A stretch of 64,000 nucleotides of DNA from Chloroflexota bacterium (GCA_016190665.1 JACPQD010000021.1:1-64000), one strand, 5' to 3'; positions 1-64,000 are shown, counted from the first letter of the stretch. The notes: a model not told the origin generated them from the letters alone. A program made the numbers and translations.

Positions 1-356
1 ATGTTTCCAATGGCCATCGTTCTCTGTCCACTCCCTCAACACAGTTGGATTACCACCTTCCGGGTGTGAACATTCTACACTATTTCGGCCTGAATTACGC
101 TCGTTCTACCTTCCAACATCAATTTCACTCACTGATTGGGGTCTCCCTTGCCCCTCTTCCCTCTCCCACGCTATACTGAAACCATCCTTCAACCAAGAGG
201 GGCAAGGCGCCAGCCATGAAACTCAACGTCAGCGTGTTCGAGAGGGTAGCCACAGGCGTCCCGGGATCATGCTGCCACGGGGAGGACTCTCTCCAGGACA
301 ACGAGAGACTGTAATTGCGCCTCGAGCGATCCCATTCCACAGCGGAGAACGAGCCA

Positions 357-1418
357 GTGACGAACACTACCCGCCGGGACTTCCTTCGCAAAATCATGGT
401 GGCTCTGGGCGGTCTGACCGGCGCCTCATTCTTTGGCAACTGCGTCCCCAAGGAGATTACGTCGCCACCGCCCACCGCCATCCCGCCCACTGTCGGCCCA
501 ACCTTATCGCCAACGCAGACAGTATCGCCTCCCACGGGGACTTCTGTCCCAACTTCGCCCACAGTGGCAGCAACCGCTACCTCAATGGCTGCCCCGAAGG
601 CGGCGCCGGAACTGGTGGTCGTCCGGAGTGGAGAGCCGGAGCAACTGGTGCGCCGCGCCGTGGCCGCGCTGGGCGGCATCGAGCGCTTCGTTAGGCCCGG
701 CAACGACGTTATCATCAAGCCCAATATCTGCGTTGCCTACCATACCTATGAGTACGCCGCCACCACCAATCCCTGGGTGGTGGGCGCGCTGGTGAGGATG
801 TGCCTGGAGGGGGGCGCGAAACGCGTCCGCGTCATGGACCTCCCCTTTGGCGGCTCCCCTGAGGAGGCTTATGTGAAAAGCGGCATTCGGGAGCAGGTGG
901 AGGCGGCAGGCGGCCAGATGGAGCTGATGTCATCCTTCAAGTATGTCTCGGTAGATATCCCCGAAGGCAGGGAGCTGAAGCAGGCCACCATCTATGCTGA
1001 CGTCCTTGAGGCTGATGTCCTGATCAACGTGCCCATAGCCAAGAATCACGGCCTGTCCCGCCTGACCCTGGGCATGAAGAACCTCATGGGCGTGATGACC
1101 AACCGGGAACGCCCTTTGATGCACCGCAGCCTGGGGCAGCGCCTGCCCGATCTGTCGACTCGCATCAAACCTACGCTGAATGTCATCGACGCAGTGCGCA
1201 TCCTGACCGCGAACGGTCCCACTGGCGGCAACCTGGCCGACGTCAAGAAACTGGATACCATCATCGCCAGCACCGACATCGTGGCGGCGGACACCTATGC
1301 CGCTACTCTCTTCGGCATGAAGCCCGCTGATCTTCCCTATATCACCACCGCTGCGGCCAGGGGACTGGGCAGGAGCGATCTGGCCAGCCTGAGGATCGAA
1401 GAGGTGTCCGCCGGCTAG
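357..1418 (+). CDS. DUF362 domain-containing protein with Tat-type signal
   Basis: ORF 315..1418; likely GTG start at 357 giving VTNTTRRDFLRKIMVALGG (twin-arginine motif), lipobox-like Cys, Pro/Thr-rich linker, then NDVIIKPNICVAYHTYEYAATTNPWVV...INVPIAKNHGLSRLTLGMKNLMGV typical of DUF362. Confidence 0.85.
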   Translation: MTNTTRRDFLRKIMVALGGLTGASFFGNCVPKEITSPPPTAIPPTVGPTLSPTQTVSPPTGTSVPTSPTVAATATSMAAPKAAPELVVVRSGEPEQLVRRAVAALGGIERFVRPGNDVIIKPNICVAYHTYEYAATTNPWVVGALVRMCLEGGAKRVRVMDLPFGGSPEEAYVKSGIREQVEAAGGQMELMSSFKYVSVDIPEGRELKQATIYADVLEADVLINVPIAKNHGLSRLTLGMKNLMGVMTNRERPLMHRSLGQRLPDLSTRIKPTLNVIDAVRILTANGPTGGNLADVKKLDTIIASTDIVAADTYAATLFGMKPADLPYITTAAARGLGRSDLASLRIEEVSAG

Positions 1419-1583
1419 CCATTGTTGCAGCCCTTTCCTGGACAGGGGTCATGAAACTTTTCTTCCAGTTCCATTGTAATAGTAAATAAGCCCGCCCGCA
1501 CACGGAGGGAAGGCCGGGAACGATCCCCTGCACAACGGATCCCGCGGTGGCTACCGTACGGCTGAAAGAGGAGCTGGAACGCC

Positions 1584-2612
1584 ATGACTGACACTTCACG
1601 TCGAGACTTCCTGCGCCGGATGCTGATGGGGTTGGGTGGCTTGGTGGGTGTCCCGCTGTTAGGATCGTGCACGTCCAGGGAGGTGGCCGCGCCTGTGGTC
1701 GCACCGCCGCTGCCCACAGTCGCACCTCCCCCCTCGATTCCGACGGCTGCGCCTGCGGCCACCGCAACCAGCGTCCCGGCTACCCCCAAGCCCTCCCCTG
1801 AGCTGGTTGTGGCGCGCGGCGGGGACGACCCGGAACTGCTGGTGCGGCGCGCTGTGGCGGCGCTGGGTGGGATCGATCGTTTCGTGAAGCCGGGCAACGA
1901 CGTCATCGTCAAGCCCAACATCTGCGTCGCTTATCACACCTATGAATACGCTGCCACCACTAACCCCTGGGTGGTGCGCGCCCTGGTCAAGATGTCTCTG
2001 GAGGCGGGCGCGCGCCGTGTGCGCGTCATGGACTTCCCCAACGGCGGCACGGCTGACGTGGCCTATGTGAAGAGCGGCATCGCGGAGCAGGTGGAGGCGG
2101 CGGGAGGGCATATGGAGTATATGTCCAGCTTCAAGTATGTCTTCGCCGACATACCCGAAGGCAGGGACATCCGCAAGTGGGAGATCTATGAGGATATCCT
2201 GAAGGCGGACGTTGTCATCAACGTCCCGATAGCCAAAGACCACCGCCTGGCGAAGCTCACCATGGGTATGAAGAACCTCATGGGCGTCTTGCGCAAAGAG
2301 ACTCGGAACCAGATGCACAATAATCAGGGACAGCGACTGGCGGATGTAGCCAGTCGCATCCGACCAACGCTGACCATCGTCGATGCGGTGCGCATCCTGG
2401 TGGCCCACGGGCCCAACGGCGGCAATCTCGCCGATGTAAGGAAGCTGGACACCGTCATCGCCAGCCCCGACTTCGTGGCCGCTGACAGCTACGGCGCGAC
2501 GCTCTTCGACATGAAGCCCAGCGATCTCGGTTACATCGAGGCGGCCACCGCCATGGGCTTGGGCAAGAGCAACCTGGCCAGTCTCAGGATCGAGGAGATA
2601 GCTGTTGCCTAG
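1584..2612 (+). CDS. DUF362 domain-containing protein with Tat-type signal (tandem paralogue)
   Basis: MTDTSRRDFLRRMLMGLGGLVGVPLLGSC; nearly collinear with the preceding gene over its full length. Confidence 0.85.
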   Translation: MTDTSRRDFLRRMLMGLGGLVGVPLLGSCTSREVAAPVVAPPLPTVAPPPSIPTAAPAATATSVPATPKPSPELVVARGGDDPELLVRRAVAALGGIDRFVKPGNDVIVKPNICVAYHTYEYAATTNPWVVRALVKMSLEAGARRVRVMDFPNGGTADVAYVKSGIAEQVEAAGGHMEYMSSFKYVFADIPEGRDIRKWEIYEDILKADVVINVPIAKDHRLAKLTMGMKNLMGVLRKETRNQMHNNQGQRLADVASRIRPTLTIVDAVRILVAHGPNGGNLADVRKLDTVIASPDFVAADSYGATLFDMKPSDLGYIEAATAMGLGKSNLASLRIEEIAVA

Positions 2613-4152
2613 CGGCAAACCGAATGCCGGCTGGCTGTGGGGCGGCTGGCCGCGGCTCCGCAAGACCGTCCAATGGGTCGCCTTCTTCCTTTTCGTCGTG
2701 CTTTTCGTGTGGTCGCGCCGTGGCGGCTGGGACCCAGACCTCGTTAACATCCCTATGCGGCTGGACCCCCTGGCGATGTTGGCCAACGCCCTGGCCAGCC
2801 GCACCTTTCTCGCTTCCTCAGCCCTGGCGCTGACAACCCTGGCGCTGGCCCTTCTCTTCGGGAGGGCGTGGTGTGGGTGGCTCTGTCCTCTGGGCAAGAC
2901 ACTGGACCTGTTTTCGCTGCGGCGCTGGCGGGGGAAGCGTCCCACGCCGCCTGACGCCTGGCGCGCCGGGAAGTACGCCATCTTGCTGACCATCCTGGCG
3001 GCGGCGCTCTTCGCCAACCTCACGCTTATGTTCCTCGATCCCTTGACCCTGGTTTTCCGTACTTTGACCGTCAGTGTCTGGCCCTCCGTCGACCAACTGG
3101 TCACTTCAATGGAAGCCGCGCTGTATCAGGCGTCTTTCCTGCGGCCCGCCCTGTCCGCCTTCGAAAGCCTAGTGCGGCCCAAGATACTCCCTCCGGATGC
3201 CGCCTTCTATCGCTTCGCGTGGCTCTACGCCGCAATCTTTGCCGGGATAGTCCTTCTCAATCTGGTGGCGCAACGGTTCTGGTGCCGCTACCTCTGCCCA
3301 CTGGGTGCTCTGCTGGGACTGCTCAGCAAGGTGGCCATCGTGCGGCGACAGGTGACGGGCAAGTGCGACCAGTGCAACGCCTGCGCGCAGGTCTGTCCGA
3401 CTGGCACGATCCAGCCGGCAAAGGGGTACGCCAGCGACCCCAGCGAATGTACCATGTGCCTGGAGTGCATGAAGGTCTGCCAGCAGAGCGCCGTTGCCTT
3501 CATGCCGCAGCGCTCGCTGGCCCAGTGGAATCGCTACGATCCGGGCCGAAGGCAGGCTGTCGCCGGCTTCGGCGTGGCCGTCGCCGGCATAACGCTGTTT
3601 CGCAGCGACTTCAACGCCCGGCGGGAGAGTCCCTGGCTTATCCGCCCGCCTGGAGCCAGGGAGAACGACCTGCTGTCCAAATGTATCCGTTGCGGCGAGT
3701 GTTTCCGCGCCTGTCCCACCAGCGCTATTCAGCCGGCGATATGGGAGGCCGGGATGGAGGGGCTCTGGACGCCCACGCTGGCGATGAGGCTGGGCTACTG
3801 CGATTACTCGTGCAACGCTTGCGGCCTGGTGTGCCCTGTGCAGGCGATCCCCCGCCTGAGCCTCGAGGAGAAGCGGGAGAAGGTCATTGGCTTCGCCTAC
3901 ATCGACGAAAACCGCTGCATCCCCTGGACGGACTACCGCGACTGCATTGTCTGCGAGGAGATGTGCCCGGTGCCCGAGAAAGCTGTCGTGCTGGAAAGGG
4001 TGGAGGTGCGGAATCCGGATGGCAAGCTGGTGAGCCTGCAACTGCCCCGTGTGGTCCGGGAACGGTGCATAGGATGCGGCATATGCGAGTACCAGTGCCC
4101 TGTTAACGGCGAGGCTGCGATTGGGGTTTACGTGCCTGGCGCGGTCGTGTGA
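2605..4152 (+). CDS. Membrane-bound 4Fe-4S polyferredoxin (NapH/CcoG-like)
   Basis: N-terminal TM segments with CGWLCPLGK and CRYLCPLGA, followed by several CxxCxxCxxxCP clusters (CDQCNACAQVCP, CTMCLECMKVC, CIRCGECFRACP, CIGCGICEYQCP). Overlaps the stop of the upstream DUF362 gene. Confidence 0.88.
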   Translation: MPSGKPNAGWLWGGWPRLRKTVQWVAFFLFVVLFVWSRRGGWDPDLVNIPMRLDPLAMLANALASRTFLASSALALTTLALALLFGRAWCGWLCPLGKTLDLFSLRRWRGKRPTPPDAWRAGKYAILLTILAAALFANLTLMFLDPLTLVFRTLTVSVWPSVDQLVTSMEAALYQASFLRPALSAFESLVRPKILPPDAAFYRFAWLYAAIFAGIVLLNLVAQRFWCRYLCPLGALLGLLSKVAIVRRQVTGKCDQCNACAQVCPTGTIQPAKGYASDPSECTMCLECMKVCQQSAVAFMPQRSLAQWNRYDPGRRQAVAGFGVAVAGITLFRSDFNARRESPWLIRPPGARENDLLSKCIRCGECFRACPTSAIQPAIWEAGMEGLWTPTLAMRLGYCDYSCNACGLVCPVQAIPRLSLEEKREKVIGFAYIDENRCIPWTDYRDCIVCEEMCPVPEKAVVLERVEVRNPDGKLVSLQLPRVVRERCIGCGICEYQCPVNGEAAIGVYVPGAVV

Positions 4153-4243
4153 GCCTTTGCCAGCCAGCATATCCTGGATATCGAAAGCAAGGCGACCGTC
4201 CCGACACGTCGGGGCGGTCGCCTGTTCCACGCCGGACCAGGCT

Positions 4244-4900
4244 CTAGCTATCCATCGCGATGAGCCCTTTGCGAATGGCGTACTTGATAAGGTCAGTCCG
4301 GCTATGGACGTCGAGTTTCGACATGATCCTCTCTCTATGGCCCAGGACCGTCTTGACGCTTATGCACAGCAGGGTCGCTATCTCTCGATTGGCGCGCCCC
4401 TCAGCGACATACCGGAGCACTTCCCTTTCCCTCTCGGTCAGGCTATCGTAGGGGTCTTCGTCCGCTCGCTGCAGATAGTCCTTCACCATCCACTTGGCCA
4501 TGGAAGGATGAAGGAAGGCATCTCCTTGATTCACCGAACGGATGGCGGCCACCAGTTCCACCGGGCCTGCCTTCTTGGGCACGTAGCCAGAAGCTCCAGC
4601 CTTGATGCTGGATAGGGCGTATTCTTTGTTGTCGTACTGAGTCAGCATCAGCACCTTTGCCTTTGGGTTGGCCTTGGTGATGCGCCGTGTGGCCTCCAGC
4701 CCATCTATGAGCGGCATGGCGATGTCCATTAGCACCACATCCGGCTGCAGTTCGCTCGTCATCTCCACAGCTTCCTTGCCGTTGGAGGCCTCCCCGATGA
4801 CCTCTATGTCCTCTTCCAACTCCAGCAGCGCGCGAATGCCGCTGCGCACGATGGAATGGTCATCCGATATCAGCACGCGTATCTTAGTATTCGTTACCAT
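4244..4900 (-). CDS. LuxR/NarL-family response regulator
   Basis: REC domain (RVLISDDHSIVRSGIRALLE...DVVLMDIAMP...) plus C-terminal HTH (LTEREREVLRYVAEGRANREIATLLCISVKTV). Confidence 0.93.
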   Translation of the reverse strand: MVTNTKIRVLISDDHSIVRSGIRALLELEEDIEVIGEASNGKEAVEMTSELQPDVVLMDIAMPLIDGLEATRRITKANPKAKVLMLTQYDNKEYALSSIKAGASGYVPKKAGPVELVAAIRSVNQGDAFLHPSMAKWMVKDYLQRADEDPYDSLTEREREVLRYVAEGRANREIATLLCISVKTVLGHRERIMSKLDVHSRTDLIKYAIRKGLIAMDS

Positions 4901-6538
4901 CTAAGTCGTTGGGATCTCCACATGAATGCGGGTCCCCCTCCCTTCTTTGGATTCAATAGTGAGATTTCCGCTCAGCAGCTCCGCCCTTTCCTTCATGCCC
5001 AGCAAGCCAAATCCGCGGCCTGTCTCCTGCGAAATCGTGACCTCCTTCGGACGAAAGCCGACGCCATCATCGACAATGGTGACGGCGACGCCTCGCTCCT
5101 TGAACTCGAGGGTCACCTGCACTCGCCGGGCGCTGGCATGCCTTACTATGTTGGTTATCGCCTCTTGAGTGATCCTGAACAAGGCAATCTCGACCTGCGG
5201 CAATAGGGCGCGGGCCGCTCCTATGGTCTCGAAGGATACCTCTATCTCCCCTTCGTCAAGATGTTTATCTGTGAGCCACTCTATCGCCGGTATGAGCCCG
5301 AGATCATCCAGCAGGGTCGGACGGAGCTCATACACCACCCTGTTGATCTCGTCCAGCATCTTGACTGTCAATGACTGGATCTCGTCGAACTTTCTCTTTA
5401 TACCGGCATCGCGAGGCAGCGCCGCCGATACGGCGGCCACTTTCAGGGCCAGGCCAGTGAGCGACTGGCTTACGTCGTCGTGCAGCCCGCGGGCGATCCT
5501 CCTGCGCTCTTCCTCCTCTATGGAGATAATCTGACGCAGCAGTTCGCGCACGCTCTCCTCCTTCTCCCGGATCTCCTTGTAGAGCATGGCGTTCTCAATG
5601 GCGATAGCCACCTGATTGCTCAGGCTGTTGACGAGCATGATGTTCCTGTTGGTGAAGCCCTGATCGTCCTTGGTGGAGAGGTTTAATACGCCCAGAACCT
5701 TGTCCTTGGATATCAGGGGAATGGAGGCAAAGGCTCTCAAGCCCTCCCGGGCTACTACAGGGCGATTGACCCGAGAGTCCTTGGCAATATCGTCGACGTA
5801 GATTGGCTCCTTGAGCGCAGCCGCTCTTCCGGCGATGCCCTCGCCCATTTTCAGCCTCTTCATCCCTCGAAGGTAAGCCGCGGAAAGTCCGCGATACACC
5901 CTGTAAGACAAAACGTTGGTGGTCGGATCCAGGAGGAGTATCCCGCCCACCTTGCCCCGGACCAGGGCGAGCGCCTTGTCCAGAGCGATTTCCAGAATCG
6001 TGTCCAGGTCCAGGGACTGGCTCATGGCGCTGACAATATCGTTGAGCATGAGGAAGTTGGCTTTCTCCTGCCTGGTTTGCTCTTCCAGCAGCTTCAGCTC
6101 AGTGACGTCCCGGACGATCAGCGCAAAGCCGTAGATATCGCCGCTCTCATCCCTCAGGGGTGAGGCCGCCACATCCGAAAAGGTCTCGCCCTGTCCGGTG
6201 TCGGGGACGCCTGCGTGAGTATGGGTGGAACGCGCCGATTTCCCGCTCTCCCATGCGGTCCGAACAGGGCACTCGTGAAATGGGTCATTGCAGGGATCCG
6301 ATCGTCCGTGAGAGACCTCGTAGCAGCACTTGCCGATGATCTCGGGCTTCGTTAGATTGTACCTTCGCAGCACGCTGGCGTTGGCATCCATAATGCGATA
6401 GTACCTGTCGATGATCATGACCTCGTCGTCCAGGCTATCGATAAAATCAGAAGAGCAGACTTCGCTCTGCCCCGTCAATTCTCGCGCCGTTTGGGGCATT
6501 TCACCCTTTCCTGTCAGGGCCATGCGTACTGCACACAT
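4901..6538 (-). CDS. PAS-GAF sensor histidine kinase (HisKA_3/NarX-like)
   Basis: PAS (IDSLDDEVMIIDRYYRIMDAN), GAF, HisKA_3 (EEERRRIARGLHDDVSQSLTGLAL) and HATPase (VDDGVGF...GFGLLGMKERAELL); adjacent to the response regulator on the same strand. Confidence 0.93.
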   Translation of the reverse strand: MCAVRMALTGKGEMPQTARELTGQSEVCSSDFIDSLDDEVMIIDRYYRIMDANASVLRRYNLTKPEIIGKCCYEVSHGRSDPCNDPFHECPVRTAWESGKSARSTHTHAGVPDTGQGETFSDVAASPLRDESGDIYGFALIVRDVTELKLLEEQTRQEKANFLMLNDIVSAMSQSLDLDTILEIALDKALALVRGKVGGILLLDPTTNVLSYRVYRGLSAAYLRGMKRLKMGEGIAGRAAALKEPIYVDDIAKDSRVNRPVVAREGLRAFASIPLISKDKVLGVLNLSTKDDQGFTNRNIMLVNSLSNQVAIAIENAMLYKEIREKEESVRELLRQIISIEEEERRRIARGLHDDVSQSLTGLALKVAAVSAALPRDAGIKRKFDEIQSLTVKMLDEINRVVYELRPTLLDDLGLIPAIEWLTDKHLDEGEIEVSFETIGAARALLPQVEIALFRITQEAITNIVRHASARRVQVTLEFKERGVAVTIVDDGVGFRPKEVTISQETGRGFGLLGMKERAELLSGNLTIESKEGRGTRIHVEIPTT

Positions 6539-6669
6539 ATTATTACACAGTTTTGAGCAAAACGGTCGAGTTAACCTTGCGGTCGCCGCAATAATGAGAG
6601 CGCAGGACTTCGCTGATTTCTCACGACAGGGGGAATGTTACCACAGGGCGAAAGAAATCTCAAGTTATG

Positions 6670-7620
6670 TCATGAGGGAGATTCGTGCCCGGCTGGAGCC
6701 CCTGACCCAATCCTCATGCCTCCGCCCACGAGGTCCAGGAGCAAACTGGCCTCCGCATCTGGGAAAGTCTTTCGCGCCCGTTCCAGGGCGAAGGCGCCCT
6801 TGCCAGACCGTTTGTCAAGGAGGACACCGACTACAGTGCCGCTGTGCGCGGCGTTGACGCCGACGGCCCCAACCGCCGCAGCGAAATCAAGCACCTGATT
6901 CAGATGAGGCTTGAAGAGTATCTCCTGGTTCAGCAGAGCGCTCAGGGTCGCGCCTTTGCCCACGAGCGCCGGGTCCCCCAAAGCGACGCCACGGCGCACC
7001 AACTCGAGCGCCTCGCTGATCTCCGAGCGCATTGCCCGGAGTGCAGCGCTCCTATCAATGCAGTTAAACTCCAGCGTATCAACGACGCCGCCGAAGTCCA
7101 GAGCCACAATCTCGATGGGTGGCGGCGGGCCCAACTCCACATGGAAGCTGCCTCGACGGTGGTCGAACAGGGAAATGCCTGGCAGCATAACCCCATCGCT
7201 CGGCTCTATGGAGACGGCCAGCCTGGCGATAGCCTCACCTGGCAGGGCCACGCCCAGGGCGGCGGCGGTAGCTGCGATGGCGGCGGACACGTCCGCAGTG
7301 CTGCTGGCCATGCCCTTGCCGCGAGGCAGGACGCTCTCCACCGTCAGCTCGGCGCTCAGTTCCTCCTTGCCCAGATGAACTAGCGTGGCCTTGACGGCAG
7401 CGAGCGACTTCTGGCAATCGCCGGGACCACTGATCACCGAACTCTGGCATCGCTTCAGAACTACCGACACTCTGGAGTACAGGTTCACCGGGCAGGTCAC
7501 CAGGAAATGGGTCCCATCAAGACAGCCCTGCACCAGCTCGCCGCAGGCGCCCGGGGCTGTCGCTGCCGCTGAACCGACAAGGCTGCCGGGCAATCGACGG
7601 GTCTTCTTAAGGAGGGTCAT
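6670..7620 (-). CDS. GHMP-family kinase, PduX-like L-threonine kinase (cobalamin aminopropanol arm)
   Basis: APGACGELVQGCLDGTHFLVTCPVNLYS and LPRGKGMASSTADVSAAIAA GHMP motif; lies in a cobalamin operon. Confidence 0.78.
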   Translation of the reverse strand: MTLLKKTRRLPGSLVGSAAATAPGACGELVQGCLDGTHFLVTCPVNLYSRVSVVLKRCQSSVISGPGDCQKSLAAVKATLVHLGKEELSAELTVESVLPRGKGMASSTADVSAAIAATAAALGVALPGEAIARLAVSIEPSDGVMLPGISLFDHRRGSFHVELGPPPPIEIVALDFGGVVDTLEFNCIDRSAALRAMRSEISEALELVRRGVALGDPALVGKGATLSALLNQEILFKPHLNQVLDFAAAVGAVGVNAAHSGTVVGVLLDKRSGKGAFALERARKTFPDAEASLLLDLVGGGMRIGSGAPAGHESPS

Positions 7621-8257
7621 CTTTGTTCCTTAACTTGGACGCCAGCGTTTTCAACTCCAACGCGAGACCGGCGATGGCTAGATACGCGCGGTCGGCCCGG
7701 GACGCCACGAGCTGATTGACGCGCCCCAGGATATCCTGGAACTGCCTGCCCAGGGGATAGGGAGGGACCAGTCCCATCCCCACCTCATTCGTTACCACAA
7801 TCAGCGTCGCCCTGCCCTTCTGGTAACAATCTAGAAGCTCCTGTGTGGCCCTCAGCACAGCGGACTCCAGGTCAACCTCGCTCATCCTCTCGCCATCTCG
7901 AAGCAACAAATTGCTGACCCACAGGCCAAGGCAGTCCACCAGGACCACATCGTGGTCGTTGACACCGCCGACCACGCTGGCCAAGTCGAAAGGCTCCTCG
8001 ATGGTAGTCCAGCTCTCAGGACGGGCGTCGCGATGGCAGCGGATGCGCGCCGCCATCTCCGGGTCGCGGGCCTCCGCCGTGGCGATGAAGAGGACGCGAG
8101 ATGTCGGCCCGCCTTCAGCGGACGCCAGCCGCTGGGCGAAGGCGCTCTTCCCGCTGCGAGCGCCGCCCAGCACCAGGATAAGTTGCTTCGTCATTCCACC
8201 GCCGCGACGGTCCCCTCGTTGAGGACGTCTTTCAGAGCAGTCAGCAGAACGGCGCAT
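7607..8257 (-). CDS. cobU: Bifunctional adenosylcobinamide kinase/adenosylcobinamide-phosphate guanylyltransferase
   Basis: LILVLGGARSGKSAFAQRLA P-loop; VVTNEVGMGLVPPYPLGRQFQDILGRVNQLVASRAD is characteristic of CobU/CobP. Confidence 0.92.
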   Translation of the reverse strand: MRRSADCSERRPQRGDRRGGGMTKQLILVLGGARSGKSAFAQRLASAEGGPTSRVLFIATAEARDPEMAARIRCHRDARPESWTTIEEPFDLASVVGGVNDHDVVLVDCLGLWVSNLLLRDGERMSEVDLESAVLRATQELLDCYQKGRATLIVVTNEVGMGLVPPYPLGRQFQDILGRVNQLVASRADRAYLAIAGLALELKTLASKLRNKDDPP

Positions 8258-9291
8258 TCCGCTTTACGCCGAATAGCGATGCGGATATATCTCGGCAGGC
8301 CAAAGGAAGTGCAGTCGCGCACGCAAATGCCCTTGCCCAGAAGCTGGCGGCGCACTGAAGACGCCTCGCCCACCTCCACCAGGACGAAGTTGGCCGAAGG
8401 CGGAAGGAACCTGAGCCGCAGCGCTTGCAACTCCCGGACGATAAGGTCTCTCGCCCCCCCGACGCACCGCTGCGCCTTGATCAGGTGTTCCTGGTCAGAC
8501 AAGGAGGCTAGACCCCCTGCCTGCGCCGCCGCGTTGACGCTCCAGGTTGGCTGGCGCGAGAAAAGGAGCTGCGCCACACCTGGCGGGCATAGAGCGTATC
8601 CCAGGCGCAGTCCGGTCAGAGCGTAATCCTTGGTCATGGAGCGCAGCAGCATCACGTTCCCCGAAGCAAGGAGTTCAGTGGCGTCCCAGGCGCTGTCGAC
8701 GAAGGAAACGTAGGCTTCGTCCAGGACCAGCATTCCGGGCCGAGCCGCTTCTGCCAGCTCCTCAACTTCCCTGCGCTCCAAGTAGACGCCCGTGGGGTTG
8801 TTAGGATTGCAGAGGAAGACCAGCCCGGGCTTCAGGTCCCTGACGGTCCGGCAGGATTCCTGTATGTCCCAGGAGAAGCCGCGACCTTCCTCCGCGGAAA
8901 TAGTATGGAGGCTCGCACCCGCTACGCGGCAAGCCGCCTCGTATTCGCCGAAGGTGGGGCCGAGGACGACCGCCTCATCTCCCGCGCTCAAACAGGAGCT
9001 GGCAGTCAGATGGATAAGATCCGTGGAGCCGTTGCCGGGAACAATCTGTTCCATCGCGACACCGGTGACGGCCGCCAGCGCCTCTCTGAGCTCCAGGCTC
9101 TCAGGGTCCGGATAGTACGCCAGGTCCAACCTTGCCACCGCCTCTTTGACCTTCGGCGATGGCCCAAGAGGGTTGACGCTGCTGCTGAAATCGATGATGT
9201 GGTCAAGACCGAGAAGCCGCAACTCTCGGACGCCAAGCCCCCCATGGACCGGTTTTTGGATTAGCAAAGGTTTACTATCGCAAGACGCCAT
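8191..9291 (-). CDS. cobD: Threonine-phosphate decarboxylase / class-I PLP aminotransferase-like
   Basis: HGGLGVRELRLLGLDHIIDFSSSVNPLGPSP N-terminus; CNPNNPTGVYL; SMTKDYALTGLRLGYAL PLP-Lys motif; located between cobU and cbiB. Confidence 0.88.
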   Translation of the reverse strand: MASCDSKPLLIQKPVHGGLGVRELRLLGLDHIIDFSSSVNPLGPSPKVKEAVARLDLAYYPDPESLELREALAAVTGVAMEQIVPGNGSTDLIHLTASSCLSAGDEAVVLGPTFGEYEAACRVAGASLHTISAEEGRGFSWDIQESCRTVRDLKPGLVFLCNPNNPTGVYLERREVEELAEAARPGMLVLDEAYVSFVDSAWDATELLASGNVMLLRSMTKDYALTGLRLGYALCPPGVAQLLFSRQPTWSVNAAAQAGGLASLSDQEHLIKAQRCVGGARDLIVRELQALRLRFLPPSANFVLVEVGEASSVRRQLLGKGICVRDCTSFGLPRYIRIAIRRKAECAVLLTALKDVLNEGTVAAVE

Positions 9292-10234
9292 AACGCAACA
9301 CCAGAATGCCTAAGGCCAGCAAAAAAGATAACGCCGCTACCGAATGCAGGATTCCAACCGAGACCATGATGTCTCGAGGCTCGACGGGTCGGATAGGATC
9401 TCCCAGCTCGTAGTGCCCCACCTTTCGCAGTCGAACGCCCAGCGTGCCCGCCATAGCGCTCATGGTCCAGCCGGCATTGGGGCTTTCCGTCTTGCCGTGA
9501 TCGCGCCACATCGTTTGCCAGGCCCGCCAGGCTGCCGCCAGTCCCAGGCCGCAAGTCGAAAGGACCAGCAGCAGTGCGGAGAGGCGCGATGGGACAAGGT
9601 TAAGGAGGTCGTCCAGCCGAGCGGCCGCCTTCCCCAGGTACTCGTAGCGCTGATGGTAGCCTATCATGCTGTCGAGAGTATTGACAGCTCGGTAGGCTAC
9701 CGCCCCGGGCAGCCCAAAGAGCGCAAAGGCCAGCCAGGGAGCTACGAAGGCGTCGGTTGTGTTCTCGGCGACTGACTCCACCGCTGCCGAAGCTATCAAC
9801 TCCGGTGAGAGGCCAGAGGTATCCCGGCTGACCAGGCTCTTGAGTCCTTCCCTGGCCTCCTCCACTCGTCCCCCCTCGAGGCTGCGACGCACCATTGTGG
9901 CTGCCCTGCTCAACCCGCTAACGGCGAAACTGCCCTTCAGGAGGCATGCGCCTACGAGAATGTAGGCAAGTGTGCCGATGAAAGCCTGGCTTTTGACCAG
10001 AGCATAAGCGGCCAGAGCGAACGCAGCCGGAATCAGGACTGCCATGGCAACCCCGTAGACCAGCGGCGCCGCCTTGCCTGCGCGGGGAGCGCGCTTTTCG
10101 GTGAAGGAGACGAGGTGACCCATAGCGCTGACCGGATGCAGGCGCTTCGGCTCGCCCAGGGCCACATCCCAGAACACGGCCAACGTGAGCATTGCCGCCT
10201 CCGCCAGAACGTCTCCGCCAAGAAGACCCAGCAA
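9275..10234 (-). CDS. cbiB: Adenosylcobinamide-phosphate synthase
   Basis: FWDVALGEPKRLHPVSAMGHLVSFTEKRAPR; SVAENTTDAFVAPWLAFALFGLPGAVAYRAVNTLDSMIGYH; overlaps cobD. Confidence 0.92.
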   Translation of the reverse strand: MLGLLGGDVLAEAAMLTLAVFWDVALGEPKRLHPVSAMGHLVSFTEKRAPRAGKAAPLVYGVAMAVLIPAAFALAAYALVKSQAFIGTLAYILVGACLLKGSFAVSGLSRAATMVRRSLEGGRVEEAREGLKSLVSRDTSGLSPELIASAAVESVAENTTDAFVAPWLAFALFGLPGAVAYRAVNTLDSMIGYHQRYEYLGKAAARLDDLLNLVPSRLSALLLVLSTCGLGLAAAWRAWQTMWRDHGKTESPNAGWTMSAMAGTLGVRLRKVGHYELGDPIRPVEPRDIMVSVGILHSVAALSFLLALGILVLRYGVLR

Positions 10235-10236
10235 GG

Positions 10237-11025
10237 CTAGGACAAGGCCCTCAGCGCCTGAGGCAGCGAAGACACGAGTCCCGCTGAGGCCAGAGGAACG
10301 ACCGCGACGAGAACGAACACCTCGACCACCTCATTCACCGCGCCGTAGGCGTCTCCGGTGAGCCCGCCCAGCAGCCTGCTCATCCATCTCCCCAGGAGCC
10401 ATGCCAGGAGCGATGCTGATACGAAAAGGACCAACCCGGCGACCCCAGCGAGGGCGAGCGAGCCTACGAGGGCGATAGCCCCGGCGATCAGGACTGCGAG
10501 CGAAGTAGCGCCATCGTGGAAGGCTGCCCCCAGGCCCTGTGGCCTGGCGTAGGGGAAGGCGCGAACGACGAGCACCATGGCCCATCGCGAGAGGGCCGGA
10601 AATAGCACGAGCGCGGGCAGTCTCTCCGGCAGAGGCAGGGAGAAGAGGGCAGTCCATTTCAAGAGGACAAGGGCTACCCCACCAGCCACGGCAAAGGCCC
10701 CTACCGCGTGGTCCCGCATGATCTCGAGTCTTCGCTCTTTGGTAGCGCCGCCAAAGCTGTCGCAAGTGTCAAGGAAGCCCTCCACATGCATAGCGCCCGT
10801 GAGGACCAACAGGACGGCCAGCAGCAGCGCGCCGGTCAAGGGCCCTGGCCATAGGCGAGCCAGGCCAGCGTCCAGGCCAGCCAGCGCTCCGCCTATCAGC
10901 AGCCCCACCAAAGGAAAGTAGGCCAGGGAAGCGCCCATCTCCTTTGCCTCGGGCTCGACTCGAGCGAGGGGCAAGACTGTTAGAAATCCTAGCGCAGTAA
11001 GCAGAGCTGTCAACTTACACCTGAC
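10237..11025 (-). CDS. cobS: Adenosylcobinamide-GDP ribazoletransferase
   Basis: ALGFLTVLPLAR...GAMHVEGFLDTCDSFGGATKERRLEIMRDHAVGAFA. The ORF extends to 11172, but the extension is repeat-derived; likely GTG start at 11025. Confidence 0.9.
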   Translation of the reverse strand, partial: VRCKLTALLTALGFLTVLPLARVEPEAKEMGASLAYFPLVGLLIGGALAGLDAGLARLWPGPLTGALLLAVLLVLTGAMHVEGFLDTCDSFGGATKERRLEIMRDHAVGAFAVAGGVALVLLKWTALFSLPLPERLPALVLFPALSRWAMVLVVRAFPYARPQGLGAAFHDGATSLAVLIAGAIALVGSLALAGVAGLVLFVSASLLAWLLGRWMSRLLGGLTGDAYGAVNEVVEVFVLVAVVPLASAGLVSSLPQALRALS

Positions 11026-11103
11026 ACCGCGAGGCCGGAAGCAAAATAATATACATTTTGCGCCCAGCTTTGAGCCAACATAAGCCTTACTTTTCTCTTG
11101 ATT

Positions 11104-11275
11104 AACCACGAACTGGACGAAATACACGAAATTTGACTTCTTCCGCGTGGTTGGTGGATTTCGTGGTCTCATCTCTCGTGTCTTCAGCCATCAACCTGCT
11201 GATTGCTAAGATCTGAAAGCTGACTGCTGACCGCTAAAAGCCCTTCTTTTCGTGTGGTTCGTGTATTTCGTGTTG
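11104..11275. repeat. Intergenic 'ACGAAATACACGAAAT' type inverted-repeat cluster
   Basis: aaccacgaactggacgaaatacacgaaat ... gtggttggtggatttcgtgg, then a further copy cttttcgtgtggttcgtgtatttcgtg. Confidence 0.65.
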
Positions 11276-11350
11276 AACGTCCCTGTCCATCCTCGCGAGG
11301 CCTCCTGAGCGCCAAGAGCTGAATGCTGATCGCTGAAAGCTTAAACTATC

Positions 11351-12409
11351 CTACTCGCTCTTCTCCGAGACGCCCGCGTCGGCGAAGGTCGCCATCTCAG
11401 CGAGACAGCGGGCCGCTGCCTCGACGATGTTCATGGCCAGGGCGCCGCCGGTGCCCTCGCCCAGCCTCAAGTCCAGGTTCAGCAGCGGCTTGAGCCCCAG
11501 GTGGGCGAGCATCGCCTGGTGGCCGGGCTCCACAGAGAGATGAGAGGCTATGAAATAGTCGCGCCCATTGGGGCAAAGGCCGTGAGCGATGAGAGCCGCC
11601 GCTCCGGAAATGAAGCCGTCCAGGACGACGACCCGCCGGCTGGCCGCGGTCCCGAGTATGACGCCAGCCAGGACGCCGATCTCGAACCCGCCGACTTTCG
11701 TCAGCACGTCGAGCGCGTCCGAAGGATCGGGATGGTTCACCTCCAGCGCCCTTCTTACCACCGCCGCCTTGTGCCGCTGGGCCTCGTCCGAAATGCCCGT
11801 TCCGCGCCCGGTCACAACTTCAGGATCTTTTCCGGAGATAGCGGCGACGATGGCGCTGGAGGGCGTAGTATTGGCGATGCCCATGTCACCGGTGCCTATC
11901 AGGTCGGCTCCCCCCTCAATCTCTCGCTGCGCTAGAGCGATGCCCGTTTCGAGGGCCTTGATCGCCTCCTCTCTGGTCATGGCTGGCCCCTTCGCCATGT
12001 TATTGGTACCCCGACCGACCTTCGCGGAGTAGAGATCGGGATGTTCGGGGAGATCCCCGACCACGCCAGCATCCACAATGACCACCTTAGCGCCCGCCTG
12101 CCGAGCCAGCACGTTGATGCCCGCCCCGCCGCGCAGGAAGTTCAGCACCATCTGGGCTGTCACCTCTTGAGGATAGGCGCTCACCCCCTCGGCAGCCACG
12201 CCGTGGTCCCCGGCAGCCAGGATGATGACCCTGCCGCCCAACCTGGGGATCGGCGTGCCCAGGATTCCGGCCAACTGGATCGAAACCTCTTCTAGCCGCC
12301 CCAGGGCGCCCAGAGGCTTGGTCAGGGTATCTTGACGTTGCCTCGCCGCCGCCATCGCCGTCTCGTCGAGGCCGCCTATAGCCTTGATTGTCCGGTCTAA
12401 CAAACCCAA
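11351..12409 (-). CDS. cobT: Nicotinate-nucleotide--dimethylbenzimidazole phosphoribosyltransferase
   Basis: RQDTLTKPLGALGRLEEVSIQLAGI; AAGDHGVAAEGVSAYPQEVTAQMVLNFLRGGAGINVLARQ; DLIGTGDMGIANTTPSSAI. Confidence 0.95.
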   Translation of the reverse strand: MGLLDRTIKAIGGLDETAMAAARQRQDTLTKPLGALGRLEEVSIQLAGILGTPIPRLGGRVIILAAGDHGVAAEGVSAYPQEVTAQMVLNFLRGGAGINVLARQAGAKVVIVDAGVVGDLPEHPDLYSAKVGRGTNNMAKGPAMTREEAIKALETGIALAQREIEGGADLIGTGDMGIANTTPSSAIVAAISGKDPEVVTGRGTGISDEAQRHKAAVVRRALEVNHPDPSDALDVLTKVGGFEIGVLAGVILGTAASRRVVVLDGFISGAAALIAHGLCPNGRDYFIASHLSVEPGHQAMLAHLGLKPLLNLDLRLGEGTGGALAMNIVEAAARCLAEMATFADAGVSEKSE

Positions 12410-13770
12410 CTTGCGTTCCCCTTTCTGAATTCACAACAGCTCTCGACGAAGCGCCGAGGCATGACAGGTGAGCTGCCCATATGCAGATGCACATAGGAGG
12501 CTAGAACATTGCGGAGGCGGAAGCCTTCCTTACCGCCCTTCTCCACGAGCTCGTAGGCGTTGGGCTCGCCGCCCTTCATAACAGACCAGTGGAACTCGTG
12601 GCCGCGCACCGTCTCTCCCCGCCGAAGTAGCGGCCCGTCGCTCAAGGCGCGCACAGTGCGGTAGCCGAGGCTGAGACGGGGGCTATCCAGGCGGGAGGAG
12701 ACGGGTAAAACGCCGACCATGGGATATTCCCTTCCTTCCATATCGGTTGTGGACTCTCCCAGGTACATCAGCCCGCCGCACTCGGCATAAATGGGCACTC
12801 CTGTTTTCGCCGCCTTCCTGAGGGACGCCAGCATCGCCCGGTTCGCGGAAAGCTCTGAAGCGTAGATCTCCGGGAAGCCCCCTCCCAGGTAGACACCCGA
12901 GATATTCGCGGGCAATCCGGTGTCCTCGATGGGGCTGAAGGAGGCAAGCTCCGCCCCCCAGGCCTCTAGCAGGTCGAGGCTGTCTTGATAATAGAAGCTG
13001 AAGGCCTTATCCGTAGCCACCGCGATGCCGACCCGAGCCGGGACCTTCCAAGAGGGGAAGAGGCTCCGCTCGGCGCTGGGCGGCTCTCCTTCTCCGGCGA
13101 GAGAGATAAGGCGCGGAATATCAAGAGTGGCCTCCGCCTGAGAGATCAGACGGTGGAGGAACTCCTCATTCTCGACTCCCTCAACCGTAGGGATAAGCCC
13201 AAGGTGGCGCTCCGGCAGCGTCAGGTCCTTGCGGCGGGGTATGAATCCCACCACCGGCACGCCAGTCGCCTGCTCTATCGATTCCTGGCACATTCGGTAG
13301 TGTCCGTCGCTTCCGATGCGGTTGAGGATGACCCCTCTGAGCCGCAGCGCCGGATCGAAATGCAGATACCCCAGAACGATAGCCGCTACGCTCCGCGCCG
13401 CCCGCCCGGCATCCACAACCAGCACTACGGGGGCGCCGAGCAACTTCGCCAATTCGGCGGTGCTGCCCTCCTCGCCCGCGGACGAACGCCCATCATACAG
13501 TCCCATGACGCCCTCAATGACGCCGATATCCTTGCCCGCCATGGCCCGGTGGAAAAGATCGAGGACCGAAGTTTGGGGGAGCAGCCAGGTATCCAGGTTG
13601 CGTGAAGGACATCCCGTCGCCCAGGTATGATACGTGGGATCGATGTAATCAGGACCGGCTTTGAAGGCCTGAACTTTAAGGCCGCGCCGAGCCAGGCTGC
13701 CCATGACGGCGGTGGCGATCGTGGTCTTCCCCACGCCGCTGGTCGCGCCGGCAATGACCACGAGTTTCAC
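12397..13770 (-). CDS. cbiA: Cobyrinate a,c-diamide synthase
   Basis: VKLVVIAGATSGVGKTTIATAVMGSL; GVMGLYDG; glutaminase YLGGGFPEIYA...YAECGGLMYLGE. GTG start at 13770 preceded by a purine-rich RBS (gaaggaggggg). Confidence 0.92.
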   Translation of the reverse strand: MKLVVIAGATSGVGKTTIATAVMGSLARRGLKVQAFKAGPDYIDPTYHTWATGCPSRNLDTWLLPQTSVLDLFHRAMAGKDIGVIEGVMGLYDGRSSAGEEGSTAELAKLLGAPVVLVVDAGRAARSVAAIVLGYLHFDPALRLRGVILNRIGSDGHYRMCQESIEQATGVPVVGFIPRRKDLTLPERHLGLIPTVEGVENEEFLHRLISQAEATLDIPRLISLAGEGEPPSAERSLFPSWKVPARVGIAVATDKAFSFYYQDSLDLLEAWGAELASFSPIEDTGLPANISGVYLGGGFPEIYASELSANRAMLASLRKAAKTGVPIYAECGGLMYLGESTTDMEGREYPMVGVLPVSSRLDSPRLSLGYRTVRALSDGPLLRRGETVRGHEFHWSVMKGGEPNAYELVEKGGKEGFRLRNVLASYVHLHMGSSPVMPRRFVESCCEFRKGNASWVC

Positions 13771-13913
13771 CCTTGGCCCCCTCCTTCTGCAAAAATGACT
13801 TGCGAACGCCGCGCTAAAGGCGCCCATCCCTGGGGGACAAGACCCGAGTCTGTCTGGACTCCGTCAGGATTCGGGCCCCTGCACGGCGGCGCTCAGGGAA
13901 GACTTTCGCCCCA

Positions 13914-13945
13914 ACAAAAAAATACCCCCACCTCTTCGGTGGGGG
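13914..13945 (-). terminator. Rho-independent terminator at the 3' end of the cobalamin leader
   Basis: Minus strand reads CCCCCACCGAAGAGGTGGGGG followed by TATTTTTTTG. Confidence 0.85.
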
Positions 13946-13974
13946 AACCAAGCGACTGAGATTCCCGATCCCTC

Positions 13975-14150
13975 TCCCGCGGAGGTCTGCAGGATAATCG
14001 GGGGTGGAGGTTCTGGCTCTTGGCCCCCGTTGCATCGAGGCCAATGACAGCGGCGCGGCCGCGTCGGATTCTCGCCGACTTGCTCTCCGGTCAGCCCGCA
14101 GTTGCCTTTGGGCGACCCCCGGCTACCTATTCATTTCGAGGGCTTAGTAT
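13975..14150 (-). ncRNA. Cobalamin (AdoCbl) riboswitch
   Basis: Minus-strand leader of cbiA carries recognisable conserved blocks: GTCGGCGAGAATCCGACGCGGcCGCGCCGCTGTCAT (B12-box-like) and GCCAAGAGCCAGAACCTCC, followed by a terminator hairpin. Boundaries approximate. Confidence 0.82.
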
Positions 14151-14202
14151 ATATCAGCGATGACTGGAAGTCAAATCGGTGTGGAACAGACCCCGCTCAC
14201 CG

Positions 14203-15237
14203 CTACAATCTTATGGCCTTGGTCTGCGCCCGACTGGTGCCGAAAGTGGGCATGCAGGCGATGTGGTACGGCTGAGGCGCACCCGCCACGACCAGGACGA
14301 TATCCTCGGGTCGCTTGACGGGCCGCACCAGGCCCTTATCCACCCACATGATTTTCTTCTCCCGACGTTCCTTGGGGAACCTGTCTTCGGGGACCCCGGA
14401 CTGATCGTAGATGGTCTGCTTCACATCCTCCTTGGAGTACCCCTCGGACTTGAAGAGCGCCGCGTGACCGGAGGCGAGCACCACCGTCGGCTGGCCGCCG
14501 CCGAGGAACATGTCGTTGCTCCCCATCTGGGCCAGGGTATTGCCGATAAGCATCAGGATCTCGTCGCTGAACCTGACCCCCGCCGTCAGGATGTTAGTGG
14601 TCCCCGACATGCCCACCACCGTGACGGCGCTATCCTCCCTCTCGAATCCCCGCTCCACGTGAAGCGGGTCCCAGACGCTTCCCTCCTCGTCCTCTCCGAA
14701 GCAGAGGGTGTACTTGGCCGGCTGACCATGCACTGCTTTGTCCACTGGCCCCGGCGCGGCGCCGCCGATGTTAAGCAGGAGAAACCTTATCGCCCGCCCG
14801 ATGGTCGCATTGGCGCGCCAGCCCTGGCCGAGGCAGTTGGCGCCACAATTTATGTCAAGCTTCTTCCGGACCGGACCGTTGACAATCGTGGCCGGCGCCA
14901 CCGGGTTGGTCGTCGCCTGAATCCCGTTCAGATTGAAGTCCGGCTCGCACATGGCCTCCAGCGCAGCAATGATCACCGGAGCGTAGCTGGGAAGACAGCC
15001 AGCCATGACGGCGTTTATGGCTATCTTCTCCACCGTCGCCTTGCCCAGCGCTGGAGGAACGCGCACGATCAACTCGCCCGGGTCGCGGCCAATCTCCTGG
15101 AGCATGGCGGCTACCTTTTCCTCGGTGGGCGCGACTATCGGGAGGCCGTCGGTCCAGCCTCTTCTGTAGGCAAGCTCGTTTATGGCGTCGGAGGAATCGG
15201 GGACGTCTACCCTCTTAGATTTCAGCCCTTCAACCAT
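14203..15237 (-). CDS. Uncharacterised 'WTDGLP' family protein (UGSC-partner), copy 1
   Basis: NELAYRRGWTDGLPIVAPTEEKV...KATVEKIAINAVMAGCLPSYAPVIIAALEAM...NGIQATTNP...IVNGPV; collinear with 23615..24670 and with the C-terminal part of 61095..62768. Likely ATG start at 15237 with a ggag RBS. Confidence 0.8.
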   Translation of the reverse strand: MVEGLKSKRVDVPDSSDAINELAYRRGWTDGLPIVAPTEEKVAAMLQEIGRDPGELIVRVPPALGKATVEKIAINAVMAGCLPSYAPVIIAALEAMCEPDFNLNGIQATTNPVAPATIVNGPVRKKLDINCGANCLGQGWRANATIGRAIRFLLLNIGGAAPGPVDKAVHGQPAKYTLCFGEDEEGSVWDPLHVERGFEREDSAVTVVGMSGTTNILTAGVRFSDEILMLIGNTLAQMGSNDMFLGGGQPTVVLASGHAALFKSEGYSKEDVKQTIYDQSGVPEDRFPKERREKKIMWVDKGLVRPVKRPEDIVLVVAGAPQPYHIACMPTFGTSRAQTKAIRL

Positions 15238-15276
15238 CGAAGAGACTCCTTTCAATAAACGTGGTGACTCTTCCTG

Positions 15277-15345
15277 CACCGCAGAGGCACAGAGTCCGCT
15301 GAGTCCTTACTGATTTCTCTCTGTGCCCTCCGCGTCTCTGCGGTG
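15277..15345. repeat. Intergenic inverted repeat 'CACCGCAGAGGCACAGAG...CTCCGCGTCTCTGCGGTG'
   Basis: Dyad between the UGSC gene and its WTDGLP partner. Confidence 0.65.
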
Positions 15346-15355
15346 AAAATTGGGG

Positions 15356-15913
15356 CTATCTGCTCACCGCAGGCTTCGCCGCCCGGCGCGTCAGCTTAGC
15401 GACAATCTCATCGAAGTGGGCATCGACGTCAGCCCTGACCTTATCCTCCGGTAAATACTCGAGGTCGCGGTGCAGGGAGACGATGGGCAGGTTACCCATC
15501 CCTCTGGCCTTCGCCGATGCGTTGGCCAGCGCCGTAAAGCCCTCGGTAATGAGGGTCACCGCCGGTATGCCTCTCTTCTCCATCTGGATGCCGTCGTGGA
15601 TACTCCACGCTGTGCAGGAGCCTCAGTTGCCGAGGCCGACAATGGCCAGGTCGCATTTCTTGGCCAGGTCCTCGATGATTTCGTCGGGCGCGGGCTGGCT
15701 GCCGGACTTCTTCCTCCAGATGATCTCCGCTGGCCTGTATTTCTGGTTGAGGAGTTCCTGTATCCTGGTGAGGGCCACGTTCAGGCTCCACCAGCCGTTG
15801 TCGATGAATCCGATCACCTTGCCGTTGAGGTCGCCCACGGGGGCGGCGAGAGCGATTTCCTCCTCCTCGGGCTCCGCCGTGGGGTCCAGAATCTGGGTCA
15901 TCTTGACTGACAT
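15356..15913 (-). CDS. UGSC-family selenoprotein, copy 1 (in-frame UGA at 15625..15623)
   Basis: ORF 15623..15913 ends ...CDLAIVGLGN-TGA; in-frame continuation GSCTAWSIHDGIQMEKRGIPAVTLITEGF (ORF 15356..15583). Both halves align with copies 2 and 3 on each side of their UGA. Confidence 0.85.
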
Positions 15914-16114
15914 CGCTTCCTCCTTCCAGTGCGAAAGTGGCTGGTACTCCTAACGAGCGCTAGCATATCTCATGCCCGGCGCAAAGTCAATAAGCGGCAA
16001 TTTGCCAGCCTTGACAGCCGCCAGCCCCTTGTGTTAAAAGTAGTCATTGGCTGTCAGAGCACCTCTTGGTCAACCGACAACGCGGTCAGAAACGACTCCG
16101 CAGTCTGGCAGCAG

Positions 16115-16145
16115 CGACCTCCCCGCTTGAGTCGGAGGTCGTTTT
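16115..16145 (+). terminator. Hairpin followed by T-rich tract
   Basis: CGACCTCC ccgcttgagtc GGAGGTCG TTTTCTT. Confidence 0.55.
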
Positions 16146-16176
16146 CTTGCTTTGGGACACAAATAGGAGGCCAGGC

Positions 16177-16425
16177 GGCCAACATCGCCTTCGACCGAGA
16201 GGCGGCCATCGCCGCCGCCATGCAAGGTAGAGGCGTCATCGGCGGGCTCCTCTACCCTGGCGGCGAATGGGCCAGGCCCAGGGCGGAACTGGACAAGAAG
16301 CCTGGGTATCGTAAGCCGGGGGATGCCGAGAGGGCGGAGGCGAGGAAGCTTCTGGCCGAGGCCGGCTTCGCCGATGGCTTCAAGTCCACCATCACTACCA
16401 GGCAGGGGTTTGTGGAGAGCGTGCG
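16177..16425 (+). pseudogene. Remnant of a family-5 ABC solute-binding protein
   Basis: Part of ORF 15929..16495 reads AFDREAAIAAAMQGRGV...LDKKPGYRKPGDAERAEARKLLAEAGFADGFKSTITTR, collinear with FDRQAAIKVNGKG...KLPGYRQPKDADVAEAKKLMAEAGFAAGLKTTLLAR in 57417..59135; N- and C-terminal parts missing. Confidence 0.75.
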
Positions 16426-16593
16426 TCCGGAGATTTCTTCACAGGCTCTTCAGAAACTTCAACTGGCCACCGCCTCTTGTGGCACAAGGCGGTAGTAAAG
16501 TTTCTCCACTTCGCACAGGGTTCACGGAACCCTGAAATACTCGGGATGTCAGATAAGATGGGCCCGAAAAGTCCTTTTCGACGGAGATGAGCA

Positions 16594-18036
16594 GTGGAAG
16601 TTAGAAACAGGAAATGGGACGAGGAAGTATTCCTCAGCGAATTGAAGAAGGTCCTGGACCTCTATCCTACGGGTCGCAGCGTCGACCTCAATGAGGCGCT
16701 GGAATTCCACAAGTCCATGCCGCCGGAGAAGAATGTTACCCACGCCTACAAGAAGGCGACCGAGCAGGGAAGGATTCTCGTGCAGCCGCGCGCGGGGACC
16801 GCGACGATTGACGAGATGGTCCGCTTTCTCACGGTACTTCAGAACGACGGTGGCGCGGATATCCTGCCTATGACGATAGATACCTATACGCGGCGGCTGC
16901 AGTTCAAAGAGGCCGAGGTGGGTCTTGAGGAGAGCCTGAGGAGCGGTCGCTCTCACCTTAATGGCTTCCCGGCCGCTATCCACGGCGTCGGCGGCTGCCG
17001 CCGCGTGGTCGATGCGGTGTCGCGGCCGGTCACCGTGCGCACAGCCACCGGCACGCCCCATTTTACCAATGCCATTGCCTTTGCCGGAGGAGTTACCGAA
17101 GCGGTGGGAGCCGGACTGGCCCTGGGGCCGCCGAACTCGCCTCAGCCCATCGCCAACTCGCTCTTCTATTTCCAGTTCGTCGAGCGACTCATCGGCTGGT
17201 TCGAGGAGCGCGGCGTCACTATTTGCATGGAGCAGGAGGGCGCCAATGCGACGGGCATCATGTGCCCGCCATCGCTCCAGGCAGCCTACGGCGCGATAGA
17301 CGTGCTGCTGGCGGCGGAGCAGGGAGTCAAGAGCCAGTTGGTGGCCTATTTCCAGAACAATTGCATCGTCCAGGACCTGGCGGGCATGAGGGTGCAGCGC
17401 CGTCTGGCGGAGAGGTCGCTGAAGAGGTTCGGGTATGACTACACCTTCCTGGGGCAGGCAGCCAATTCCTGGCGCGGCTGCTACCCCGAGGACGCCGCCA
17501 GGGCCTACGGGATAATTTCCATCTCTACAGCCATCGCCGCCTACGCTCACGTAACCAAGGTCAACCCTAAGTCCGTCGAGGAGGGTGTTGGCGCTCCCTC
17601 GCCAGAAGGTAACGCGGCGAGCTGTCGCTCCACGAGGCAAGTGCTGGACCAGATGCGGGGGCAGGAGTTCCCTGACTCACCGGAACTGCAACTCGAGGAG
17701 AGAATAATCGAGGCGGAGGCGACCTCCATCCTGGAGCGAGTGCTGGAGATCGGCGATGGAGACGTGGCGGTGGGTACTGTTAAGGCCTTCGAAAGCGGCG
17801 TCATCGAGCACCCCTACTGCTCTCACCGGGCCAACGCGGGCAAGGTGATGCTGGTGCGCGACAAGGCCGGTGGGGTGCGCTACCTGAGCCATGGCAACCT
17901 GCCGCTGCCCAGGGAGGCCATCGAGTACCATCAGGAAAAGATCCGCGAGAGGATGCAGGCGGATGGCCTGACAGAGTCCGAGATGGTGGTGGAAGATATC
18001 CGCAGCGTTCGAGCGCCGGTGAGAGGAAAAGTATGA
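16594..18036 (+). CDS. Methylaspartate (glutamate) mutase epsilon-subunit-like protein, copy 1
   Basis: RAGTATIDEMVRFLTVLQNDGGADILPMTIDTYTRR...GRSHLNGFPAAIHGVGGCRRVV...VTVRTATGTPHFTNAIAFAGGVTEAVGAGLALG. GTG start. Confidence 0.85.
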   Translation: MEVRNRKWDEEVFLSELKKVLDLYPTGRSVDLNEALEFHKSMPPEKNVTHAYKKATEQGRILVQPRAGTATIDEMVRFLTVLQNDGGADILPMTIDTYTRRLQFKEAEVGLEESLRSGRSHLNGFPAAIHGVGGCRRVVDAVSRPVTVRTATGTPHFTNAIAFAGGVTEAVGAGLALGPPNSPQPIANSLFYFQFVERLIGWFEERGVTICMEQEGANATGIMCPPSLQAAYGAIDVLLAAEQGVKSQLVAYFQNNCIVQDLAGMRVQRRLAERSLKRFGYDYTFLGQAANSWRGCYPEDAARAYGIISISTAIAAYAHVTKVNPKSVEEGVGAPSPEGNAASCRSTRQVLDQMRGQEFPDSPELQLEERIIEAEATSILERVLEIGDGDVAVGTVKAFESGVIEHPYCSHRANAGKVMLVRDKAGGVRYLSHGNLPLPREAIEYHQEKIRERMQADGLTESEMVVEDIRSVRAPVRGKV

Positions 18037-18467
18037 CAGAGCCGGAGAAGATGTATCACACGACAGTCGTGACCGGGGCGATGAATGACCTGCACGTCCT
18101 GGGTATCAAGGTGCTCGAATACTTCCTGGAGAAGGATGGCTTCAAGGTGGTCTTCGCCGGCGCATGGCTTACCCAGGAAGACTTCATCAAGGCGGCGATG
18201 GAGACGAACGCCAAGGCTATCCTGGTCTCCTCATCCTACGGCATGGGCGAGTTGGACTGCGCTGGCATGCGGGACAAGTGCCAAGAGGCGGGCATCGGCG
18301 ACATCATCCTCTACGCTGGCGGCAACCTTACGGTGACCCGCCAGCAGCAGCAGTGGGAGGACGTGGCCGCCCGATTCAGGGCCATGGGCTTCGACCGCGT
18401 CTATCCGCCCAGCGTGACGCCGGAGCAGGTGATCGAGGACTTGAAGACGGACCTGGGGCTGGCATAA
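18033..18467 (+). CDS. Methylaspartate mutase sigma-subunit-like, B12-binding protein, copy 1
   Basis: NDLHVLGIKV contains the DxHxxG cobalamin-binding motif; LVSSSYGMGE; YAGGNL. ATGA overlap with the E gene. Confidence 0.88.
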   Translation: MTEPEKMYHTTVVTGAMNDLHVLGIKVLEYFLEKDGFKVVFAGAWLTQEDFIKAAMETNAKAILVSSSYGMGELDCAGMRDKCQEAGIGDIILYAGGNLTVTRQQQQWEDVAARFRAMGFDRVYPPSVTPEQVIEDLKTDLGLA

Positions 18468-18599
18468 CTCTCTCGCCCGAAGCGCATCCTGCGGGAGAGT
18501 AAGGAAAACCGTTGACTTTACCCTCCCCCGTGAGTAACCACGCAGTCCTCTAGGCCCGATCATTCTCGTCTCGATCGATATGATACTCTGTGATATGAT

Positions 18600-19007
18600 T
18601 TGGTTGTGAACAGATGGGCAGTGATTATGGATGGGGTGCCTACTATGACCACGAACTTGGATACCGACCTGATCACCATCGCCGAGGCCGCCAGGCGGCT
18701 TAGGGTCAGCGCGCTGACCATCAAACGCTGGATCGCCCAGGGGCGTCTTCTCGCTTACCGGGTAGGGCCAAGGCAGATCCGGATCAGGAGCGAGGATCTC
18801 CCCATGATCGTAAGTCTAGTAACCCCAAGCCCAAGGATTCTGGCCGCGGATAAGGAACAGCGCGATATTTGGGCGGGCTACGACCCGGAGAAGGTCAAGG
18901 ATGCCCTCCGCAAGAGCGCTGGGGCGCTAGCTGGAGTAGACCGCCATGCCCTGTTTCAGGATATCCACGCCGCTCGGCGGCAGGCAAGCAGAGGCCGCCC
19001 GGCGTAG
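18600..19007 (+). CDS. Helix-turn-helix (excisionase/MerR-like) protein, putative antitoxin
   Basis: LITIAEAARRLRVSALTIKRWIAQGRLLAYRVGPRQIRIRSEDLPMI; directly upstream of a PIN-domain ORF. Confidence 0.75.
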   Translation: MVVNRWAVIMDGVPTMTTNLDTDLITIAEAARRLRVSALTIKRWIAQGRLLAYRVGPRQIRIRSEDLPMIVSLVTPSPRILAADKEQRDIWAGYDPEKVKDALRKSAGALAGVDRHALFQDIHAARRQASRGRPA

Positions 19008-19010
19008 GCT

Positions 19011-19306
19011 ATGCGCTACCTCGTCGACACGGACTGGGTGATAGATCATCTCGATAACGCGGCGGAGGCCAGCGAGTTATTAGAGAGCTTGGCAGACGAG
19101 GGCTTCGCCATCAGCGTCATCACCTACATGGAAGCCTACGAAGGGCTCTTGCGATCTCATTCTCCCGCGCTACTCCCCTCCTTCAACGCTTTCGCGGAAG
19201 CGACGCCAGTGATCCCATTGTCGGCGCCCGTAGCACGCCGGTGCGCACCCGAAACCTCGACGATTACAATGATATCCCCGGTCTTCGCCTCCAGCACGTC
19301 ACCTAG
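19011..19306 (+). pseudogene. PIN-domain (VapC-type) toxin with internal deletion and frameshift
   Basis: MRYLVDTDWVIDHLDNAAEASELLESLADEGFAISVITYMEAYEGLL is a PIN N-terminus. After PLSAPVARR the +1 frame at 19241 reads VRTRNLDDYNDIPGLRL-stop, a canonical PIN C-terminus; the segment between them is missing. Confidence 0.75.
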
Positions 19307-20652
19307 TTTTTCGGCACCTTCGCGTCGTCTCCCAGGATGACGGTGACGTCGGCCTGGCGAGCGGGGTCGTTCTTTGCTTTCACCTGGGAGGCAGGCACGC
19401 CGAGCATCTCAGCGAGGTAATTGGCCGTGTAGCGCTTGGCGGAGTAGTCGTAGATAATGGTCTCTTTGTAGCTCAGTGCGTCAGCATTGCCTGTGGTGAC
19501 CTGGGTCAGCCCCCGGCCCTGGAGATGTGAGGCGACCCTTCCCGCCAGTCCCGTCTTCGAGGTTCCGTTCAGGACGAGGATACTGGCATCCTCCTTCCTC
19601 AGCTTCGGATCGAAGAACATCTCGTTGATCAGCTCTTTGACCTTCTGGCGGTCGGGCACGACTACGTCGGCGCCGGCAGTAGTCAGCGTCGCGGTGAGAT
19701 ACTTCATGTCCAGAGAGCGGCTCATGATGCTCTCTGGATCGATTTCCCGGGCTATTGTGGCCAGGGTCAGGATCTCTGAAACGGACAGGTCCGTCTTGAC
19801 CGTGCCGCCGAGGTCGCCGATCAATGCGGGGAGCTTGGGGATAATACCCAGCTGCATAGCCCGATCCCTGATGGCCATGAGGAGCTCCTGCTGGTGTTTC
19901 ATCCTCCCGAAGTCGGCCCACTGGAAACGCGAACGCGCGTACCACAGGGCCTTCTCACCGTCCAGATGCTGCACTCCAGCCGGAATGTAGATGCTCATCG
20001 TCCCGAAATCACGCGTGGGATAATGCGGGTCGATCAACGGCTCTTTCATATCTATCGTGACACCGCCCAGGGTGTCGATTATGTTTTCGAACCCTTCAAA
20101 CTCGATGCTGGCGTAGTAGTGGGTCTTGACCCCCAGATTGCGTCGAATCGTCTCCATAGCCAAAGCCGGACCGCCGCCGGGATATTTATAGAAGTCGCCG
20201 TAGAAGTAGGCTGTGTTCACCCGGTCCTGGATGATTGATCCCTCCTTGTAGGGGATGTCCACCCAGAGATCGCGCGGGACGCCCAGGAGGCCGGCGCTCT
20301 TGCTGCCGGGGTCGATGGTGGCGATCAGTATGGTGTCGGTCCGGGTTGGGGCGTTGACTTCGTTGGGCCGACGGTCCACACCGAGGAGAAGGATGTTCAC
20401 TCTCTCCTCGTTCCGCCAGTCGGGGACATTCTCCCTCTTAGGGAGCACGCTCACCGGCAGCTCGGGACTGAGCCTCTGGACTACTTCAACAATCTCGATG
20501 ATCTCAATCGGCCACTCCGGCTGATACATCAGGCTGAAGGCGACACCGCCCCCACCAGCCAGCGCCGAAACCAGCAGGAGCAAGAGGACGACCAGCTTAA
20601 GCCTGTTCCTCCACCCCTTTTTCCGCTTGGTGCTGCCTGCGATAACCGTCAT
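19303..20652 (-). CDS. LytR-CpsA-Psr family protein with LytR_C domain
   Basis: RVNILLLGVDRRPNEVNAPTRTDTILIATIDPGSKSAGLLGVPRDLWVDIP; C-terminal ILVLNGTSKTGLAGRVASHLQGRG. Confidence 0.92.
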   Translation of the reverse strand: MTVIAGSTKRKKGWRNRLKLVVLLLLLVSALAGGGGVAFSLMYQPEWPIEIIEIVEVVQRLSPELPVSVLPKRENVPDWRNEERVNILLLGVDRRPNEVNAPTRTDTILIATIDPGSKSAGLLGVPRDLWVDIPYKEGSIIQDRVNTAYFYGDFYKYPGGGPALAMETIRRNLGVKTHYYASIEFEGFENIIDTLGGVTIDMKEPLIDPHYPTRDFGTMSIYIPAGVQHLDGEKALWYARSRFQWADFGRMKHQQELLMAIRDRAMQLGIIPKLPALIGDLGGTVKTDLSVSEILTLATIAREIDPESIMSRSLDMKYLTATLTTAGADVVVPDRQKVKELINEMFFDPKLRKEDASILVLNGTSKTGLAGRVASHLQGRGLTQVTTGNADALSYKETIIYDYSAKRYTANYLAEMLGVPASQVKAKNDPARQADVTVILGDDAKVPKN

Positions 20653-20756
20653 GCTCAGTTTTCTAGCGGCCTTGCCCTCAGCGCAGGTCGAACTGTGAGG
20701 GGAAAATCATCAGTGCTGAACCCTTCGACCGGAGCACGAGTGGGCGCTGACTCTGG

Positions 20757-21614
20757 CTAAGAAATACCCACAAACGGAGCATTCGCCTCGTCGATGGCCG
20801 CTTTCATTCCCCTCCTGTTTCTGACTTGAACAAAGTCGAAGTCGCCACGAGCGGGCTTTCGTAAGAGACTTTCAAGGTGCAACCTGCCCCAGTGGCGCCA
20901 CGCAGCGCCCAATCCCATTATATCGGAGGCCACCTGATTGCCCTCCAATCGCGCTACCTGTCCGTCCAGAGAGATGGCCACCATCTCTCTCGCCACCGCG
21001 TTGACTTCGTCATCCAGCCTCTCGACGGGCACGGCCCTCATGATCAGCCCCATGCTCTCCGCTTCTTTGCCGGTAATCAGCTCGCCGGTGAAGAGCATCT
21101 CAGTGGCGCGCTTCAGGCCGAGCAGGTGGCTCCACAGCGGCATGGGCGTGACCTGCCCCAGCCGCACTGCTGGCTCGCCGAACATGGCATCTTCAGTAGC
21201 GATGGCCACTTGACAGGACAAGGCTATCCAGCAGCCAGCATCCAGACAGTAGCCGTGAATCCGAGCGATGGTGTTCTTGGGGAGGCTGGCGATGCGCTGC
21301 CACCGCGCCTGATAGCGCTTCTGCCAGATGGCCTGCCGGGTCGCGGAGGCGCCTCTGGGCGGTTCGATATCAGAAGTCCCGACGCCGCTGGCATCCCGAC
21401 CTACGGAGAAGGCCCTTCCCGCCCCCTGGAAGATGACCACCTTGATATTGTCATCCTTCTCTACCCGGTCCAGAGCTGCATCCAGTTCCTCCAGCATGGC
21501 GTCGTTCATGGCGTTGAGTTTGTCGGGCCGATTTAAGAGTATGGTCGCGATCTGGTCTTGTCTGTCGAGGACTACAAAGTGCAATTTGAGGGCCTCCGAA
21601 ACAATCTGGGTCAC
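20757..21614 (-). CDS. Enoyl-CoA hydratase/isomerase (crotonase) family protein
   Basis: ILLNRPDKLNAMNDAMLEELDAAL; GAGRAFSVGRD; IHGYCLDAGCWIALSCQVAIATEDAMFGEPAVRLG. Confidence 0.9.
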   Translation of the reverse strand: MTQIVSEALKLHFVVLDRQDQIATILLNRPDKLNAMNDAMLEELDAALDRVEKDDNIKVVIFQGAGRAFSVGRDASGVGTSDIEPPRGASATRQAIWQKRYQARWQRIASLPKNTIARIHGYCLDAGCWIALSCQVAIATEDAMFGEPAVRLGQVTPMPLWSHLLGLKRATEMLFTGELITGKEAESMGLIMRAVPVERLDDEVNAVAREMVAISLDGQVARLEGNQVASDIMGLGAAWRHWGRLHLESLLRKPARGDFDFVQVRNRRGMKAAIDEANAPFVGIS

Positions 21615-22465
21615 CTCTTGTTGAAATACGGCAGGCTCTTGAAAGGCGCGTTGGCCTCTTTGATGGCCGCCTTCAGTCCCTTCTCGTCGCGCACGTCGAG
21701 AAAGCTAAACTCATCCACCACAGGTTGTATGGCTCCAAACAGGTGTAGCTCGGAGCAGTACCTCCAGGCTGCGCCCAGGCCTTTCATGTCCATCCCCTGG
21801 TGCAGGCCCTCTTTCATCGTGACGACCAGACCGGGAGGAAGGGTGGCCATGGCCCTGGCCAGCTTCCTGGTGGCGGCCGCAAGTCTGCCGCGGGCCACGG
21901 CGCGGGTGACGAGGCCCAGCCTTTCGGCTTGCTTTCCATCTACCGTCCGTCCCGTGTAAAGGAACTCCTTGGCCTTCTTGACTCCCAGGATCAAGCTCCA
22001 GAGTGGCATGGGGGTGACATGCCCAATCCTGACCGCTGGATCGCCCAACTGGGCCGTCTCGGCAGCGATGGTGAAATCGCAGACCATGGCGAGATAGAGC
22101 CCCCAATCGAGACAGTGACCCTGGACCTGAGCGATGGTCACCTTGGGCAGTTCGAAAAGGCGCTGCCATCGGGCCTGGTGGCGCCGCTCCGCGTCCAGGA
22201 ACTGAGTATAGTAGGGTCGCTTCCGCCAATCGGGGGGTAGGGTCTCCGACGTTCCATCGGCGCTCATGTCCCTGCCCACGGAGAAAGAACGGCCGGCGCC
22301 CTTGAAGACCAGAACCCTGATGGCGTCATCCTTCTCGGCGTCATAGACAGCGGCGTCAAACTCGTGGAGCAGGGCATCGTTCATAGCGTTAAGCTTCTCC
22401 GGACGGTCGAAGCAGATGCTGGCAATCGGGCCAACCTTCTCAAGAAGGATCTTCTCATATGACAT
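21611..22465 (-). CDS. Enoyl-CoA hydratase/isomerase (crotonase) family protein
   Basis: ICFDRPEKLNAMNDALLHEFDAAV; GAGRSFSVGRDMSADG; overlaps the downstream crotonase by 4 bp. Confidence 0.9.
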   Translation of the reverse strand: MSYEKILLEKVGPIASICFDRPEKLNAMNDALLHEFDAAVYDAEKDDAIRVLVFKGAGRSFSVGRDMSADGTSETLPPDWRKRPYYTQFLDAERRHQARWQRLFELPKVTIAQVQGHCLDWGLYLAMVCDFTIAAETAQLGDPAVRIGHVTPMPLWSLILGVKKAKEFLYTGRTVDGKQAERLGLVTRAVARGRLAAATRKLARAMATLPPGLVVTMKEGLHQGMDMKGLGAAWRYCSELHLFGAIQPVVDEFSFLDVRDEKGLKAAIKEANAPFKSLPYFNKR

Positions 22466-22479
22466 GCCGTTCCCCGTTT

Positions 22480-23322
22480 CTAGCCGGCTGCTCGAGCGAG
22501 TTCCGCCGACCGGCGGGCCTCGATGGTCGCCTTAACGCCGAAATCTCGACGGCTCTTGAAGAAGCTGTATTCGCCGGGCCGCATACGCTGCAGTGTCCCC
22601 ATGGCGTGCATCAGGTTGGATACACGCCTCGCCGCGCTCAGCGACGCCAGGTCCAGCAGCCCATTCACCGAGTTCTTGTTGAGCTCCAGGGCGTCCGCCG
22701 GCATGCGACTGATAGCCTGGGCCAGGTCCTCCACCGCTTCCTCCAGCCTGTCTATGGGCACGGCGCGGTTAATCATTCCCAGATTCTCAGCATCCTTCCC
22801 CGAAAGGTGGAAAGCTACGTTCCGCCTCCCCAGGCCCGTCGGCCAGGCTGCCAGAGGGATATAGCAGGCTATGTTCACCACCGGGGCGCCCTGCCCCTCG
22901 AAGTGAGTGTCCTCCGCGGCGATGGTGATGTCGCACATGAGCTGAAGGTTGTAGGCGCCGTGGATGCAGTACCCGTGCACCTGGGCAATGAGCGGCTTGG
23001 GATAGTTGAAGACGTAGTCGTAGAAAGCGGAGAGGTGGCGCTCCTCCCTCCGCATGAGCACACGCACAGAAGGCCGCCGCTTCGCACCGGGGGCCAATCC
23101 GATATCCAGGCCCACCTCGCCGATATCGTGGCCGGCGCTGAAACAAAGCCCGGCGCCTTTTATGATGATCACCCTGACCTGCTCATCCGAGATCGCGGTC
23201 CTCAAGGCGTCCATGATCTCGTCCATGCAGCGCCAGCTCAGGAGGTTACGCTTCTCCGGCCGGTTCAGTATCAGCCGGCCTATGCGCCCGTCCTTCTCGT
23301 AGATGATATCTTGATAGGCCAT
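22480..23322 (-). CDS. Enoyl-CoA hydratase/isomerase (crotonase) family protein
   Basis: MAYQDIIYEKDGRIGRLILNRPEKRNLLSWRCMDEIMDAL; GAGLCFSAGHDIGEVG. ATG at 23322 with an upstream RBS-like sequence is preferred over the longer ORF. Confidence 0.88.
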   Translation of the reverse strand: MAYQDIIYEKDGRIGRLILNRPEKRNLLSWRCMDEIMDALRTAISDEQVRVIIIKGAGLCFSAGHDIGEVGLDIGLAPGAKRRPSVRVLMRREERHLSAFYDYVFNYPKPLIAQVHGYCIHGAYNLQLMCDITIAAEDTHFEGQGAPVVNIACYIPLAAWPTGLGRRNVAFHLSGKDAENLGMINRAVPIDRLEEAVEDLAQAISRMPADALELNKNSVNGLLDLASLSAARRVSNLMHAMGTLQRMRPGEYSFFKSRRDFGVKATIEARRSAELARAAG

Positions 23323-23614
23323 GCCTCGTTCTCCTGAAGAGGCCCACGCAATAAGACGCCGACCCTTCTGTCCCCCAGAAGAAGGTCGGCGCAAGGGTCG
23401 AGTCTATGATTGGCTGCCAGTATTCAAGTGTCCTCCCGCGCATGTCAATGCATACTACACTTTTGCTTCCGGACTGTCAAGGCCAACGATGGTGAGGTTG
23501 CCAACTCCGCTTGACTTGACATCGTCGCGTGCCAAATGCTACCATACCGCCCGCATATGACGTGAGTTGTCGGGAACCGTTTGGTTCATGATGCTGAAAT
23601 CAGAGGGGAGTTGT

Positions 23615-24670
23615 ATGGAGCTCAAGTCTGAACGAATCGATATTGCCGACTACTTCGAGTGGCTGGAACTGGCCTTCCAGCGGCGCTGGACGGACGGCCT
23701 TCCCGTGGCGCCGCCGACGGCAGCCAAGGTCGAGGAGATGGTGGCCTACGCGAAACGAGACCCGAGCGACGTTATTGGCAAGATCCCGCCGAAGTACGGG
23801 ATAGCGACCATAGAGAAGCTGGCCATCAATGCGGTGATGGGAGGCTGCCTGAAGGAGTACTTCCCGGTGGTGATCGCCGCCGTGGAGGCCATGCTGGAGC
23901 CGGAGTTCAACCTTAATGGCATTCAGACGACTACCCACTGTAACGAGCCGCTGACCATCGTCAACGGCCCCATTGTCGCGGAGATTGGGATGAAGACGCG
24001 AGAAGCGGTCTTCGGCGGCGGCGGAGCGCGGGCCAACGGGGCCATTGGTCGAGCCGTCCGGCTGGTCCTCTGGAACCTGGGCGGGTGCTACCCGGGAGAG
24101 CCGGACAAGACGACCTTTTCGCACCCGGGGAGGTGGACCTACTGCATCGCTGAAGACGAGGAGGGCAGCCCCTGGGAACCGCTGCATGTCGAGCGAGGCT
24201 TGCCGCCGGGCAGCAGTGCGGTGACGGTTTTCTCGTGCGAGGCGCCCCACAGCATCTTCTGCGCAGGTACGCCCCGTCAGCTCCTGGCCCGCGTCTGCTA
24301 CGCCATGGCTACTACGGCCAGCAACAATTTCCATTTTCAAGGCCAGATGCTCCTGGCCATCAACTCGGAGCACGCCGCCACGTTCAAAGCGGAAGGTTGG
24401 TCCAAGGCTGACATCAAAGCCTACGTGTGGGAGCATGCCCGCGTCCCGCTGGGCAGGATAAAGGAGGGGCTCTTTGTCAGGGAGTACGCGGCTCGTTCCT
24501 ATCCGAAGTGGATCGATGTGGATGGTGTGGAGGACATGGTCCCCATCGGCGTTAGGCCGGATGAGATACACATCGTCGTCGCCGGCGGCCCCGGCAAGTT
24601 CTGCATGTGTTGCCCCAGTTGGGGGCACGACGGTGGCAACGCGGTGACAAAGCCGATACGCCTGCCCTAG
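23615..24670 (+). CDS. Uncharacterised 'WTDGLP' family protein (UGSC-partner), copy 2
   Basis: MELKSERIDIADYFEWLELAFQRRWTDGLPVAPPTAAKVEEMV...IATIEKLAINAVMGGCLKEYFPVVIAAVEAM...NGIQTTTHCNEPLTIVNGPI. Confidence 0.8.
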   Translation: MELKSERIDIADYFEWLELAFQRRWTDGLPVAPPTAAKVEEMVAYAKRDPSDVIGKIPPKYGIATIEKLAINAVMGGCLKEYFPVVIAAVEAMLEPEFNLNGIQTTTHCNEPLTIVNGPIVAEIGMKTREAVFGGGGARANGAIGRAVRLVLWNLGGCYPGEPDKTTFSHPGRWTYCIAEDEEGSPWEPLHVERGLPPGSSAVTVFSCEAPHSIFCAGTPRQLLARVCYAMATTASNNFHFQGQMLLAINSEHAATFKAEGWSKADIKAYVWEHARVPLGRIKEGLFVREYAARSYPKWIDVDGVEDMVPIGVRPDEIHIVVAGGPGKFCMCCPSWGHDGGNAVTKPIRLP

Positions 24671-24744
24671 CCGAAGGGGAACCACGGACCCCGATGGCAT
24701 CGGGGCGGATAAACACGAGCGAACATGGATAGACAGGATGGACA

Positions 24745-24850
24745 AATCAGCGATCAGCGATCAGCAATCCTTGATTTTCGATTTTTGATTGGGGATCATC
24801 GATTGAGCAGCGGTCCTGAATCAGCAATCAGCAATCGCCAATCAGCAATG
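24745..24850. repeat. Short-period ATCAGCAATC-type repeats
   Basis: atcagcgatcagcgatcagcaatcc ... aatcagcaatcagcaatcgccaatcagcaat. Confidence 0.7.
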
Positions 24851-24863
24851 CAGAGGGGGCGCT

Positions 24864-25436
24864 ATGGTTGAGACATTGCGAATGACGGTACTCAGTCCCG
24901 AGGCCGATGTTGAGACTGTGAGGGTCCAGTCGTGCCGGAGGCTGGATAGCCTTGAGGGTAAAGTTATAGGGCTGATAGAGAACGGCTTTGACGGGGCTGA
25001 TTATTACATGAGGGCCTTGGAGGACAGGCTCCACCAGGTCTTTCCCAGGATCGAGACTGTTTACGTGCAGAAGCCCGATCCAACTCGCCCGGCCGCCGGA
25101 GAGATGTACGAGGAGGCGCTGAAGAAATGTGACGCTGTGATAGTGGGGGTGGGGGGCTGAGGCTCCTGCACGTCGGGCTGTACGCACGACGCCATCGCCA
25201 TAGAGAAACGGGGGCTGCCGGCCGTGGCCGTGATCCACGATTACTTTGAGGGGGCCTCCCGAGCTCAAGCCAAGCTGCTGGGCATTGATGACCTGAAGAT
25301 CGCCGCCTTGCGGAGGCCGCGCGCCACTGATACTGAGGAGATGAGACGCGAAGCGGTGAAGATGCTTTTCGAGCAGGTGGTCAACTGCCTGACGGCTGCC
25401 GCTGAACCGGAAGCGGCGATGGCGCCAGAGGGCTAG
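24864..25436 (+). CDS. UGSC-family selenoprotein, copy 2 (in-frame UGA at 25158..25160)
   Basis: ORF 24864..25160 ends ...CDAVIVGVGG-TGA; in-frame continuation GSCTSGCTHDAIAIEKRGLPAVAVIHDYFEGASRAQAKLLG. Same architecture as copies 1 and 3. Confidence 0.85.
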
Positions 25437-25603
25437 CCGGGTACGCGCGTCTTAGGCGGTAGTACGGCCTCACGCCCTCCAGGCGTCCACCGTTCGAATA
25501 TTGACGGGTAGGTTCTGAACGTCCTAATACATGATTCAAACTATTGACAGGTCAGATGGCGGCCTTATAGTAATTGCATCACTTCTGTTAGAAAGGGGTA
25601 GCT

Positions 25604-26017
25604 ATGTTGGAGCAGAATAAAGCCCTGTACCGGCGATGGGTGGAGGAAATACTGAAGAAGAAGGATCTCGGGGCAATTGAGCAGTTTGTCTCCCCGACTC
25701 TCGTGGACCATGATGCTCCACCGGGTTTTCCTCAGGGTCTAGAGGGAGTCAGGCAACTCTTAAGCGCCTATCTGGTCGCTTTCCCTGATCTCGATGCCAC
25801 CATTGAGGATCTAATCGCCGAAGGGGACAAAGTAGTGGCGCGGGTCACGTACAGTGGTACACATAAGGGTGACTTTATGGGCATCGCCCCGACAGGCAAG
25901 CGAATAACAACGAAGGGAATCGAGATTGTGCGCATCACCGGAGATAAGGTGGTCGAGCACTGGGAAAGCTTTGATATGCTGGGTATGATGCAGCAGCTTG
26001 GTGTCGTGCCGAAGTAA
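25604..26017 (+). CDS. Ester cyclase / SnoaL-like polyketide cyclase family protein
   Basis: NKALYRRWVEEILKKKDLGAIEQFVSPTLVDHDAPPG...GDKVVARVTYSGTHKGDFMGIAPTGKRITTKGIEIVRITGDKVVEHWESFDMLGMMQQLG. Confidence 0.88.
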   Translation: MLEQNKALYRRWVEEILKKKDLGAIEQFVSPTLVDHDAPPGFPQGLEGVRQLLSAYLVAFPDLDATIEDLIAEGDKVVARVTYSGTHKGDFMGIAPTGKRITTKGIEIVRITGDKVVEHWESFDMLGMMQQLGVVPK

Positions 26018-26288
26018 GGCCGAGCGGCAGCAAACCCCAAGTGAGTCAGAGTCTAGAGGTCTTCAATCTCGCCCCCAGGAGGTTCCTACCAGAGGGCGCC
26101 GTTTTGGGCGGCGCCGGCTTCCTCGGCAGGGTCCCCTGGGGCAATCTCCTTTTGTGGAGACCGCTCGCAAGCCCTGACGAGACCTGATCCGCCGCCTTGA
26201 CACTGAGGCCGGGTATTGATAGAATGACCTTAGGCGCTCCCTGGTGAACTGGCTTCCCAAAGCGCCTGTTTTGTCTTTGTTGGTCTTC

Positions 26289-26362
26289 GGCCCCGTGGTG
26301 TAGCGGTCAAACATGCCACCCTGTCACGGTGGAGATCGTGGGTTCGAATCCCATCGGGGTCG
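26289..26362 (+). tRNA. tRNA-Asp (GTC)
   Basis: GGCCCCGTGGTGTAGCGGTCAAACATGCCACCCTGTCACGGTGGAGATCGTGGGTTCGAATCCCATCGGGGTCG folds as a cloverleaf; anticodon loop CTGTCAC. Confidence 0.95.
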
Positions 26363-26383
26363 CTTCAAAGGACGCTGGAAACA

Positions 26384-26412
26384 GACGGGCTCCATCGGGC
26401 CCGTCTTTTTTT
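26384..26412 (+). terminator. Rho-independent terminator downstream of tRNA-Asp
   Basis: GACGGGC tccatcgg GCCCGTC TTTTTTT. Confidence 0.85.
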
Positions 26413-26597
26413 GGTAGCGCGCCCGTGGTTGTCACCGAAAACGCCAAGGACTACCCTACGGAGGACGTCGCCACGATGGGCTTGCGAGAAGCCTAGGGTC
26501 CTTGTCTCCAGAATCGGCCAGGAAGGCAGACGCTGGTCCCTTGGTCAGACTATCTCAGTGCGTCGGTCGATATTCGGCCATTGAAGAGGAACTCGTC

Positions 26598-27731
26598 TTG
26601 GATTTCAATCTCACCCGGGAACAGGAAATGGTGCGCGCCCTGGCGCGGGAGTTCGCCCGGGAGGAACTGGAACCCAGGGCGCTGGATCTGGACAAGAAAG
26701 GCGAATTCCCCCTCGAACTGGCGCGAAGGATTGGCGAGCTTGGCTTTATGGGGCTGATCGCCTCGAAGGAGTATGGGGGGACTGCCCTGGGCCACCTGGC
26801 GCGGGCCATCGTTATCGAGGAGGTCTCCAAAGTCTACGCACCACTCGGTTTTTACCTGGAAAGCTGCGGCGTGGTCGTCTATTTGCTGGGGGCCTTCGCA
26901 ACCGAGGATCAGAAGAGAGAGTATCTCCCTGGCCTCTGCCGCGGAGACAAGATAGCCGCTTTCGCCCTTACCGAGGCGAGCGGCGGTTCGGACGTGACCG
27001 CATTGCAGGCCAGCGCCAGAGTCGTGGATGGCGGCTACGTTCTGAACGGACGGAAGACCTTCATTAGCCTGGCGGGGGTCGCCGACGTGGTGGTCATCAT
27101 CGCGCGAATGGGGGAGTCCTTCGGCGCTTTTGTTGTGGATGAGGGGACGTCTGGGTTCGAGATAACCCGTGAGGAGGCGCACTTCGGGCTCCGGGGCATA
27201 CCGATGAACGAGTTAGCGCTGACCGATTGCCGGATACCGGGCGAGAACCTTCTCGGCCGGGAAGGCCAGGGTCTGGCCATCGCCATCGCTGGTGTGTCTG
27301 CGGCCGGGCGCACGGGCACGGCGGCCATCGCCTTGGGGATCGCTGGCGGCTGCTACGAGGCCGCCTTGAAGTTCTCCAGGGAGCGCAAGCTCTATGGCAA
27401 TCCCATCGCGGAGTTGCAGGGCGTCCAGTTCATGCTGGTAGACTCGAGCACGGAGATCGAGGCCGCCCGATGGCTGGTGTACAAAGCGGCTGGCCTCCAG
27501 GATGAGGGAAGGACCCCCCGTGAGCTAGCCATCGACATTGCCAGAGCCAAGCTGTTCGCCGGCGAGACTGCAGTCCGAGCGGCCGCCAACGCCATCCGCG
27601 TCATGGGCGGCTACGGAACGACGCCGGAGTACCGCGTGGTGCAGCGGTTCCGTGACGCCATCGAGATACTGCCGAGCTGCGGCACTCAGGAGATAATGAA
27701 GGTCACTATCGGCCGGGGCATTCTGGGCTGA
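26598..27731 (+). CDS. Acyl-CoA dehydrogenase
   Basis: LDFNLTREQEMVRALAREFAREELEPRALDLDKKGEFP; AFALTEASGGSDVTALQASARVVDGGYVLNGRKTFIS; IRVMGGYGTTPEYRVVQRFRDA. TTG start inferred. Confidence 0.92.
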   Translation: MDFNLTREQEMVRALAREFAREELEPRALDLDKKGEFPLELARRIGELGFMGLIASKEYGGTALGHLARAIVIEEVSKVYAPLGFYLESCGVVVYLLGAFATEDQKREYLPGLCRGDKIAAFALTEASGGSDVTALQASARVVDGGYVLNGRKTFISLAGVADVVVIIARMGESFGAFVVDEGTSGFEITREEAHFGLRGIPMNELALTDCRIPGENLLGREGQGLAIAIAGVSAAGRTGTAAIALGIAGGCYEAALKFSRERKLYGNPIAELQGVQFMLVDSSTEIEAARWLVYKAAGLQDEGRTPRELAIDIARAKLFAGETAVRAAANAIRVMGGYGTTPEYRVVQRFRDAIEILPSCGTQEIMKVTIGRGILG

Positions 27732-27746
27732 CCGCAGGTTTGGAAT

Positions 27747-27797
27747 GCGCAGGTCCCGACGCATCGGGATCCCGAGGGAGTCGGGACTTGCCTGCGC
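27747..27797. repeat. Intergenic palindromic element
   Basis: gcgcaggtcccgac gcatcgggatcccgagggagt cgggacttgcctgcgc; imperfect long dyad between convergent genes. Confidence 0.55.
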
Positions 27798-27855
27798 TTT
27801 CAAAGCGGCGGCAAGCGCCGCACTCCACATTGCATGCTCGCCTTCTCGCTCCCTG

Positions 27856-28730
27856 CTAACGCATCTGCCCCATCCCAGCATCTCCGGGCGCCTGTTCCGT
27901 GGTCTTCCTGTCTCCCATCGTCCCCGTGGATTCGGGCGTTCCATCCGCTATTTCCCACATCCCCATCATGCCGATATCCTCGTGCTCCAGGATGTGGCAA
28001 TGGAACATGGCCATGCCAGTGAAGTCCTTGACCGGAACCAGCAGGGTTGCGCTGCCCCAGCCGGGCACCACCACAACATCCTTCCATGCTGGACAAGACG
28101 TATACAGGTTCGTATAGTCAAGGTCGCCGCCGTTTATGGATAGGACCTGAAAAGGCGTCATGTGCAGATGGAAGGGGTGGTCCATCATGGAGTAGTTGAC
28201 GATCTGCCAGACCTCGTATTTGTCCAGCTTGGAGCTGACGACCAGCGGTCTGACATCGAAGTCCTGGCCGTTAATGTACCCTCGGCTCATGTTCATGCTG
28301 AGGACCAGAGTTCGCTGCGAAAGAGTGGCAAGGTTAACGGCCGGCCTCTTCGCGTCGGGGTTGACCACGTCCGGCAAATTGTCGGATACCACGTTGCCCT
28401 TCAGGGTTACCGTCATGAGCGTAACCGGCATACCCATGCCCATACCTCCCAAGCCCCCCATGCCCGCCATACCGCCCATTCCCGTCATGCCGCACATTCC
28501 CGTCGTTCCCATGCCGTTCATGCTGTTGAGTCCGAAGGCGCTGCTGCCCATGTTGCCAAAAGCCCCGGGCATTTCAGGGAAACCCGGCACGGTCGGGGGA
28601 CGGCGCCGTTCGGCATTCCGGCGCCACCGAAGACGCCTGGGTTGTACATGTCCGTGCCCGGCATGTAGCCCATCATGCCCATGCCACCCGGTCCCATCAT
28701 GCCACCCATTCCGCCACCTCCCATGCACAT
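27856..28730 (-). pseudogene. Met/Gly-rich multicopper oxidase, C-terminal cupredoxin half only, apparently 5'-truncated and frameshifted
   Basis: HPFHLHMTPFQVL, WKDVVVVPGW and FHCHILEHEDIGMMGMWEI are MCO copper ligands. No N-terminal HxH domain. Met-rich MCMGGGGMGGMMGPGGMGMMG (frame of 28518..28730) continues in another frame (PTVPGFPEMPGAFGNMGSS...) across a CCCCC run near 28597. Confidence 0.65.
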
Positions 28731-28758
28731 ACCGCAACCACGGCTAACAGGACACCTG

Positions 28759-28796
28759 AACAGAAATCGCCACGAGAGCTCGCGGCGATTTCTGTT
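28759..28796 (-). terminator. Long inverted repeat between ACAD and MCO remnant
   Basis: AACAGAAATCGCC ... GGCGATTTCTGTT perfect 13-bp arms. Confidence 0.6.
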
Positions 28797-28828
28797 ATTC
28801 CTGCATTGTGTGGGCGGTTGTAGACGCT

Positions 28829-29989
28829 CTATCTGAAGGCGTCTAAGCCCAAAGCATCGCGGCCCAAGATCAGGCGGTGTATCTCGCTGGTGCCGCCGAA
28901 GATGGTCGGGCCCATGACATCTCGGAAGTGGCGCTCCACGGGGAACTCGTCGCAGTAGCCGTACGCGCCGTGGATCTTTATGGCGTTGGTGCTGGCCCGC
29001 AAGGCCGCTTCGGTGCTGAAAAGCTTGGCTATAGAGGCCTCTCGCTCACAGGGCAGGCCCTTGTCCTTCAGGTAGCCAAGTCTCAGGTAAAGCAGCCGCG
29101 AAGCCTCGGCGTCCACCAGCATATTGGCGATCATCTCCTGGACTAGCTGGAAAGAGCCGATGGGCTTGCCGAACTGGGACCGCTCTTTAGCGTACTTGGC
29201 ACTGGCGTCAGCGCAGGCTTGAATTATCCCGGTGCAAGCCGCTGAAAGGCTGTACCTGACGTTCGCTATTCCTGACACCGTGGTCTGGAAGCCGCGCCCT
29301 ACCTGGCCGATGACGTTGTCTTTCGGTACACGGACGTCCTGGAGCTTGACTTCGCATGTCGGGCAGGCGTGCAGTCCCGTCTTGCCTTCAATGTCCTTCA
29401 CGGAGAGGCCCGGCGTACCCTTTTCCACCAGAATGAGAGCCAGCCCCCTCAGTCCTTTGCTCTTGTCCGTTTGGCAGAGCACCATCAATATATCAGCCGA
29501 GCTCGCGTTGGTTATCCATGTCTTCGCGCCGCTGATAACCCACGAATCGCCGTCCAACTCCGCCTTGGTCTCTACGGAGAGGGCGTCGCTGCCCACGTTC
29601 GGCTCCACGGCGCAGACGCAGCCGGTGATCTCAGCCTTGGCCAGCCTGGGTAGGTACTTCTGTTTCTGCTCATCGGTGCCGAAGTAAACTAATGGCATCT
29701 GGACGAGGGCAACGTGGACAAGGTTGACGATAAGAGACAAGGAAAACCAGGCACCCCCGATCTCCTCACAGATGAGCCCGTGGGTCACCCAATCCATTCC
29801 GGCGCCCCCGTATTCCCGGGGCGCCGTAGTGGAGGTGAGCCCGAGGGCGGCCATCTTCTTGATGATCGCGGCGGGATACTTGTGCGCTCTCTCGTGCTCT
29901 CTGATCACCTCCGGAGTCAGCTCCCGCTGTATGAAATCACGGGTTACCTTGCGGACCATCTCCTGTTGCTTCGTCAGCTCGAAATCCAT
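28829..29989 (-). CDS. Acyl-CoA dehydrogenase
   Basis: MDFELTKQQEMVRKVTRDFIQRELTPEVIREHERAHKYP; GCVCAVEPNVGSDALSVETKAELDGDSWVISGAKTWITNA; IHGAYGYCDEFPVERHFRDVMGPTIFGGTSEIHRLILGR. Confidence 0.93.
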   Translation of the reverse strand: MDFELTKQQEMVRKVTRDFIQRELTPEVIREHERAHKYPAAIIKKMAALGLTSTTAPREYGGAGMDWVTHGLICEEIGGAWFSLSLIVNLVHVALVQMPLVYFGTDEQKQKYLPRLAKAEITGCVCAVEPNVGSDALSVETKAELDGDSWVISGAKTWITNASSADILMVLCQTDKSKGLRGLALILVEKGTPGLSVKDIEGKTGLHACPTCEVKLQDVRVPKDNVIGQVGRGFQTTVSGIANVRYSLSAACTGIIQACADASAKYAKERSQFGKPIGSFQLVQEMIANMLVDAEASRLLYLRLGYLKDKGLPCEREASIAKLFSTEAALRASTNAIKIHGAYGYCDEFPVERHFRDVMGPTIFGGTSEIHRLILGRDALGLDAFR

Positions 29990-30010
29990 TCCTCTCTCCT
30001 TGTAAAGATA

Positions 30011-30133
30011 GAACCACTGATTAACACGGATGGACTCGGATGACGTCTAGAGAACAGTCCTGAGTTCCTGTCTCAGCGATAAGACCTCAGTGTGCTGTCC
30101 CAATCTGGGTAAATTCGTGTCCATCCGTGGTTC
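30011..30133. repeat. Intergenic inverted repeat of the 'ACACGGATGGAC...GTCCATCCGTG' type
   Basis: gaaccactgattaacacggatggactcgg ... aattcgtgtccatccgtggttc. Confidence 0.65.
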
Positions 30134-30144
30134 CGCATCCGTCT

Positions 30145-31155
30145 CTACCCGTGGCTCCTGGCCTGCCTCAGCTTCTCGGTCAACGCCGGGACTATCTGAT
30201 GCAAGTCGCCGACCACAGCGTAATGCGCGACTTGAAATATCGCCGCCTCCGGATTGCTGTTGATGGCCACTATCACCTCTGAGCCCCTTATCCCGGCCAC
30301 GTGCTGCACGGCCCCGGATATGCCACAGGCGAGGTACAGTTTGGGCGACACCGTCTTCCCTGTCTGGCCGACCTGATGGGTACTGGAAATCCAGCCCGCG
30401 TCCACGACATCGCGGGAGGCGCCCAGCTCGGCGCCCAGCTCTCTGGCCAGGTCCTCCAGGACCTTGAATCTCTCGGGTGCGCCCACTCCACTGCCCCCAG
30501 CAACTATCAGCTCCGCCTCTTCCAGGTTGACGCTGTCCCTGGCTTCCTTCACCCTCGCAAGGACTCTTACTCGGAGGTCCTTGTCCTCCAGCCTTACGGG
30601 TATGGCAATGACCTCGCCCTCTCGGGCGGGGTCTGGCGCCAGCGGCTTCATCACACGGGGGCGCACCGTCGCTATTTGTGGTCTGTGCTCCGGAGTGACG
30701 ATGGTGGCGATGAGGTTGCCGCCGAAGGCGGGACGCGTCTGGACCAGCAGGCGTTGTTCCCTGTCGATGTCTAGGCCCGTGCAGTCCGCAGTCAAGCCTG
30801 TGTTTAGCCTCTGGGCGACCCTTGGCGCCAGGTCCCGGCCGAGATAGGTGGCGCCCACAATAAATATCTCGGGTTTTCGGTCCAGGACCTCTTTGGCTAC
30901 CACCCGGGCATAGGTGTCCGTCCGGTAGTGCTCTAGCTCAGGATGGTCGGCCAGGAATACCTTGTCGGCGCCATAGGCGATGAGCTTCCTACTCATCTCA
31001 CCCACGCCCGAACCGAGCAGGATGGCGGCCAGCGCCACGCCCAGGGCATCGGCCAGCTCCCTGCCCTTGCCCAGCAGCTCGAAAGTGACGCGACGCAGCT
31101 CGCCTTCCCGGTGCTCGGCAAGCACCCATACGCCCCTGTACTCCTGGATGCTCAT
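30145..31155 (-). CDS. etfA: Electron transfer flavoprotein, alpha subunit
   Basis: YRGVWVLAEHREGELRRVTFELLGKGRELAD; C-terminal SRDVVDAGWISSTHQVGQTGKTVSPKLYLACGISGAVQHVAGIRGSEVIVAINSNPEAAIF. Confidence 0.94.
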   Translation of the reverse strand: MSIQEYRGVWVLAEHREGELRRVTFELLGKGRELADALGVALAAILLGSGVGEMSRKLIAYGADKVFLADHPELEHYRTDTYARVVAKEVLDRKPEIFIVGATYLGRDLAPRVAQRLNTGLTADCTGLDIDREQRLLVQTRPAFGGNLIATIVTPEHRPQIATVRPRVMKPLAPDPAREGEVIAIPVRLEDKDLRVRVLARVKEARDSVNLEEAELIVAGGSGVGAPERFKVLEDLARELGAELGASRDVVDAGWISSTHQVGQTGKTVSPKLYLACGISGAVQHVAGIRGSEVIVAINSNPEAAIFQVAHYAVVGDLHQIVPALTEKLRQARSHG

Positions 31156-31189
31156 TGCTGGTAACCTCTACTGGATTCCATTGCTAACC

Positions 31190-31250
31190 ACGAACCACAC
31201 GAAATACACGAAATCCAAGACCTCTCGGTGTGGTTCGTGCATTTCGTGCT
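31190..31250. repeat. Intergenic inverted repeat of the 'CCACACGAAATACACGAAAT' type
   Basis: cgaaccacacgaaatacacgaaat ... gtgtggttcgtgcatttcgtg; related copies near 11104..11169 and 11249..11275. Confidence 0.7.
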
Positions 31251-31273
31251 TTGTCCCGTTCGTCCGACAGGCG

Positions 31274-32059
31274 CTACACAAAGTGCTTCTCTTCAAGTAT
31301 CGCCAGCAGCTTCTGAACGATTTCCTCCACCGGTCCCCGGACAAACTCGACGTTCCCTGCCGCGAGTTCCGGCGGACCGGCCCGTCGTATCCTGGTCGGC
31401 GACCCGCGCAGGCCGATCTTATTCCTGTCCGCATCGATATCTTCGGCGTGCCAGGTCTCGATTTCCTTCTCATAGGCGTTCATTATGTCAATCATGCTGG
31501 GCAAGCGAGGCACATTAAGGTCCTTGACGACCGTGAGCAGAGCGGGCATCTTCGTCTCCAGCAGCTCGTAGCCATCCTCCAGGGACCGTTTCACTCTGAG
31601 CGTGGCCCCGTCAACCTCAACCTCGCGCACGTAGGTGATCTGAGGCAGGTCAAGAAACTCGGCCAGCTCAGGGCCCACTTGGGCGGTGTCCCCGTCGATT
31701 GCCTGCCGTCCGCATAGAAGCAAATCGAAGGGAGCCAGCTTCTTGAGGGCGCTGCCCAGGGCGTAGGATGTTGCCGACGTGTCGGCGCCGGCAAAGGCCC
31801 TATCGGTCAGCAATATTGCCCGATCGGCGCCCATAGCTATGGCCTCTCGAAGGGCTTCCTCGGCCTGAGGTGGCCCCATGGATATCACCGCGACCGCGGC
31901 GCCATGCTTCTCCTTGAGACGCACTGCCTCCTCGATAGCGTTTTTGTCTTCGGGGTTAATTATGCTGGGAACGCCTTCGCGAATGAGGGAGCCTGTCTTC
32001 GGGTCTATGCGCACCTGCTGCGTATCTGGCACCTGTTTGATACACACGACAATGTTCAA
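31274..32059 (-). CDS. etfB: Electron transfer flavoprotein, beta subunit
   Basis: MNIVVCIKQVPDTQQVRIDPKTGSLIREGVPSIINPEDKNAIEEAVRLKE; LLLCGRQAIDGDTAQVGPELAEFL. Confidence 0.94.
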   Translation of the reverse strand: MNIVVCIKQVPDTQQVRIDPKTGSLIREGVPSIINPEDKNAIEEAVRLKEKHGAAVAVISMGPPQAEEALREAIAMGADRAILLTDRAFAGADTSATSYALGSALKKLAPFDLLLCGRQAIDGDTAQVGPELAEFLDLPQITYVREVEVDGATLRVKRSLEDGYELLETKMPALLTVVKDLNVPRLPSMIDIMNAYEKEIETWHAEDIDADRNKIGLRGSPTRIRRAGPPELAAGNVEFVRGPVEEIVQKLLAILEEKHFV

Positions 32060-32226
32060 ATCAACTCTCCTTCGCTGGCCATGCTATTCGCCGCGAAGAC
32101 GAAGCAGGTCATCGAACGGTTTCGGAGCCGTCTCTCTCGGACATGCCAATCTATGCTATGCCCTGTCGGTTTCTAAGTCAAGTTTGCCGACACGACCGGT
32201 TGACAGCCTCTCTCGGCGATGCTAAC

Positions 32227-33396
32227 ATGGCCGACATCGACAAGAGTCAGCGTCACCTTCAAGGAGGTTACTGTTCCATGGTACTTGGGCAGGGCAGGAT
32301 AACTGAGGAAGGGTTGGCCGAACTCAGAAGACGCCTCGGCATGTTCATACGCACCCGGCAGTTTAATACGGAGGCGACCCGGGACGCCATCCGGCATTTC
32401 GCCGATGGAATAGGGGATCCGAATCCGCTGTTTCGGGACGCGGAATACGCCCGGAAGACGCGCTGGGGCCACATTATCGCCCCGCCTTGCTTCCTCTATA
32501 GCGTCTACTCCTGCGCGGGAAGGGCTGGCGGCTTGCCTGGCGTTCACGGCCTTCACGGCGGCAACGACTGGGAGTTCTTCAGGGCCATAAACGTGGGCGA
32601 CCAGATCACCGCCCAGGACCAGTTCACCGATCTAGTGGAGAAAGAGAGTACCTATGCTCGCAGGACCGTGATCCAGTACAGCGTGGCCCACTACCGGAAC
32701 CAGAGCGGGGATATTATCGCCAAGACTACCGGCTGGCAGCTTAGAGCGGAGCGAAGGGCGGCGCAGGAGGGCGGCAAGTACAGGGAGCTGACTCCCTACA
32801 GGTACTCGGAGCAGGAGCTCCAGCATATCGAGGAGCAGGTGCTCTCCGAGGAGATAAGGGGGGCGCCGCCACGCTTCTGGGAGGACGTTCATGAGGGCGA
32901 TACGCTGGCCCCGGTAGTGAAGGGGCCCCTATCCCGAAACGACATGATGGCCTGGACCGTGGGATGGGGTGGGGCAAGCGGCATAGTCGCCCACGGCATT
33001 GCGCTACGCACCTTCCGCCGGCATCCTGCCTGGGGTTACCGGGACCCCGGCACGGGCACTATGGAGCCCATCCGTGAAGTGCATTACTCCTCTTCCCCGG
33101 CGGGGTCCATCGGGGTGCAAGTCGCCTATGACATAGGGGCGCAAAGGATCTCCTGGCTAGGCAATCTCATGACCCATTGGATAGGCGATGACGGCGTATT
33201 GAAGAAGCTCTATGCGGAGCTGAGGATCTTCAACATCCTGGGCGATACGACGTGGTGCAGGGGAAAGGTGGCCCGGAAATACGTGGAAAGCGGCGACCAC
33301 CTGGTCGACTGCGAGATTTGGGCGGAAAATCAACGAGGGCAAGTTACGAGTCCGGGGCGGGCGACGGTGGCCCTGCCTTCGAGGGCGGGGAGTTAG
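32227..33396 (+). CDS. MaoC-like / FAS1-type acyl dehydratase (two hot-dog regions)
   Basis: AIRHFADGIGDPNPLFRDAEYARKTRWGHIIAPPCFLYS; later ARKYVESGDHLVDCEIWAENQRGQVTSPGRATVALPSR. Start uncertain (ATG 32227 or 32278). Confidence 0.82.
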   Translation: MADIDKSQRHLQGGYCSMVLGQGRITEEGLAELRRRLGMFIRTRQFNTEATRDAIRHFADGIGDPNPLFRDAEYARKTRWGHIIAPPCFLYSVYSCAGRAGGLPGVHGLHGGNDWEFFRAINVGDQITAQDQFTDLVEKESTYARRTVIQYSVAHYRNQSGDIIAKTTGWQLRAERRAAQEGGKYRELTPYRYSEQELQHIEEQVLSEEIRGAPPRFWEDVHEGDTLAPVVKGPLSRNDMMAWTVGWGGASGIVAHGIALRTFRRHPAWGYRDPGTGTMEPIREVHYSSSPAGSIGVQVAYDIGAQRISWLGNLMTHWIGDDGVLKKLYAELRIFNILGDTTWCRGKVARKYVESGDHLVDCEIWAENQRGQVTSPGRATVALPSRAGS

Positions 33397-33505
33397 AGAG
33401 GTCGCGCGACCTCGTCGGAGTCGCGACGCTGCCGTCGCTCAACATTCAGTAACATGGCGGTCAGTGTCGTCGCCGTTGTCGACGGTTAGAGAGTAAGGTG
33501 GAAAC

Positions 33506-34762
33506 ATCGAAGAAGCGACTTCCAGGAAAACCGGCGACAATGTTTCCTGCCTGGCGGGTCTGAAAATCCTTGATCTAACCCACCATATCGCTGGGCCTTA
33601 CTGCACGGCCCTTCTGGCCGGGTTCGGGGCTGAAGTCCTCAAGATCGAAAGGCCCTCCACTGGTGACCACGCCAGGGCCGTCGGCCCGTTCCCTGACGAT
33701 AGACCACATCCTGAGAAGAGCGGCCTCTTCCTGCACCTCAATGCGGGTAAGAGGAGCATCACTCTGAACCTCAAGACCGCCACAGGAAGGGATATCCTGA
33801 AAAGGCTGGCCCGAGAATACGATGTGGTGGTGGAGAGTTTCGCGCCCCGTGTGATGCCTGGCCTGGGGCTGTCCTACGAAACCCTCGCGGGCCTGAATCC
33901 GCGCCTGATAGTGACCTCCCTCTCTAATTTCGGGCAGGATGGTCCCTATCGTGACTGGAAGGCCCAGGATATCACTGAGTACGCCCTCGGCGGCCTGATG
34001 TACGTGATAGGCGACCCTGACCGAGAGCCCCTGAAGTCTGGGGGGTCACAGGCCCAATATCAGGCAGGCCTGGTGGCTGCCATCGGCACCATGGCGGCGC
34101 TCAACTGCCGGGATGTCAGCGGACTGGGACAGCACGTGGACATCTCCATCATGGAGAGCGTGTTGAATCTTGTGGCCCGCCTGATGACCATCTATTTTTA
34201 TGAGGGCGTGAACGGGCTCCGTAACGGCAGCCGCTACATGCGGCGCAGCGATAGTTGCCATACTCGGAACCACCCCACGGGGATCTATCCATGCAAGGAT
34301 GGCTACATCGGTCTCGCCGCCCAAACCCAGGCTCAGTGGGAATCCCTCTGTGTCATGATGGAGCGGGCCGACCTCTTGACGGACGAACGGTTCAAAGATG
34401 CTTCTTCTCGTGGCGTTCACGCCGATGAAGTGGACGCCATCATCGCCGACTGGCTCAAGGATAAGTCGCCAGGGGATGCCTTCGAACTCGGCGGTTCCTG
34501 CCGGGTGCCCTTCGGTATAGTGAATTCGATTGCCGACTTGTTCGACGACGCGCAGTTGCGCGAGAGAGCGTATTTCCAGGAGGTCGAGCATGCCGTTGCC
34601 GGGAAGCTTAGGTATCCAGGCGCTCCTTTTCGCATGGCAGAAAGCGCCTGGCGCCCGGGCCGGGCGCCTCTGCTCGGCGAGCACAACGAGGAGACCTTCT
34701 GCCAGCGCCTGGGGTACAGCCGGCAAGATCTGGTGCGTCTGCGGCAGGCAGGCATAATCTAG
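33506..34762 (+). CDS. CaiB/BaiF CoA-transferase family protein (no canonical start codon in frame)
   Basis: GLKILDLTHHIAGPYCTALLAGFGAEVLKIERPSTGDHAR continues in frame into ORF 33824..34762. The in-frame upstream stop TAA is at 33494 and there is no ATG/GTG/TTG before 33824; ATC at 33506 follows aaggtgg. Confidence 0.8.
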   Translation: MEEATSRKTGDNVSCLAGLKILDLTHHIAGPYCTALLAGFGAEVLKIERPSTGDHARAVGPFPDDRPHPEKSGLFLHLNAGKRSITLNLKTATGRDILKRLAREYDVVVESFAPRVMPGLGLSYETLAGLNPRLIVTSLSNFGQDGPYRDWKAQDITEYALGGLMYVIGDPDREPLKSGGSQAQYQAGLVAAIGTMAALNCRDVSGLGQHVDISIMESVLNLVARLMTIYFYEGVNGLRNGSRYMRRSDSCHTRNHPTGIYPCKDGYIGLAAQTQAQWESLCVMMERADLLTDERFKDASSRGVHADEVDAIIADWLKDKSPGDAFELGGSCRVPFGIVNSIADLFDDAQLRERAYFQEVEHAVAGKLRYPGAPFRMAESAWRPGRAPLLGEHNEETFCQRLGYSRQDLVRLRQAGII

Positions 34763-34765
34763 GAC

Positions 34766-36013
34766 ATGGCTATGTTGGCACTTGAAGGACTCAGGGTTAT
34801 CGACCTGACGACGGTCTGGGCGGGGCCGCTGGGTACGCAGTTCCTGGGGGACCTGGGGGCGGAGGTCATCAAAGTGGAGTCCTGCGCCTACCCGGATATG
34901 CTGCGCGGCTTTGCCGCCCCGCCGTCGAAACCTGGAGAGCGTTTCTGGGATAGGGGTGGGTACTTCCACACTTTGAATCGCAACAAGTATGGCGTCACCC
35001 TGGACTTGCGGGATGACCTTGGAAAGCGCGCCTTCAGGGCGCTAGTAAGAATCGCCGACGTTGTCATCGAGAACTTCAGCCTTCGGGTAATGAGAAACCT
35101 GGGGTTGGACTACCTGGCGCTTCGGGCTGTCAAGCCGGACCTCATAATGGTCTCCATGCCAGGCTATGGCGCTTCTGGCCCGTATAAGGATTATCCCGCG
35201 TGGGGTGAGACTATCGACCCCACGTCCGGCCTGGCCAGCATCACCGGGTATTTGGATGGACCCCCAATGCGTTCCGGGGTGGCCTATGGCGATCCTATTG
35301 CCGGTGTGTACGCCGCGCTCGCCGTCCTTATGGCAGCCTATCAGCGGCGGCGGACGGGCGAGGGACAGTATGTGGACGTATCCCACCTCGAAGGGCTAAT
35401 CCGGCTTCTGGGAGAGGCCGTCATGGATTACTCAATGAACGGAAGGGTATGGGGAAGACTGGGCAACCGGCATCTCCTTATGGTGCCACACGGCTGCTAC
35501 CGCTGCCGAGGGGAGGATAGGTGGATCGCTATCGCCGTGGCTTCAGATCAAGAATGGTCTTCCTTCTGCGGCGCCATCGGACAGCCGGAATGGACCCGAG
35601 ACGCGCGGTTCGTCACCAGCGCCGGCCGCCTGGCGAACGAGGATGAGTTGGATCGGCTCATCGAGAGTTGGACACGGCAACGCGATCACCGCGAGGCGAC
35701 GCGCGTACTTCAGGAGGCTGGCGTTGCCGCCGGGGCCGTGCTCACCGCCGAGGATCTTTGCCACGACCCCCACATCGTGGCGCGTGGTATCGTGCAGCAG
35801 GTTGCCCATTGCGAGACCGGCCCGGGGCTGCTGCCCGGGACGACCATCAAGCTGTCGCGCACGCCGGGCGGCATACGGAAGGCGGCGCCGTGCTTGGGAG
35901 AAGATAACGAATATGTGCTGGGCGAGTTGGTGGGGATGTCAGCGGAAGATGTGGCTGAGCTAGCTGACCGTGGGGTTATTGGGACCGCGCCGCTGGACAC
36001 CGGAAGGACATGA
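34766..36013 (+). CDS. CaiB/BaiF CoA-transferase family protein
   Basis: LEGLRVIDLTTVWAGPLGTQFLGDLGAEVIKVES; NKYGVTLDLRDDLGKRAFRALVRIADVVIENFS. Confidence 0.92.
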   Translation: MAMLALEGLRVIDLTTVWAGPLGTQFLGDLGAEVIKVESCAYPDMLRGFAAPPSKPGERFWDRGGYFHTLNRNKYGVTLDLRDDLGKRAFRALVRIADVVIENFSLRVMRNLGLDYLALRAVKPDLIMVSMPGYGASGPYKDYPAWGETIDPTSGLASITGYLDGPPMRSGVAYGDPIAGVYAALAVLMAAYQRRRTGEGQYVDVSHLEGLIRLLGEAVMDYSMNGRVWGRLGNRHLLMVPHGCYRCRGEDRWIAIAVASDQEWSSFCGAIGQPEWTRDARFVTSAGRLANEDELDRLIESWTRQRDHREATRVLQEAGVAAGAVLTAEDLCHDPHIVARGIVQQVAHCETGPGLLPGTTIKLSRTPGGIRKAAPCLGEDNEYVLGELVGMSAEDVAELADRGVIGTAPLDTGRT

Positions 36014-36047
36014 TTGCCAGGCTTAGATTTCGTTGCAGGAGGCCAAA

Positions 36048-36818
36048 GTGTCTGTTGTTCTCTATGAAAAGAGGGGTAACGTTGCCTACGTTACTGTTAA
36101 CCGCCCGGAGGCGATGAATGCTCTAAGCCAGGAGGTGAAGGCGCGTCTCGCTGATGCCTGGGATGCGATCGAGAACGACCGCGATGTCTGGGCGGCGATT
36201 GTCACTGGCGCGGGAGACAAGGCATTCTCGGCTGGGGCAGACCTCAAGGAAATGGGGAAGCGCCTCCACGGGCCTGATTCGTGGGAGGTATGGAGGCCTT
36301 GAGGCCTCACGGGTGGGGTGGAGGTCTCCAAACCCCTCATCGCAGCAATAAACGGCTACTGCCTGGCTGGCGGCCAAGAGTTGGCCCTGGCCTGTGACAT
36401 CAGGATTGCCTCCGATACGGCGCATTTTGGCGCCCCGGAGGTGAAACGGGGCATACTTCATGGCTACGGGGCGTTGCGTCTGGTCCATGCTATCCCCATG
36501 GCCAGCGCCATGGAGATGCTGCTGACTGGGGAGATGATTGATGCGCAGGAGGCGCTACGCATAGGGCTGGTGAGCCGAGTTGTCCCCCAGGTTCAGTTGA
36601 TGTCGACGGCCGAGGCGATCGCCCAGCGCATCTGCGAGAACAGCGCGGTGGCGGTGCGCGCGATCAAGGACCTGGCCTATCGCGGACTGGGGATGCCCCT
36701 GGAACACGGACTGCGCTATTATGCTCACGTCAACCGGCTGGTGCACGCGTCCGAGGATGCCAGGGAGGGGCCGCGCGCCTTCACTGAGAAGCGGAAGGCG
36801 GACTTCAAAGGCCGGTGA
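36048..36818 (+). pseudogene. Enoyl-CoA hydratase (crotonase) interrupted by in-frame TGA at 36300..36302 (pseudogene or recoded)
   Basis: VSVVLYEKRGNVAYVTVNRPEAMNALSQ...GAGDKAFSAGADLKEMGKRLHGPDSWEVWRP-TGA-GLTGGVEVSKPLIAAINGYCLAGGQELALACDIRIAS; both halves are in the same frame. AGGAGG RBS before the GTG at 36048. Confidence 0.75.
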
Positions 36819-36857
36819 GGCTGGTCGACGATTTCAGGAAGCGGGGTGGGCGCAAAG

Positions 36858-36890
36858 AGACCGCAGCGGTCTCCGAGACCGCTGCGGTCT
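36858..36890. terminator. Bidirectional terminator made of two tandem near-identical hairpins
   Basis: AGACCGC-A-GCGGTCT-CCG-AGACCGC-T-GCGGTCT between convergent genes. Confidence 0.65.
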
Positions 36891-36942
36891 TGCCGACGAT
36901 CACCAGGTCGGCACTTCGGCTGGGAGTGGTTGGGCTCGTAGC

Positions 36943-38232
36943 CTACCAGATGGTACGGCCGCCCAGCCCCATCATACCCTGACCAGGGGCGAATCCCTGA
37001 CTGCCGGCGCCAGGGGAGTTCCAGTCGCCACGACCCCGTCCCATCATTCCGGGGCCAGGGGCGAATCCCTGAGTGCCAGCGCCAGGGGAGTTCCAGTTGC
37101 CACGGCCACGTCCCATCATGCCCGGGCCGGGCATGGCGCCAACGCCGCCGTCCCACTGGCCGCGCATGCCCAAGCCGCGCCCCGCACGACCGAATCCGGT
37201 CCGCTCCACCATCGCTTTGACCCGTTCGGCTATGCCCTGCAGTCGGGCATCGGCCTGCGCCTGGGTTATGCGGCCTTCCGCCACGAGCTTGGCCAGTTGG
37301 GCCTTGAAGTCGGCCACGATGGTGTCGATGAGCTTCTGCTCACTGACCCCTTTGGCCTGAGCGATCTGGGCCAGGGACTTCCCCGCCTTGAGCTCGGTCA
37401 AGATCTGGTCGCGCGTCATGCCCAGGAGCTGAGTTACGGCGTCAGAGAGAAACCCGAAGCCACCCCACGCGCCGTGCATGCCGCCGGCGCGGCCGAAGCC
37501 GGTGCGCTCCACCATTGCCTTGACGCGGTCAGCGATACCCTGCAATCGGGCATCGGCCTGGGCCTGGGTTATGCGGCCCTCCGCCACGAGTTTCGCCAGT
37601 TGGGCCTTGAAGTCGGCCACGATGGTGTCGATGAGCTTCTGCTCGCTGACGCCCTTGGCCTGAGCGATCTGGGCCAGGGACTTGCCCGCTTTCAGCTCAG
37701 TCAGGACCTGTTCGCGGGTCATGCCCAGGAGCCGCGTCACGGCGTCAGAGAGAAACCCGAAGCCACCCCACGCGCCGTGCATGCCGCCGGCGCGGCCGAA
37801 GCCGGTGCGCTCCACCATTGCCTTGACCCTGGCCTCAATATTCTGAAGGCGCGCATCCCTCTGGGCCGCAGTGATCTTGCCCTCGGTTACGAGCTTATTC
37901 AGTTGGGCCTTGAAGTCGGCAACGATGGTGTCGATGAGCTTCTGCTCGCTGATGCCCTTGGCCTGAGCGATCTGGGCCAGGGACTTGCCCGCCTTCAGTT
38001 CGGTCAGGACCTGGTCGCGGGTCATGCCCAGGAGCTGGAGCACAGCATCGGAAAGAAAGCCATGGCCGATTCCGCCCATACCGTGCTCCTCCACTCCTGT
38101 CGTGGACGGTGGAGCCGGCGCCCGATCGGCGGCCAGGACTGTTCCGGCCAGAAGCCCGATGACCGCCATCGCGATCAGGGCCACCCCTCCCACCTTGAAC
38201 CATTTCATCATAGTCCGTTCTCCTCTCTGCAT
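36943..38232 (-). CDS. Secreted helical-repeat protein with Met/Gly/Pro-rich C-terminus
   Basis: N-terminal hydrophobic signal; three repeats of LSDAVTRLLGMTREQVLTELKAGKSLAQIAQAKGVSEQKLIDTIVADFKAQLAKLVAEGRITQAQADARLQGI; C-terminal GPGMMGRGRG(N/D)WNSPGAG repeats. Confidence 0.82.
   Translation of the reverse strand: MQRGERTMMKWFKVGGVALIAMAVIGLLAGTVLAADRAPAPPSTTGVEEHGMGGIGHGFLSDAVLQLLGMTRDQVLTELKAGKSLAQIAQAKGISEQKLIDTIVADFKAQLNKLVTEGKITAAQRDARLQNIEARVKAMVERTGFGRAGGMHGAWGGFGFLSDAVTRLLGMTREQVLTELKAGKSLAQIAQAKGVSEQKLIDTIVADFKAQLAKLVAEGRITQAQADARLQGIADRVKAMVERTGFGRAGGMHGAWGGFGFLSDAVTQLLGMTRDQILTELKAGKSLAQIAQAKGVSEQKLIDTIVADFKAQLAKLVAEGRITQAQADARLQGIAERVKAMVERTGFGRAGRGLGMRGQWDGGVGAMPGPGMMGRGRGNWNSPGAGTQGFAPGPGMMGRGRGDWNSPGAGSQGFAPGQGMMGLGGRTIW
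37185..38090 (-). repeat. Tandem intragenic repeat, period about 303 bp, three units
   Basis: 'gctccacc' landmark recurs at about 37204, 37507 and 37810 with near-identical flanking DNA. Confidence 0.85.
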
Positions 38233-38287
38233 TTATGATTTATGTCGAATCGGCCAGCCGCGGTTCCGACCGATACGCTACGCTTGC

Positions 38288-39529
38288 TCAAGGTCGGCCA
38301 CCCGTACCTCGACCCATCCCCGGCCCCATACCCGATGGAGGCTGCCATGTGGGCGGTTGAGAAGCGCCGCCCAGCGTTGTCGGGCCAGCGCCCGGCCCCA
38401 TCATGCCGGGTCCCCATCCGCTCGAAGGCTGCCGTGGGGGAGCCTGGCGCTGCGCATCCGTTGTGCCGGCCCCCTGTCCGGCGCCGGGTCCCATCATCCC
38501 AGGTCCCGCATCGGACGGGGGTTGTGGGTTCGAGTCATTCTGTGATTGTCCCGGCCCCATCATCCCTGGACCCGGGTCCGGGGCAAGCTGAGGGCCACGA
38601 CCTTGGGGCCAATTCCGTGGCCCGGCCCCTGGATATCTGCTCTCGGGGCTGGAGGGAGCGGGCGCCCCATCGAGACCACCGGCGCTGCCAGGTCCGCCGG
38701 GGGCTCTGCCCATCCACCGCCTCATGCGGCTCCACTGACTTCGCACCCTCTCCAGGTTGCCGCCGGACGCGGTGAGCGCAGTCTCATAGCCGCGTTCGGA
38801 GACAAGCATCGCGCGTTGCAAGGAAGGCCGGGCCTGTTCGGGGGCTTTGTCCATCACATTCTCAAGGACGGACATGTGCCTGACAGCATTTATCTCCAGA
38901 AGGTCATGGAGCTTCTGCTTATCTCGCCTGCTGAAGATGCGCTCATTGGCGATCGCGCCGGTGGCTGCTGCCTCCTTAACCGTCGCCAGGTGGTGATCGA
39001 GGCGCTCGGTAAGATCGCCCATGGAGGTGGGTCTGCCCAACTCCGCCAGGGCGGTCAACTCCCGAACTCGGTTGTCAACGAAACTCATGTGAAGGATTAT
39101 CCTGCTTGCCTCCGAAGGGGTCACAGCCAACTGAACGTTTTCCGTAGCAACCTTGATTCCGTAAAGCGGGTCGCCGGGGAGGCTGCCGTTTGCGGCGCCC
39201 ACGGTGCCCCCACCTATGAGGAAGACGACCGCTACCGCGGCTGCGGCCGGCGCCCAGCGGCGCCGCCATCCGAAGATCAGGGGTCTGCCGCCGGAGGCGG
39301 GCTTCTTGCGGCGGCTCATGGCCATCTGAAGCCGGTAACGGGTTTGGGCTTTGAAATCTGCCGTTGGCTCCATGCCAGCTACTCGACTCAGCGATTTTGC
39401 CACCTGCAAGAGAGGGAACAACTCGGCCTCCCTGCCAGGGAAGTCCTTAAGGCAAGCGTCGAGGCTCTCGCCCCTCAAGTAGATACGGTCTATGCATTCG
39501 TCCAGTATGTCTTGAATCTCTCTAGTCAT
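38288..39529 (-). CDS. DUF5667-like membrane protein with PGMMGPG-rich C-terminus
   Basis: LDECIDRIYLRGESLDACLKDFPGREAELFPLLQVAKSL; TM segment; NGSLPGDPLYGIKVATENVQLAVTPSEASR; C-terminal GPGMMGPG motifs. Confidence 0.82.
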   Translation of the reverse strand: MTREIQDILDECIDRIYLRGESLDACLKDFPGREAELFPLLQVAKSLSRVAGMEPTADFKAQTRYRLQMAMSRRKKPASGGRPLIFGWRRRWAPAAAAVAVVFLIGGGTVGAANGSLPGDPLYGIKVATENVQLAVTPSEASRIILHMSFVDNRVRELTALAELGRPTSMGDLTERLDHHLATVKEAAATGAIANERIFSRRDKQKLHDLLEINAVRHMSVLENVMDKAPEQARPSLQRAMLVSERGYETALTASGGNLERVRSQWSRMRRWMGRAPGGPGSAGGLDGAPAPSSPESRYPGAGPRNWPQGRGPQLAPDPGPGMMGPGQSQNDSNPQPPSDAGPGMMGPGAGQGAGTTDAQRQAPPRQPSSGWGPGMMGPGAGPTTLGGASQPPTWQPPSGMGPGMGRGTGGRP

Positions 39530-39563
39530 GCGTATTCTCCTCGATCCCGTCCACGCTCTTCTT

Positions 39564-40139
39564 TCAAGCTGGACTGCCTGCGAGGCAGCGTCTGAGAGTA
39601 ACCAGGGCGCTATGCTGCAATGCCTTGACGGCGCCTTCTGACTTTCCCATAATCGCCGCCACCTCTGCGCTGGAGAGTTCGCCGGCGAAGCGGAAGGAAA
39701 TCACCTGTCTTTGGGCTTCGGTGAGCCGCTTGATGGCGGCGGCCAACTCCTGCAAGGTCACCTTCAACTCCACCAACTCCAATGGCCCCGGCTCCTTGCT
39801 GGGAATCGCCTCGATGAGGGGCGCCATTTCAGCTCTGGACCGCCTCCTGATAAGGTCCACCACCAGATTGTGGGCTATTCTGAAGAGCCAGGAGGAAAAA
39901 GGCATGCCGCGCCACCTGTAGTTGCCAATCGACTCAAGGGCTTTCAAAAAGACCTGCTCGGTCAGGTCTTCCGCGTCGGCCTTGTTGCCCAATCTGAGGA
40001 AGGCGTATCGATATATCTTGTCAAAGTACTTCTCGTACAGCTGAGCAAAGGCATCGGAGTCACCGGCTTGTGCTCGGTGGACAGTTTCCTGCTCGCTGCA
40101 AGCCTGCGGAGTCGCCGGCGTCTGGTGGTGTTCTCTCAT
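39564..40139 (-). CDS. RNA polymerase ECF sigma factor
   Basis: AFAQLYEKYFDKIYRYAFLRLGNKADAEDLTEQVFLKALE; QRQVISFRFAGELSSAEVAAIMGKSEGAVKALQHSAL. Confidence 0.92.
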   Translation of the reverse strand: MREHHQTPATPQACSEQETVHRAQAGDSDAFAQLYEKYFDKIYRYAFLRLGNKADAEDLTEQVFLKALESIGNYRWRGMPFSSWLFRIAHNLVVDLIRRRSRAEMAPLIEAIPSKEPGPLELVELKVTLQELAAAIKRLTEAQRQVISFRFAGELSSAEVAAIMGKSEGAVKALQHSALVTLRRCLAGSPA

Positions 40140-40447
40140 CACCCTACTTCGTACCAGGTTAATGCACTTTGGGGAGCGCCCCGACCGCGACCGGCCGTCC
40201 GTCAGGTTGTTTTGAATGGTTCTGCTTTTTATAACGTAGATACCAGCCAAAGGTTAGGAGAGAGGTTGGACGGCTTTCGAAAGTGCGTTGAAATCCTCAG
40301 TCGGCTCGGCTCACAGCGCCGGCAATACGAGGCGGCGAAGTTGACACTCCCCTCGAATATAGCATACGATATTGCTCAGGGGGAGCGACAGTGGCGACCG
40401 GGAGGAGGACTCACGTCAACTCGCGAGTCGTCAACGTCCAGGGATTT

Positions 40448-40522
40448 GCCAGCGTAGCTCAGGGGTAGAGCAGCGGTTTCGTAAACCGCCGGTCGTCGGT
40501 TCGAATCCGACCGCTGGCTCCA
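40448..40522 (+). tRNA. tRNA-Thr (CGT), CCA encoded
   Basis: GCCAGCGTAGCTCAGGGGTAGAGCAGCGGTTTCGTAAACCGCCGGTCGTCGGTTCGAATCCGACCGCTGGCTCCA; anticodon loop TTCGTAA. Confidence 0.95.
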
Positions 40523-40746
40523 GATGGCGTCCTGCGGGAAACTGCGTGGCTCAGACAGGACACGGGAAACGCAGTTCTCTAGCGCCTCAAGAAACCGCGT
40601 GTCGTTTCCACATCAATGAGGGTTCAAGTCTAATTCCTCTCCCGCGCGTAACTATCTCCACACAAGATAACGGTCGCAGGCGAGCCAACTTCGAAAGACG
40701 GCTCGCGGACTGTTGTGGACATGGCATGTCGCCGCCGCAGGAACAG

Positions 40747-41658
40747 TCATACGGCGCGGCGTCCTCTATTCCTTTCCTCAGCCCCGGATTCAATGGCAGC
40801 GATAAGTGACTGCATCTCAGGGGTGAGCACCTTGCCGGACCGTTGTACCAGGAAGTAGCGCCTTGTGCGAGGGAATCCCTCGACGTCGAGCACGCAGAGG
40901 CGCCGGTCCTCCAGTTCCTCGGCGACTATCGACCTGGGCAGGATGCCAATACCAACCCCTGCGCGGCAGAGCTGCTTGATCATATCGTGCCTGTTGACTT
41001 CGACTGCGATTCTAAAGCGAATGCCGTACTCGGATTCGATCGCATCGATCTCCTGTCTTGACGAGCTCCCCTTCAAGGAGACGATGAGGGGTTCGCGGCT
41101 GAGCTCGCTAACCGAAATCAAGCCAGATTTTTCGAGCGGATGGCCTGCCCGCGCGACAACCACCAGAGCGTCTGAGAGGATCAGCTTGGTCTGGAAACCC
41201 GGGAACCCTCCGAATCCTGTGGCCAGGAGAAAATCCACGCCGTCCTGTTGAAGGAGGTCCCGCATTTGCTCATGCGTTCCCTGCATAATAGTGAGGCTGA
41301 CGTGTGGGTGCTCTGACATCCACTGGGCTAGAACGTTGGGCAAGAGATAGCCTCCGAAATGTGTGCCAGCTCCAATTGTGATATGGCCGGACATGGGCTC
41401 CTTCTCTTCCGCGATCGTTTGCTCCGCCAGCTTCTTGAAGAAGGCAACTTGAGCCGCATATTCGAAGACAGCTCTGCCCGCCTTAGTCGGGGCAACCCCT
41501 TTCCCTTGCCGCTCCAACAACTTGAGCCCACATTGTCTTTCCAGGCTTCTGACGGACTTGTACACCACTGGTTGCGAAATGCCAAGCTCCTCAGCCGCCC
41601 AGGTATAATTTCCGTTCTTGGCAACAGTGAAGAAATATACAAATTGATTTAGATTCAT
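40747..41658 (-). CDS. LysR-family transcriptional regulator
   Basis: MNLNQFVYFFTVAKNGNYTWAAEELGISQPVVYKSVRSLERQCGLKLLERQGKGVAPTKAGRAV; divergent from the glutamate-mutase-like/GRE operon. Confidence 0.93.
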   Translation of the reverse strand: MNLNQFVYFFTVAKNGNYTWAAEELGISQPVVYKSVRSLERQCGLKLLERQGKGVAPTKAGRAVFEYAAQVAFFKKLAEQTIAEEKEPMSGHITIGAGTHFGGYLLPNVLAQWMSEHPHVSLTIMQGTHEQMRDLLQQDGVDFLLATGFGGFPGFQTKLILSDALVVVARAGHPLEKSGLISVSELSREPLIVSLKGSSSRQEIDAIESEYGIRFRIAVEVNRHDMIKQLCRAGVGIGILPRSIVAEELEDRRLCVLDVEGFPRTRRYFLVQRSGKVLTPEMQSLIAAIESGAEERNRGRRAV

Positions 41659-41907
41659 AATTATATTACCTCCTTTTTGCTATAGAGATTATAGCACCTT
41701 GCACCTTGACAGCAAAATTCAGAGGGTATATGCTATGGATGCTCAAAAGCAGCATCCACGGGCGAGTAACTGAATCAGTATAATAGATCATTGAAATTAC
41801 CGAATACCGTCATTATTGTGCCATATTGTGTTTAGCACGTGCGGGTATCTGTCACGGCGTATTATCCATAGTCTGCCCAGGTTCCTTCAGGAGAAGATGA
41901 TGTTATG

Positions 41908-41947
41908 TAGGCCGACCTCGCGGACATCGAGCCAGCAGGTCGGCCTA
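41908..41947 (+). other. Perfect 11-bp inverted repeat in the leader of the second glutamate-mutase-like operon
   Basis: TAGGCCGACCT cgcggacatcgagccagc AGGTCGGCCTA followed by TATACGTTTCTT. Confidence 0.6.
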
Positions 41948-42172
41948 TACGTTTCTTAGCCGGCGTCGAAAGTAAGATTGGTCCGGGAGATAGGGACGAA
42001 GCTTTTAGATTTGAGTGTCGTGCTTATCGGCGAGCGGCAAGCATTGCGCTCTGGCCTGAGGTCAGGAATTAGTGTGCGGGGCCTTCTGTGATAGCGGGAG
42101 GGACCAGTACCGGCTGGCTGGCGAGATAGGCCAGGGCCTCGACGATTTCAAAGTTGAACGAAAGGGCATAGG

Positions 42173-43624
42173 ATGGAGTCGGAGGTCAGAAATAAGAAAT
42201 GGGATGAAGACGTGCTGCGGAGCATGCTTGCGGAGGTGCTGCGCCTCTATCCCACTGGTCAAGACGTGGATCTGGAGGAAGCGGTAGAGTACCACCGGTC
42301 TATGCCGCCCGCGAAGAACGTCACATATGTCTACCAGGAGGCAGAGAAGGAAGGAAAAGTTCTCATACAGCCTAGGGCGGGGACAGCGACCATAGAGGAT
42401 ATGATCGCGCTACTGCGGTGTCTTCAAGACGAGGGGGGCGCCGATATCCTCCCCATGACCGTCGACACCTATACCCGAAGGATGCAGTTCCGGCAAGCGG
42501 AGATCGGTCTGGAAGAGAGCAAACGGACGGGGCGGTCGCACCTTAACGGCTTTCCTGCCGCGATCCATGGAGTGGCAGGCTGTCGCCGCGTCGTTGAGGC
42601 CGTGTCTCGCCCGGTGACCTTCCGAACGGCTACAGGCACACCTCAGTTCAACGACGCGATCGCCTTCGCCGGAGGCGCCACTGAATGTGGTGGAGGGGCG
42701 GTGGCTCTCGGCATTCCCAACAGCCCGCAACCTGTCGCGGTCTCGATCCGCAACTACCAGTTTGTAAATCGGCTGATGGGTTGGTTCGAGGAACGGGGAG
42801 TCACCATCTGTATGGAGCAGAAAGGATGCAACGCCACAGGGATCATGTGTCCCCCCTCTCTCCAAGCCGCTTACGGCGTCATCGATGTGTTGCTGGCTGC
42901 GGAACAGGGAGTTAAGAGCCAATTGGTCGCTTACTTTCAGAACAACTGCGTCATTCAGGACATTGCTGGGATGAGGGTGCAACGCAGGCTCGCCGAGCGT
43001 TACCTGAACAGATTTGGCTACAAGGATACTTACCTGGGCCAGGCTGCCAACTCCTGGCGGGGGTGCTACCCCGAAGACCTCGCCAAGGGCTATGGCATCA
43101 TCTCCGTCTCCACCGCCATCGCCGCCTATGGGGGGGTGGTCAAGGTCTGCCCCAAATCTGTGGAGGAGGGCCTTGGAGCGTCCTCGAAGGAGGCCAATGC
43201 AGCGAGTTGCCGTTCCACGCGACAGGTCCTCGACGTGATGCGAGGGCAGCAGTTCCCCCGATGTCCCGAGCTGGAGTTGGAGGAGGCCATGATCGAATCG
43301 GAAGCTACAGCGGTCGTGGAAAGGGTTCTGGACATTGGCGACGGCGACATCGCCGTCGGCACTGTTCGAGCGTTCGAGTCCGGCGTCATCGAATACCCCT
43401 ACTGTTCGCACAAGAGCAACGCGGGAAAAGTGATTCTCGTGAGGGACAAGGAGGGGGCGGTGCGCTACCTGAATCCCGGCTATCTGCCCCTGCCTAAGGA
43501 GGCTGTCCAGTATCACCAGGAGAGAATACGCGAAAGACAGTGCCTCGAAGGTGTGAAAGAGTCTGAGATGGTGGTCGACGACATACGGTGCGTTCGATCG
43601 CCTGTGAGAGCGGTATCATGGTAG
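42173..43624 (+). CDS. Methylaspartate (glutamate) mutase epsilon-subunit-like protein, copy 2
   Basis: MESEVRNKKWDEDVLRSMLAEVLRLYPTGQDVDLEEAVEYHRSMPPAKNVTYVYQEAEKEGKVLIQPRAGTATIEDM...; collinear with 16594..18036. Confidence 0.85.
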   Translation: MESEVRNKKWDEDVLRSMLAEVLRLYPTGQDVDLEEAVEYHRSMPPAKNVTYVYQEAEKEGKVLIQPRAGTATIEDMIALLRCLQDEGGADILPMTVDTYTRRMQFRQAEIGLEESKRTGRSHLNGFPAAIHGVAGCRRVVEAVSRPVTFRTATGTPQFNDAIAFAGGATECGGGAVALGIPNSPQPVAVSIRNYQFVNRLMGWFEERGVTICMEQKGCNATGIMCPPSLQAAYGVIDVLLAAEQGVKSQLVAYFQNNCVIQDIAGMRVQRRLAERYLNRFGYKDTYLGQAANSWRGCYPEDLAKGYGIISVSTAIAAYGGVVKVCPKSVEEGLGASSKEANAASCRSTRQVLDVMRGQQFPRCPELELEEAMIESEATAVVERVLDIGDGDIAVGTVRAFESGVIEYPYCSHKSNAGKVILVRDKEGAVRYLNPGYLPLPKEAVQYHQERIRERQCLEGVKESEMVVDDIRCVRSPVRAVSW

Positions 43625-44061
43625 AGTCTCAAGCGGACGAGAAGAAGTACCATACGACAGTGGTCACCGGGGCCCTCAACGATCTGCATGTTCTGGGAAT
43701 CAAGGTCCTGGAGTACTTCCTGGAGAAGGAAGGCTTTAGGGTGGTCTTTGCCGGAGCATGGCTGACTCAGGAGGACTTTATCAAGGCGGCGATCGAAACG
43801 GATGCCAGTGCCGTTCTGGTTTCCTCCTCCTACGGGATGGCGGAGATAGACTGCGCCGGGATGCGCGAGAAGTGTCGGGAGTCCGGCATTGGCGATCTAC
43901 TGCTCTACGCGGGGGGAAACGTGACAGTCACTCGCCAGCAACAGAGCTGGGAGGACGTGGCTGCTCGCTTTAGGAACATGGGCTTCGACAGGGTCTATCC
44001 GCCGAGCGTCACTCCCGAGCAGGTCATTGCGGACCTGAAGGCTGACCTGGCGCTGCCCTGA
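43618..44061 (+). CDS. Methylaspartate mutase sigma-subunit-like, B12-binding protein, copy 2
   Basis: TVVTGALNDLHVLGIKVLEYFLEKEGFRVVFAGAWLTQEDFIKAAIETDASAVLVSSSYGMAEIDCAGM; DxHxxG motif; ATG overlaps the E-gene stop. Confidence 0.88.
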   Translation: MVESQADEKKYHTTVVTGALNDLHVLGIKVLEYFLEKEGFRVVFAGAWLTQEDFIKAAIETDASAVLVSSSYGMAEIDCAGMREKCRESGIGDLLLYAGGNVTVTRQQQSWEDVAARFRNMGFDRVYPPSVTPEQVIADLKADLALP

Positions 44062-44105
44062 ACGGATATTTCGGATATTACGTCTGGTCACTGAAGGAGG
44101 TCGAA

Positions 44106-46562
44106 ATGCCGTCGCCAAGAATCGTGGAAATGAAGAAGGAACACGTTCCGAAGTACTACGTCGGGGATGACTTCAGCAAGCCGGTCCGTTTTTCCGTCTT
44201 GAGGAGCCGGTACTACACGGAGACATGGAAGGAAACTGAGGGAGAGCCCATTTCCGTTCGAAGAGCCAAGGCCCTTGCTCGGTACCTGGACAACATGCCG
44301 CTCTATATCCGGCCTTTCGAGCTCATTGTTGGCTTCCATGCGGAGGACCCCCACTGCTTGCCCCTTTGTATAGAGGGCTGGGATCAAAGAAGCGTCACCC
44401 AGTACATCAATGCCGGTCGTTGCAAATCGGAAGACCTGGACGAATGGCATGAGTTGATCGAGTATTGGAAGCCACGCAGTCTCGGCACGTTGGTTCGAAA
44501 CCAGATAACGCACAGGGACTTCCTGATCGGCGCCGCCAGGAACAGGTACATGGAGGCGCTGCCAGGCGAAACTGGCTCACGCACTCAACCGGACCATGAC
44601 ACCTATTTGGAAACGGGCCTGAACCAGATTGTGGAGACGCTGTATGGAAAGCTGGCTGACCTCAACAGCCAGTGGGAGGCCACCACGGGCGGAACCCAGG
44701 CGGTGGAGATCCGCAAGAAGATCTACGACCTTCGGGCAATGATCATCTCGGCTGAGGCCGTGCTTCGTTGGGCCAAGCGGTACAGTCGACTGGCCAAAGA
44801 GATGGCCGACAATGAGGCGGACCCGGAGCGGAAGAAGGAGCTGGAGCAGATATCGGAGATATGCGCCTGGGTGCCCGGCAATCCACCGCGCACGTTCTGG
44901 GAGGCCCTGCAGAGCCATTGGCTGGCGTATCTGGCCTATCACATCATTGAGGTCATGTGCCACGGCACTTCCATGCGGACCGACCAGGTCTTCTGGCCCT
45001 GGTATGAGAAGGATGTCCTGATCGATAAGTCCCTGCCACGCCAGAAGGCGTTGGATCTGATGGAGGAGTATCTCCTTCATGTGGATGAGCTGGGTCGGCC
45101 AGCCCCGGCCCATCGTCGCAGGACTGCTCAAGGCAACAATTTCTTGGCCACCTACACATTGGGAGGCGTGAAGGCTAAGGACGGGAGCGACGCCTGCAAC
45201 GAATTGACCATCCTGATTCTGGATGCCCTGGACGATTTGAGGGTGAGCCATCCTGACCACAAGTTCAGGTGGCATCCGAGGGTTAACCCAAGAGTCTGGA
45301 AGCGCGTGGTTGAAGTGGTAAGGAGCGGACTCGGTCAGCCGTCCATCAAGAACGACGAGGTGGTGATTGGAGCGCTGATGGACCACTATGGGTTCACCCT
45401 GGAGGAGGCCAGGAGTTGGGCAGTTGTCGGCTGCGTGGCCCCCGCCCCGACCATCCACTGGGGCCGCGCGAGAAGAGACGCTTACGGGGCCAATGCCTTG
45501 AAGCCTCTCGAGCTGACTTTGAATAACGGCGTCGATCCCCTCCTCGGACACGAACCCGAGGAATTCCGAAATGATAAGATCCTGCAAGCTTTGGCGGAAG
45601 ACCCCCGGATAGGGCCGCCAACCGGGGATCCTGCGGAATTCCGTTCCTTTGAGGAGTTGCTTGAAGCCTATCGACAACAGATGAGGTGGATGGTGCGGAA
45701 GGCATCGGCCATCAAGACCATCTACGAGCATATGAATAACGAGCATATCAAGCGTCCGTTTGCCTCCTGTCTCTTCCATCGCTCCCTTGATGCTTGCCGG
45801 GACATCATGGACGTCTACGATAAAGGCATGCCGTGGATGAACTGCGCGGGGACGGTTGACGCTGCTGACACGCTTATCTCGCTCAAGAAGCTGGTCTTCG
45901 ATGACAAGAAGTACACTATGGCGGAGGTATTGAAGGCGATTCGGGCCAACTGGGAAGGCTACGAAGAGATGCGGCGAGATTTCATCAATGCGCCCAAGTT
46001 CGGGAATGATGATGCCTACGCGGATGAAATAGCCAGGTGGGTTTACTCGATGATAGCGGACGAGATGGCCCAAGCTAGAGACGTTTCGAATCAGTCTCCC
46101 ATGCGATCAGGTCTCGTCGTCTCGCGCATGTTCCAGCTTGCACCCCACGTGGGCGCCATGCCGAATGGCAGGAAGGCCGGTGACTGGCTAGGCGACGGAG
46201 GCGTCAGCCCCCACGCCAAATATGACAGGAGCGGGCCGATGGCGGCGATATTGTCTGCTGCAAAGATAGACCACCGCAAGCACAAGGCGAACCTGTTCAA
46301 CCAGAAGCTGACTCCCGCGAGTGTGGCGGGAGAGGCGGGGTTGAGAAAGCTTCAGAACTACATAGAGACGGCCATGCACCTGGGACTCGACATGATCCAG
46401 TTCAATGTAATCGATGTGGGGACCTTGAAGGAAGCGCAGGCGCGTCCTGAGAAGCATGCCGAGCTGGTGGTGCGGGTCTCGGGGTTCAACGCACACTTTG
46501 TTGACCTTAACCGGTTTGTGCAGGACTCCATCATAGAGAGGACCGAGCACGCGCTCGCGTAG
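44106..46562 (+). CDS. Glycyl-radical enzyme (pyruvate formate-lyase/glycerol dehydratase superfamily)
   Basis: Active-site Cys in SWAVVGCVAPAPTIHWG; C-terminal glycyl-radical motif ELVVRVSGFNAHFVDLNRFVQDSIIERTEHALA; gaaggagg RBS. Confidence 0.88.
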   Translation: MPSPRIVEMKKEHVPKYYVGDDFSKPVRFSVLRSRYYTETWKETEGEPISVRRAKALARYLDNMPLYIRPFELIVGFHAEDPHCLPLCIEGWDQRSVTQYINAGRCKSEDLDEWHELIEYWKPRSLGTLVRNQITHRDFLIGAARNRYMEALPGETGSRTQPDHDTYLETGLNQIVETLYGKLADLNSQWEATTGGTQAVEIRKKIYDLRAMIISAEAVLRWAKRYSRLAKEMADNEADPERKKELEQISEICAWVPGNPPRTFWEALQSHWLAYLAYHIIEVMCHGTSMRTDQVFWPWYEKDVLIDKSLPRQKALDLMEEYLLHVDELGRPAPAHRRRTAQGNNFLATYTLGGVKAKDGSDACNELTILILDALDDLRVSHPDHKFRWHPRVNPRVWKRVVEVVRSGLGQPSIKNDEVVIGALMDHYGFTLEEARSWAVVGCVAPAPTIHWGRARRDAYGANALKPLELTLNNGVDPLLGHEPEEFRNDKILQALAEDPRIGPPTGDPAEFRSFEELLEAYRQQMRWMVRKASAIKTIYEHMNNEHIKRPFASCLFHRSLDACRDIMDVYDKGMPWMNCAGTVDAADTLISLKKLVFDDKKYTMAEVLKAIRANWEGYEEMRRDFINAPKFGNDDAYADEIARWVYSMIADEMAQARDVSNQSPMRSGLVVSRMFQLAPHVGAMPNGRKAGDWLGDGGVSPHAKYDRSGPMAAILSAAKIDHRKHKANLFNQKLTPASVAGEAGLRKLQNYIETAMHLGLDMIQFNVIDVGTLKEAQARPEKHAELVVRVSGFNAHFVDLNRFVQDSIIERTEHALA

Positions 46563-46857
46563 CGTCCGGGGGCGGTCCTCACAGGATCGCCCCCAGCACT
46601 GTCCGATTGAGATTGGACCGCGCGTGACCATCATGTTTCCTGTCCCCTCCGCGGGAGAGGGCTAGGTCTGGCCAGACAGTTGACGGGAAAGTGTTGTCGG
46701 ATATCATTGGGATCGCCCGTTCTACATAGCTCAGCAGGACGGACACTGAGAATTTGGCGAACACGCGCTCTTAAAGTGACTGTCGGGGGGTTATGGTAGC
46801 AGATTGAAAGCTCCGAGATATTCAAGTTCCGACCTGATCCCTGAGGGAGGTCCTTTG

Positions 46858-48219
46858 ATGGGCGTTACTGAACAGTTGGCAGCTTTCATGGTGGAGACTC
46901 GCTTCGAGGAGATTCCTGGCGAGGTAATAGGCCTGACCAAGAAGTTCTTCCTCGATTGCCTTGGTACGGCGCTGGCCGGGTCCCGGGAAGAACCGGGACG
47001 AATCATCACCGAGTACACACGCGAGATCGGTGGCAGTCCTGAGTCGACTTTGGTTGGCAGCGGCTTTCGGACTTCCGCGGCCAACGCGGCGCTGGCCAAC
47101 GGCCTTATGGCCCACGTCCTCGATTTCGACGACTCAGGCTTTTCCCATCCCACCGGTTGCATTCTGCCCGTCCTTCTCTCGATGGGTGAGAAGCTGAGGG
47201 CCTCTGGCAGAGAGGTGCTGACTGCTCATGTGATGGGCTACGAATGCTTTGGCAAGCTGTCCTACTGTTCCCGACCCTATGAGCGCGACCTGCGAGCGCG
47301 AGGCTACCATCCCAGCCCTCTCTGGGGATCCATGGGCGCTGCCGCTGCCGCCGCTAAGCTGCTGAGGCTGGACGTCGACAGGACCCGGATGGCGCTCGGC
47401 CTGGCGGGCTCTCAGGCAGCGGGGCTTACCGAGAACTTCGGCACTATGACCAAGGGCTTTCACAGTGGAAACGCGGCGAGGGCCGGTGTACTGGCAGCTT
47501 TACTCGTAGGCAAGGGATACACGGCCAGCCAGGAAATCATTGAAGGAAAACACGGCCTGTATCACGCGGTGGTGGGCGAAGGCAACTATGACCTGGGCAG
47601 AGTTACGGAGAATCTGGGGAAGACCTGGGAGGTGGTGACGCCTGGGTTGTCGGTGAAGCGCTACCCCTGCTGTGCCGGCAACCTGCGCGCCCTCGACGCC
47701 GTGCTCGGCATAGTCAGGGAGCACAATGTTTCCTTCAGCGACGTTGAGTCGGTGGAAGTCGAGATAAGCGCTCAGCGCCGCGACACGCTTCGTTTCGATA
47801 AGCCTGCCTGTGGCTTCCAGGGTAAGTTCAGCATGGAATACAACATGGCGGCCGCCATTCTGGATGGGAAAGTGGATATCGAGACCTATCACGATGCGAA
47901 GGCCCATTCCTCTGAGATGAAGGAGGCGCTGAGCAAGGTTCGCGTAATCGTCAGGACGGACTGGGCGTGGGATGTGGGGAAGCGGCGGAGCCCCGTCAAG
48001 GTCAGGATGAGGGACGGGCGCGAGTTCCTTAATGAGGTGGAAAAGCCAAGGGGTCATCCCGAGAATCCTCTGACAGATGAGGAGTTGCACGCCAAGTTCC
48101 GGTACTGTGCGGGTAGGGCGGGCCTGTCGGAGGATAAGACTGAAGGCACGATTGAGCTCGTGCAGAGGCTTGAGACGCTTGGGGACATCACTTCTATCAT
48201 GGAGAGTGTTACCGCGTAG
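46858..48219 (+). CDS. MmgE/PrpD family protein
   Basis: GEVIGLTKKFFLDCLGTALAGSREEPGRIITEYTREIGG...TSAANAALANGLMAHVLDFDDSGFSHPTGCILPVLLSMGE. Confidence 0.9.
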   Translation: MGVTEQLAAFMVETRFEEIPGEVIGLTKKFFLDCLGTALAGSREEPGRIITEYTREIGGSPESTLVGSGFRTSAANAALANGLMAHVLDFDDSGFSHPTGCILPVLLSMGEKLRASGREVLTAHVMGYECFGKLSYCSRPYERDLRARGYHPSPLWGSMGAAAAAAKLLRLDVDRTRMALGLAGSQAAGLTENFGTMTKGFHSGNAARAGVLAALLVGKGYTASQEIIEGKHGLYHAVVGEGNYDLGRVTENLGKTWEVVTPGLSVKRYPCCAGNLRALDAVLGIVREHNVSFSDVESVEVEISAQRRDTLRFDKPACGFQGKFSMEYNMAAAILDGKVDIETYHDAKAHSSEMKEALSKVRVIVRTDWAWDVGKRRSPVKVRMRDGREFLNEVEKPRGHPENPLTDEELHAKFRYCAGRAGLSEDKTEGTIELVQRLETLGDITSIMESVTA

Positions 48220-48378
48220 ACCTGATCCAGCGAATCGATCGGGCATCGGTACCGCCAAGAGATGCACGTGGTAGTCCCCTGGAGCGGCAATCCAGGACCG
48301 CGTGATGGTGCATGTAGGACCGGCCCGTCCTGCTGAGTGATCGGCTTGTGGCTTTCTGGAAGTTGGAGGTGCGCCGAA

Positions 48379-50067
48379 ATGTCGACGAAGAAGCTATTCT
48401 CTCTGCCTGGTTGGGTATCCGTTTTCGCCCTGCTGTTCATGAGCTGTGCGCCAGCGGCCACGCCCGCTCCCGCCGGCAAGGCGGCGGAATCCCCCGTCTC
48501 GTATCCGAAGACTGGAGTGACCTCTGCAGCCCCATCACCGACTCCCAAGTCGCCGTCGGAGCAATCAAGGTACGGCGGGACGTTGAAGCACAGTCTCAGG
48601 GTCGATGAGAACACATTGGACGTACATGTGACAGGTAGGAGCCAGGCTTACGGTCAGGCCGGACCAGCCTACAACGGCCTGGTGACATACGATTCAGAGG
48701 ATAGCCGGAAGATCATCCCGGACCTGGCGGAAAGCTACCAGGTCAGCACGGACGGCAAGAAGATCACATTCCGCCTCAACAAGAATATCAAATGGCACGA
48801 TGGCAAGGCCTTCAGCTCCGAGGATGTTAAGTTCAATTTTCAGCGTTGGATGAAGCCTCCGCAAGGTGTCACCATCGCCCGCAAAGAGCTGGCAGCGCCT
48901 GTGGAACGGGTGGAGACGCCTGACCCCAATACGGTGGAAATCCATCTGGCGTACCCAAGCCCCTCTTTTATGGCTGGGATCGCCACTCCTTCAGCGGTGA
49001 TGCTGCCTCCGCAATATCTTAAGGACCACAAGACGATGGAATTCACTGTCCTGGGCACCGGACCTTTCAAGTTGCAGAGGTACAATCGGGGCGCGAGCTT
49101 GGAGTATGTGAAGAATAGGGACTACTTCGTACGGGGGCGTCCCTACCTGGATAGGCTCAGTTTCTATATGATCCCCGATGAGATGGCCAGGTTTGCTGCT
49201 TTCCGAACTGGACAGATCAGGACGATGTTCATCGCCTCGATGACCATGACCGTCACTCATGGCGAGGTCCTCAAGAGAGAGATGAGCGACAAGGTGAGTG
49301 TGGCTCGCTTGCCTGGTATGACCATTTTCTTCCTCTTTCTCAGTGTCAACCGTCCGCCCTTCAATGACGTCAGGGTTCGACAGGCGGTGGATATGGCATT
49401 GGACCGAAAAAAGGGCCTGGACGTGGTCGAGGGCAGAGGCGAGCTTTCCGGTCCAATGATCCCTGGGCCGTGGGCGCTGCCGAATGAAGAGTTGCTGCAG
49501 AGGCCCGGGTATCGCGGGGTAAGCGCGGCGAACATCGAGACGGCGAAGGCCATGCTAGCCGAGGCTGGATATCCCAAAGGTCTACAAACCGACGGAATGA
49601 TACAGACCTCATACACTACGCAGATGGCCTTCATCAAAGACCAGCTCAAGGCTATAGGCATCGACGTCTCCATAAAGGTCGTCGATGTGGCCACTATGGA
49701 GAGTCGCCAATTGACGAAAGATTATGGCATGACCTTCAACGGCAATTCGCAGCCCCTTGATGACCCCGATCTGTACCTCTCCTTCTCCACATCGGACGGA
49801 GGCAGAAATTACAGCGGCTTCAGTGACAAGGAGGTAGACGATTGGTACAAAGAGCAGTCAAGGACCGTGGACCCGGCGAAGCGTAAGGACATTGTCTTGA
49901 AGTTTCAGAGAAAGGTATTAGACCTGGCTCCATCTCCTATCCTTTATCACGGCCTCTATGAGGTCCCCTATTGGAAATGCGTGAAGGGATACTATCCCGA
50001 GAAGGCGCTGGGCGCCAGCTACGGTGTGAAGAAGGACCAAATCTGGCTGGCTGAAGGTTGCGGGTAA
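48379..50067 (+). CDS. Family-5 ABC transporter solute-binding lipoprotein
   Basis: LLFMSCAPAAT lipobox; RYGGTLKHSLRVDENTLDVHVTGRSQ; DLAESYQVSTDGKKITFRLNKNIKWHDGKAFSSEDVKFNFQR. Confidence 0.92.
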   Translation: MSTKKLFSLPGWVSVFALLFMSCAPAATPAPAGKAAESPVSYPKTGVTSAAPSPTPKSPSEQSRYGGTLKHSLRVDENTLDVHVTGRSQAYGQAGPAYNGLVTYDSEDSRKIIPDLAESYQVSTDGKKITFRLNKNIKWHDGKAFSSEDVKFNFQRWMKPPQGVTIARKELAAPVERVETPDPNTVEIHLAYPSPSFMAGIATPSAVMLPPQYLKDHKTMEFTVLGTGPFKLQRYNRGASLEYVKNRDYFVRGRPYLDRLSFYMIPDEMARFAAFRTGQIRTMFIASMTMTVTHGEVLKREMSDKVSVARLPGMTIFFLFLSVNRPPFNDVRVRQAVDMALDRKKGLDVVEGRGELSGPMIPGPWALPNEELLQRPGYRGVSAANIETAKAMLAEAGYPKGLQTDGMIQTSYTTQMAFIKDQLKAIGIDVSIKVVDVATMESRQLTKDYGMTFNGNSQPLDDPDLYLSFSTSDGGRNYSGFSDKEVDDWYKEQSRTVDPAKRKDIVLKFQRKVLDLAPSPILYHGLYEVPYWKCVKGYYPEKALGASYGVKKDQIWLAEGCG

Positions 50068-50140
50068 GCGCGGCACCCCATCGAGTTCATGAGTGTCTAT
50101 CAGTACGCAAATAGGTTTGGCACGTGGCCGGCGCTTCATT

Positions 50141-50240
50141 CCTGTCATCCCGGAGTGGCGGGGAGGTGGGGCTGGGTGGCTCCGCGAAGGATCTTTCGCT
50201 CCTGCATCATCAGGCCCAAGATCCTTCGCTATCGGGATGA
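50141..50240. repeat. Intergenic palindromic element 'TGTCATCC...GGATGACA'
   Basis: cctgtcatcccggagtgg ... gaaggatct ... agatccttcgctatcgggatgaca. Confidence 0.55.
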
Positions 50241-50399
50241 CAATGCAGTGCACGGCTGCGCGCCTTGAGTTCACTGCCCACGAGTCCGATGTGAGCCGTT
50301 TTCATCCCCTCACTTCGTTCAGGGGAGGCTCCTGGTGGTGCCGGCGTCAGCCGCCACCGACGATTCAAATGATATTTCGCAAACGCCACACTAGGTTGA

Positions 50400-51788
50400 G
50401 TGAAGGAGGAGAAGCTTTTGGACGCAGCAGTAGCCTTTGCCAAACTGGCTGCACAACAGAGGTACGAGGATCTTCCACCGGCCGCCGTTGACCTGGCGAA
50501 AAAGGATATCCTCGACACCCTGGGCACCACTCTCGCCGGGAGCGCTGCCGAGGGAGCGGAAGAACTAGTTGGCCTCATCAAAGAGCATGGAGGAAAGCCA
50601 GAGAGCTCCGTCGTGGGGCACTGGTTCAAAGTTCCCTCGCCCCAGGCCGCGCTGGTCAACGGTTACATGGCCCGCAGCGTCGACTACGATGATACCCACG
50701 ACGTGGCTTCGTTGCATGCCGGTGGCACAGTGGTCAGCGCCGCCTTTGCCGTTGCGGAAGCCAGGGGCGGCATCAGCGGCAAGGAGTTCATAACTGCTGT
50801 TGCGCTCGGAGTTGATATGGTCTGCCGAATGGGGATGGCGAAACAGGAGGGGCGTTCGGCGGGCTGGACAGGTACACCGCTCTATGGTTACTTCGGGTCC
50901 ACGCTGGCCTCAGCGCGAGTCTTGGGCCTCACCGAAGAACAGACGATTAGCGCGTTGGGAATAGCTTACGGGCAGGCGGCCGGCACCTTGCTTGAGATCA
51001 AGGAACGTGTACTGACCAAGAACCTCGACATCGGGGCTGCCGCGCGGGCAGGGGTATTCTCCGCGTTGGCAGCCCAGAGGGGCATCACCGGCGCGCGAAA
51101 TTGCCTGGAAGACGAAATGGGGCTGTTCCATGTATACCATCGCGGGAACTACGATCCCAAGCACCTGACGGATGAGCTGGGCAAGCGGTTCGAGATAGCC
51201 CACCTCAGTTTCAAGCCCTATCCCTGCTGCCGTCGAAACCAGCCTTTTGTTGACCTGGCGATACAGTTCTTTCGGGAACGCAAGATAAGGCCGGAAGATG
51301 TGGAGGAAGTGATTGCCCACATCGATCACGAGCCTCATCTGGAGTTCCACCCGGTTGAGGAGAAACAGAACCCTAGGACTATCACCGATGCGCAGTTCAG
51401 CATACCGTATTGCATTGCAGTTGCTCTCGCCAGAGGCGCTGTGGGACTGGACGACTTCACCGAATCTGCGATCAAGGACCAAAGGATCATCGCCCTGGCG
51501 CGCAAGGTGGTTCCCAAGCTGGATGTCTCGCTTTTCCGACCTCAGGAGCTTTGCCCGGCCGTGCTTGAGGTCAGAACCAGAGATGGTGCGTACTTAGAGC
51601 GAGTCGAACACGCCTATGGCACTCCCCTGAATCCAATGAGCATGGAGTCCCTGGTTGAGAAATTCAGAGACTGCGCTTTACATGCTAAGAAGAAGGCAAG
51701 CGTGGACCGTATCGCCGAGGCCACCGACATGGTGTCTAACCTGGAGAATGTGCGCGACGTTACAGAGGTTATGCGCCTTCTCAGCTGA
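50400..51788 (+). CDS. MmgE/PrpD family protein
   Basis: PPAAVDLAKKDILDTLGTTLAGSAAEGAEELVGLIKEHGGKPESSVVG...QAALVNGYMARSVDYDDTHD. Confidence 0.9.
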   Translation: MKEEKLLDAAVAFAKLAAQQRYEDLPPAAVDLAKKDILDTLGTTLAGSAAEGAEELVGLIKEHGGKPESSVVGHWFKVPSPQAALVNGYMARSVDYDDTHDVASLHAGGTVVSAAFAVAEARGGISGKEFITAVALGVDMVCRMGMAKQEGRSAGWTGTPLYGYFGSTLASARVLGLTEEQTISALGIAYGQAAGTLLEIKERVLTKNLDIGAAARAGVFSALAAQRGITGARNCLEDEMGLFHVYHRGNYDPKHLTDELGKRFEIAHLSFKPYPCCRRNQPFVDLAIQFFRERKIRPEDVEEVIAHIDHEPHLEFHPVEEKQNPRTITDAQFSIPYCIAVALARGAVGLDDFTESAIKDQRIIALARKVVPKLDVSLFRPQELCPAVLEVRTRDGAYLERVEHAYGTPLNPMSMESLVEKFRDCALHAKKKASVDRIAEATDMVSNLENVRDVTEVMRLLS

Positions 51789-51911
51789 GGGCGACCGTGG
51801 GCAAACCATTCTCGGGAAAGAGGCGGGAGCCGCTCAGCGGCGCCATCTGGCTTCAGCCGGCGCAGATTAGCGGCAGGCACGAAGATAGGCAAATTCGCGG
51901 GAGGTGATTTG

Positions 51912-53435
51912 GTGCTCGTACGCAGTGGGGTGTCCTGGGACAAGACCAGCGATGTGGTCATCATAGGTTACGGTATTGGTGGCGCCGTCTCCGCCATAAC
52001 CGCGGCGGAGAGCGGTGCAGAGGCAATCATCCTGGAGAAGCAGTCTCCTGAGACGAAGCACAACAATACCAGCATGTCTGGCGGCATCTACATCACTCCG
52101 CCGGATGTCCAGAGCGGCCTGGAATACATGACTGCCCTCTGTCGGGTTGCTGGCATGCCGAATATGTTATGGACAGATAGAGCCATCATAAGGGCGTGGG
52201 CTGAGTACGCGGCCACCGGTCGGCAGTGGGTCGAGGAAAGGGGAGGCAGCATATTTCCGAACCCAGGCGTGGGGGAGCACCCGCAACTGCCCGGTGGGGC
52301 GATGCTGTCCAAACACCGTTTCCGGGGCATGGGAATCGGCCTGGCTCGCTTTCTCGACGATCAGGTGAAAGCGAAGAAGGTATCTGTCCTGTACGAAACC
52401 CGAGCGGTTCGCCTGCTGACGAACCTCAGAGGAAGAGTGGTAGGAGTCGAGGCCGAAACCACGCAAAATGGGCAGACCAGGAGGCTGCGTATCAGAGCGT
52501 CCAGGGCCGTTGTGCTGGCTCCAGGGGGGTTTGAGTACGATGAGGAGACGAAGCTCAACTATCTGAGAGTGTATCCGACGTATTTCACGGGCAGCGCGGC
52601 GCTAACAGGCGACGGCATAAGAATGGCGCTGGACGTGGGAGCGCAACTCTGGCACATGAATTGTGTCTCGGCACGGCTTGTCATGAAGTTCCCCGGTATC
52701 GCCAATGCTTTCACTCCTGACCACCTTGGCAAAGCCGCCCTGGGCAAAGGGCCCGGAAAGGGCGATGAGGCCATCCCAGTCACTTCTGGCTACATCATTG
52801 TGGATGGGGATGGCAGGAGATACACCTCCGAGAACATAGCTGGGCACGCCCTCTACTACGAGCTTGCGCTCTTCGACACGCACCGCCTGGTCTATCCCCG
52901 AGTACCGAGCTATATCATTTTCGACCGCAGGCGACTGGAGAATGGCCCTCTTCCTCTCGTCACCTCTGGCCCGGCCGGACAAACCGGGATTTACCGGTGG
53001 AGCGCTGACAACGGCAAAGAGGTGGAACGAGGCTGGATCAAGACCGCGGATACGGTGCGCGGTCTTGCCAGGAAGGTGGGCATATCAGCGGAGGCCCTCG
53101 AGAGAACGGTGAAGACTTTCAACCGCTATTGTGAAAAAGGCAAGGATCCGGATTTTAGCAGAAAAACGAAGGAGCTCATACCGCTGGAGAGCGCCCCGTA
53201 CTGCGCCGTGGACCTGTGGCCGGGAGGGCCGAACACCCAGGGTGGGCCGCGACGGAATAGCAGGGGCCAGATTCTCAACGCCGATGGCAAACCCATTCCC
53301 GGGCTCTACGGTTGCGGCGAGCTGGGGTCAGTTTACGGCATGCTCTATCCCGGAGGGGGAGGGAACATCACCGAAGGCTTCGCCTTCGGGCGAATCGTTG
53401 GGGAGAACGCAGCTCGGGAGAAGGGCGTATCGTAA
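51912..53435 (+). CDS. FAD-dependent oxidoreductase, fumarate reductase/ketosteroid dehydrogenase-type flavoprotein
   Basis: SDVVIIGYGIGGAVSAITAAESGAEAIILEKQSPETKHNNTSMSGG; RAVVLAPGGFEYDEE; PIPGLYGCGELGSVYGMLYPGGGGNITEGFAFGRIVGENAA. Confidence 0.9.
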   Translation: MLVRSGVSWDKTSDVVIIGYGIGGAVSAITAAESGAEAIILEKQSPETKHNNTSMSGGIYITPPDVQSGLEYMTALCRVAGMPNMLWTDRAIIRAWAEYAATGRQWVEERGGSIFPNPGVGEHPQLPGGAMLSKHRFRGMGIGLARFLDDQVKAKKVSVLYETRAVRLLTNLRGRVVGVEAETTQNGQTRRLRIRASRAVVLAPGGFEYDEETKLNYLRVYPTYFTGSAALTGDGIRMALDVGAQLWHMNCVSARLVMKFPGIANAFTPDHLGKAALGKGPGKGDEAIPVTSGYIIVDGDGRRYTSENIAGHALYYELALFDTHRLVYPRVPSYIIFDRRRLENGPLPLVTSGPAGQTGIYRWSADNGKEVERGWIKTADTVRGLARKVGISAEALERTVKTFNRYCEKGKDPDFSRKTKELIPLESAPYCAVDLWPGGPNTQGGPRRNSRGQILNADGKPIPGLYGCGELGSVYGMLYPGGGGNITEGFAFGRIVGENAAREKGVS

Positions 53436-53454
53436 GACTAAGCGAGGCAGGCGG

Positions 53455-53986
53455 TCGCCGTCAGAAACGCCGACTATCATGTGAAGGGGCGACCGTACTT
53501 GGCTGGCATAACCGTGTATGTGATCAGAGATGACTCCACTCGATTCGCGGCGTTGCGGACCGGAAGGGCTCTCTACCTGCCCTATCCGGTATTAAGGCTA
53601 AACACGTTGTGATGCCCACAGCCGCTTATGATGAGGCCTTGACTCGTGGGGTCTTCGACGCTCACGTGCACGGGACGGCGACAGCCATCGATGACCCAGA
53701 CCTGCGGTTCGGCGAGAACTACGTGACTGGCGCGGGGAGGAACTACGGAAAATACAGTAACCCTAGGATAGACGAACTGTTCGTAAAGCAGTCACAGACA
53801 TTAGATTTCGGTGCGCACAAAAAGCTGGTCCGGGACATGCTGATGATACTCCAGGAAGACAACCCCGATGCGCCGCTCAGCTGGGGCATGATGCAGATTG
53901 CCCACAGTTCTCGCCTGAAGAACTACAAGATAGCATCGTCTACGTTTATTAACAATAGGTACCAGGAGGCATGGCTTGCTGAATAG
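53455..53986 (+). pseudogene. Decayed family-5 solute-binding protein with internal deletion
   Basis: 53460-53610 encodes VRNADYHVKGRPYLAGITVYVIRDDSTRFAALRTGRALYLPYP, then a stop and frame change; ORF 53609..53986 resumes at AYDEALTRGVFDAHVHGTATAIDDPDLRFGENYVTGAGRNYGKYS. Collinear with two separate blocks of 55685..57385, with N-terminus and middle missing. Confidence 0.82.
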
Positions 53987-54015
53987 CCAGGCTGGCATGG
54001 GCCGAGTGGATCAGC

Positions 54016-55458
54016 ATGAATGAGAAAGAGGCTCTGGAACATCCGACAAGGGCGCTGGCACGCTTTGTCGTCGAGATGAAGTACGATGATCTTCCGTCGC
54101 CGGTAATCCGCGAGGCGAAGCGCCTCATCCTGGATGTTGTCGGCAATGCTATGGCCGGTTCTGTCACCGAGATCGGCGCTATCGCCTTGAAATATGTGCG
54201 GCTCTTGGGAGGGAGGCCGGACTGCACCATAATTGGCGCCGGAGAGAAAACTTCGGTGCTAAGTGCCGCCTACGCAAATTCCCGGCTTGGCGATGCCCTG
54301 GATGCCACTGACATGACTCTGAATTTCGGCCATATTGGTACACCCGTGGTGGCCTCGGCGTTGGCTTTCTCTGAACTGGAAGGCGCCTCCGGCAAGGACC
54401 TGATAGCCGCGGTGGCGCTGGGCTTTGAGGTAGGGGCGAGGCTATCAGGCTCCGTGGCCATCCCTAGCCTGGGCTCCGGTGCGGAGTCCAGCGTTCTGCG
54501 CAACCGCATGCCCTTTGGTGCGCTTGGAGCAGCCTCGGCAGCCGGTAGGGTGATGGGATTCGATGAGGAGAGGCTGATGACCGCCTACAGTATCGCCGGC
54601 GCCAACGCCTCTTTGGCCACCACGCGGTGGACGGAGGCCGCTGCGCTACCGTTGACCAAGTACGGCGATGCTGGCCTGCAGGCTTCAGACGGCGGTATGG
54701 GGGCGTTGATGGCTGGCTGCGGGATGACGGCGTACCAGGGGATCCTCGATGGTGAGAATGGACTCTGGAAGCTAAGGGGCACTGGCGCTTGCGATTTCAA
54801 TGTAATGGTCGGTGGGCTTGGCGAGAAATGGTACTTCCCTGAGATTGGCTATAAGCCCTGGCCAAGCGTCCAGCGCACGAGGCACGCGTTGACACTGTTC
54901 ACCAGGATAATCAGCGAGAACCAAATTAGAGCGGAGGAGATAGAGAGCGTCCTCATTCGCACGAACTCTGTCGGCGCCTCCGCGCGTTTTGCCGACAAGA
55001 ATCCTATCGGTATGGTGAGCTGCGAGTTCAATCAGCCCCACGCTATTGCCATGGCGGCCCTGGGTGTCAAACGAGGGGCGGACTGGTATTCACCAGAGAT
55101 AATCAATGATGCTCGAGTGCGTGCCCTGAGAGAGAAAGTTGACGTTGGAGTAGAGCCGAGGACAAAAGAAAAGAAAACGTGGCCTTTAGAGGACCAACTT
55201 AGAAAGGAGCCAACCAGCATCCTGGTTGCCGCCAGAGGTAAGACTTTCGAAGGCTACACGGAGTACGCCAAAGGCGACCCCTGGACTGAGGAAACCTATT
55301 TTAGTGACGATGACCTGCGGGCGAAGTTCAGGGATTTGGCGTCCTCATTGAGCATCGCTTCGACGAGTTGGCGAAAGAGGATAGAAGAGATCATTGATAC
55401 GATAGCGCGGCTGGAGCAGGTTGAGGTAGCCGATCTTGTGCGGTTGTTTAGCATCTGA
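54016..55458 (+). CDS. MmgE/PrpD family protein
   Basis: SPVIREAKRLILDVVGNAMAGSVTEIGAIALKYVRLLGGRPDCTIIGAG...SAAYANSRLGDALDATDMTLNFGHIGTPVVASALAFSE. Confidence 0.88.
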   Translation: MNEKEALEHPTRALARFVVEMKYDDLPSPVIREAKRLILDVVGNAMAGSVTEIGAIALKYVRLLGGRPDCTIIGAGEKTSVLSAAYANSRLGDALDATDMTLNFGHIGTPVVASALAFSELEGASGKDLIAAVALGFEVGARLSGSVAIPSLGSGAESSVLRNRMPFGALGAASAAGRVMGFDEERLMTAYSIAGANASLATTRWTEAAALPLTKYGDAGLQASDGGMGALMAGCGMTAYQGILDGENGLWKLRGTGACDFNVMVGGLGEKWYFPEIGYKPWPSVQRTRHALTLFTRIISENQIRAEEIESVLIRTNSVGASARFADKNPIGMVSCEFNQPHAIAMAALGVKRGADWYSPEIINDARVRALREKVDVGVEPRTKEKKTWPLEDQLRKEPTSILVAARGKTFEGYTEYAKGDPWTEETYFSDDDLRAKFRDLASSLSIASTSWRKRIEEIIDTIARLEQVEVADLVRLFSI

Positions 55459-55684
55459 GAGATTCTTGAGCCCAACGAGATGACGGCGCACGGATACGGT
55501 GTGTCGGTCAAGCTTGTTGGAATTCTCGCGTGACGGCCTGGAGATGCTTCAACGAGTTGAAGGAGTGGGAGTCGGGGAGGACGATATACTCCAGCCACAA
55601 GTTCCATGACGTGTGGATTTCGCGCTAGCAGATAATCACGCGTCTTTGTGCTTCCTCGGTTAGTGTGTCAGGGGAGGTGCCACT

Positions 55685-57385
55685 ATGTGGGCCAACAGAT
55701 GCTTCGTCATATCGAGCTGCTTGACGGCCTTGGCGCTTTTGTCGGCGAGTTGCGCCACGAAGGCTGAGCCGACAAGGCAAGCAGTCCAGCAGTCCGGCGA
55801 GACCAAGTCAACCCTGCCGACGCTGAAGCCGGCACCGTCTCCTTCGGCGCCAGCGACACCAACGCCGAAGCCGGCGTCAGACCAGCCCAGATATGGCGGT
55901 GTGCTGACATGGGCGCAGGAAGCCGATGCAGCGACCTTCGATATCCATCAAGAGTCGGGGGGGCAACACCCGCTCACTCTCACGCCCAGCTACAACGGGT
56001 TGCTCCAATTCGATCCTCTTTCCTGGCCGGACGCAAAGATAGTTCCCGACCTGGCCGAAAGCTGGCAGATAAGCTCCGACGGTCTGGAGTACACCTTCCG
56101 GCTCAAGACTGGAGTGAAATGGCACGATGGCACGGCGTTCAGCAGCGAAGATGTCAAGATCAGCCTCGATAGGGTCCGCGAGCCGCCAAAGGGAGTCCGT
56201 AGCCCGCGAGCAGCTGCCCTCGCCTCCGTCACTCAGGTGGAGGCCGCTGCTCCCAATGTTGCCCGGATGCGCCTTAAGTATCCGAGCGCCGCGCTTTCCG
56301 CGATACTGGCAACGGATTGGCTAGCCATCCTCCCCAAGCACATTATCGAAGCCAAGGGCGACATGAAACGGGACATCCTGGGGACAGGTCCCTTCAAATT
56401 CAAAGCATATATGCCTGGCACCAGCCTTGAGTACAGCAAGAACGGCGACTATTTTGTGAGGGGCCGGCCCTACCTGGAGGGCATAACCATATACATAATC
56501 AGGGACGATTCCACGCGATTTGCCGCCCTGCGAACCGGTAGAGTTCCCTACCTTCCTCATCCCAGCGGTGTGAACGCGACCCAAGCTCAAATGGCGCAGG
56601 CGGACCGGAATTTGGTGGTGCAGTCCACGTGGGTGCCTAGCCTCTCTCACCTCCGCATGAACTTGCAAAGGGCGCCATGGTCAGATCCTCGGTTGCGCCG
56701 CGCCGTGAGCTTGGCTCTTGACCGACAGGCGTACATAAAAGCGGTGATGCAGGGCGCTGGCCTCATCGCGGCCCGCATGCCGTCGAAGGGACCCTGGGGA
56801 ATACCCGAGGACGAGTTGCTGCAAATGCCTGGCTACAGGCAACCGAAGGATGCCGACATCGTTGAGGCGAAGAGGCTCATGGCGGAGGCCGGCTTCTCCC
56901 AGGGATTCGAAACCACGGTGCTGGCCAGACCCGAAAGGTCGCACCAGGCACGGGCGACATTCATTGTGGCTGAGCTGGCAAAGCTCGGAATCAAAGCGGC
57001 CATGGTCGTAAGAGAGAGCGCCGCCTTCGATGACACCCTCATCCGAGGCGCGTTTGACACCCAGGCTCACGGCCCAGCCGTCGCTATCGACGACCCCGAT
57101 CTGAGGTATGGGGAGCATTACGTGACCGGCGCAGGAAGAAACTATGGGAAATACAGCCACGCGAAGTTCGACGACCTTTATGATAAGCAGTCACGAGCCG
57201 TCGATATCAACGAGCGGAAGAGGCTGGTCCGCGAGATGGAGACGGTGCTCATGGAGGACAACCCGGATGTCGCGATCGCCTGGCAGGTCGTAATGATCGC
57301 CCACAGTATGCGATTGAGGAACTACAAGATAGCTTCTTCTGCCTACATCAACAACCGGCACCAGGAGGTCTGGTTGGCCGGTTAG
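55685..57385 (+). CDS. Family-5 ABC transporter solute-binding lipoprotein
   Basis: LTALALLSASCATKAEP lipobox; RYGGVLTWAQEADAATFDIHQESG; YTFRLKTGVKWHDGTAFSSEDVKISLDRV. Confidence 0.92.
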   Translation: MWANRCFVISSCLTALALLSASCATKAEPTRQAVQQSGETKSTLPTLKPAPSPSAPATPTPKPASDQPRYGGVLTWAQEADAATFDIHQESGGQHPLTLTPSYNGLLQFDPLSWPDAKIVPDLAESWQISSDGLEYTFRLKTGVKWHDGTAFSSEDVKISLDRVREPPKGVRSPRAAALASVTQVEAAAPNVARMRLKYPSAALSAILATDWLAILPKHIIEAKGDMKRDILGTGPFKFKAYMPGTSLEYSKNGDYFVRGRPYLEGITIYIIRDDSTRFAALRTGRVPYLPHPSGVNATQAQMAQADRNLVVQSTWVPSLSHLRMNLQRAPWSDPRLRRAVSLALDRQAYIKAVMQGAGLIAARMPSKGPWGIPEDELLQMPGYRQPKDADIVEAKRLMAEAGFSQGFETTVLARPERSHQARATFIVAELAKLGIKAAMVVRESAAFDDTLIRGAFDTQAHGPAVAIDDPDLRYGEHYVTGAGRNYGKYSHAKFDDLYDKQSRAVDINERKRLVREMETVLMEDNPDVAIAWQVVMIAHSMRLRNYKIASSAYINNRHQEVWLAG

Positions 57386-57449
57386 CCCTTGAAATCTTGG
57401 GCCGGGACTTTTCAAGGTGGTAAGAAGGGCACGTAAAAGGAAGGAGGTT

Positions 57450-59135
57450 GCAATGCATGGGAGAAGGCTGTTCTTTGGTTGCCTGATGGTTTTCGGACTC
57501 CTGGTTGCCGGGTGCGCCCCGGCGGCGCCACAGACCGCATTGGATAAGCCAGGGGACGCCGCCGCCAGACCCCCGGCAACGGCGGCAGCCGCCGCTCCTC
57601 TTTTGCCTTCACCGAGTCCAAAGGCGTCATCAGTAGAGCCGAGGTATGGCGGCATCCTCACCAGAGTGATGGACGCCGATATCGACCACTATGACGTGCA
57701 GCAAGCTCAGATGGCGAATTTCTCCCAGGTCCTCTTCAACGTTTACCAGGGCCTCGTGCGCCTCCATCCGCTTGAGCATCAGAAGATAGTGCCCGAACTC
57801 GCCGAGGGATGGGAGCTGAGCCCTGACGGCAAGACCTACACCTTCAAGTTCCGGAAGGATATCAAGTGGCACGATGGCAAGCTCTTGACGATGGAGGATA
57901 TCAAATATAGCCTCGAAAGGATTCAAAAGCCGAAGGAATTCAAGAGCATTTCGCCGCGCGGGGAAGGTCTGGTTGCGGCCATGGATACCGCGGAGATAGT
58001 TGGCGCCGATTCGGTCAAGGTCACCACCAAGTATCCCAGCGCTTCCTTCCTGCGCAACATAGCGACTGGCTGGGTAGCCATAGAGCCCAAACATATCCTG
58101 ACTGCAAGGGGCGACATGAGACGCGATGCCGTGGGGACTGGCCCCTTCAAGCTGAAAGAGGCCAGACCTGGGGTGAGTGTTGAGCTGGCAAAGAACACGG
58201 ACTACTTTACCAAGGGCACACCCTATCTCGACGGGCTGAAGTTCTATGTCGTCAGGGACGGCGCTACTCGCTTCAGCGCTTTTCGCACGGGGCAAGTCCA
58301 TATGACCTTCGTCGGCGCCAAGGGCCTCTCAGCCGTGGAGTCAGAGATCGTCAGGCGAGACATGGCAGATAAGGCTGTTGTCTATGAGCATGACTCTCAG
58401 ACGCGTTTCACTGTTGCTTTCAATATGGAACGGAAGCCGTGGGATGACGCCAGGCTGAGGAGAGCCGTCGACCTCGTTTTCGACCGGCAAGCGGCTATCA
58501 AGGTGAATGGCAAGGGCAATATCGGTTCCATGTTTGTGGCGCCCTGGGGAACGAAACTGGAGGAGGTAGGGAAGCTCCCTGGCTACCGCCAGCCGAAGGA
58601 TGCCGATGTGGCCGAGGCAAAGAAGCTGATGGCTGAGGCTGGTTTCGCTGCGGGCCTAAAGACCACGCTCCTGGCCCGGGCTGCGGAATCCACCGTCCGA
58701 CAAGGGGAGGTTGCCAAGGACCAGTTGGCAAAGATCGGTATCGATGCTGAACTGGTGTTGGTGCAGCAGGCCGACATAGACGATCGCTTCAAGCGGCGAG
58801 CTTTTGATCTCTTCTCCTACAATTTTACTGATGCCACTGGTGACCCCGATGAGACGCTCTACACGTATTATGCGACTGGAGGAAGCCGCAACTACGGTGG
58901 CTTCAGCGATAAGTCTACGGACGAGCTAATCCAGAAGCAGGCGCGGACCTTGGACAGGGCGCAGCGCGAGGCGATCCTGGCGCAGATAGAGACGAGGAAC
59001 GCTGAACTCGCTCCCATGGTCATCATCTTCTGGGACCTCTATCAGACCGGCGCCTGGAAACAAGTGAAAGGCTTCAGACCGGGACCCGGGCCGCACCCCT
59101 GGGGAAAGTTTGATCAAGTCTGGCTGACTCAATGA
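57450..59135 (+). CDS. Family-5 ABC transporter solute-binding lipoprotein
   Basis: MHGRRLFFGCLMVFGLLVAGCAPAAP lipobox; RYGGILTRVMDADIDHYDVQQAQ; YTFKFRKDIKWHDGKLLTMEDIKYSLERI. Confidence 0.92.
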   Translation, partial: AMHGRRLFFGCLMVFGLLVAGCAPAAPQTALDKPGDAAARPPATAAAAAPLLPSPSPKASSVEPRYGGILTRVMDADIDHYDVQQAQMANFSQVLFNVYQGLVRLHPLEHQKIVPELAEGWELSPDGKTYTFKFRKDIKWHDGKLLTMEDIKYSLERIQKPKEFKSISPRGEGLVAAMDTAEIVGADSVKVTTKYPSASFLRNIATGWVAIEPKHILTARGDMRRDAVGTGPFKLKEARPGVSVELAKNTDYFTKGTPYLDGLKFYVVRDGATRFSAFRTGQVHMTFVGAKGLSAVESEIVRRDMADKAVVYEHDSQTRFTVAFNMERKPWDDARLRRAVDLVFDRQAAIKVNGKGNIGSMFVAPWGTKLEEVGKLPGYRQPKDADVAEAKKLMAEAGFAAGLKTTLLARAAESTVRQGEVAKDQLAKIGIDAELVLVQQADIDDRFKRRAFDLFSYNFTDATGDPDETLYTYYATGGSRNYGGFSDKSTDELIQKQARTLDRAQREAILAQIETRNAELAPMVIIFWDLYQTGAWKQVKGFRPGPGPHPWGKFDQVWLTQ

Positions 59136-59349
59136 CAACGCAGACCGGCTACTCTGGTACTTTAGGCCAGTAAGCAGGGAAATAAAGCCTCCGGTGAATT
59201 GGAGTGAGCTGCTCAGGCAGGCCGAGGATGACCTTGGCGCTCCTCCTGCCACGTAGCTCACCTGAACCGGGTACGGTGCCCTGGCCCTCAGCGAACCTGG
59301 GTATGAGACACATAGGGAGTTCTACCGGAACGAGAGTGATACTATTCGG

Positions 59350-61056
59350 GTGGACGCGAAGTCTCAGTCATGGGAGGGTTCGATGATGCACGGAAATAGG
59401 GCGGTCATGGCGGTTAGCTCCCTGATAATTGTCGGCTTTCTATTAGCGGCCTGCGCGCCGATCATCGCGCAGAATCCAACGGCGACGCTGGCCTCGACAA
59501 CGCCCGCCGCTAAGCCCGGATCAGCACCAGCGACGCCTACGCCGAAGCCGGCTTCGGACCAACCCAGGTACGGTGGTGTCCTGACATGGGCAGACCTGGC
59601 CGAGCCCGCTAGTTTTGACCTTCACCAGGAATCCGCCGCCCAGCACGTACGCTATCTAATGCCCAGCTACAACGGATTGCTCCAGTATGACCCTCTGGCT
59701 TGGCCAGAGGCAAAGATAATACCAGACCTGGCAGGTAGCTGGGAGATAAGCTCCGATGGGCTCGAATACATCTTCAGGTTGAGGACTGGGGTAAAGTGGC
59801 ACGACGGGAAACCATTCACCAGCGAAGATGTCCAGGCGAGCATGGATAGGATCCTTAAACCTCCGAGAGGGACGCGGAGCCCCAGGCAAGGTTCGTTTCC
59901 TTTTATTGATAAGGTGGAAGCAACCGCTCCCGATGCGGTCAGAATCCGATTGCGCTATCCGAGCGCCTCGCTTTCTACCAACCTGGCAACGGATTGGCTT
60001 GCAGTACTCCCGAAGCACGTTATTGAAGCTAAAGGCGATATGAAACGGGACGTCGTGGGCACTGGTCCCTTCAGGTTCAAAGGATACTCTCCTGGGACGA
60101 GCTATGAGTATGTCAAGAACGAAGACTATTTCTTCAAGGGGCGCCCCCATTTGGATGGGATAAGGGCCTACGTGATAAGGGACGACGCGACCCGATTCGC
60201 CGCACTCAGAACCGGCAGGGTGCTCCTGTCCGACACGCGCATGAGTGCGAGCCAGGCCGAACTGGCCAAATCAGATCGAAATCTGGTGGTTCAGACCACT
60301 TGGCGTCCGAGTCTCTCGCGGGTCTCTATGAACTTTATGAGAACCCCGTGGCAGGAACCTCGCCTTCGCCGGGCCATCAGCCTCGCCTTCGACCGTCAAA
60401 CGTTCATAAAGACGGTGCTGGAAGGCGACGGGCTCCTCGGCGCTCCAATGCCTTCGAAAGGATCATGGGGAATACCCGAGGACGAGCTACTGAAGATGCC
60501 TGGCTACCGGCAGCCCAAGGACGCCGACATCGCTGAAGCCAGGAAGCTCCTGGCAGAGCTCGGTTTGCCGGAAGGATTCAAGCCCCAAGTTGTTGTCAGG
60601 TCAGAGGCGAAATACCAGAAGTACGGGACCTTCGTTCTGGCCGAACTCGGAAAGCTGGGTATCAGAGGTGAACTCGCCATAAAGGTGACAGCCGCCTTCG
60701 ATGAGACCCTCATGCGCGGCGCCTTTGACATGATGTCTCACAGCGAGGCTACGGCTATGGATGACCCGGACCTGAGGTTCGGCGACTTCTACATAAGTGC
60801 CGGAGGAAGGAACTACGGGAAATACAGTAATCCAAAGTTCGACGAGCTGTATGGGAAACAGTCCCGGATTTTGGATGTCAATGAACGGAAGAAACTGGTT
60901 CGTGAGATGCTGGACATACTTATGCAAGATAACCCTGACGTTCCGATTGCCTGGGGCATTATGCACATGGGCCAGAATTCGCGAGTGCGGAACAATAGAA
61001 TAGCTGCGTCCGCGCTGGTGAATAACCGGCATCAGGAGCTTTGGCTCGCGGATTAG
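59350..61056 (+). CDS. Family-5 ABC transporter solute-binding lipoprotein
   Basis: VSSLIIVGFLLAACAPIIAQ lipobox; RYGGVLTWADLAEPASFDLHQESA; collinear with 55685..57385. Start codon uncertain (ATG near 59384 also possible). Confidence 0.92.
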   Translation: MDAKSQSWEGSMMHGNRAVMAVSSLIIVGFLLAACAPIIAQNPTATLASTTPAAKPGSAPATPTPKPASDQPRYGGVLTWADLAEPASFDLHQESAAQHVRYLMPSYNGLLQYDPLAWPEAKIIPDLAGSWEISSDGLEYIFRLRTGVKWHDGKPFTSEDVQASMDRILKPPRGTRSPRQGSFPFIDKVEATAPDAVRIRLRYPSASLSTNLATDWLAVLPKHVIEAKGDMKRDVVGTGPFRFKGYSPGTSYEYVKNEDYFFKGRPHLDGIRAYVIRDDATRFAALRTGRVLLSDTRMSASQAELAKSDRNLVVQTTWRPSLSRVSMNFMRTPWQEPRLRRAISLAFDRQTFIKTVLEGDGLLGAPMPSKGSWGIPEDELLKMPGYRQPKDADIAEARKLLAELGLPEGFKPQVVVRSEAKYQKYGTFVLAELGKLGIRGELAIKVTAAFDETLMRGAFDMMSHSEATAMDDPDLRFGDFYISAGGRNYGKYSNPKFDELYGKQSRILDVNERKKLVREMLDILMQDNPDVPIAWGIMHMGQNSRVRNNRIAASALVNNRHQELWLAD

Positions 61057-61094
61057 ACTTCCGAGAGCCTTCAATTATCGTTCGGGAGGCAGAG

Positions 61095-62768
61095 ATGTTC
61101 GGGCTTGAGGTCTTAAATCCGGTGGCGGTGAGCCAGGGAGAATTGGAGAAATACGCGCCCGCTCCCAGGCCGGATACCCTTAATGGTAAGACTGTGGGAC
61201 TTCTTTGGAACAGCAAGAGGGGCGGCGAGGTGGCACTTGCGAAGGCTGGGGAGCTTCTGCAGTCACGCTTTCGCGATGCTAAGCTCGTACGGTACGACGG
61301 TTCCGTTCATTGTGAGACGGAGCTGTTGAAGCAGGTCAAGAAAGATTGCGATGTGGTCATCGGTTCCACAGGTGATTGAGGTGCGTGTACGTCGTGGCTT
61401 GTCCACGACTTGGTCTTCCTTGAAAAGGAAGGCATTCCCACCGCGTGTATTGTCTCAAAGGGATTCGAAGCGGATGCCGAGGGAACCGCCAGAGCCTTTG
61501 GCTTGCCCTCTCTGCAATACGCCCTGGTTGCAGATGTCCTGACGGGGCTAGGTCCGGAAACGATTAAAGAAGAGGTTGCGGAAGCATTCCCGGAGATACT
61601 GAAAGCCCTAACGACAACTCCTGCGACGAGCAAGGCAGGACCGGCCACACCTATGAAGGTTGGGCCCGCCGACCGCGAACGGTTTGAGGGCGACGACTGG
61701 TACGATGCTTTTAAGAATATGAACCGGGCTTTTCTGGAGCGTGGGTGGAGCGATGGGTTGCCATTGATGCCCGCGACGGAGGAACAGGTAAGGCTCGTTC
61801 TCAGGGGAACTACCAGGGACCCACAGGATGTGGTGGCAATCCTGGCTCCTGGCAACGGGGTAGCCACAGTTGAGAAAATAGCCATTTGCGCTGCCATGGC
61901 TGGCTCTGACCCACGGTACTTGCCTGTACTGATAGCTGCCGTGGAGGCCATGTGCGCACCTGGCGTCTTTCTGAGAGCGATGGCGATGTCCACCACCCCC
62001 CACGCCCCCTTGCTTCTAGTGAACGGGCCCATTGCCAGGGAGCTCAAAATAAACTCCGGGCGGTGTGCTCTCGGGCCGGGCCCTCAGTCCCACGCCAATA
62101 TCACTATAGGCAGAGCATTGAGGCTTGTCCTGATGAATGTGGGCCATGCCTACCCGGGGAAGATGGACATGGATACCATAGGATCAAGCAGAAAGTTCAG
62201 CCTGTGCATGGCCGAGAACGAGGAGAAGAGCGGCTGGGCGCCTCTTCATATGGAAAAGGGATTCCCCCGGGAAGCCAGCACCGTCACCGTTTTCGTCACC
62301 AGGGACGAGATAGACGTCAACGACTTGGTGAACTGGACCCCCGAAGGCGTCCTGAATACTATCGCGGACTACACAGCAATCCCGGGCGGCGACTACGTAC
62401 ACCAGCTTCATCCAGGCGACGAAGACCCGCTCCGTGCTCTCGTGGTGTTATGTCCTGAGCATGCTCAAATAGTGGCCAGAGCCGGATGGGCCAAGAGTGC
62501 GGTGAAGGACTATCTTCATCAACACTCGCAAATTTCGGCCAAGAAGATTCTCAACAAAGCCAGGAGGAGGTCAGACAAGGTGCGGCCTCAGTGGCGATGG
62601 CTTCTTGAGTTGTCGGAGGATGCCGCGGAGCGCGTTCTCCTCCCCGTACTCAAGAGCCCGGAGCATTACGACATCGTGGTGGTGGGTGGCCCAGCAGGCA
62701 AGAGCCTGGTATTCCGTACCCTTGGGGCGGGTTCCACTGCGGCGATTAGGGACCGAAGCGCTATCTAG
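61095..62768 (+). CDS. Fusion selenoprotein: UGAC-type UGSC-family N-terminal domain (in-frame UGA at 61377..61379) + 'WTDGLP'-family C-terminal domain
   Basis: MFGLEVLNPVAVSQGELEKY...CDVVIGSTGD-TGA-GACTSWLVHDLVFLEKEGIPTACIVSKGFEADAEGTARAFGLPSLQYA...WYDAFKNMNRAFLERGWSDGLPLMPATEEQVRLVL...VATVEKIAICAAMAGSDPRYLPVLIAAVEAM. One frame throughout except for the UGA. Confidence 0.85.
61391..61409 (+). promoter_or_regulatory. Candidate bacterial SECIS stem-loop downstream of UGA 61377
   Basis: GTCGTGG CTTGT CCACGAC, perfect 7-bp stem beginning 11 nt after the UGA. Confidence 0.6.
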
Positions 62769-62800
62769 CTTCTTGAGCGGCGGTATCAGAGGAGAGATGC

Positions 62801-63049
62801 ATGGATGTACGAATTAAGATAGTAGTGGATAGCCTTGCCGGCGGCATCAGATCGGATGGCGGAGACCTAACACTGGTCAGCGTGTGCGATGGAATAGCAG
62901 AGGTGAATTACGTGATCCATCCCCACGCTTGTGATGAATGCCTTATGTCCGCGGATGAGCTCGCCGTGCTTTTGAAAGCCGCCTTGGAGGCTCAAGATCT
63001 TGGCATCAAGGATGTCGCGATAACTCTTCTGGACGAAAGACGTATCTAG
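62801..63049 (+). CDS. Small NifU-like C-terminal-domain protein (CDEC)
   Basis: GGIRSDGGDLTLVSVCDGIAEVNYVIHPHACDECLMSADELAVLLKAALEAQDLGIKDVAITLLDERRI resembles a NifU-type 'DGGD...C..C' domain. Confidence 0.5.
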   Translation: MDVRIKIVVDSLAGGIRSDGGDLTLVSVCDGIAEVNYVIHPHACDECLMSADELAVLLKAALEAQDLGIKDVAITLLDERRI

Positions 63050-63359
63050 GAGGAGGAATCATTGACTCTGCTGCTTTGGGGGCCTGATGTGGTTGGCAGA
63101 GAGGGCAGTGGTCGGTGCCTTCTCTGAACCGCTTCGCAAGCGTTGATGCGGGCCTGGTCATTTCAGGACTGGACACTCGGGGGCTGCAACCGGCAGTCCC
63201 GCAGGCAAACTTAACCGGCATGTTCCGCCTGGGGGGATGGCAGGAAGCGGGCTTGGTGAAACAAAGGGAGGAAACAAAGTTCTGAGAGCATAGGAAGCCC
63301 GCCCTATTGCAAAGTACTACTTTGAGAATACCGCCAGCAGACTTCGAGAGGTGCAATAG

Positions 63360-64000
63360 ATGTCAAAGGTCAATGTCCTCGTCATTTCAAAGCAAGCCAT
63401 GCCTGAGGATTTCCTCCAGGAGATCGAGGCCGTGGACCCGAAGATCAAGGCGCGGGATGCGACCATGCTTCACGTGGAAGAGTGGCGCCGTAAAGGCGTC
63501 TCCTCTGCGTGGGTGTCTCGTCTGGAGCAGGAGGCGCAACGGGACCTCGCGCGCGGCGTACCGCCGCCCAAAGAAGGGGAAACGCTGGACTCAGCTCTCC
63601 AGGAGGCTGAGGTTATCTTCGTGTCTAACCTGTGTCCTCCCGACCTGGCCGTCCGCTCGCCGCGGCTCAAATGGGTCCACCTGGGCGGAACGGGCCTCGA
63701 CAGGTATCTCGGCTTGGATATCTTCGACGGCAGAGTAACCGTAACCAATAGCAAAGGGGTCCCGGCGATCGCCATCGCCGAGCAGATCATAGGCTACATG
63801 TTCATGCTCACCAAGAACGCCTTCCGGCTTTACGAGTGCAAGCGGGACAGGAGATGGGAGCGCTTCCCCAACGTCGAGCTGGCGGACAAGACAGCATGCG
63901 TCGTTGGCATGGGGGCCATCGGCACCCAGGTGGCCAAACTGGCAAAGGGCCTCGGTATGCGGGTAGTAGCGACAAGGCGCTCAGCCACCGAGCGGCAGTA
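63360..64000 (+). CDS. D-2-hydroxyacid dehydrogenase family protein (truncated by window end)
   Basis: MSKVNVLVISKQAMPEDFLQEIEAV...LKWVHLGGTGLDRYLGLDIFDGRVTVTNSKGVPAIAIAEQIIGYMFML...ADKTACVVGMGAIGTQVAKLAKGLGMRVVATRR. Confidence 0.88.
   Translation, partial: MSKVNVLVISKQAMPEDFLQEIEAVDPKIKARDATMLHVEEWRRKGVSSAWVSRLEQEAQRDLARGVPPPKEGETLDSALQEAEVIFVSNLCPPDLAVRSPRLKWVHLGGTGLDRYLGLDIFDGRVTVTNSKGVPAIAIAEQIIGYMFMLTKNAFRLYECKRDRRWERFPNVELADKTACVVGMGAIGTQVAKLAKGLGMRVVATRRSATERQ

Follow-up and report, generated by a model that had tools for sequence, protein, structure and literature searches.

Gene content and organization of the locus

The window, that is, the whole 64,000-nt stretch of DNA analyzed here, comes from a draft genome of 5.0 Mb with a completeness of 96.6% and a contamination of 6.1%, in which it forms part of a contig of 359 kb. 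The host was tentatively assigned to the class Dehalococcoidia (Chloroflexota) because its same-class relatives include single-contig genomes of 1.5-1.7 Mb in which 27 and 21 reductive-dehalogenase matches were counted. Genes encoding an AdoCbl-dependent mutase were identified on the plus strand, comprising a MutE/GlmE-like epsilon subunit (E; 42173..43624) and a MutS/GlmS-like B12-binding sigma subunit (S; 43618..44061), and were followed on the same strand by a gene for a glycyl-radical enzyme (GRE; 44106..46562). E (483 aa) matched 6h9e and 1cb7, and its score against TIGR01503 was 451 bits (cut-off 390). S, starting with an ATG at 43618, scored above the cut-offs for TIGR01501 and NF002612, matched PF02310 and contained both the B12 motif NDLHVLG (DxHxxG) and YAGGN. 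The GRE (818 aa; PF02901, PF01228) had intact Cys443 and Gly793 and the glycyl radical motif RVSGFNAH.

E and S overlapped by 7 nt, S and the GRE gene were separated by a gap of 44 nt, and a strong Shine-Dalgarno sequence (AAGGAGGT) preceded the GRE ATG at 44106, a start shared by both GRE paralogues in this genome. A gene encoding a LysR-type regulator (40747..41658, minus strand; PF00126, PF03466) was divergent from the E-S-GRE run. The arrangement given in the preliminary description, with overlapping E and S genes, a GRE gene with its own ribosome-binding site and a divergent LysR gene, was thus confirmed. No terminator-like site was found in the S-GRE gap and the LysR gene is divergent; co-transcription of E, S and GRE is therefore plausible. 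Related LysR genes divergent to GRE genes were also present at three other loci (L070, L071, L072).

Downstream on the plus strand, three genes for MmgE/PrpD-family proteins were detected (46804..48219, PF03972/PF19305; 50400..51788 and 54016..55458, both by family clustering), together with genes encoding a family 5 solute-binding protein (48337..50067; PF00496), which has no permease genes next to it, and a FAD_binding_2 flavoprotein of the dehydrogenase/reductase type (51909..53435; PF00890). The window also contained a second E-S pair (16594..18467, plus strand), whose E was 74% identical to that at 42173 and which had no GRE after it.

In the whole host genome, eight MutE matches (one a fragment), about 23 GREs, and five full GRE activases plus one fragment were found. 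No match to methylaspartate ammonia-lyase was obtained at E<=0.001, which extends to the entire genome the absence previously remarked on at the locus. GlmL was likewise missing between E and S, as had been pointed out; a glmL gene adjoined another E/S pair of the genome on contig C14.

Companion genes shared with other loci

Several of the neighboring genes had counterparts at other loci of the MutE and GRE families. The FAD_binding_2 flavoprotein was 65% identical to the product of a gene beside a GRE paralogue on contig C41, and a damaged counterpart of the first MmgE/PrpD gene (60-84% identity in pieces) was located after the activase in the same cluster. The third MmgE/PrpD protein shared 68% identity with a family member encoded in the vicinity of MutE on contig C15. 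The combination of GRE, MmgE/PrpD and FAD protein was common to the window and C41, and that of MutE, MmgE/PrpD and FAD protein was repeated at C15, L094, L098 and L101. Members of the MmgE/PrpD and FAD_binding_2 families typically act on branched di- and tricarboxylates. Given these shared companions, we propose a branched-dicarboxylate catabolic island, of which both E/S and the GRE are most likely part.

Substrate-binding residues of the mutase

In the structure of glutamate mutase, R66, R149 and R100 bind the two carboxylates, E171 touches the amine and Y177 touches the acrylate (PMC10947579). The window E was 42% identical to glutamate mutase epsilon (6h9e) and retained the complete arginine claw (R66, R100 and R149, GlmE numbering), whereas E171, Y177 and Y181 were replaced by Gly, Leu and Asn, respectively, H150 by Thr and M294 by Arg. 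For comparison, six MutE annotated beside methylaspartate ammonia-lyase (L132-L137) and one from Chloroflexota whose lyase was confirmed (L142) were included; R66, R100, R149, E171, Y177 and Y181 were invariant in GlmE and in every one of these lyase-linked MutE. Among the 21 Dehalococcoidia MutE examined, Y177 was lost in all and E171 in all except L106. Nine of the Dehalococcoidia proteins had additionally lost R66 and R149 and formed a clade of their own (100/100), and the lyase-linked MutE were separate from the Dehalococcoidia clades in the tree.

E/S therefore resembles Clostridium glutamate (methylaspartate) mutase GlmES in its subunit composition, its arginine claw and the DxHxxG motif of S, and differs from it in the amine-side residues, in the gene order E-S without L in between, and in the lack of an ammonia-lyase partner in the genome. 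Judged from its residues, the window E is probably not a canonical glutamate mutase. We do not claim that it is certainly not an amino acid mutase: a Glu at position 169, two residues upstream of 171, was conserved in the clade of the window E and could contact the amine, so that E may still act on an amino acid. Ordinary glutamate fermentation was rejected on the basis of the absent methylaspartate ammonia-lyase and the altered pocket of E. More broadly, the evidence points to a diversification, within Dehalococcoidia, of B12 enzymes that resemble glutamate mutase but act on other substrates, and to a branch of glycyl-radical enzymes in this class adjoining the fumarate-adding ones. Of 393 class genomes searched, 8, the host included, contained MutE at E<=1e-40.

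Family placement of the glycyl-radical enzyme

Among PDB entries, the GRE was most similar to MasD (482 bits), followed by TutD (457 bits); no other family scored above 341 bits, and the same order was obtained for the C41 paralogue and for L107. In two trees, the GRE and its paralogues were placed in one clade (100/100) with TutD, MasD, AssA-like proteins and the three sequences L107-L109, which derive from a family whose genomes are very small; the references for CutC, HypD and E. coli fell apart from this clade, as did the other GREs of the host genome. Within it, the GRE branched deeply, outside the characterized X-succinate synthases. A predicted model (pLDDT 90.8) gave benzylsuccinate synthase (BSS) and (1-methylalkyl)succinate synthase (MASS) as its top four structural matches (TM 0.92-0.93). 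It had been asked beforehand whether the GRE clearly belonged to an unrelated known pathway; the family tree places it instead beside fumarate-adding enzymes.

The Cys loop was GCVAP in the GRE, GCISP and GCHSP in its paralogues, and CMSP in BSS and MASS. The fumarate-binding Arg is residue 508 in BSS and 492 in MASS (residue roles from PMC12358834). Arg456 of the GRE aligned with this residue, although members of the CMRW GRE clade likewise carry Arg there, so that the feature is not exclusive to X-succinate synthases. Asn615 was kept, the position of Gln707/Glu690, which forms a hydrogen bond to fumarate, was Leu or Gly, and the Glu at Cys+2 seen in HPAD and IAD was absent. A dehydratase or an enzyme of the CutC/HypD type was ruled out by the trees, the PDB ranking and the lack of Glu at Cys+2. 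No small accessory CX2C Fe-S subunits were found near the GRE by a scan that detected them at L111, L114 and L122 (positive controls) and beside AssA-like GREs of the class. A single query of low sensitivity also gave no match for an accessory subunit in the whole genome.

The GRE thus shares with TutD/BssA (benzylsuccinate synthase alpha) and MasD ((1-methylalkyl)succinate synthase alpha) a clade, the C-x-S/A-P Cys loop, the fumarate Arg and the fold, and with BSS Asn615. It differs from TutD/BssA and MasD in being only about 35% identical, in having no adjacent small Fe-S subunits found, in the replaced Gln707/Glu690 and in other pocket residues. On these grounds, the protein groups with the fumarate-adding enzymes as an X-succinate-synthase-like GRE, for which the use of fumarate is predicted.

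As had been observed at the outset, no activase gene adjoined the window GRE. No activase remnant was found between the GRE and the MmgE/PrpD gene, and the C56 locus keeps a C-terminal fragment. All five full activases were encoded elsewhere, one of them directly following the paralogue on C41 (73% aa identity). Since no activase lies beside it, the GRE is expected to be activated in trans, and the C41 activase is the natural candidate for its partner.

Conservation of the E-S-GRE gene order

A lack of conserved E-S-GRE synteny in relatives had been named beforehand as a finding that would refute the proposed operon, and this lack was observed. Using nine GREs as queries, no GRE was found near MutE in any of 21 stretches outside the host, derived from 11 other Chloroflexota genomes (13 stretches from seven other genomes of the class and seven from four genomes of other groups) and from Syntrophobacterales Delta_01 (one). 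MutE was accompanied in these stretches by CaiB/BaiF CoA-transferase pairs, enoyl-CoA hydratases, MmgE/PrpD, FAD_binding_2 flavoproteins, and GlmL or UbiD. Among the genomes examined, the pairing was seen in the host only, and none of the papers searched named both methylaspartate mutase and a glycyl radical enzyme.

Within the host genome, the E-S DNA (42181-44055) was duplicated at 16596-18461 with 72.5% identity, the duplicate ending with S and having no GRE behind it, and the GRE DNA had a duplicate with 72% identity over 44106-46562. The GRE paralogue on C41 was accompanied by an activase, the damaged MmgE/PrpD gene and the FAD protein; that on C56 (69% aa identity) had MmgE/PrpD and a pair of aconitase type as neighbors, and the activase there was truncated. 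Neither had E-S genes. According to blastn, the similarity of the E-S cassette to 16596-18461 stopped at 44055 and that of the GRE cassette to L051 began at 44094. Because the two similarity blocks meet within 44056-44093 (plus strand), two cassettes seem to have been joined at this point to give the gene order in the window, and E-S and the GRE appear from these boundaries to be separately duplicated modules brought side by side. Conserved synteny was rejected on the basis of the outside stretches, the separate duplications and the second E-S pair lacking a GRE. Two radical enzymes in one apparent operon had been described at this locus: both enzymes are real and adjacent, but the idea of a dedicated operon is only partly supported, because the synteny fails even inside the host genome.

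When genes were placed at random (strand ignored), about 6% of placements put at least one GRE no more than two genes downstream of a MutE (P about 0.06), and 29% put one within five genes on either side. The true chance of adjacency would be higher than these figures, since both families occupy the same catabolic islands.

Interpretation of the locus

The whole of the observations is explained best, with about an even chance in our estimation, by two separately duplicating cassettes lying side by side in a branched dicarboxylic (or polycarboxylic) acid island, one encoding a non-canonical E/S and the other an X-succinate-synthase-like GRE. This explanation takes its gene identities, residues, phylogeny and duplication boundaries directly from the data; the co-transcription, the dicarboxylate substrates, the direction of the reactions and any handover of substrate between the two radical enzymes are predicted. 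E/S would be an AdoCbl carbon-skeleton mutase still gripping two carboxylates; its substrate and product are probably a linear acid of the glutarate type and a branched one of the methylsuccinate type, interconverted through the usual hydrogen abstraction and group migration. In the GRE, activated in trans, the radical on Gly793 would be passed to Cys443, which would take a hydrogen from a co-substrate; the latter would then join, or leave, an acceptor resembling fumarate, for which the Cys loop and Arg456 would provide the binding site. The MmgE/PrpD and FAD_binding_2 enzymes may subsequently hydrate or isomerize and desaturate the product. A link between the two enzymes via substituted succinates is chemically reasonable, because the GRE adjoins fumarate-adding enzymes in the tree and the site for binding a dicarboxylate is preserved in the mutase, and a pathway shared by E/S and the GRE is plausible.

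Two known pathways offer partial parallels. In the 2-methyleneglutarate mutase pathway of nicotinate fermentation, the AdoCbl mutase has as its substrate a dicarboxylate that carries no amino group. A further point of likeness is that genes for aconitase-type hydratases adjoin the C56 GRE paralogue. Points of difference are that methylitaconate isomerase and dimethylmalate lyase are not among the genes identified here, and that the mutase studied belongs to the glutamate mutase family, with E and S as separate subunits. The alkylsuccinate pathway proceeds from fumarate addition through CoA activation to CoA-dependent skeleton rearrangement, and likewise combines a GRE of the fumarate-adding type with a B12-dependent rearrangement. 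In contrast to that pathway, the mutase of the window is glutamate-mutase-like rather than methylmalonyl-CoA-mutase-like, and the pairing is not conserved.

That catabolic genes with no relation to each other came together by chance, without a common pathway, is a substantial, if minority, possibility. Eight MutE and about 23 GREs crowd 5.0 Mb, random placement gives 6-29%, the cassettes duplicated apart and the pairing does not recur in other genomes; against this stand the tight spacing on the same strand, the strong Shine-Dalgarno sequence, the single divergent LysR gene, and the MmgE/PrpD and FAD genes that repeatedly accompany both families. At the other extreme, the direct adjacency of E-S to a GRE of the X-succinate-synthase clade, together with the dicarboxylate claw of E, would fit a new CoA-independent route in which a substituted succinate produced by the GRE has its skeleton rearranged by E/S, a counterpart of alkylsuccinate synthase with a subsequent CoA-dependent mutase. 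This is quite unlikely, as the order is not conserved, two GRE paralogues and an E-S paralogue have no neighboring partner, and a mutase substrate without an alpha-amino group would require another stabilizer for the migrating radical. Its fuller version, a radical relay in which fumarate or a methylfumarate is joined by the GRE to a co-substrate, which may be carboxylated, and an E/S without amine recognition converts the substituted succinate to a glutarate, is regarded as improbable.

Two further alternatives concern the chemistry of each enzyme. The GRE might be a decarboxylase or lyase whose branch lies close to the X-succinate synthases, as that of phenylacetate decarboxylase (whose sequence lay outside the comparison) might. 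This appears somewhat unlikely: the deep branch, the accessory subunits not found nearby and the altered Gln707/Glu690 position would agree with it, but the C-x-S/A-P loop is retained, as are Asn615 and the fumarate Arg, and the Glu at Cys+2 is missing. An ordinary glutamate mutase, converting glutamate to methylaspartate and adjoining a GRE by chance, is very improbable despite scores above the TIGR01503 and TIGR01501 equivalog cut-offs and the retained claw, in view of the substitution of all five of E171, Y177, Y181, H150 and M294 and of the genome's lack of the ammonia-lyase.

Under standard annotation, E and S would be named 'methylaspartate mutase', and the GRE would be taken for an enzyme of the formate-lyase-like kind. 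The novelty lies in the two off-family enzymes themselves, more than in their pairing, and the operon is weaker evidence of a new pathway than it first appeared. The E/S radiation and the GRE branch would be new entry points to anaerobic carbon degradation by the largely uncultured Dehalococcoidia.

GRE families and associated genes

Among the approximately 23 glycyl-radical enzymes (GREs) encoded in the genome, 13 in one clade shared the Cys loop GCSQ(P/A), and three further GREs had the loop GCVQH. In the GREs with either loop (e.g., at loci L047 to L050, L060, and L067 to L074), the eliminase Glu was replaced by Gln, and most of them were adjoined by UGSC-family genes and orphan binding proteins. 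On contig C56, the GRE was clustered with MmgE/PrpD, genes for the large and small subunits of an aconitase-type enzyme, and a fragment of a truncated GRE activase (L051:2692-6577). A tandem run of four GRE genes was present in another genome of the class (L121:6935-16846).

UGSC-family (PF24696) and related genes were numerous, being located in the window at 14203-15913, 23615-25436, and 61095-62768 and at many other loci, with GREs and MutE as neighbors; the N- and C-terminal halves were separate in many of them. The 5.0-Mb genome encoded no fewer than 133 family 5 solute-binding proteins that exceeded the cut-off (369 candidates initially), including those at 48337-50067, 55685-57385, and 57669-61056 in the window, and most were not adjoined by permease genes.

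Diversity of MutE-like proteins and their neighbors

A FAS1-dehydratase/MaoC-like gene, two CaiB/BaiF CoA-transferase genes, and enoyl-CoA hydratase pieces were consecutive in the window (32278-36818), resembling the gene company of MutE at other loci. MutE was followed by an isopropylmalate-synthase/HMG-CoA-lyase-like gene at L056:9445-12705 and L060:136-6397; at L060, a GRE and a MutE fragment were also approximately 2 kb or less apart. A gene run on the minus strand of the window (6670-13770) resembled a cobalamin biosynthesis cluster, which would fit the abundance of B12 enzymes.

In Syntrophobacterales Delta_01, a PEP-mutase/isocitrate-lyase-family gene, MutS, GlmL, and MutE were arranged in a row (L093:3190-7426), followed by an apparent TRAP transporter. 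In this MutE, R149 (GlmE numbering), one of the three Arg residues of the carboxylate claw, was replaced by Lys, and the amine contact E171 by Asn. A clade of nine Dehalococcoidia MutE proteins (L094, L096 to L100, and L103 to L105) had lost R66 and R149 of the claw and retained R100, and UbiD or CaiB genes adjoined some members. These nine proteins may be mutases that act on substrates bearing a single free carboxylate.
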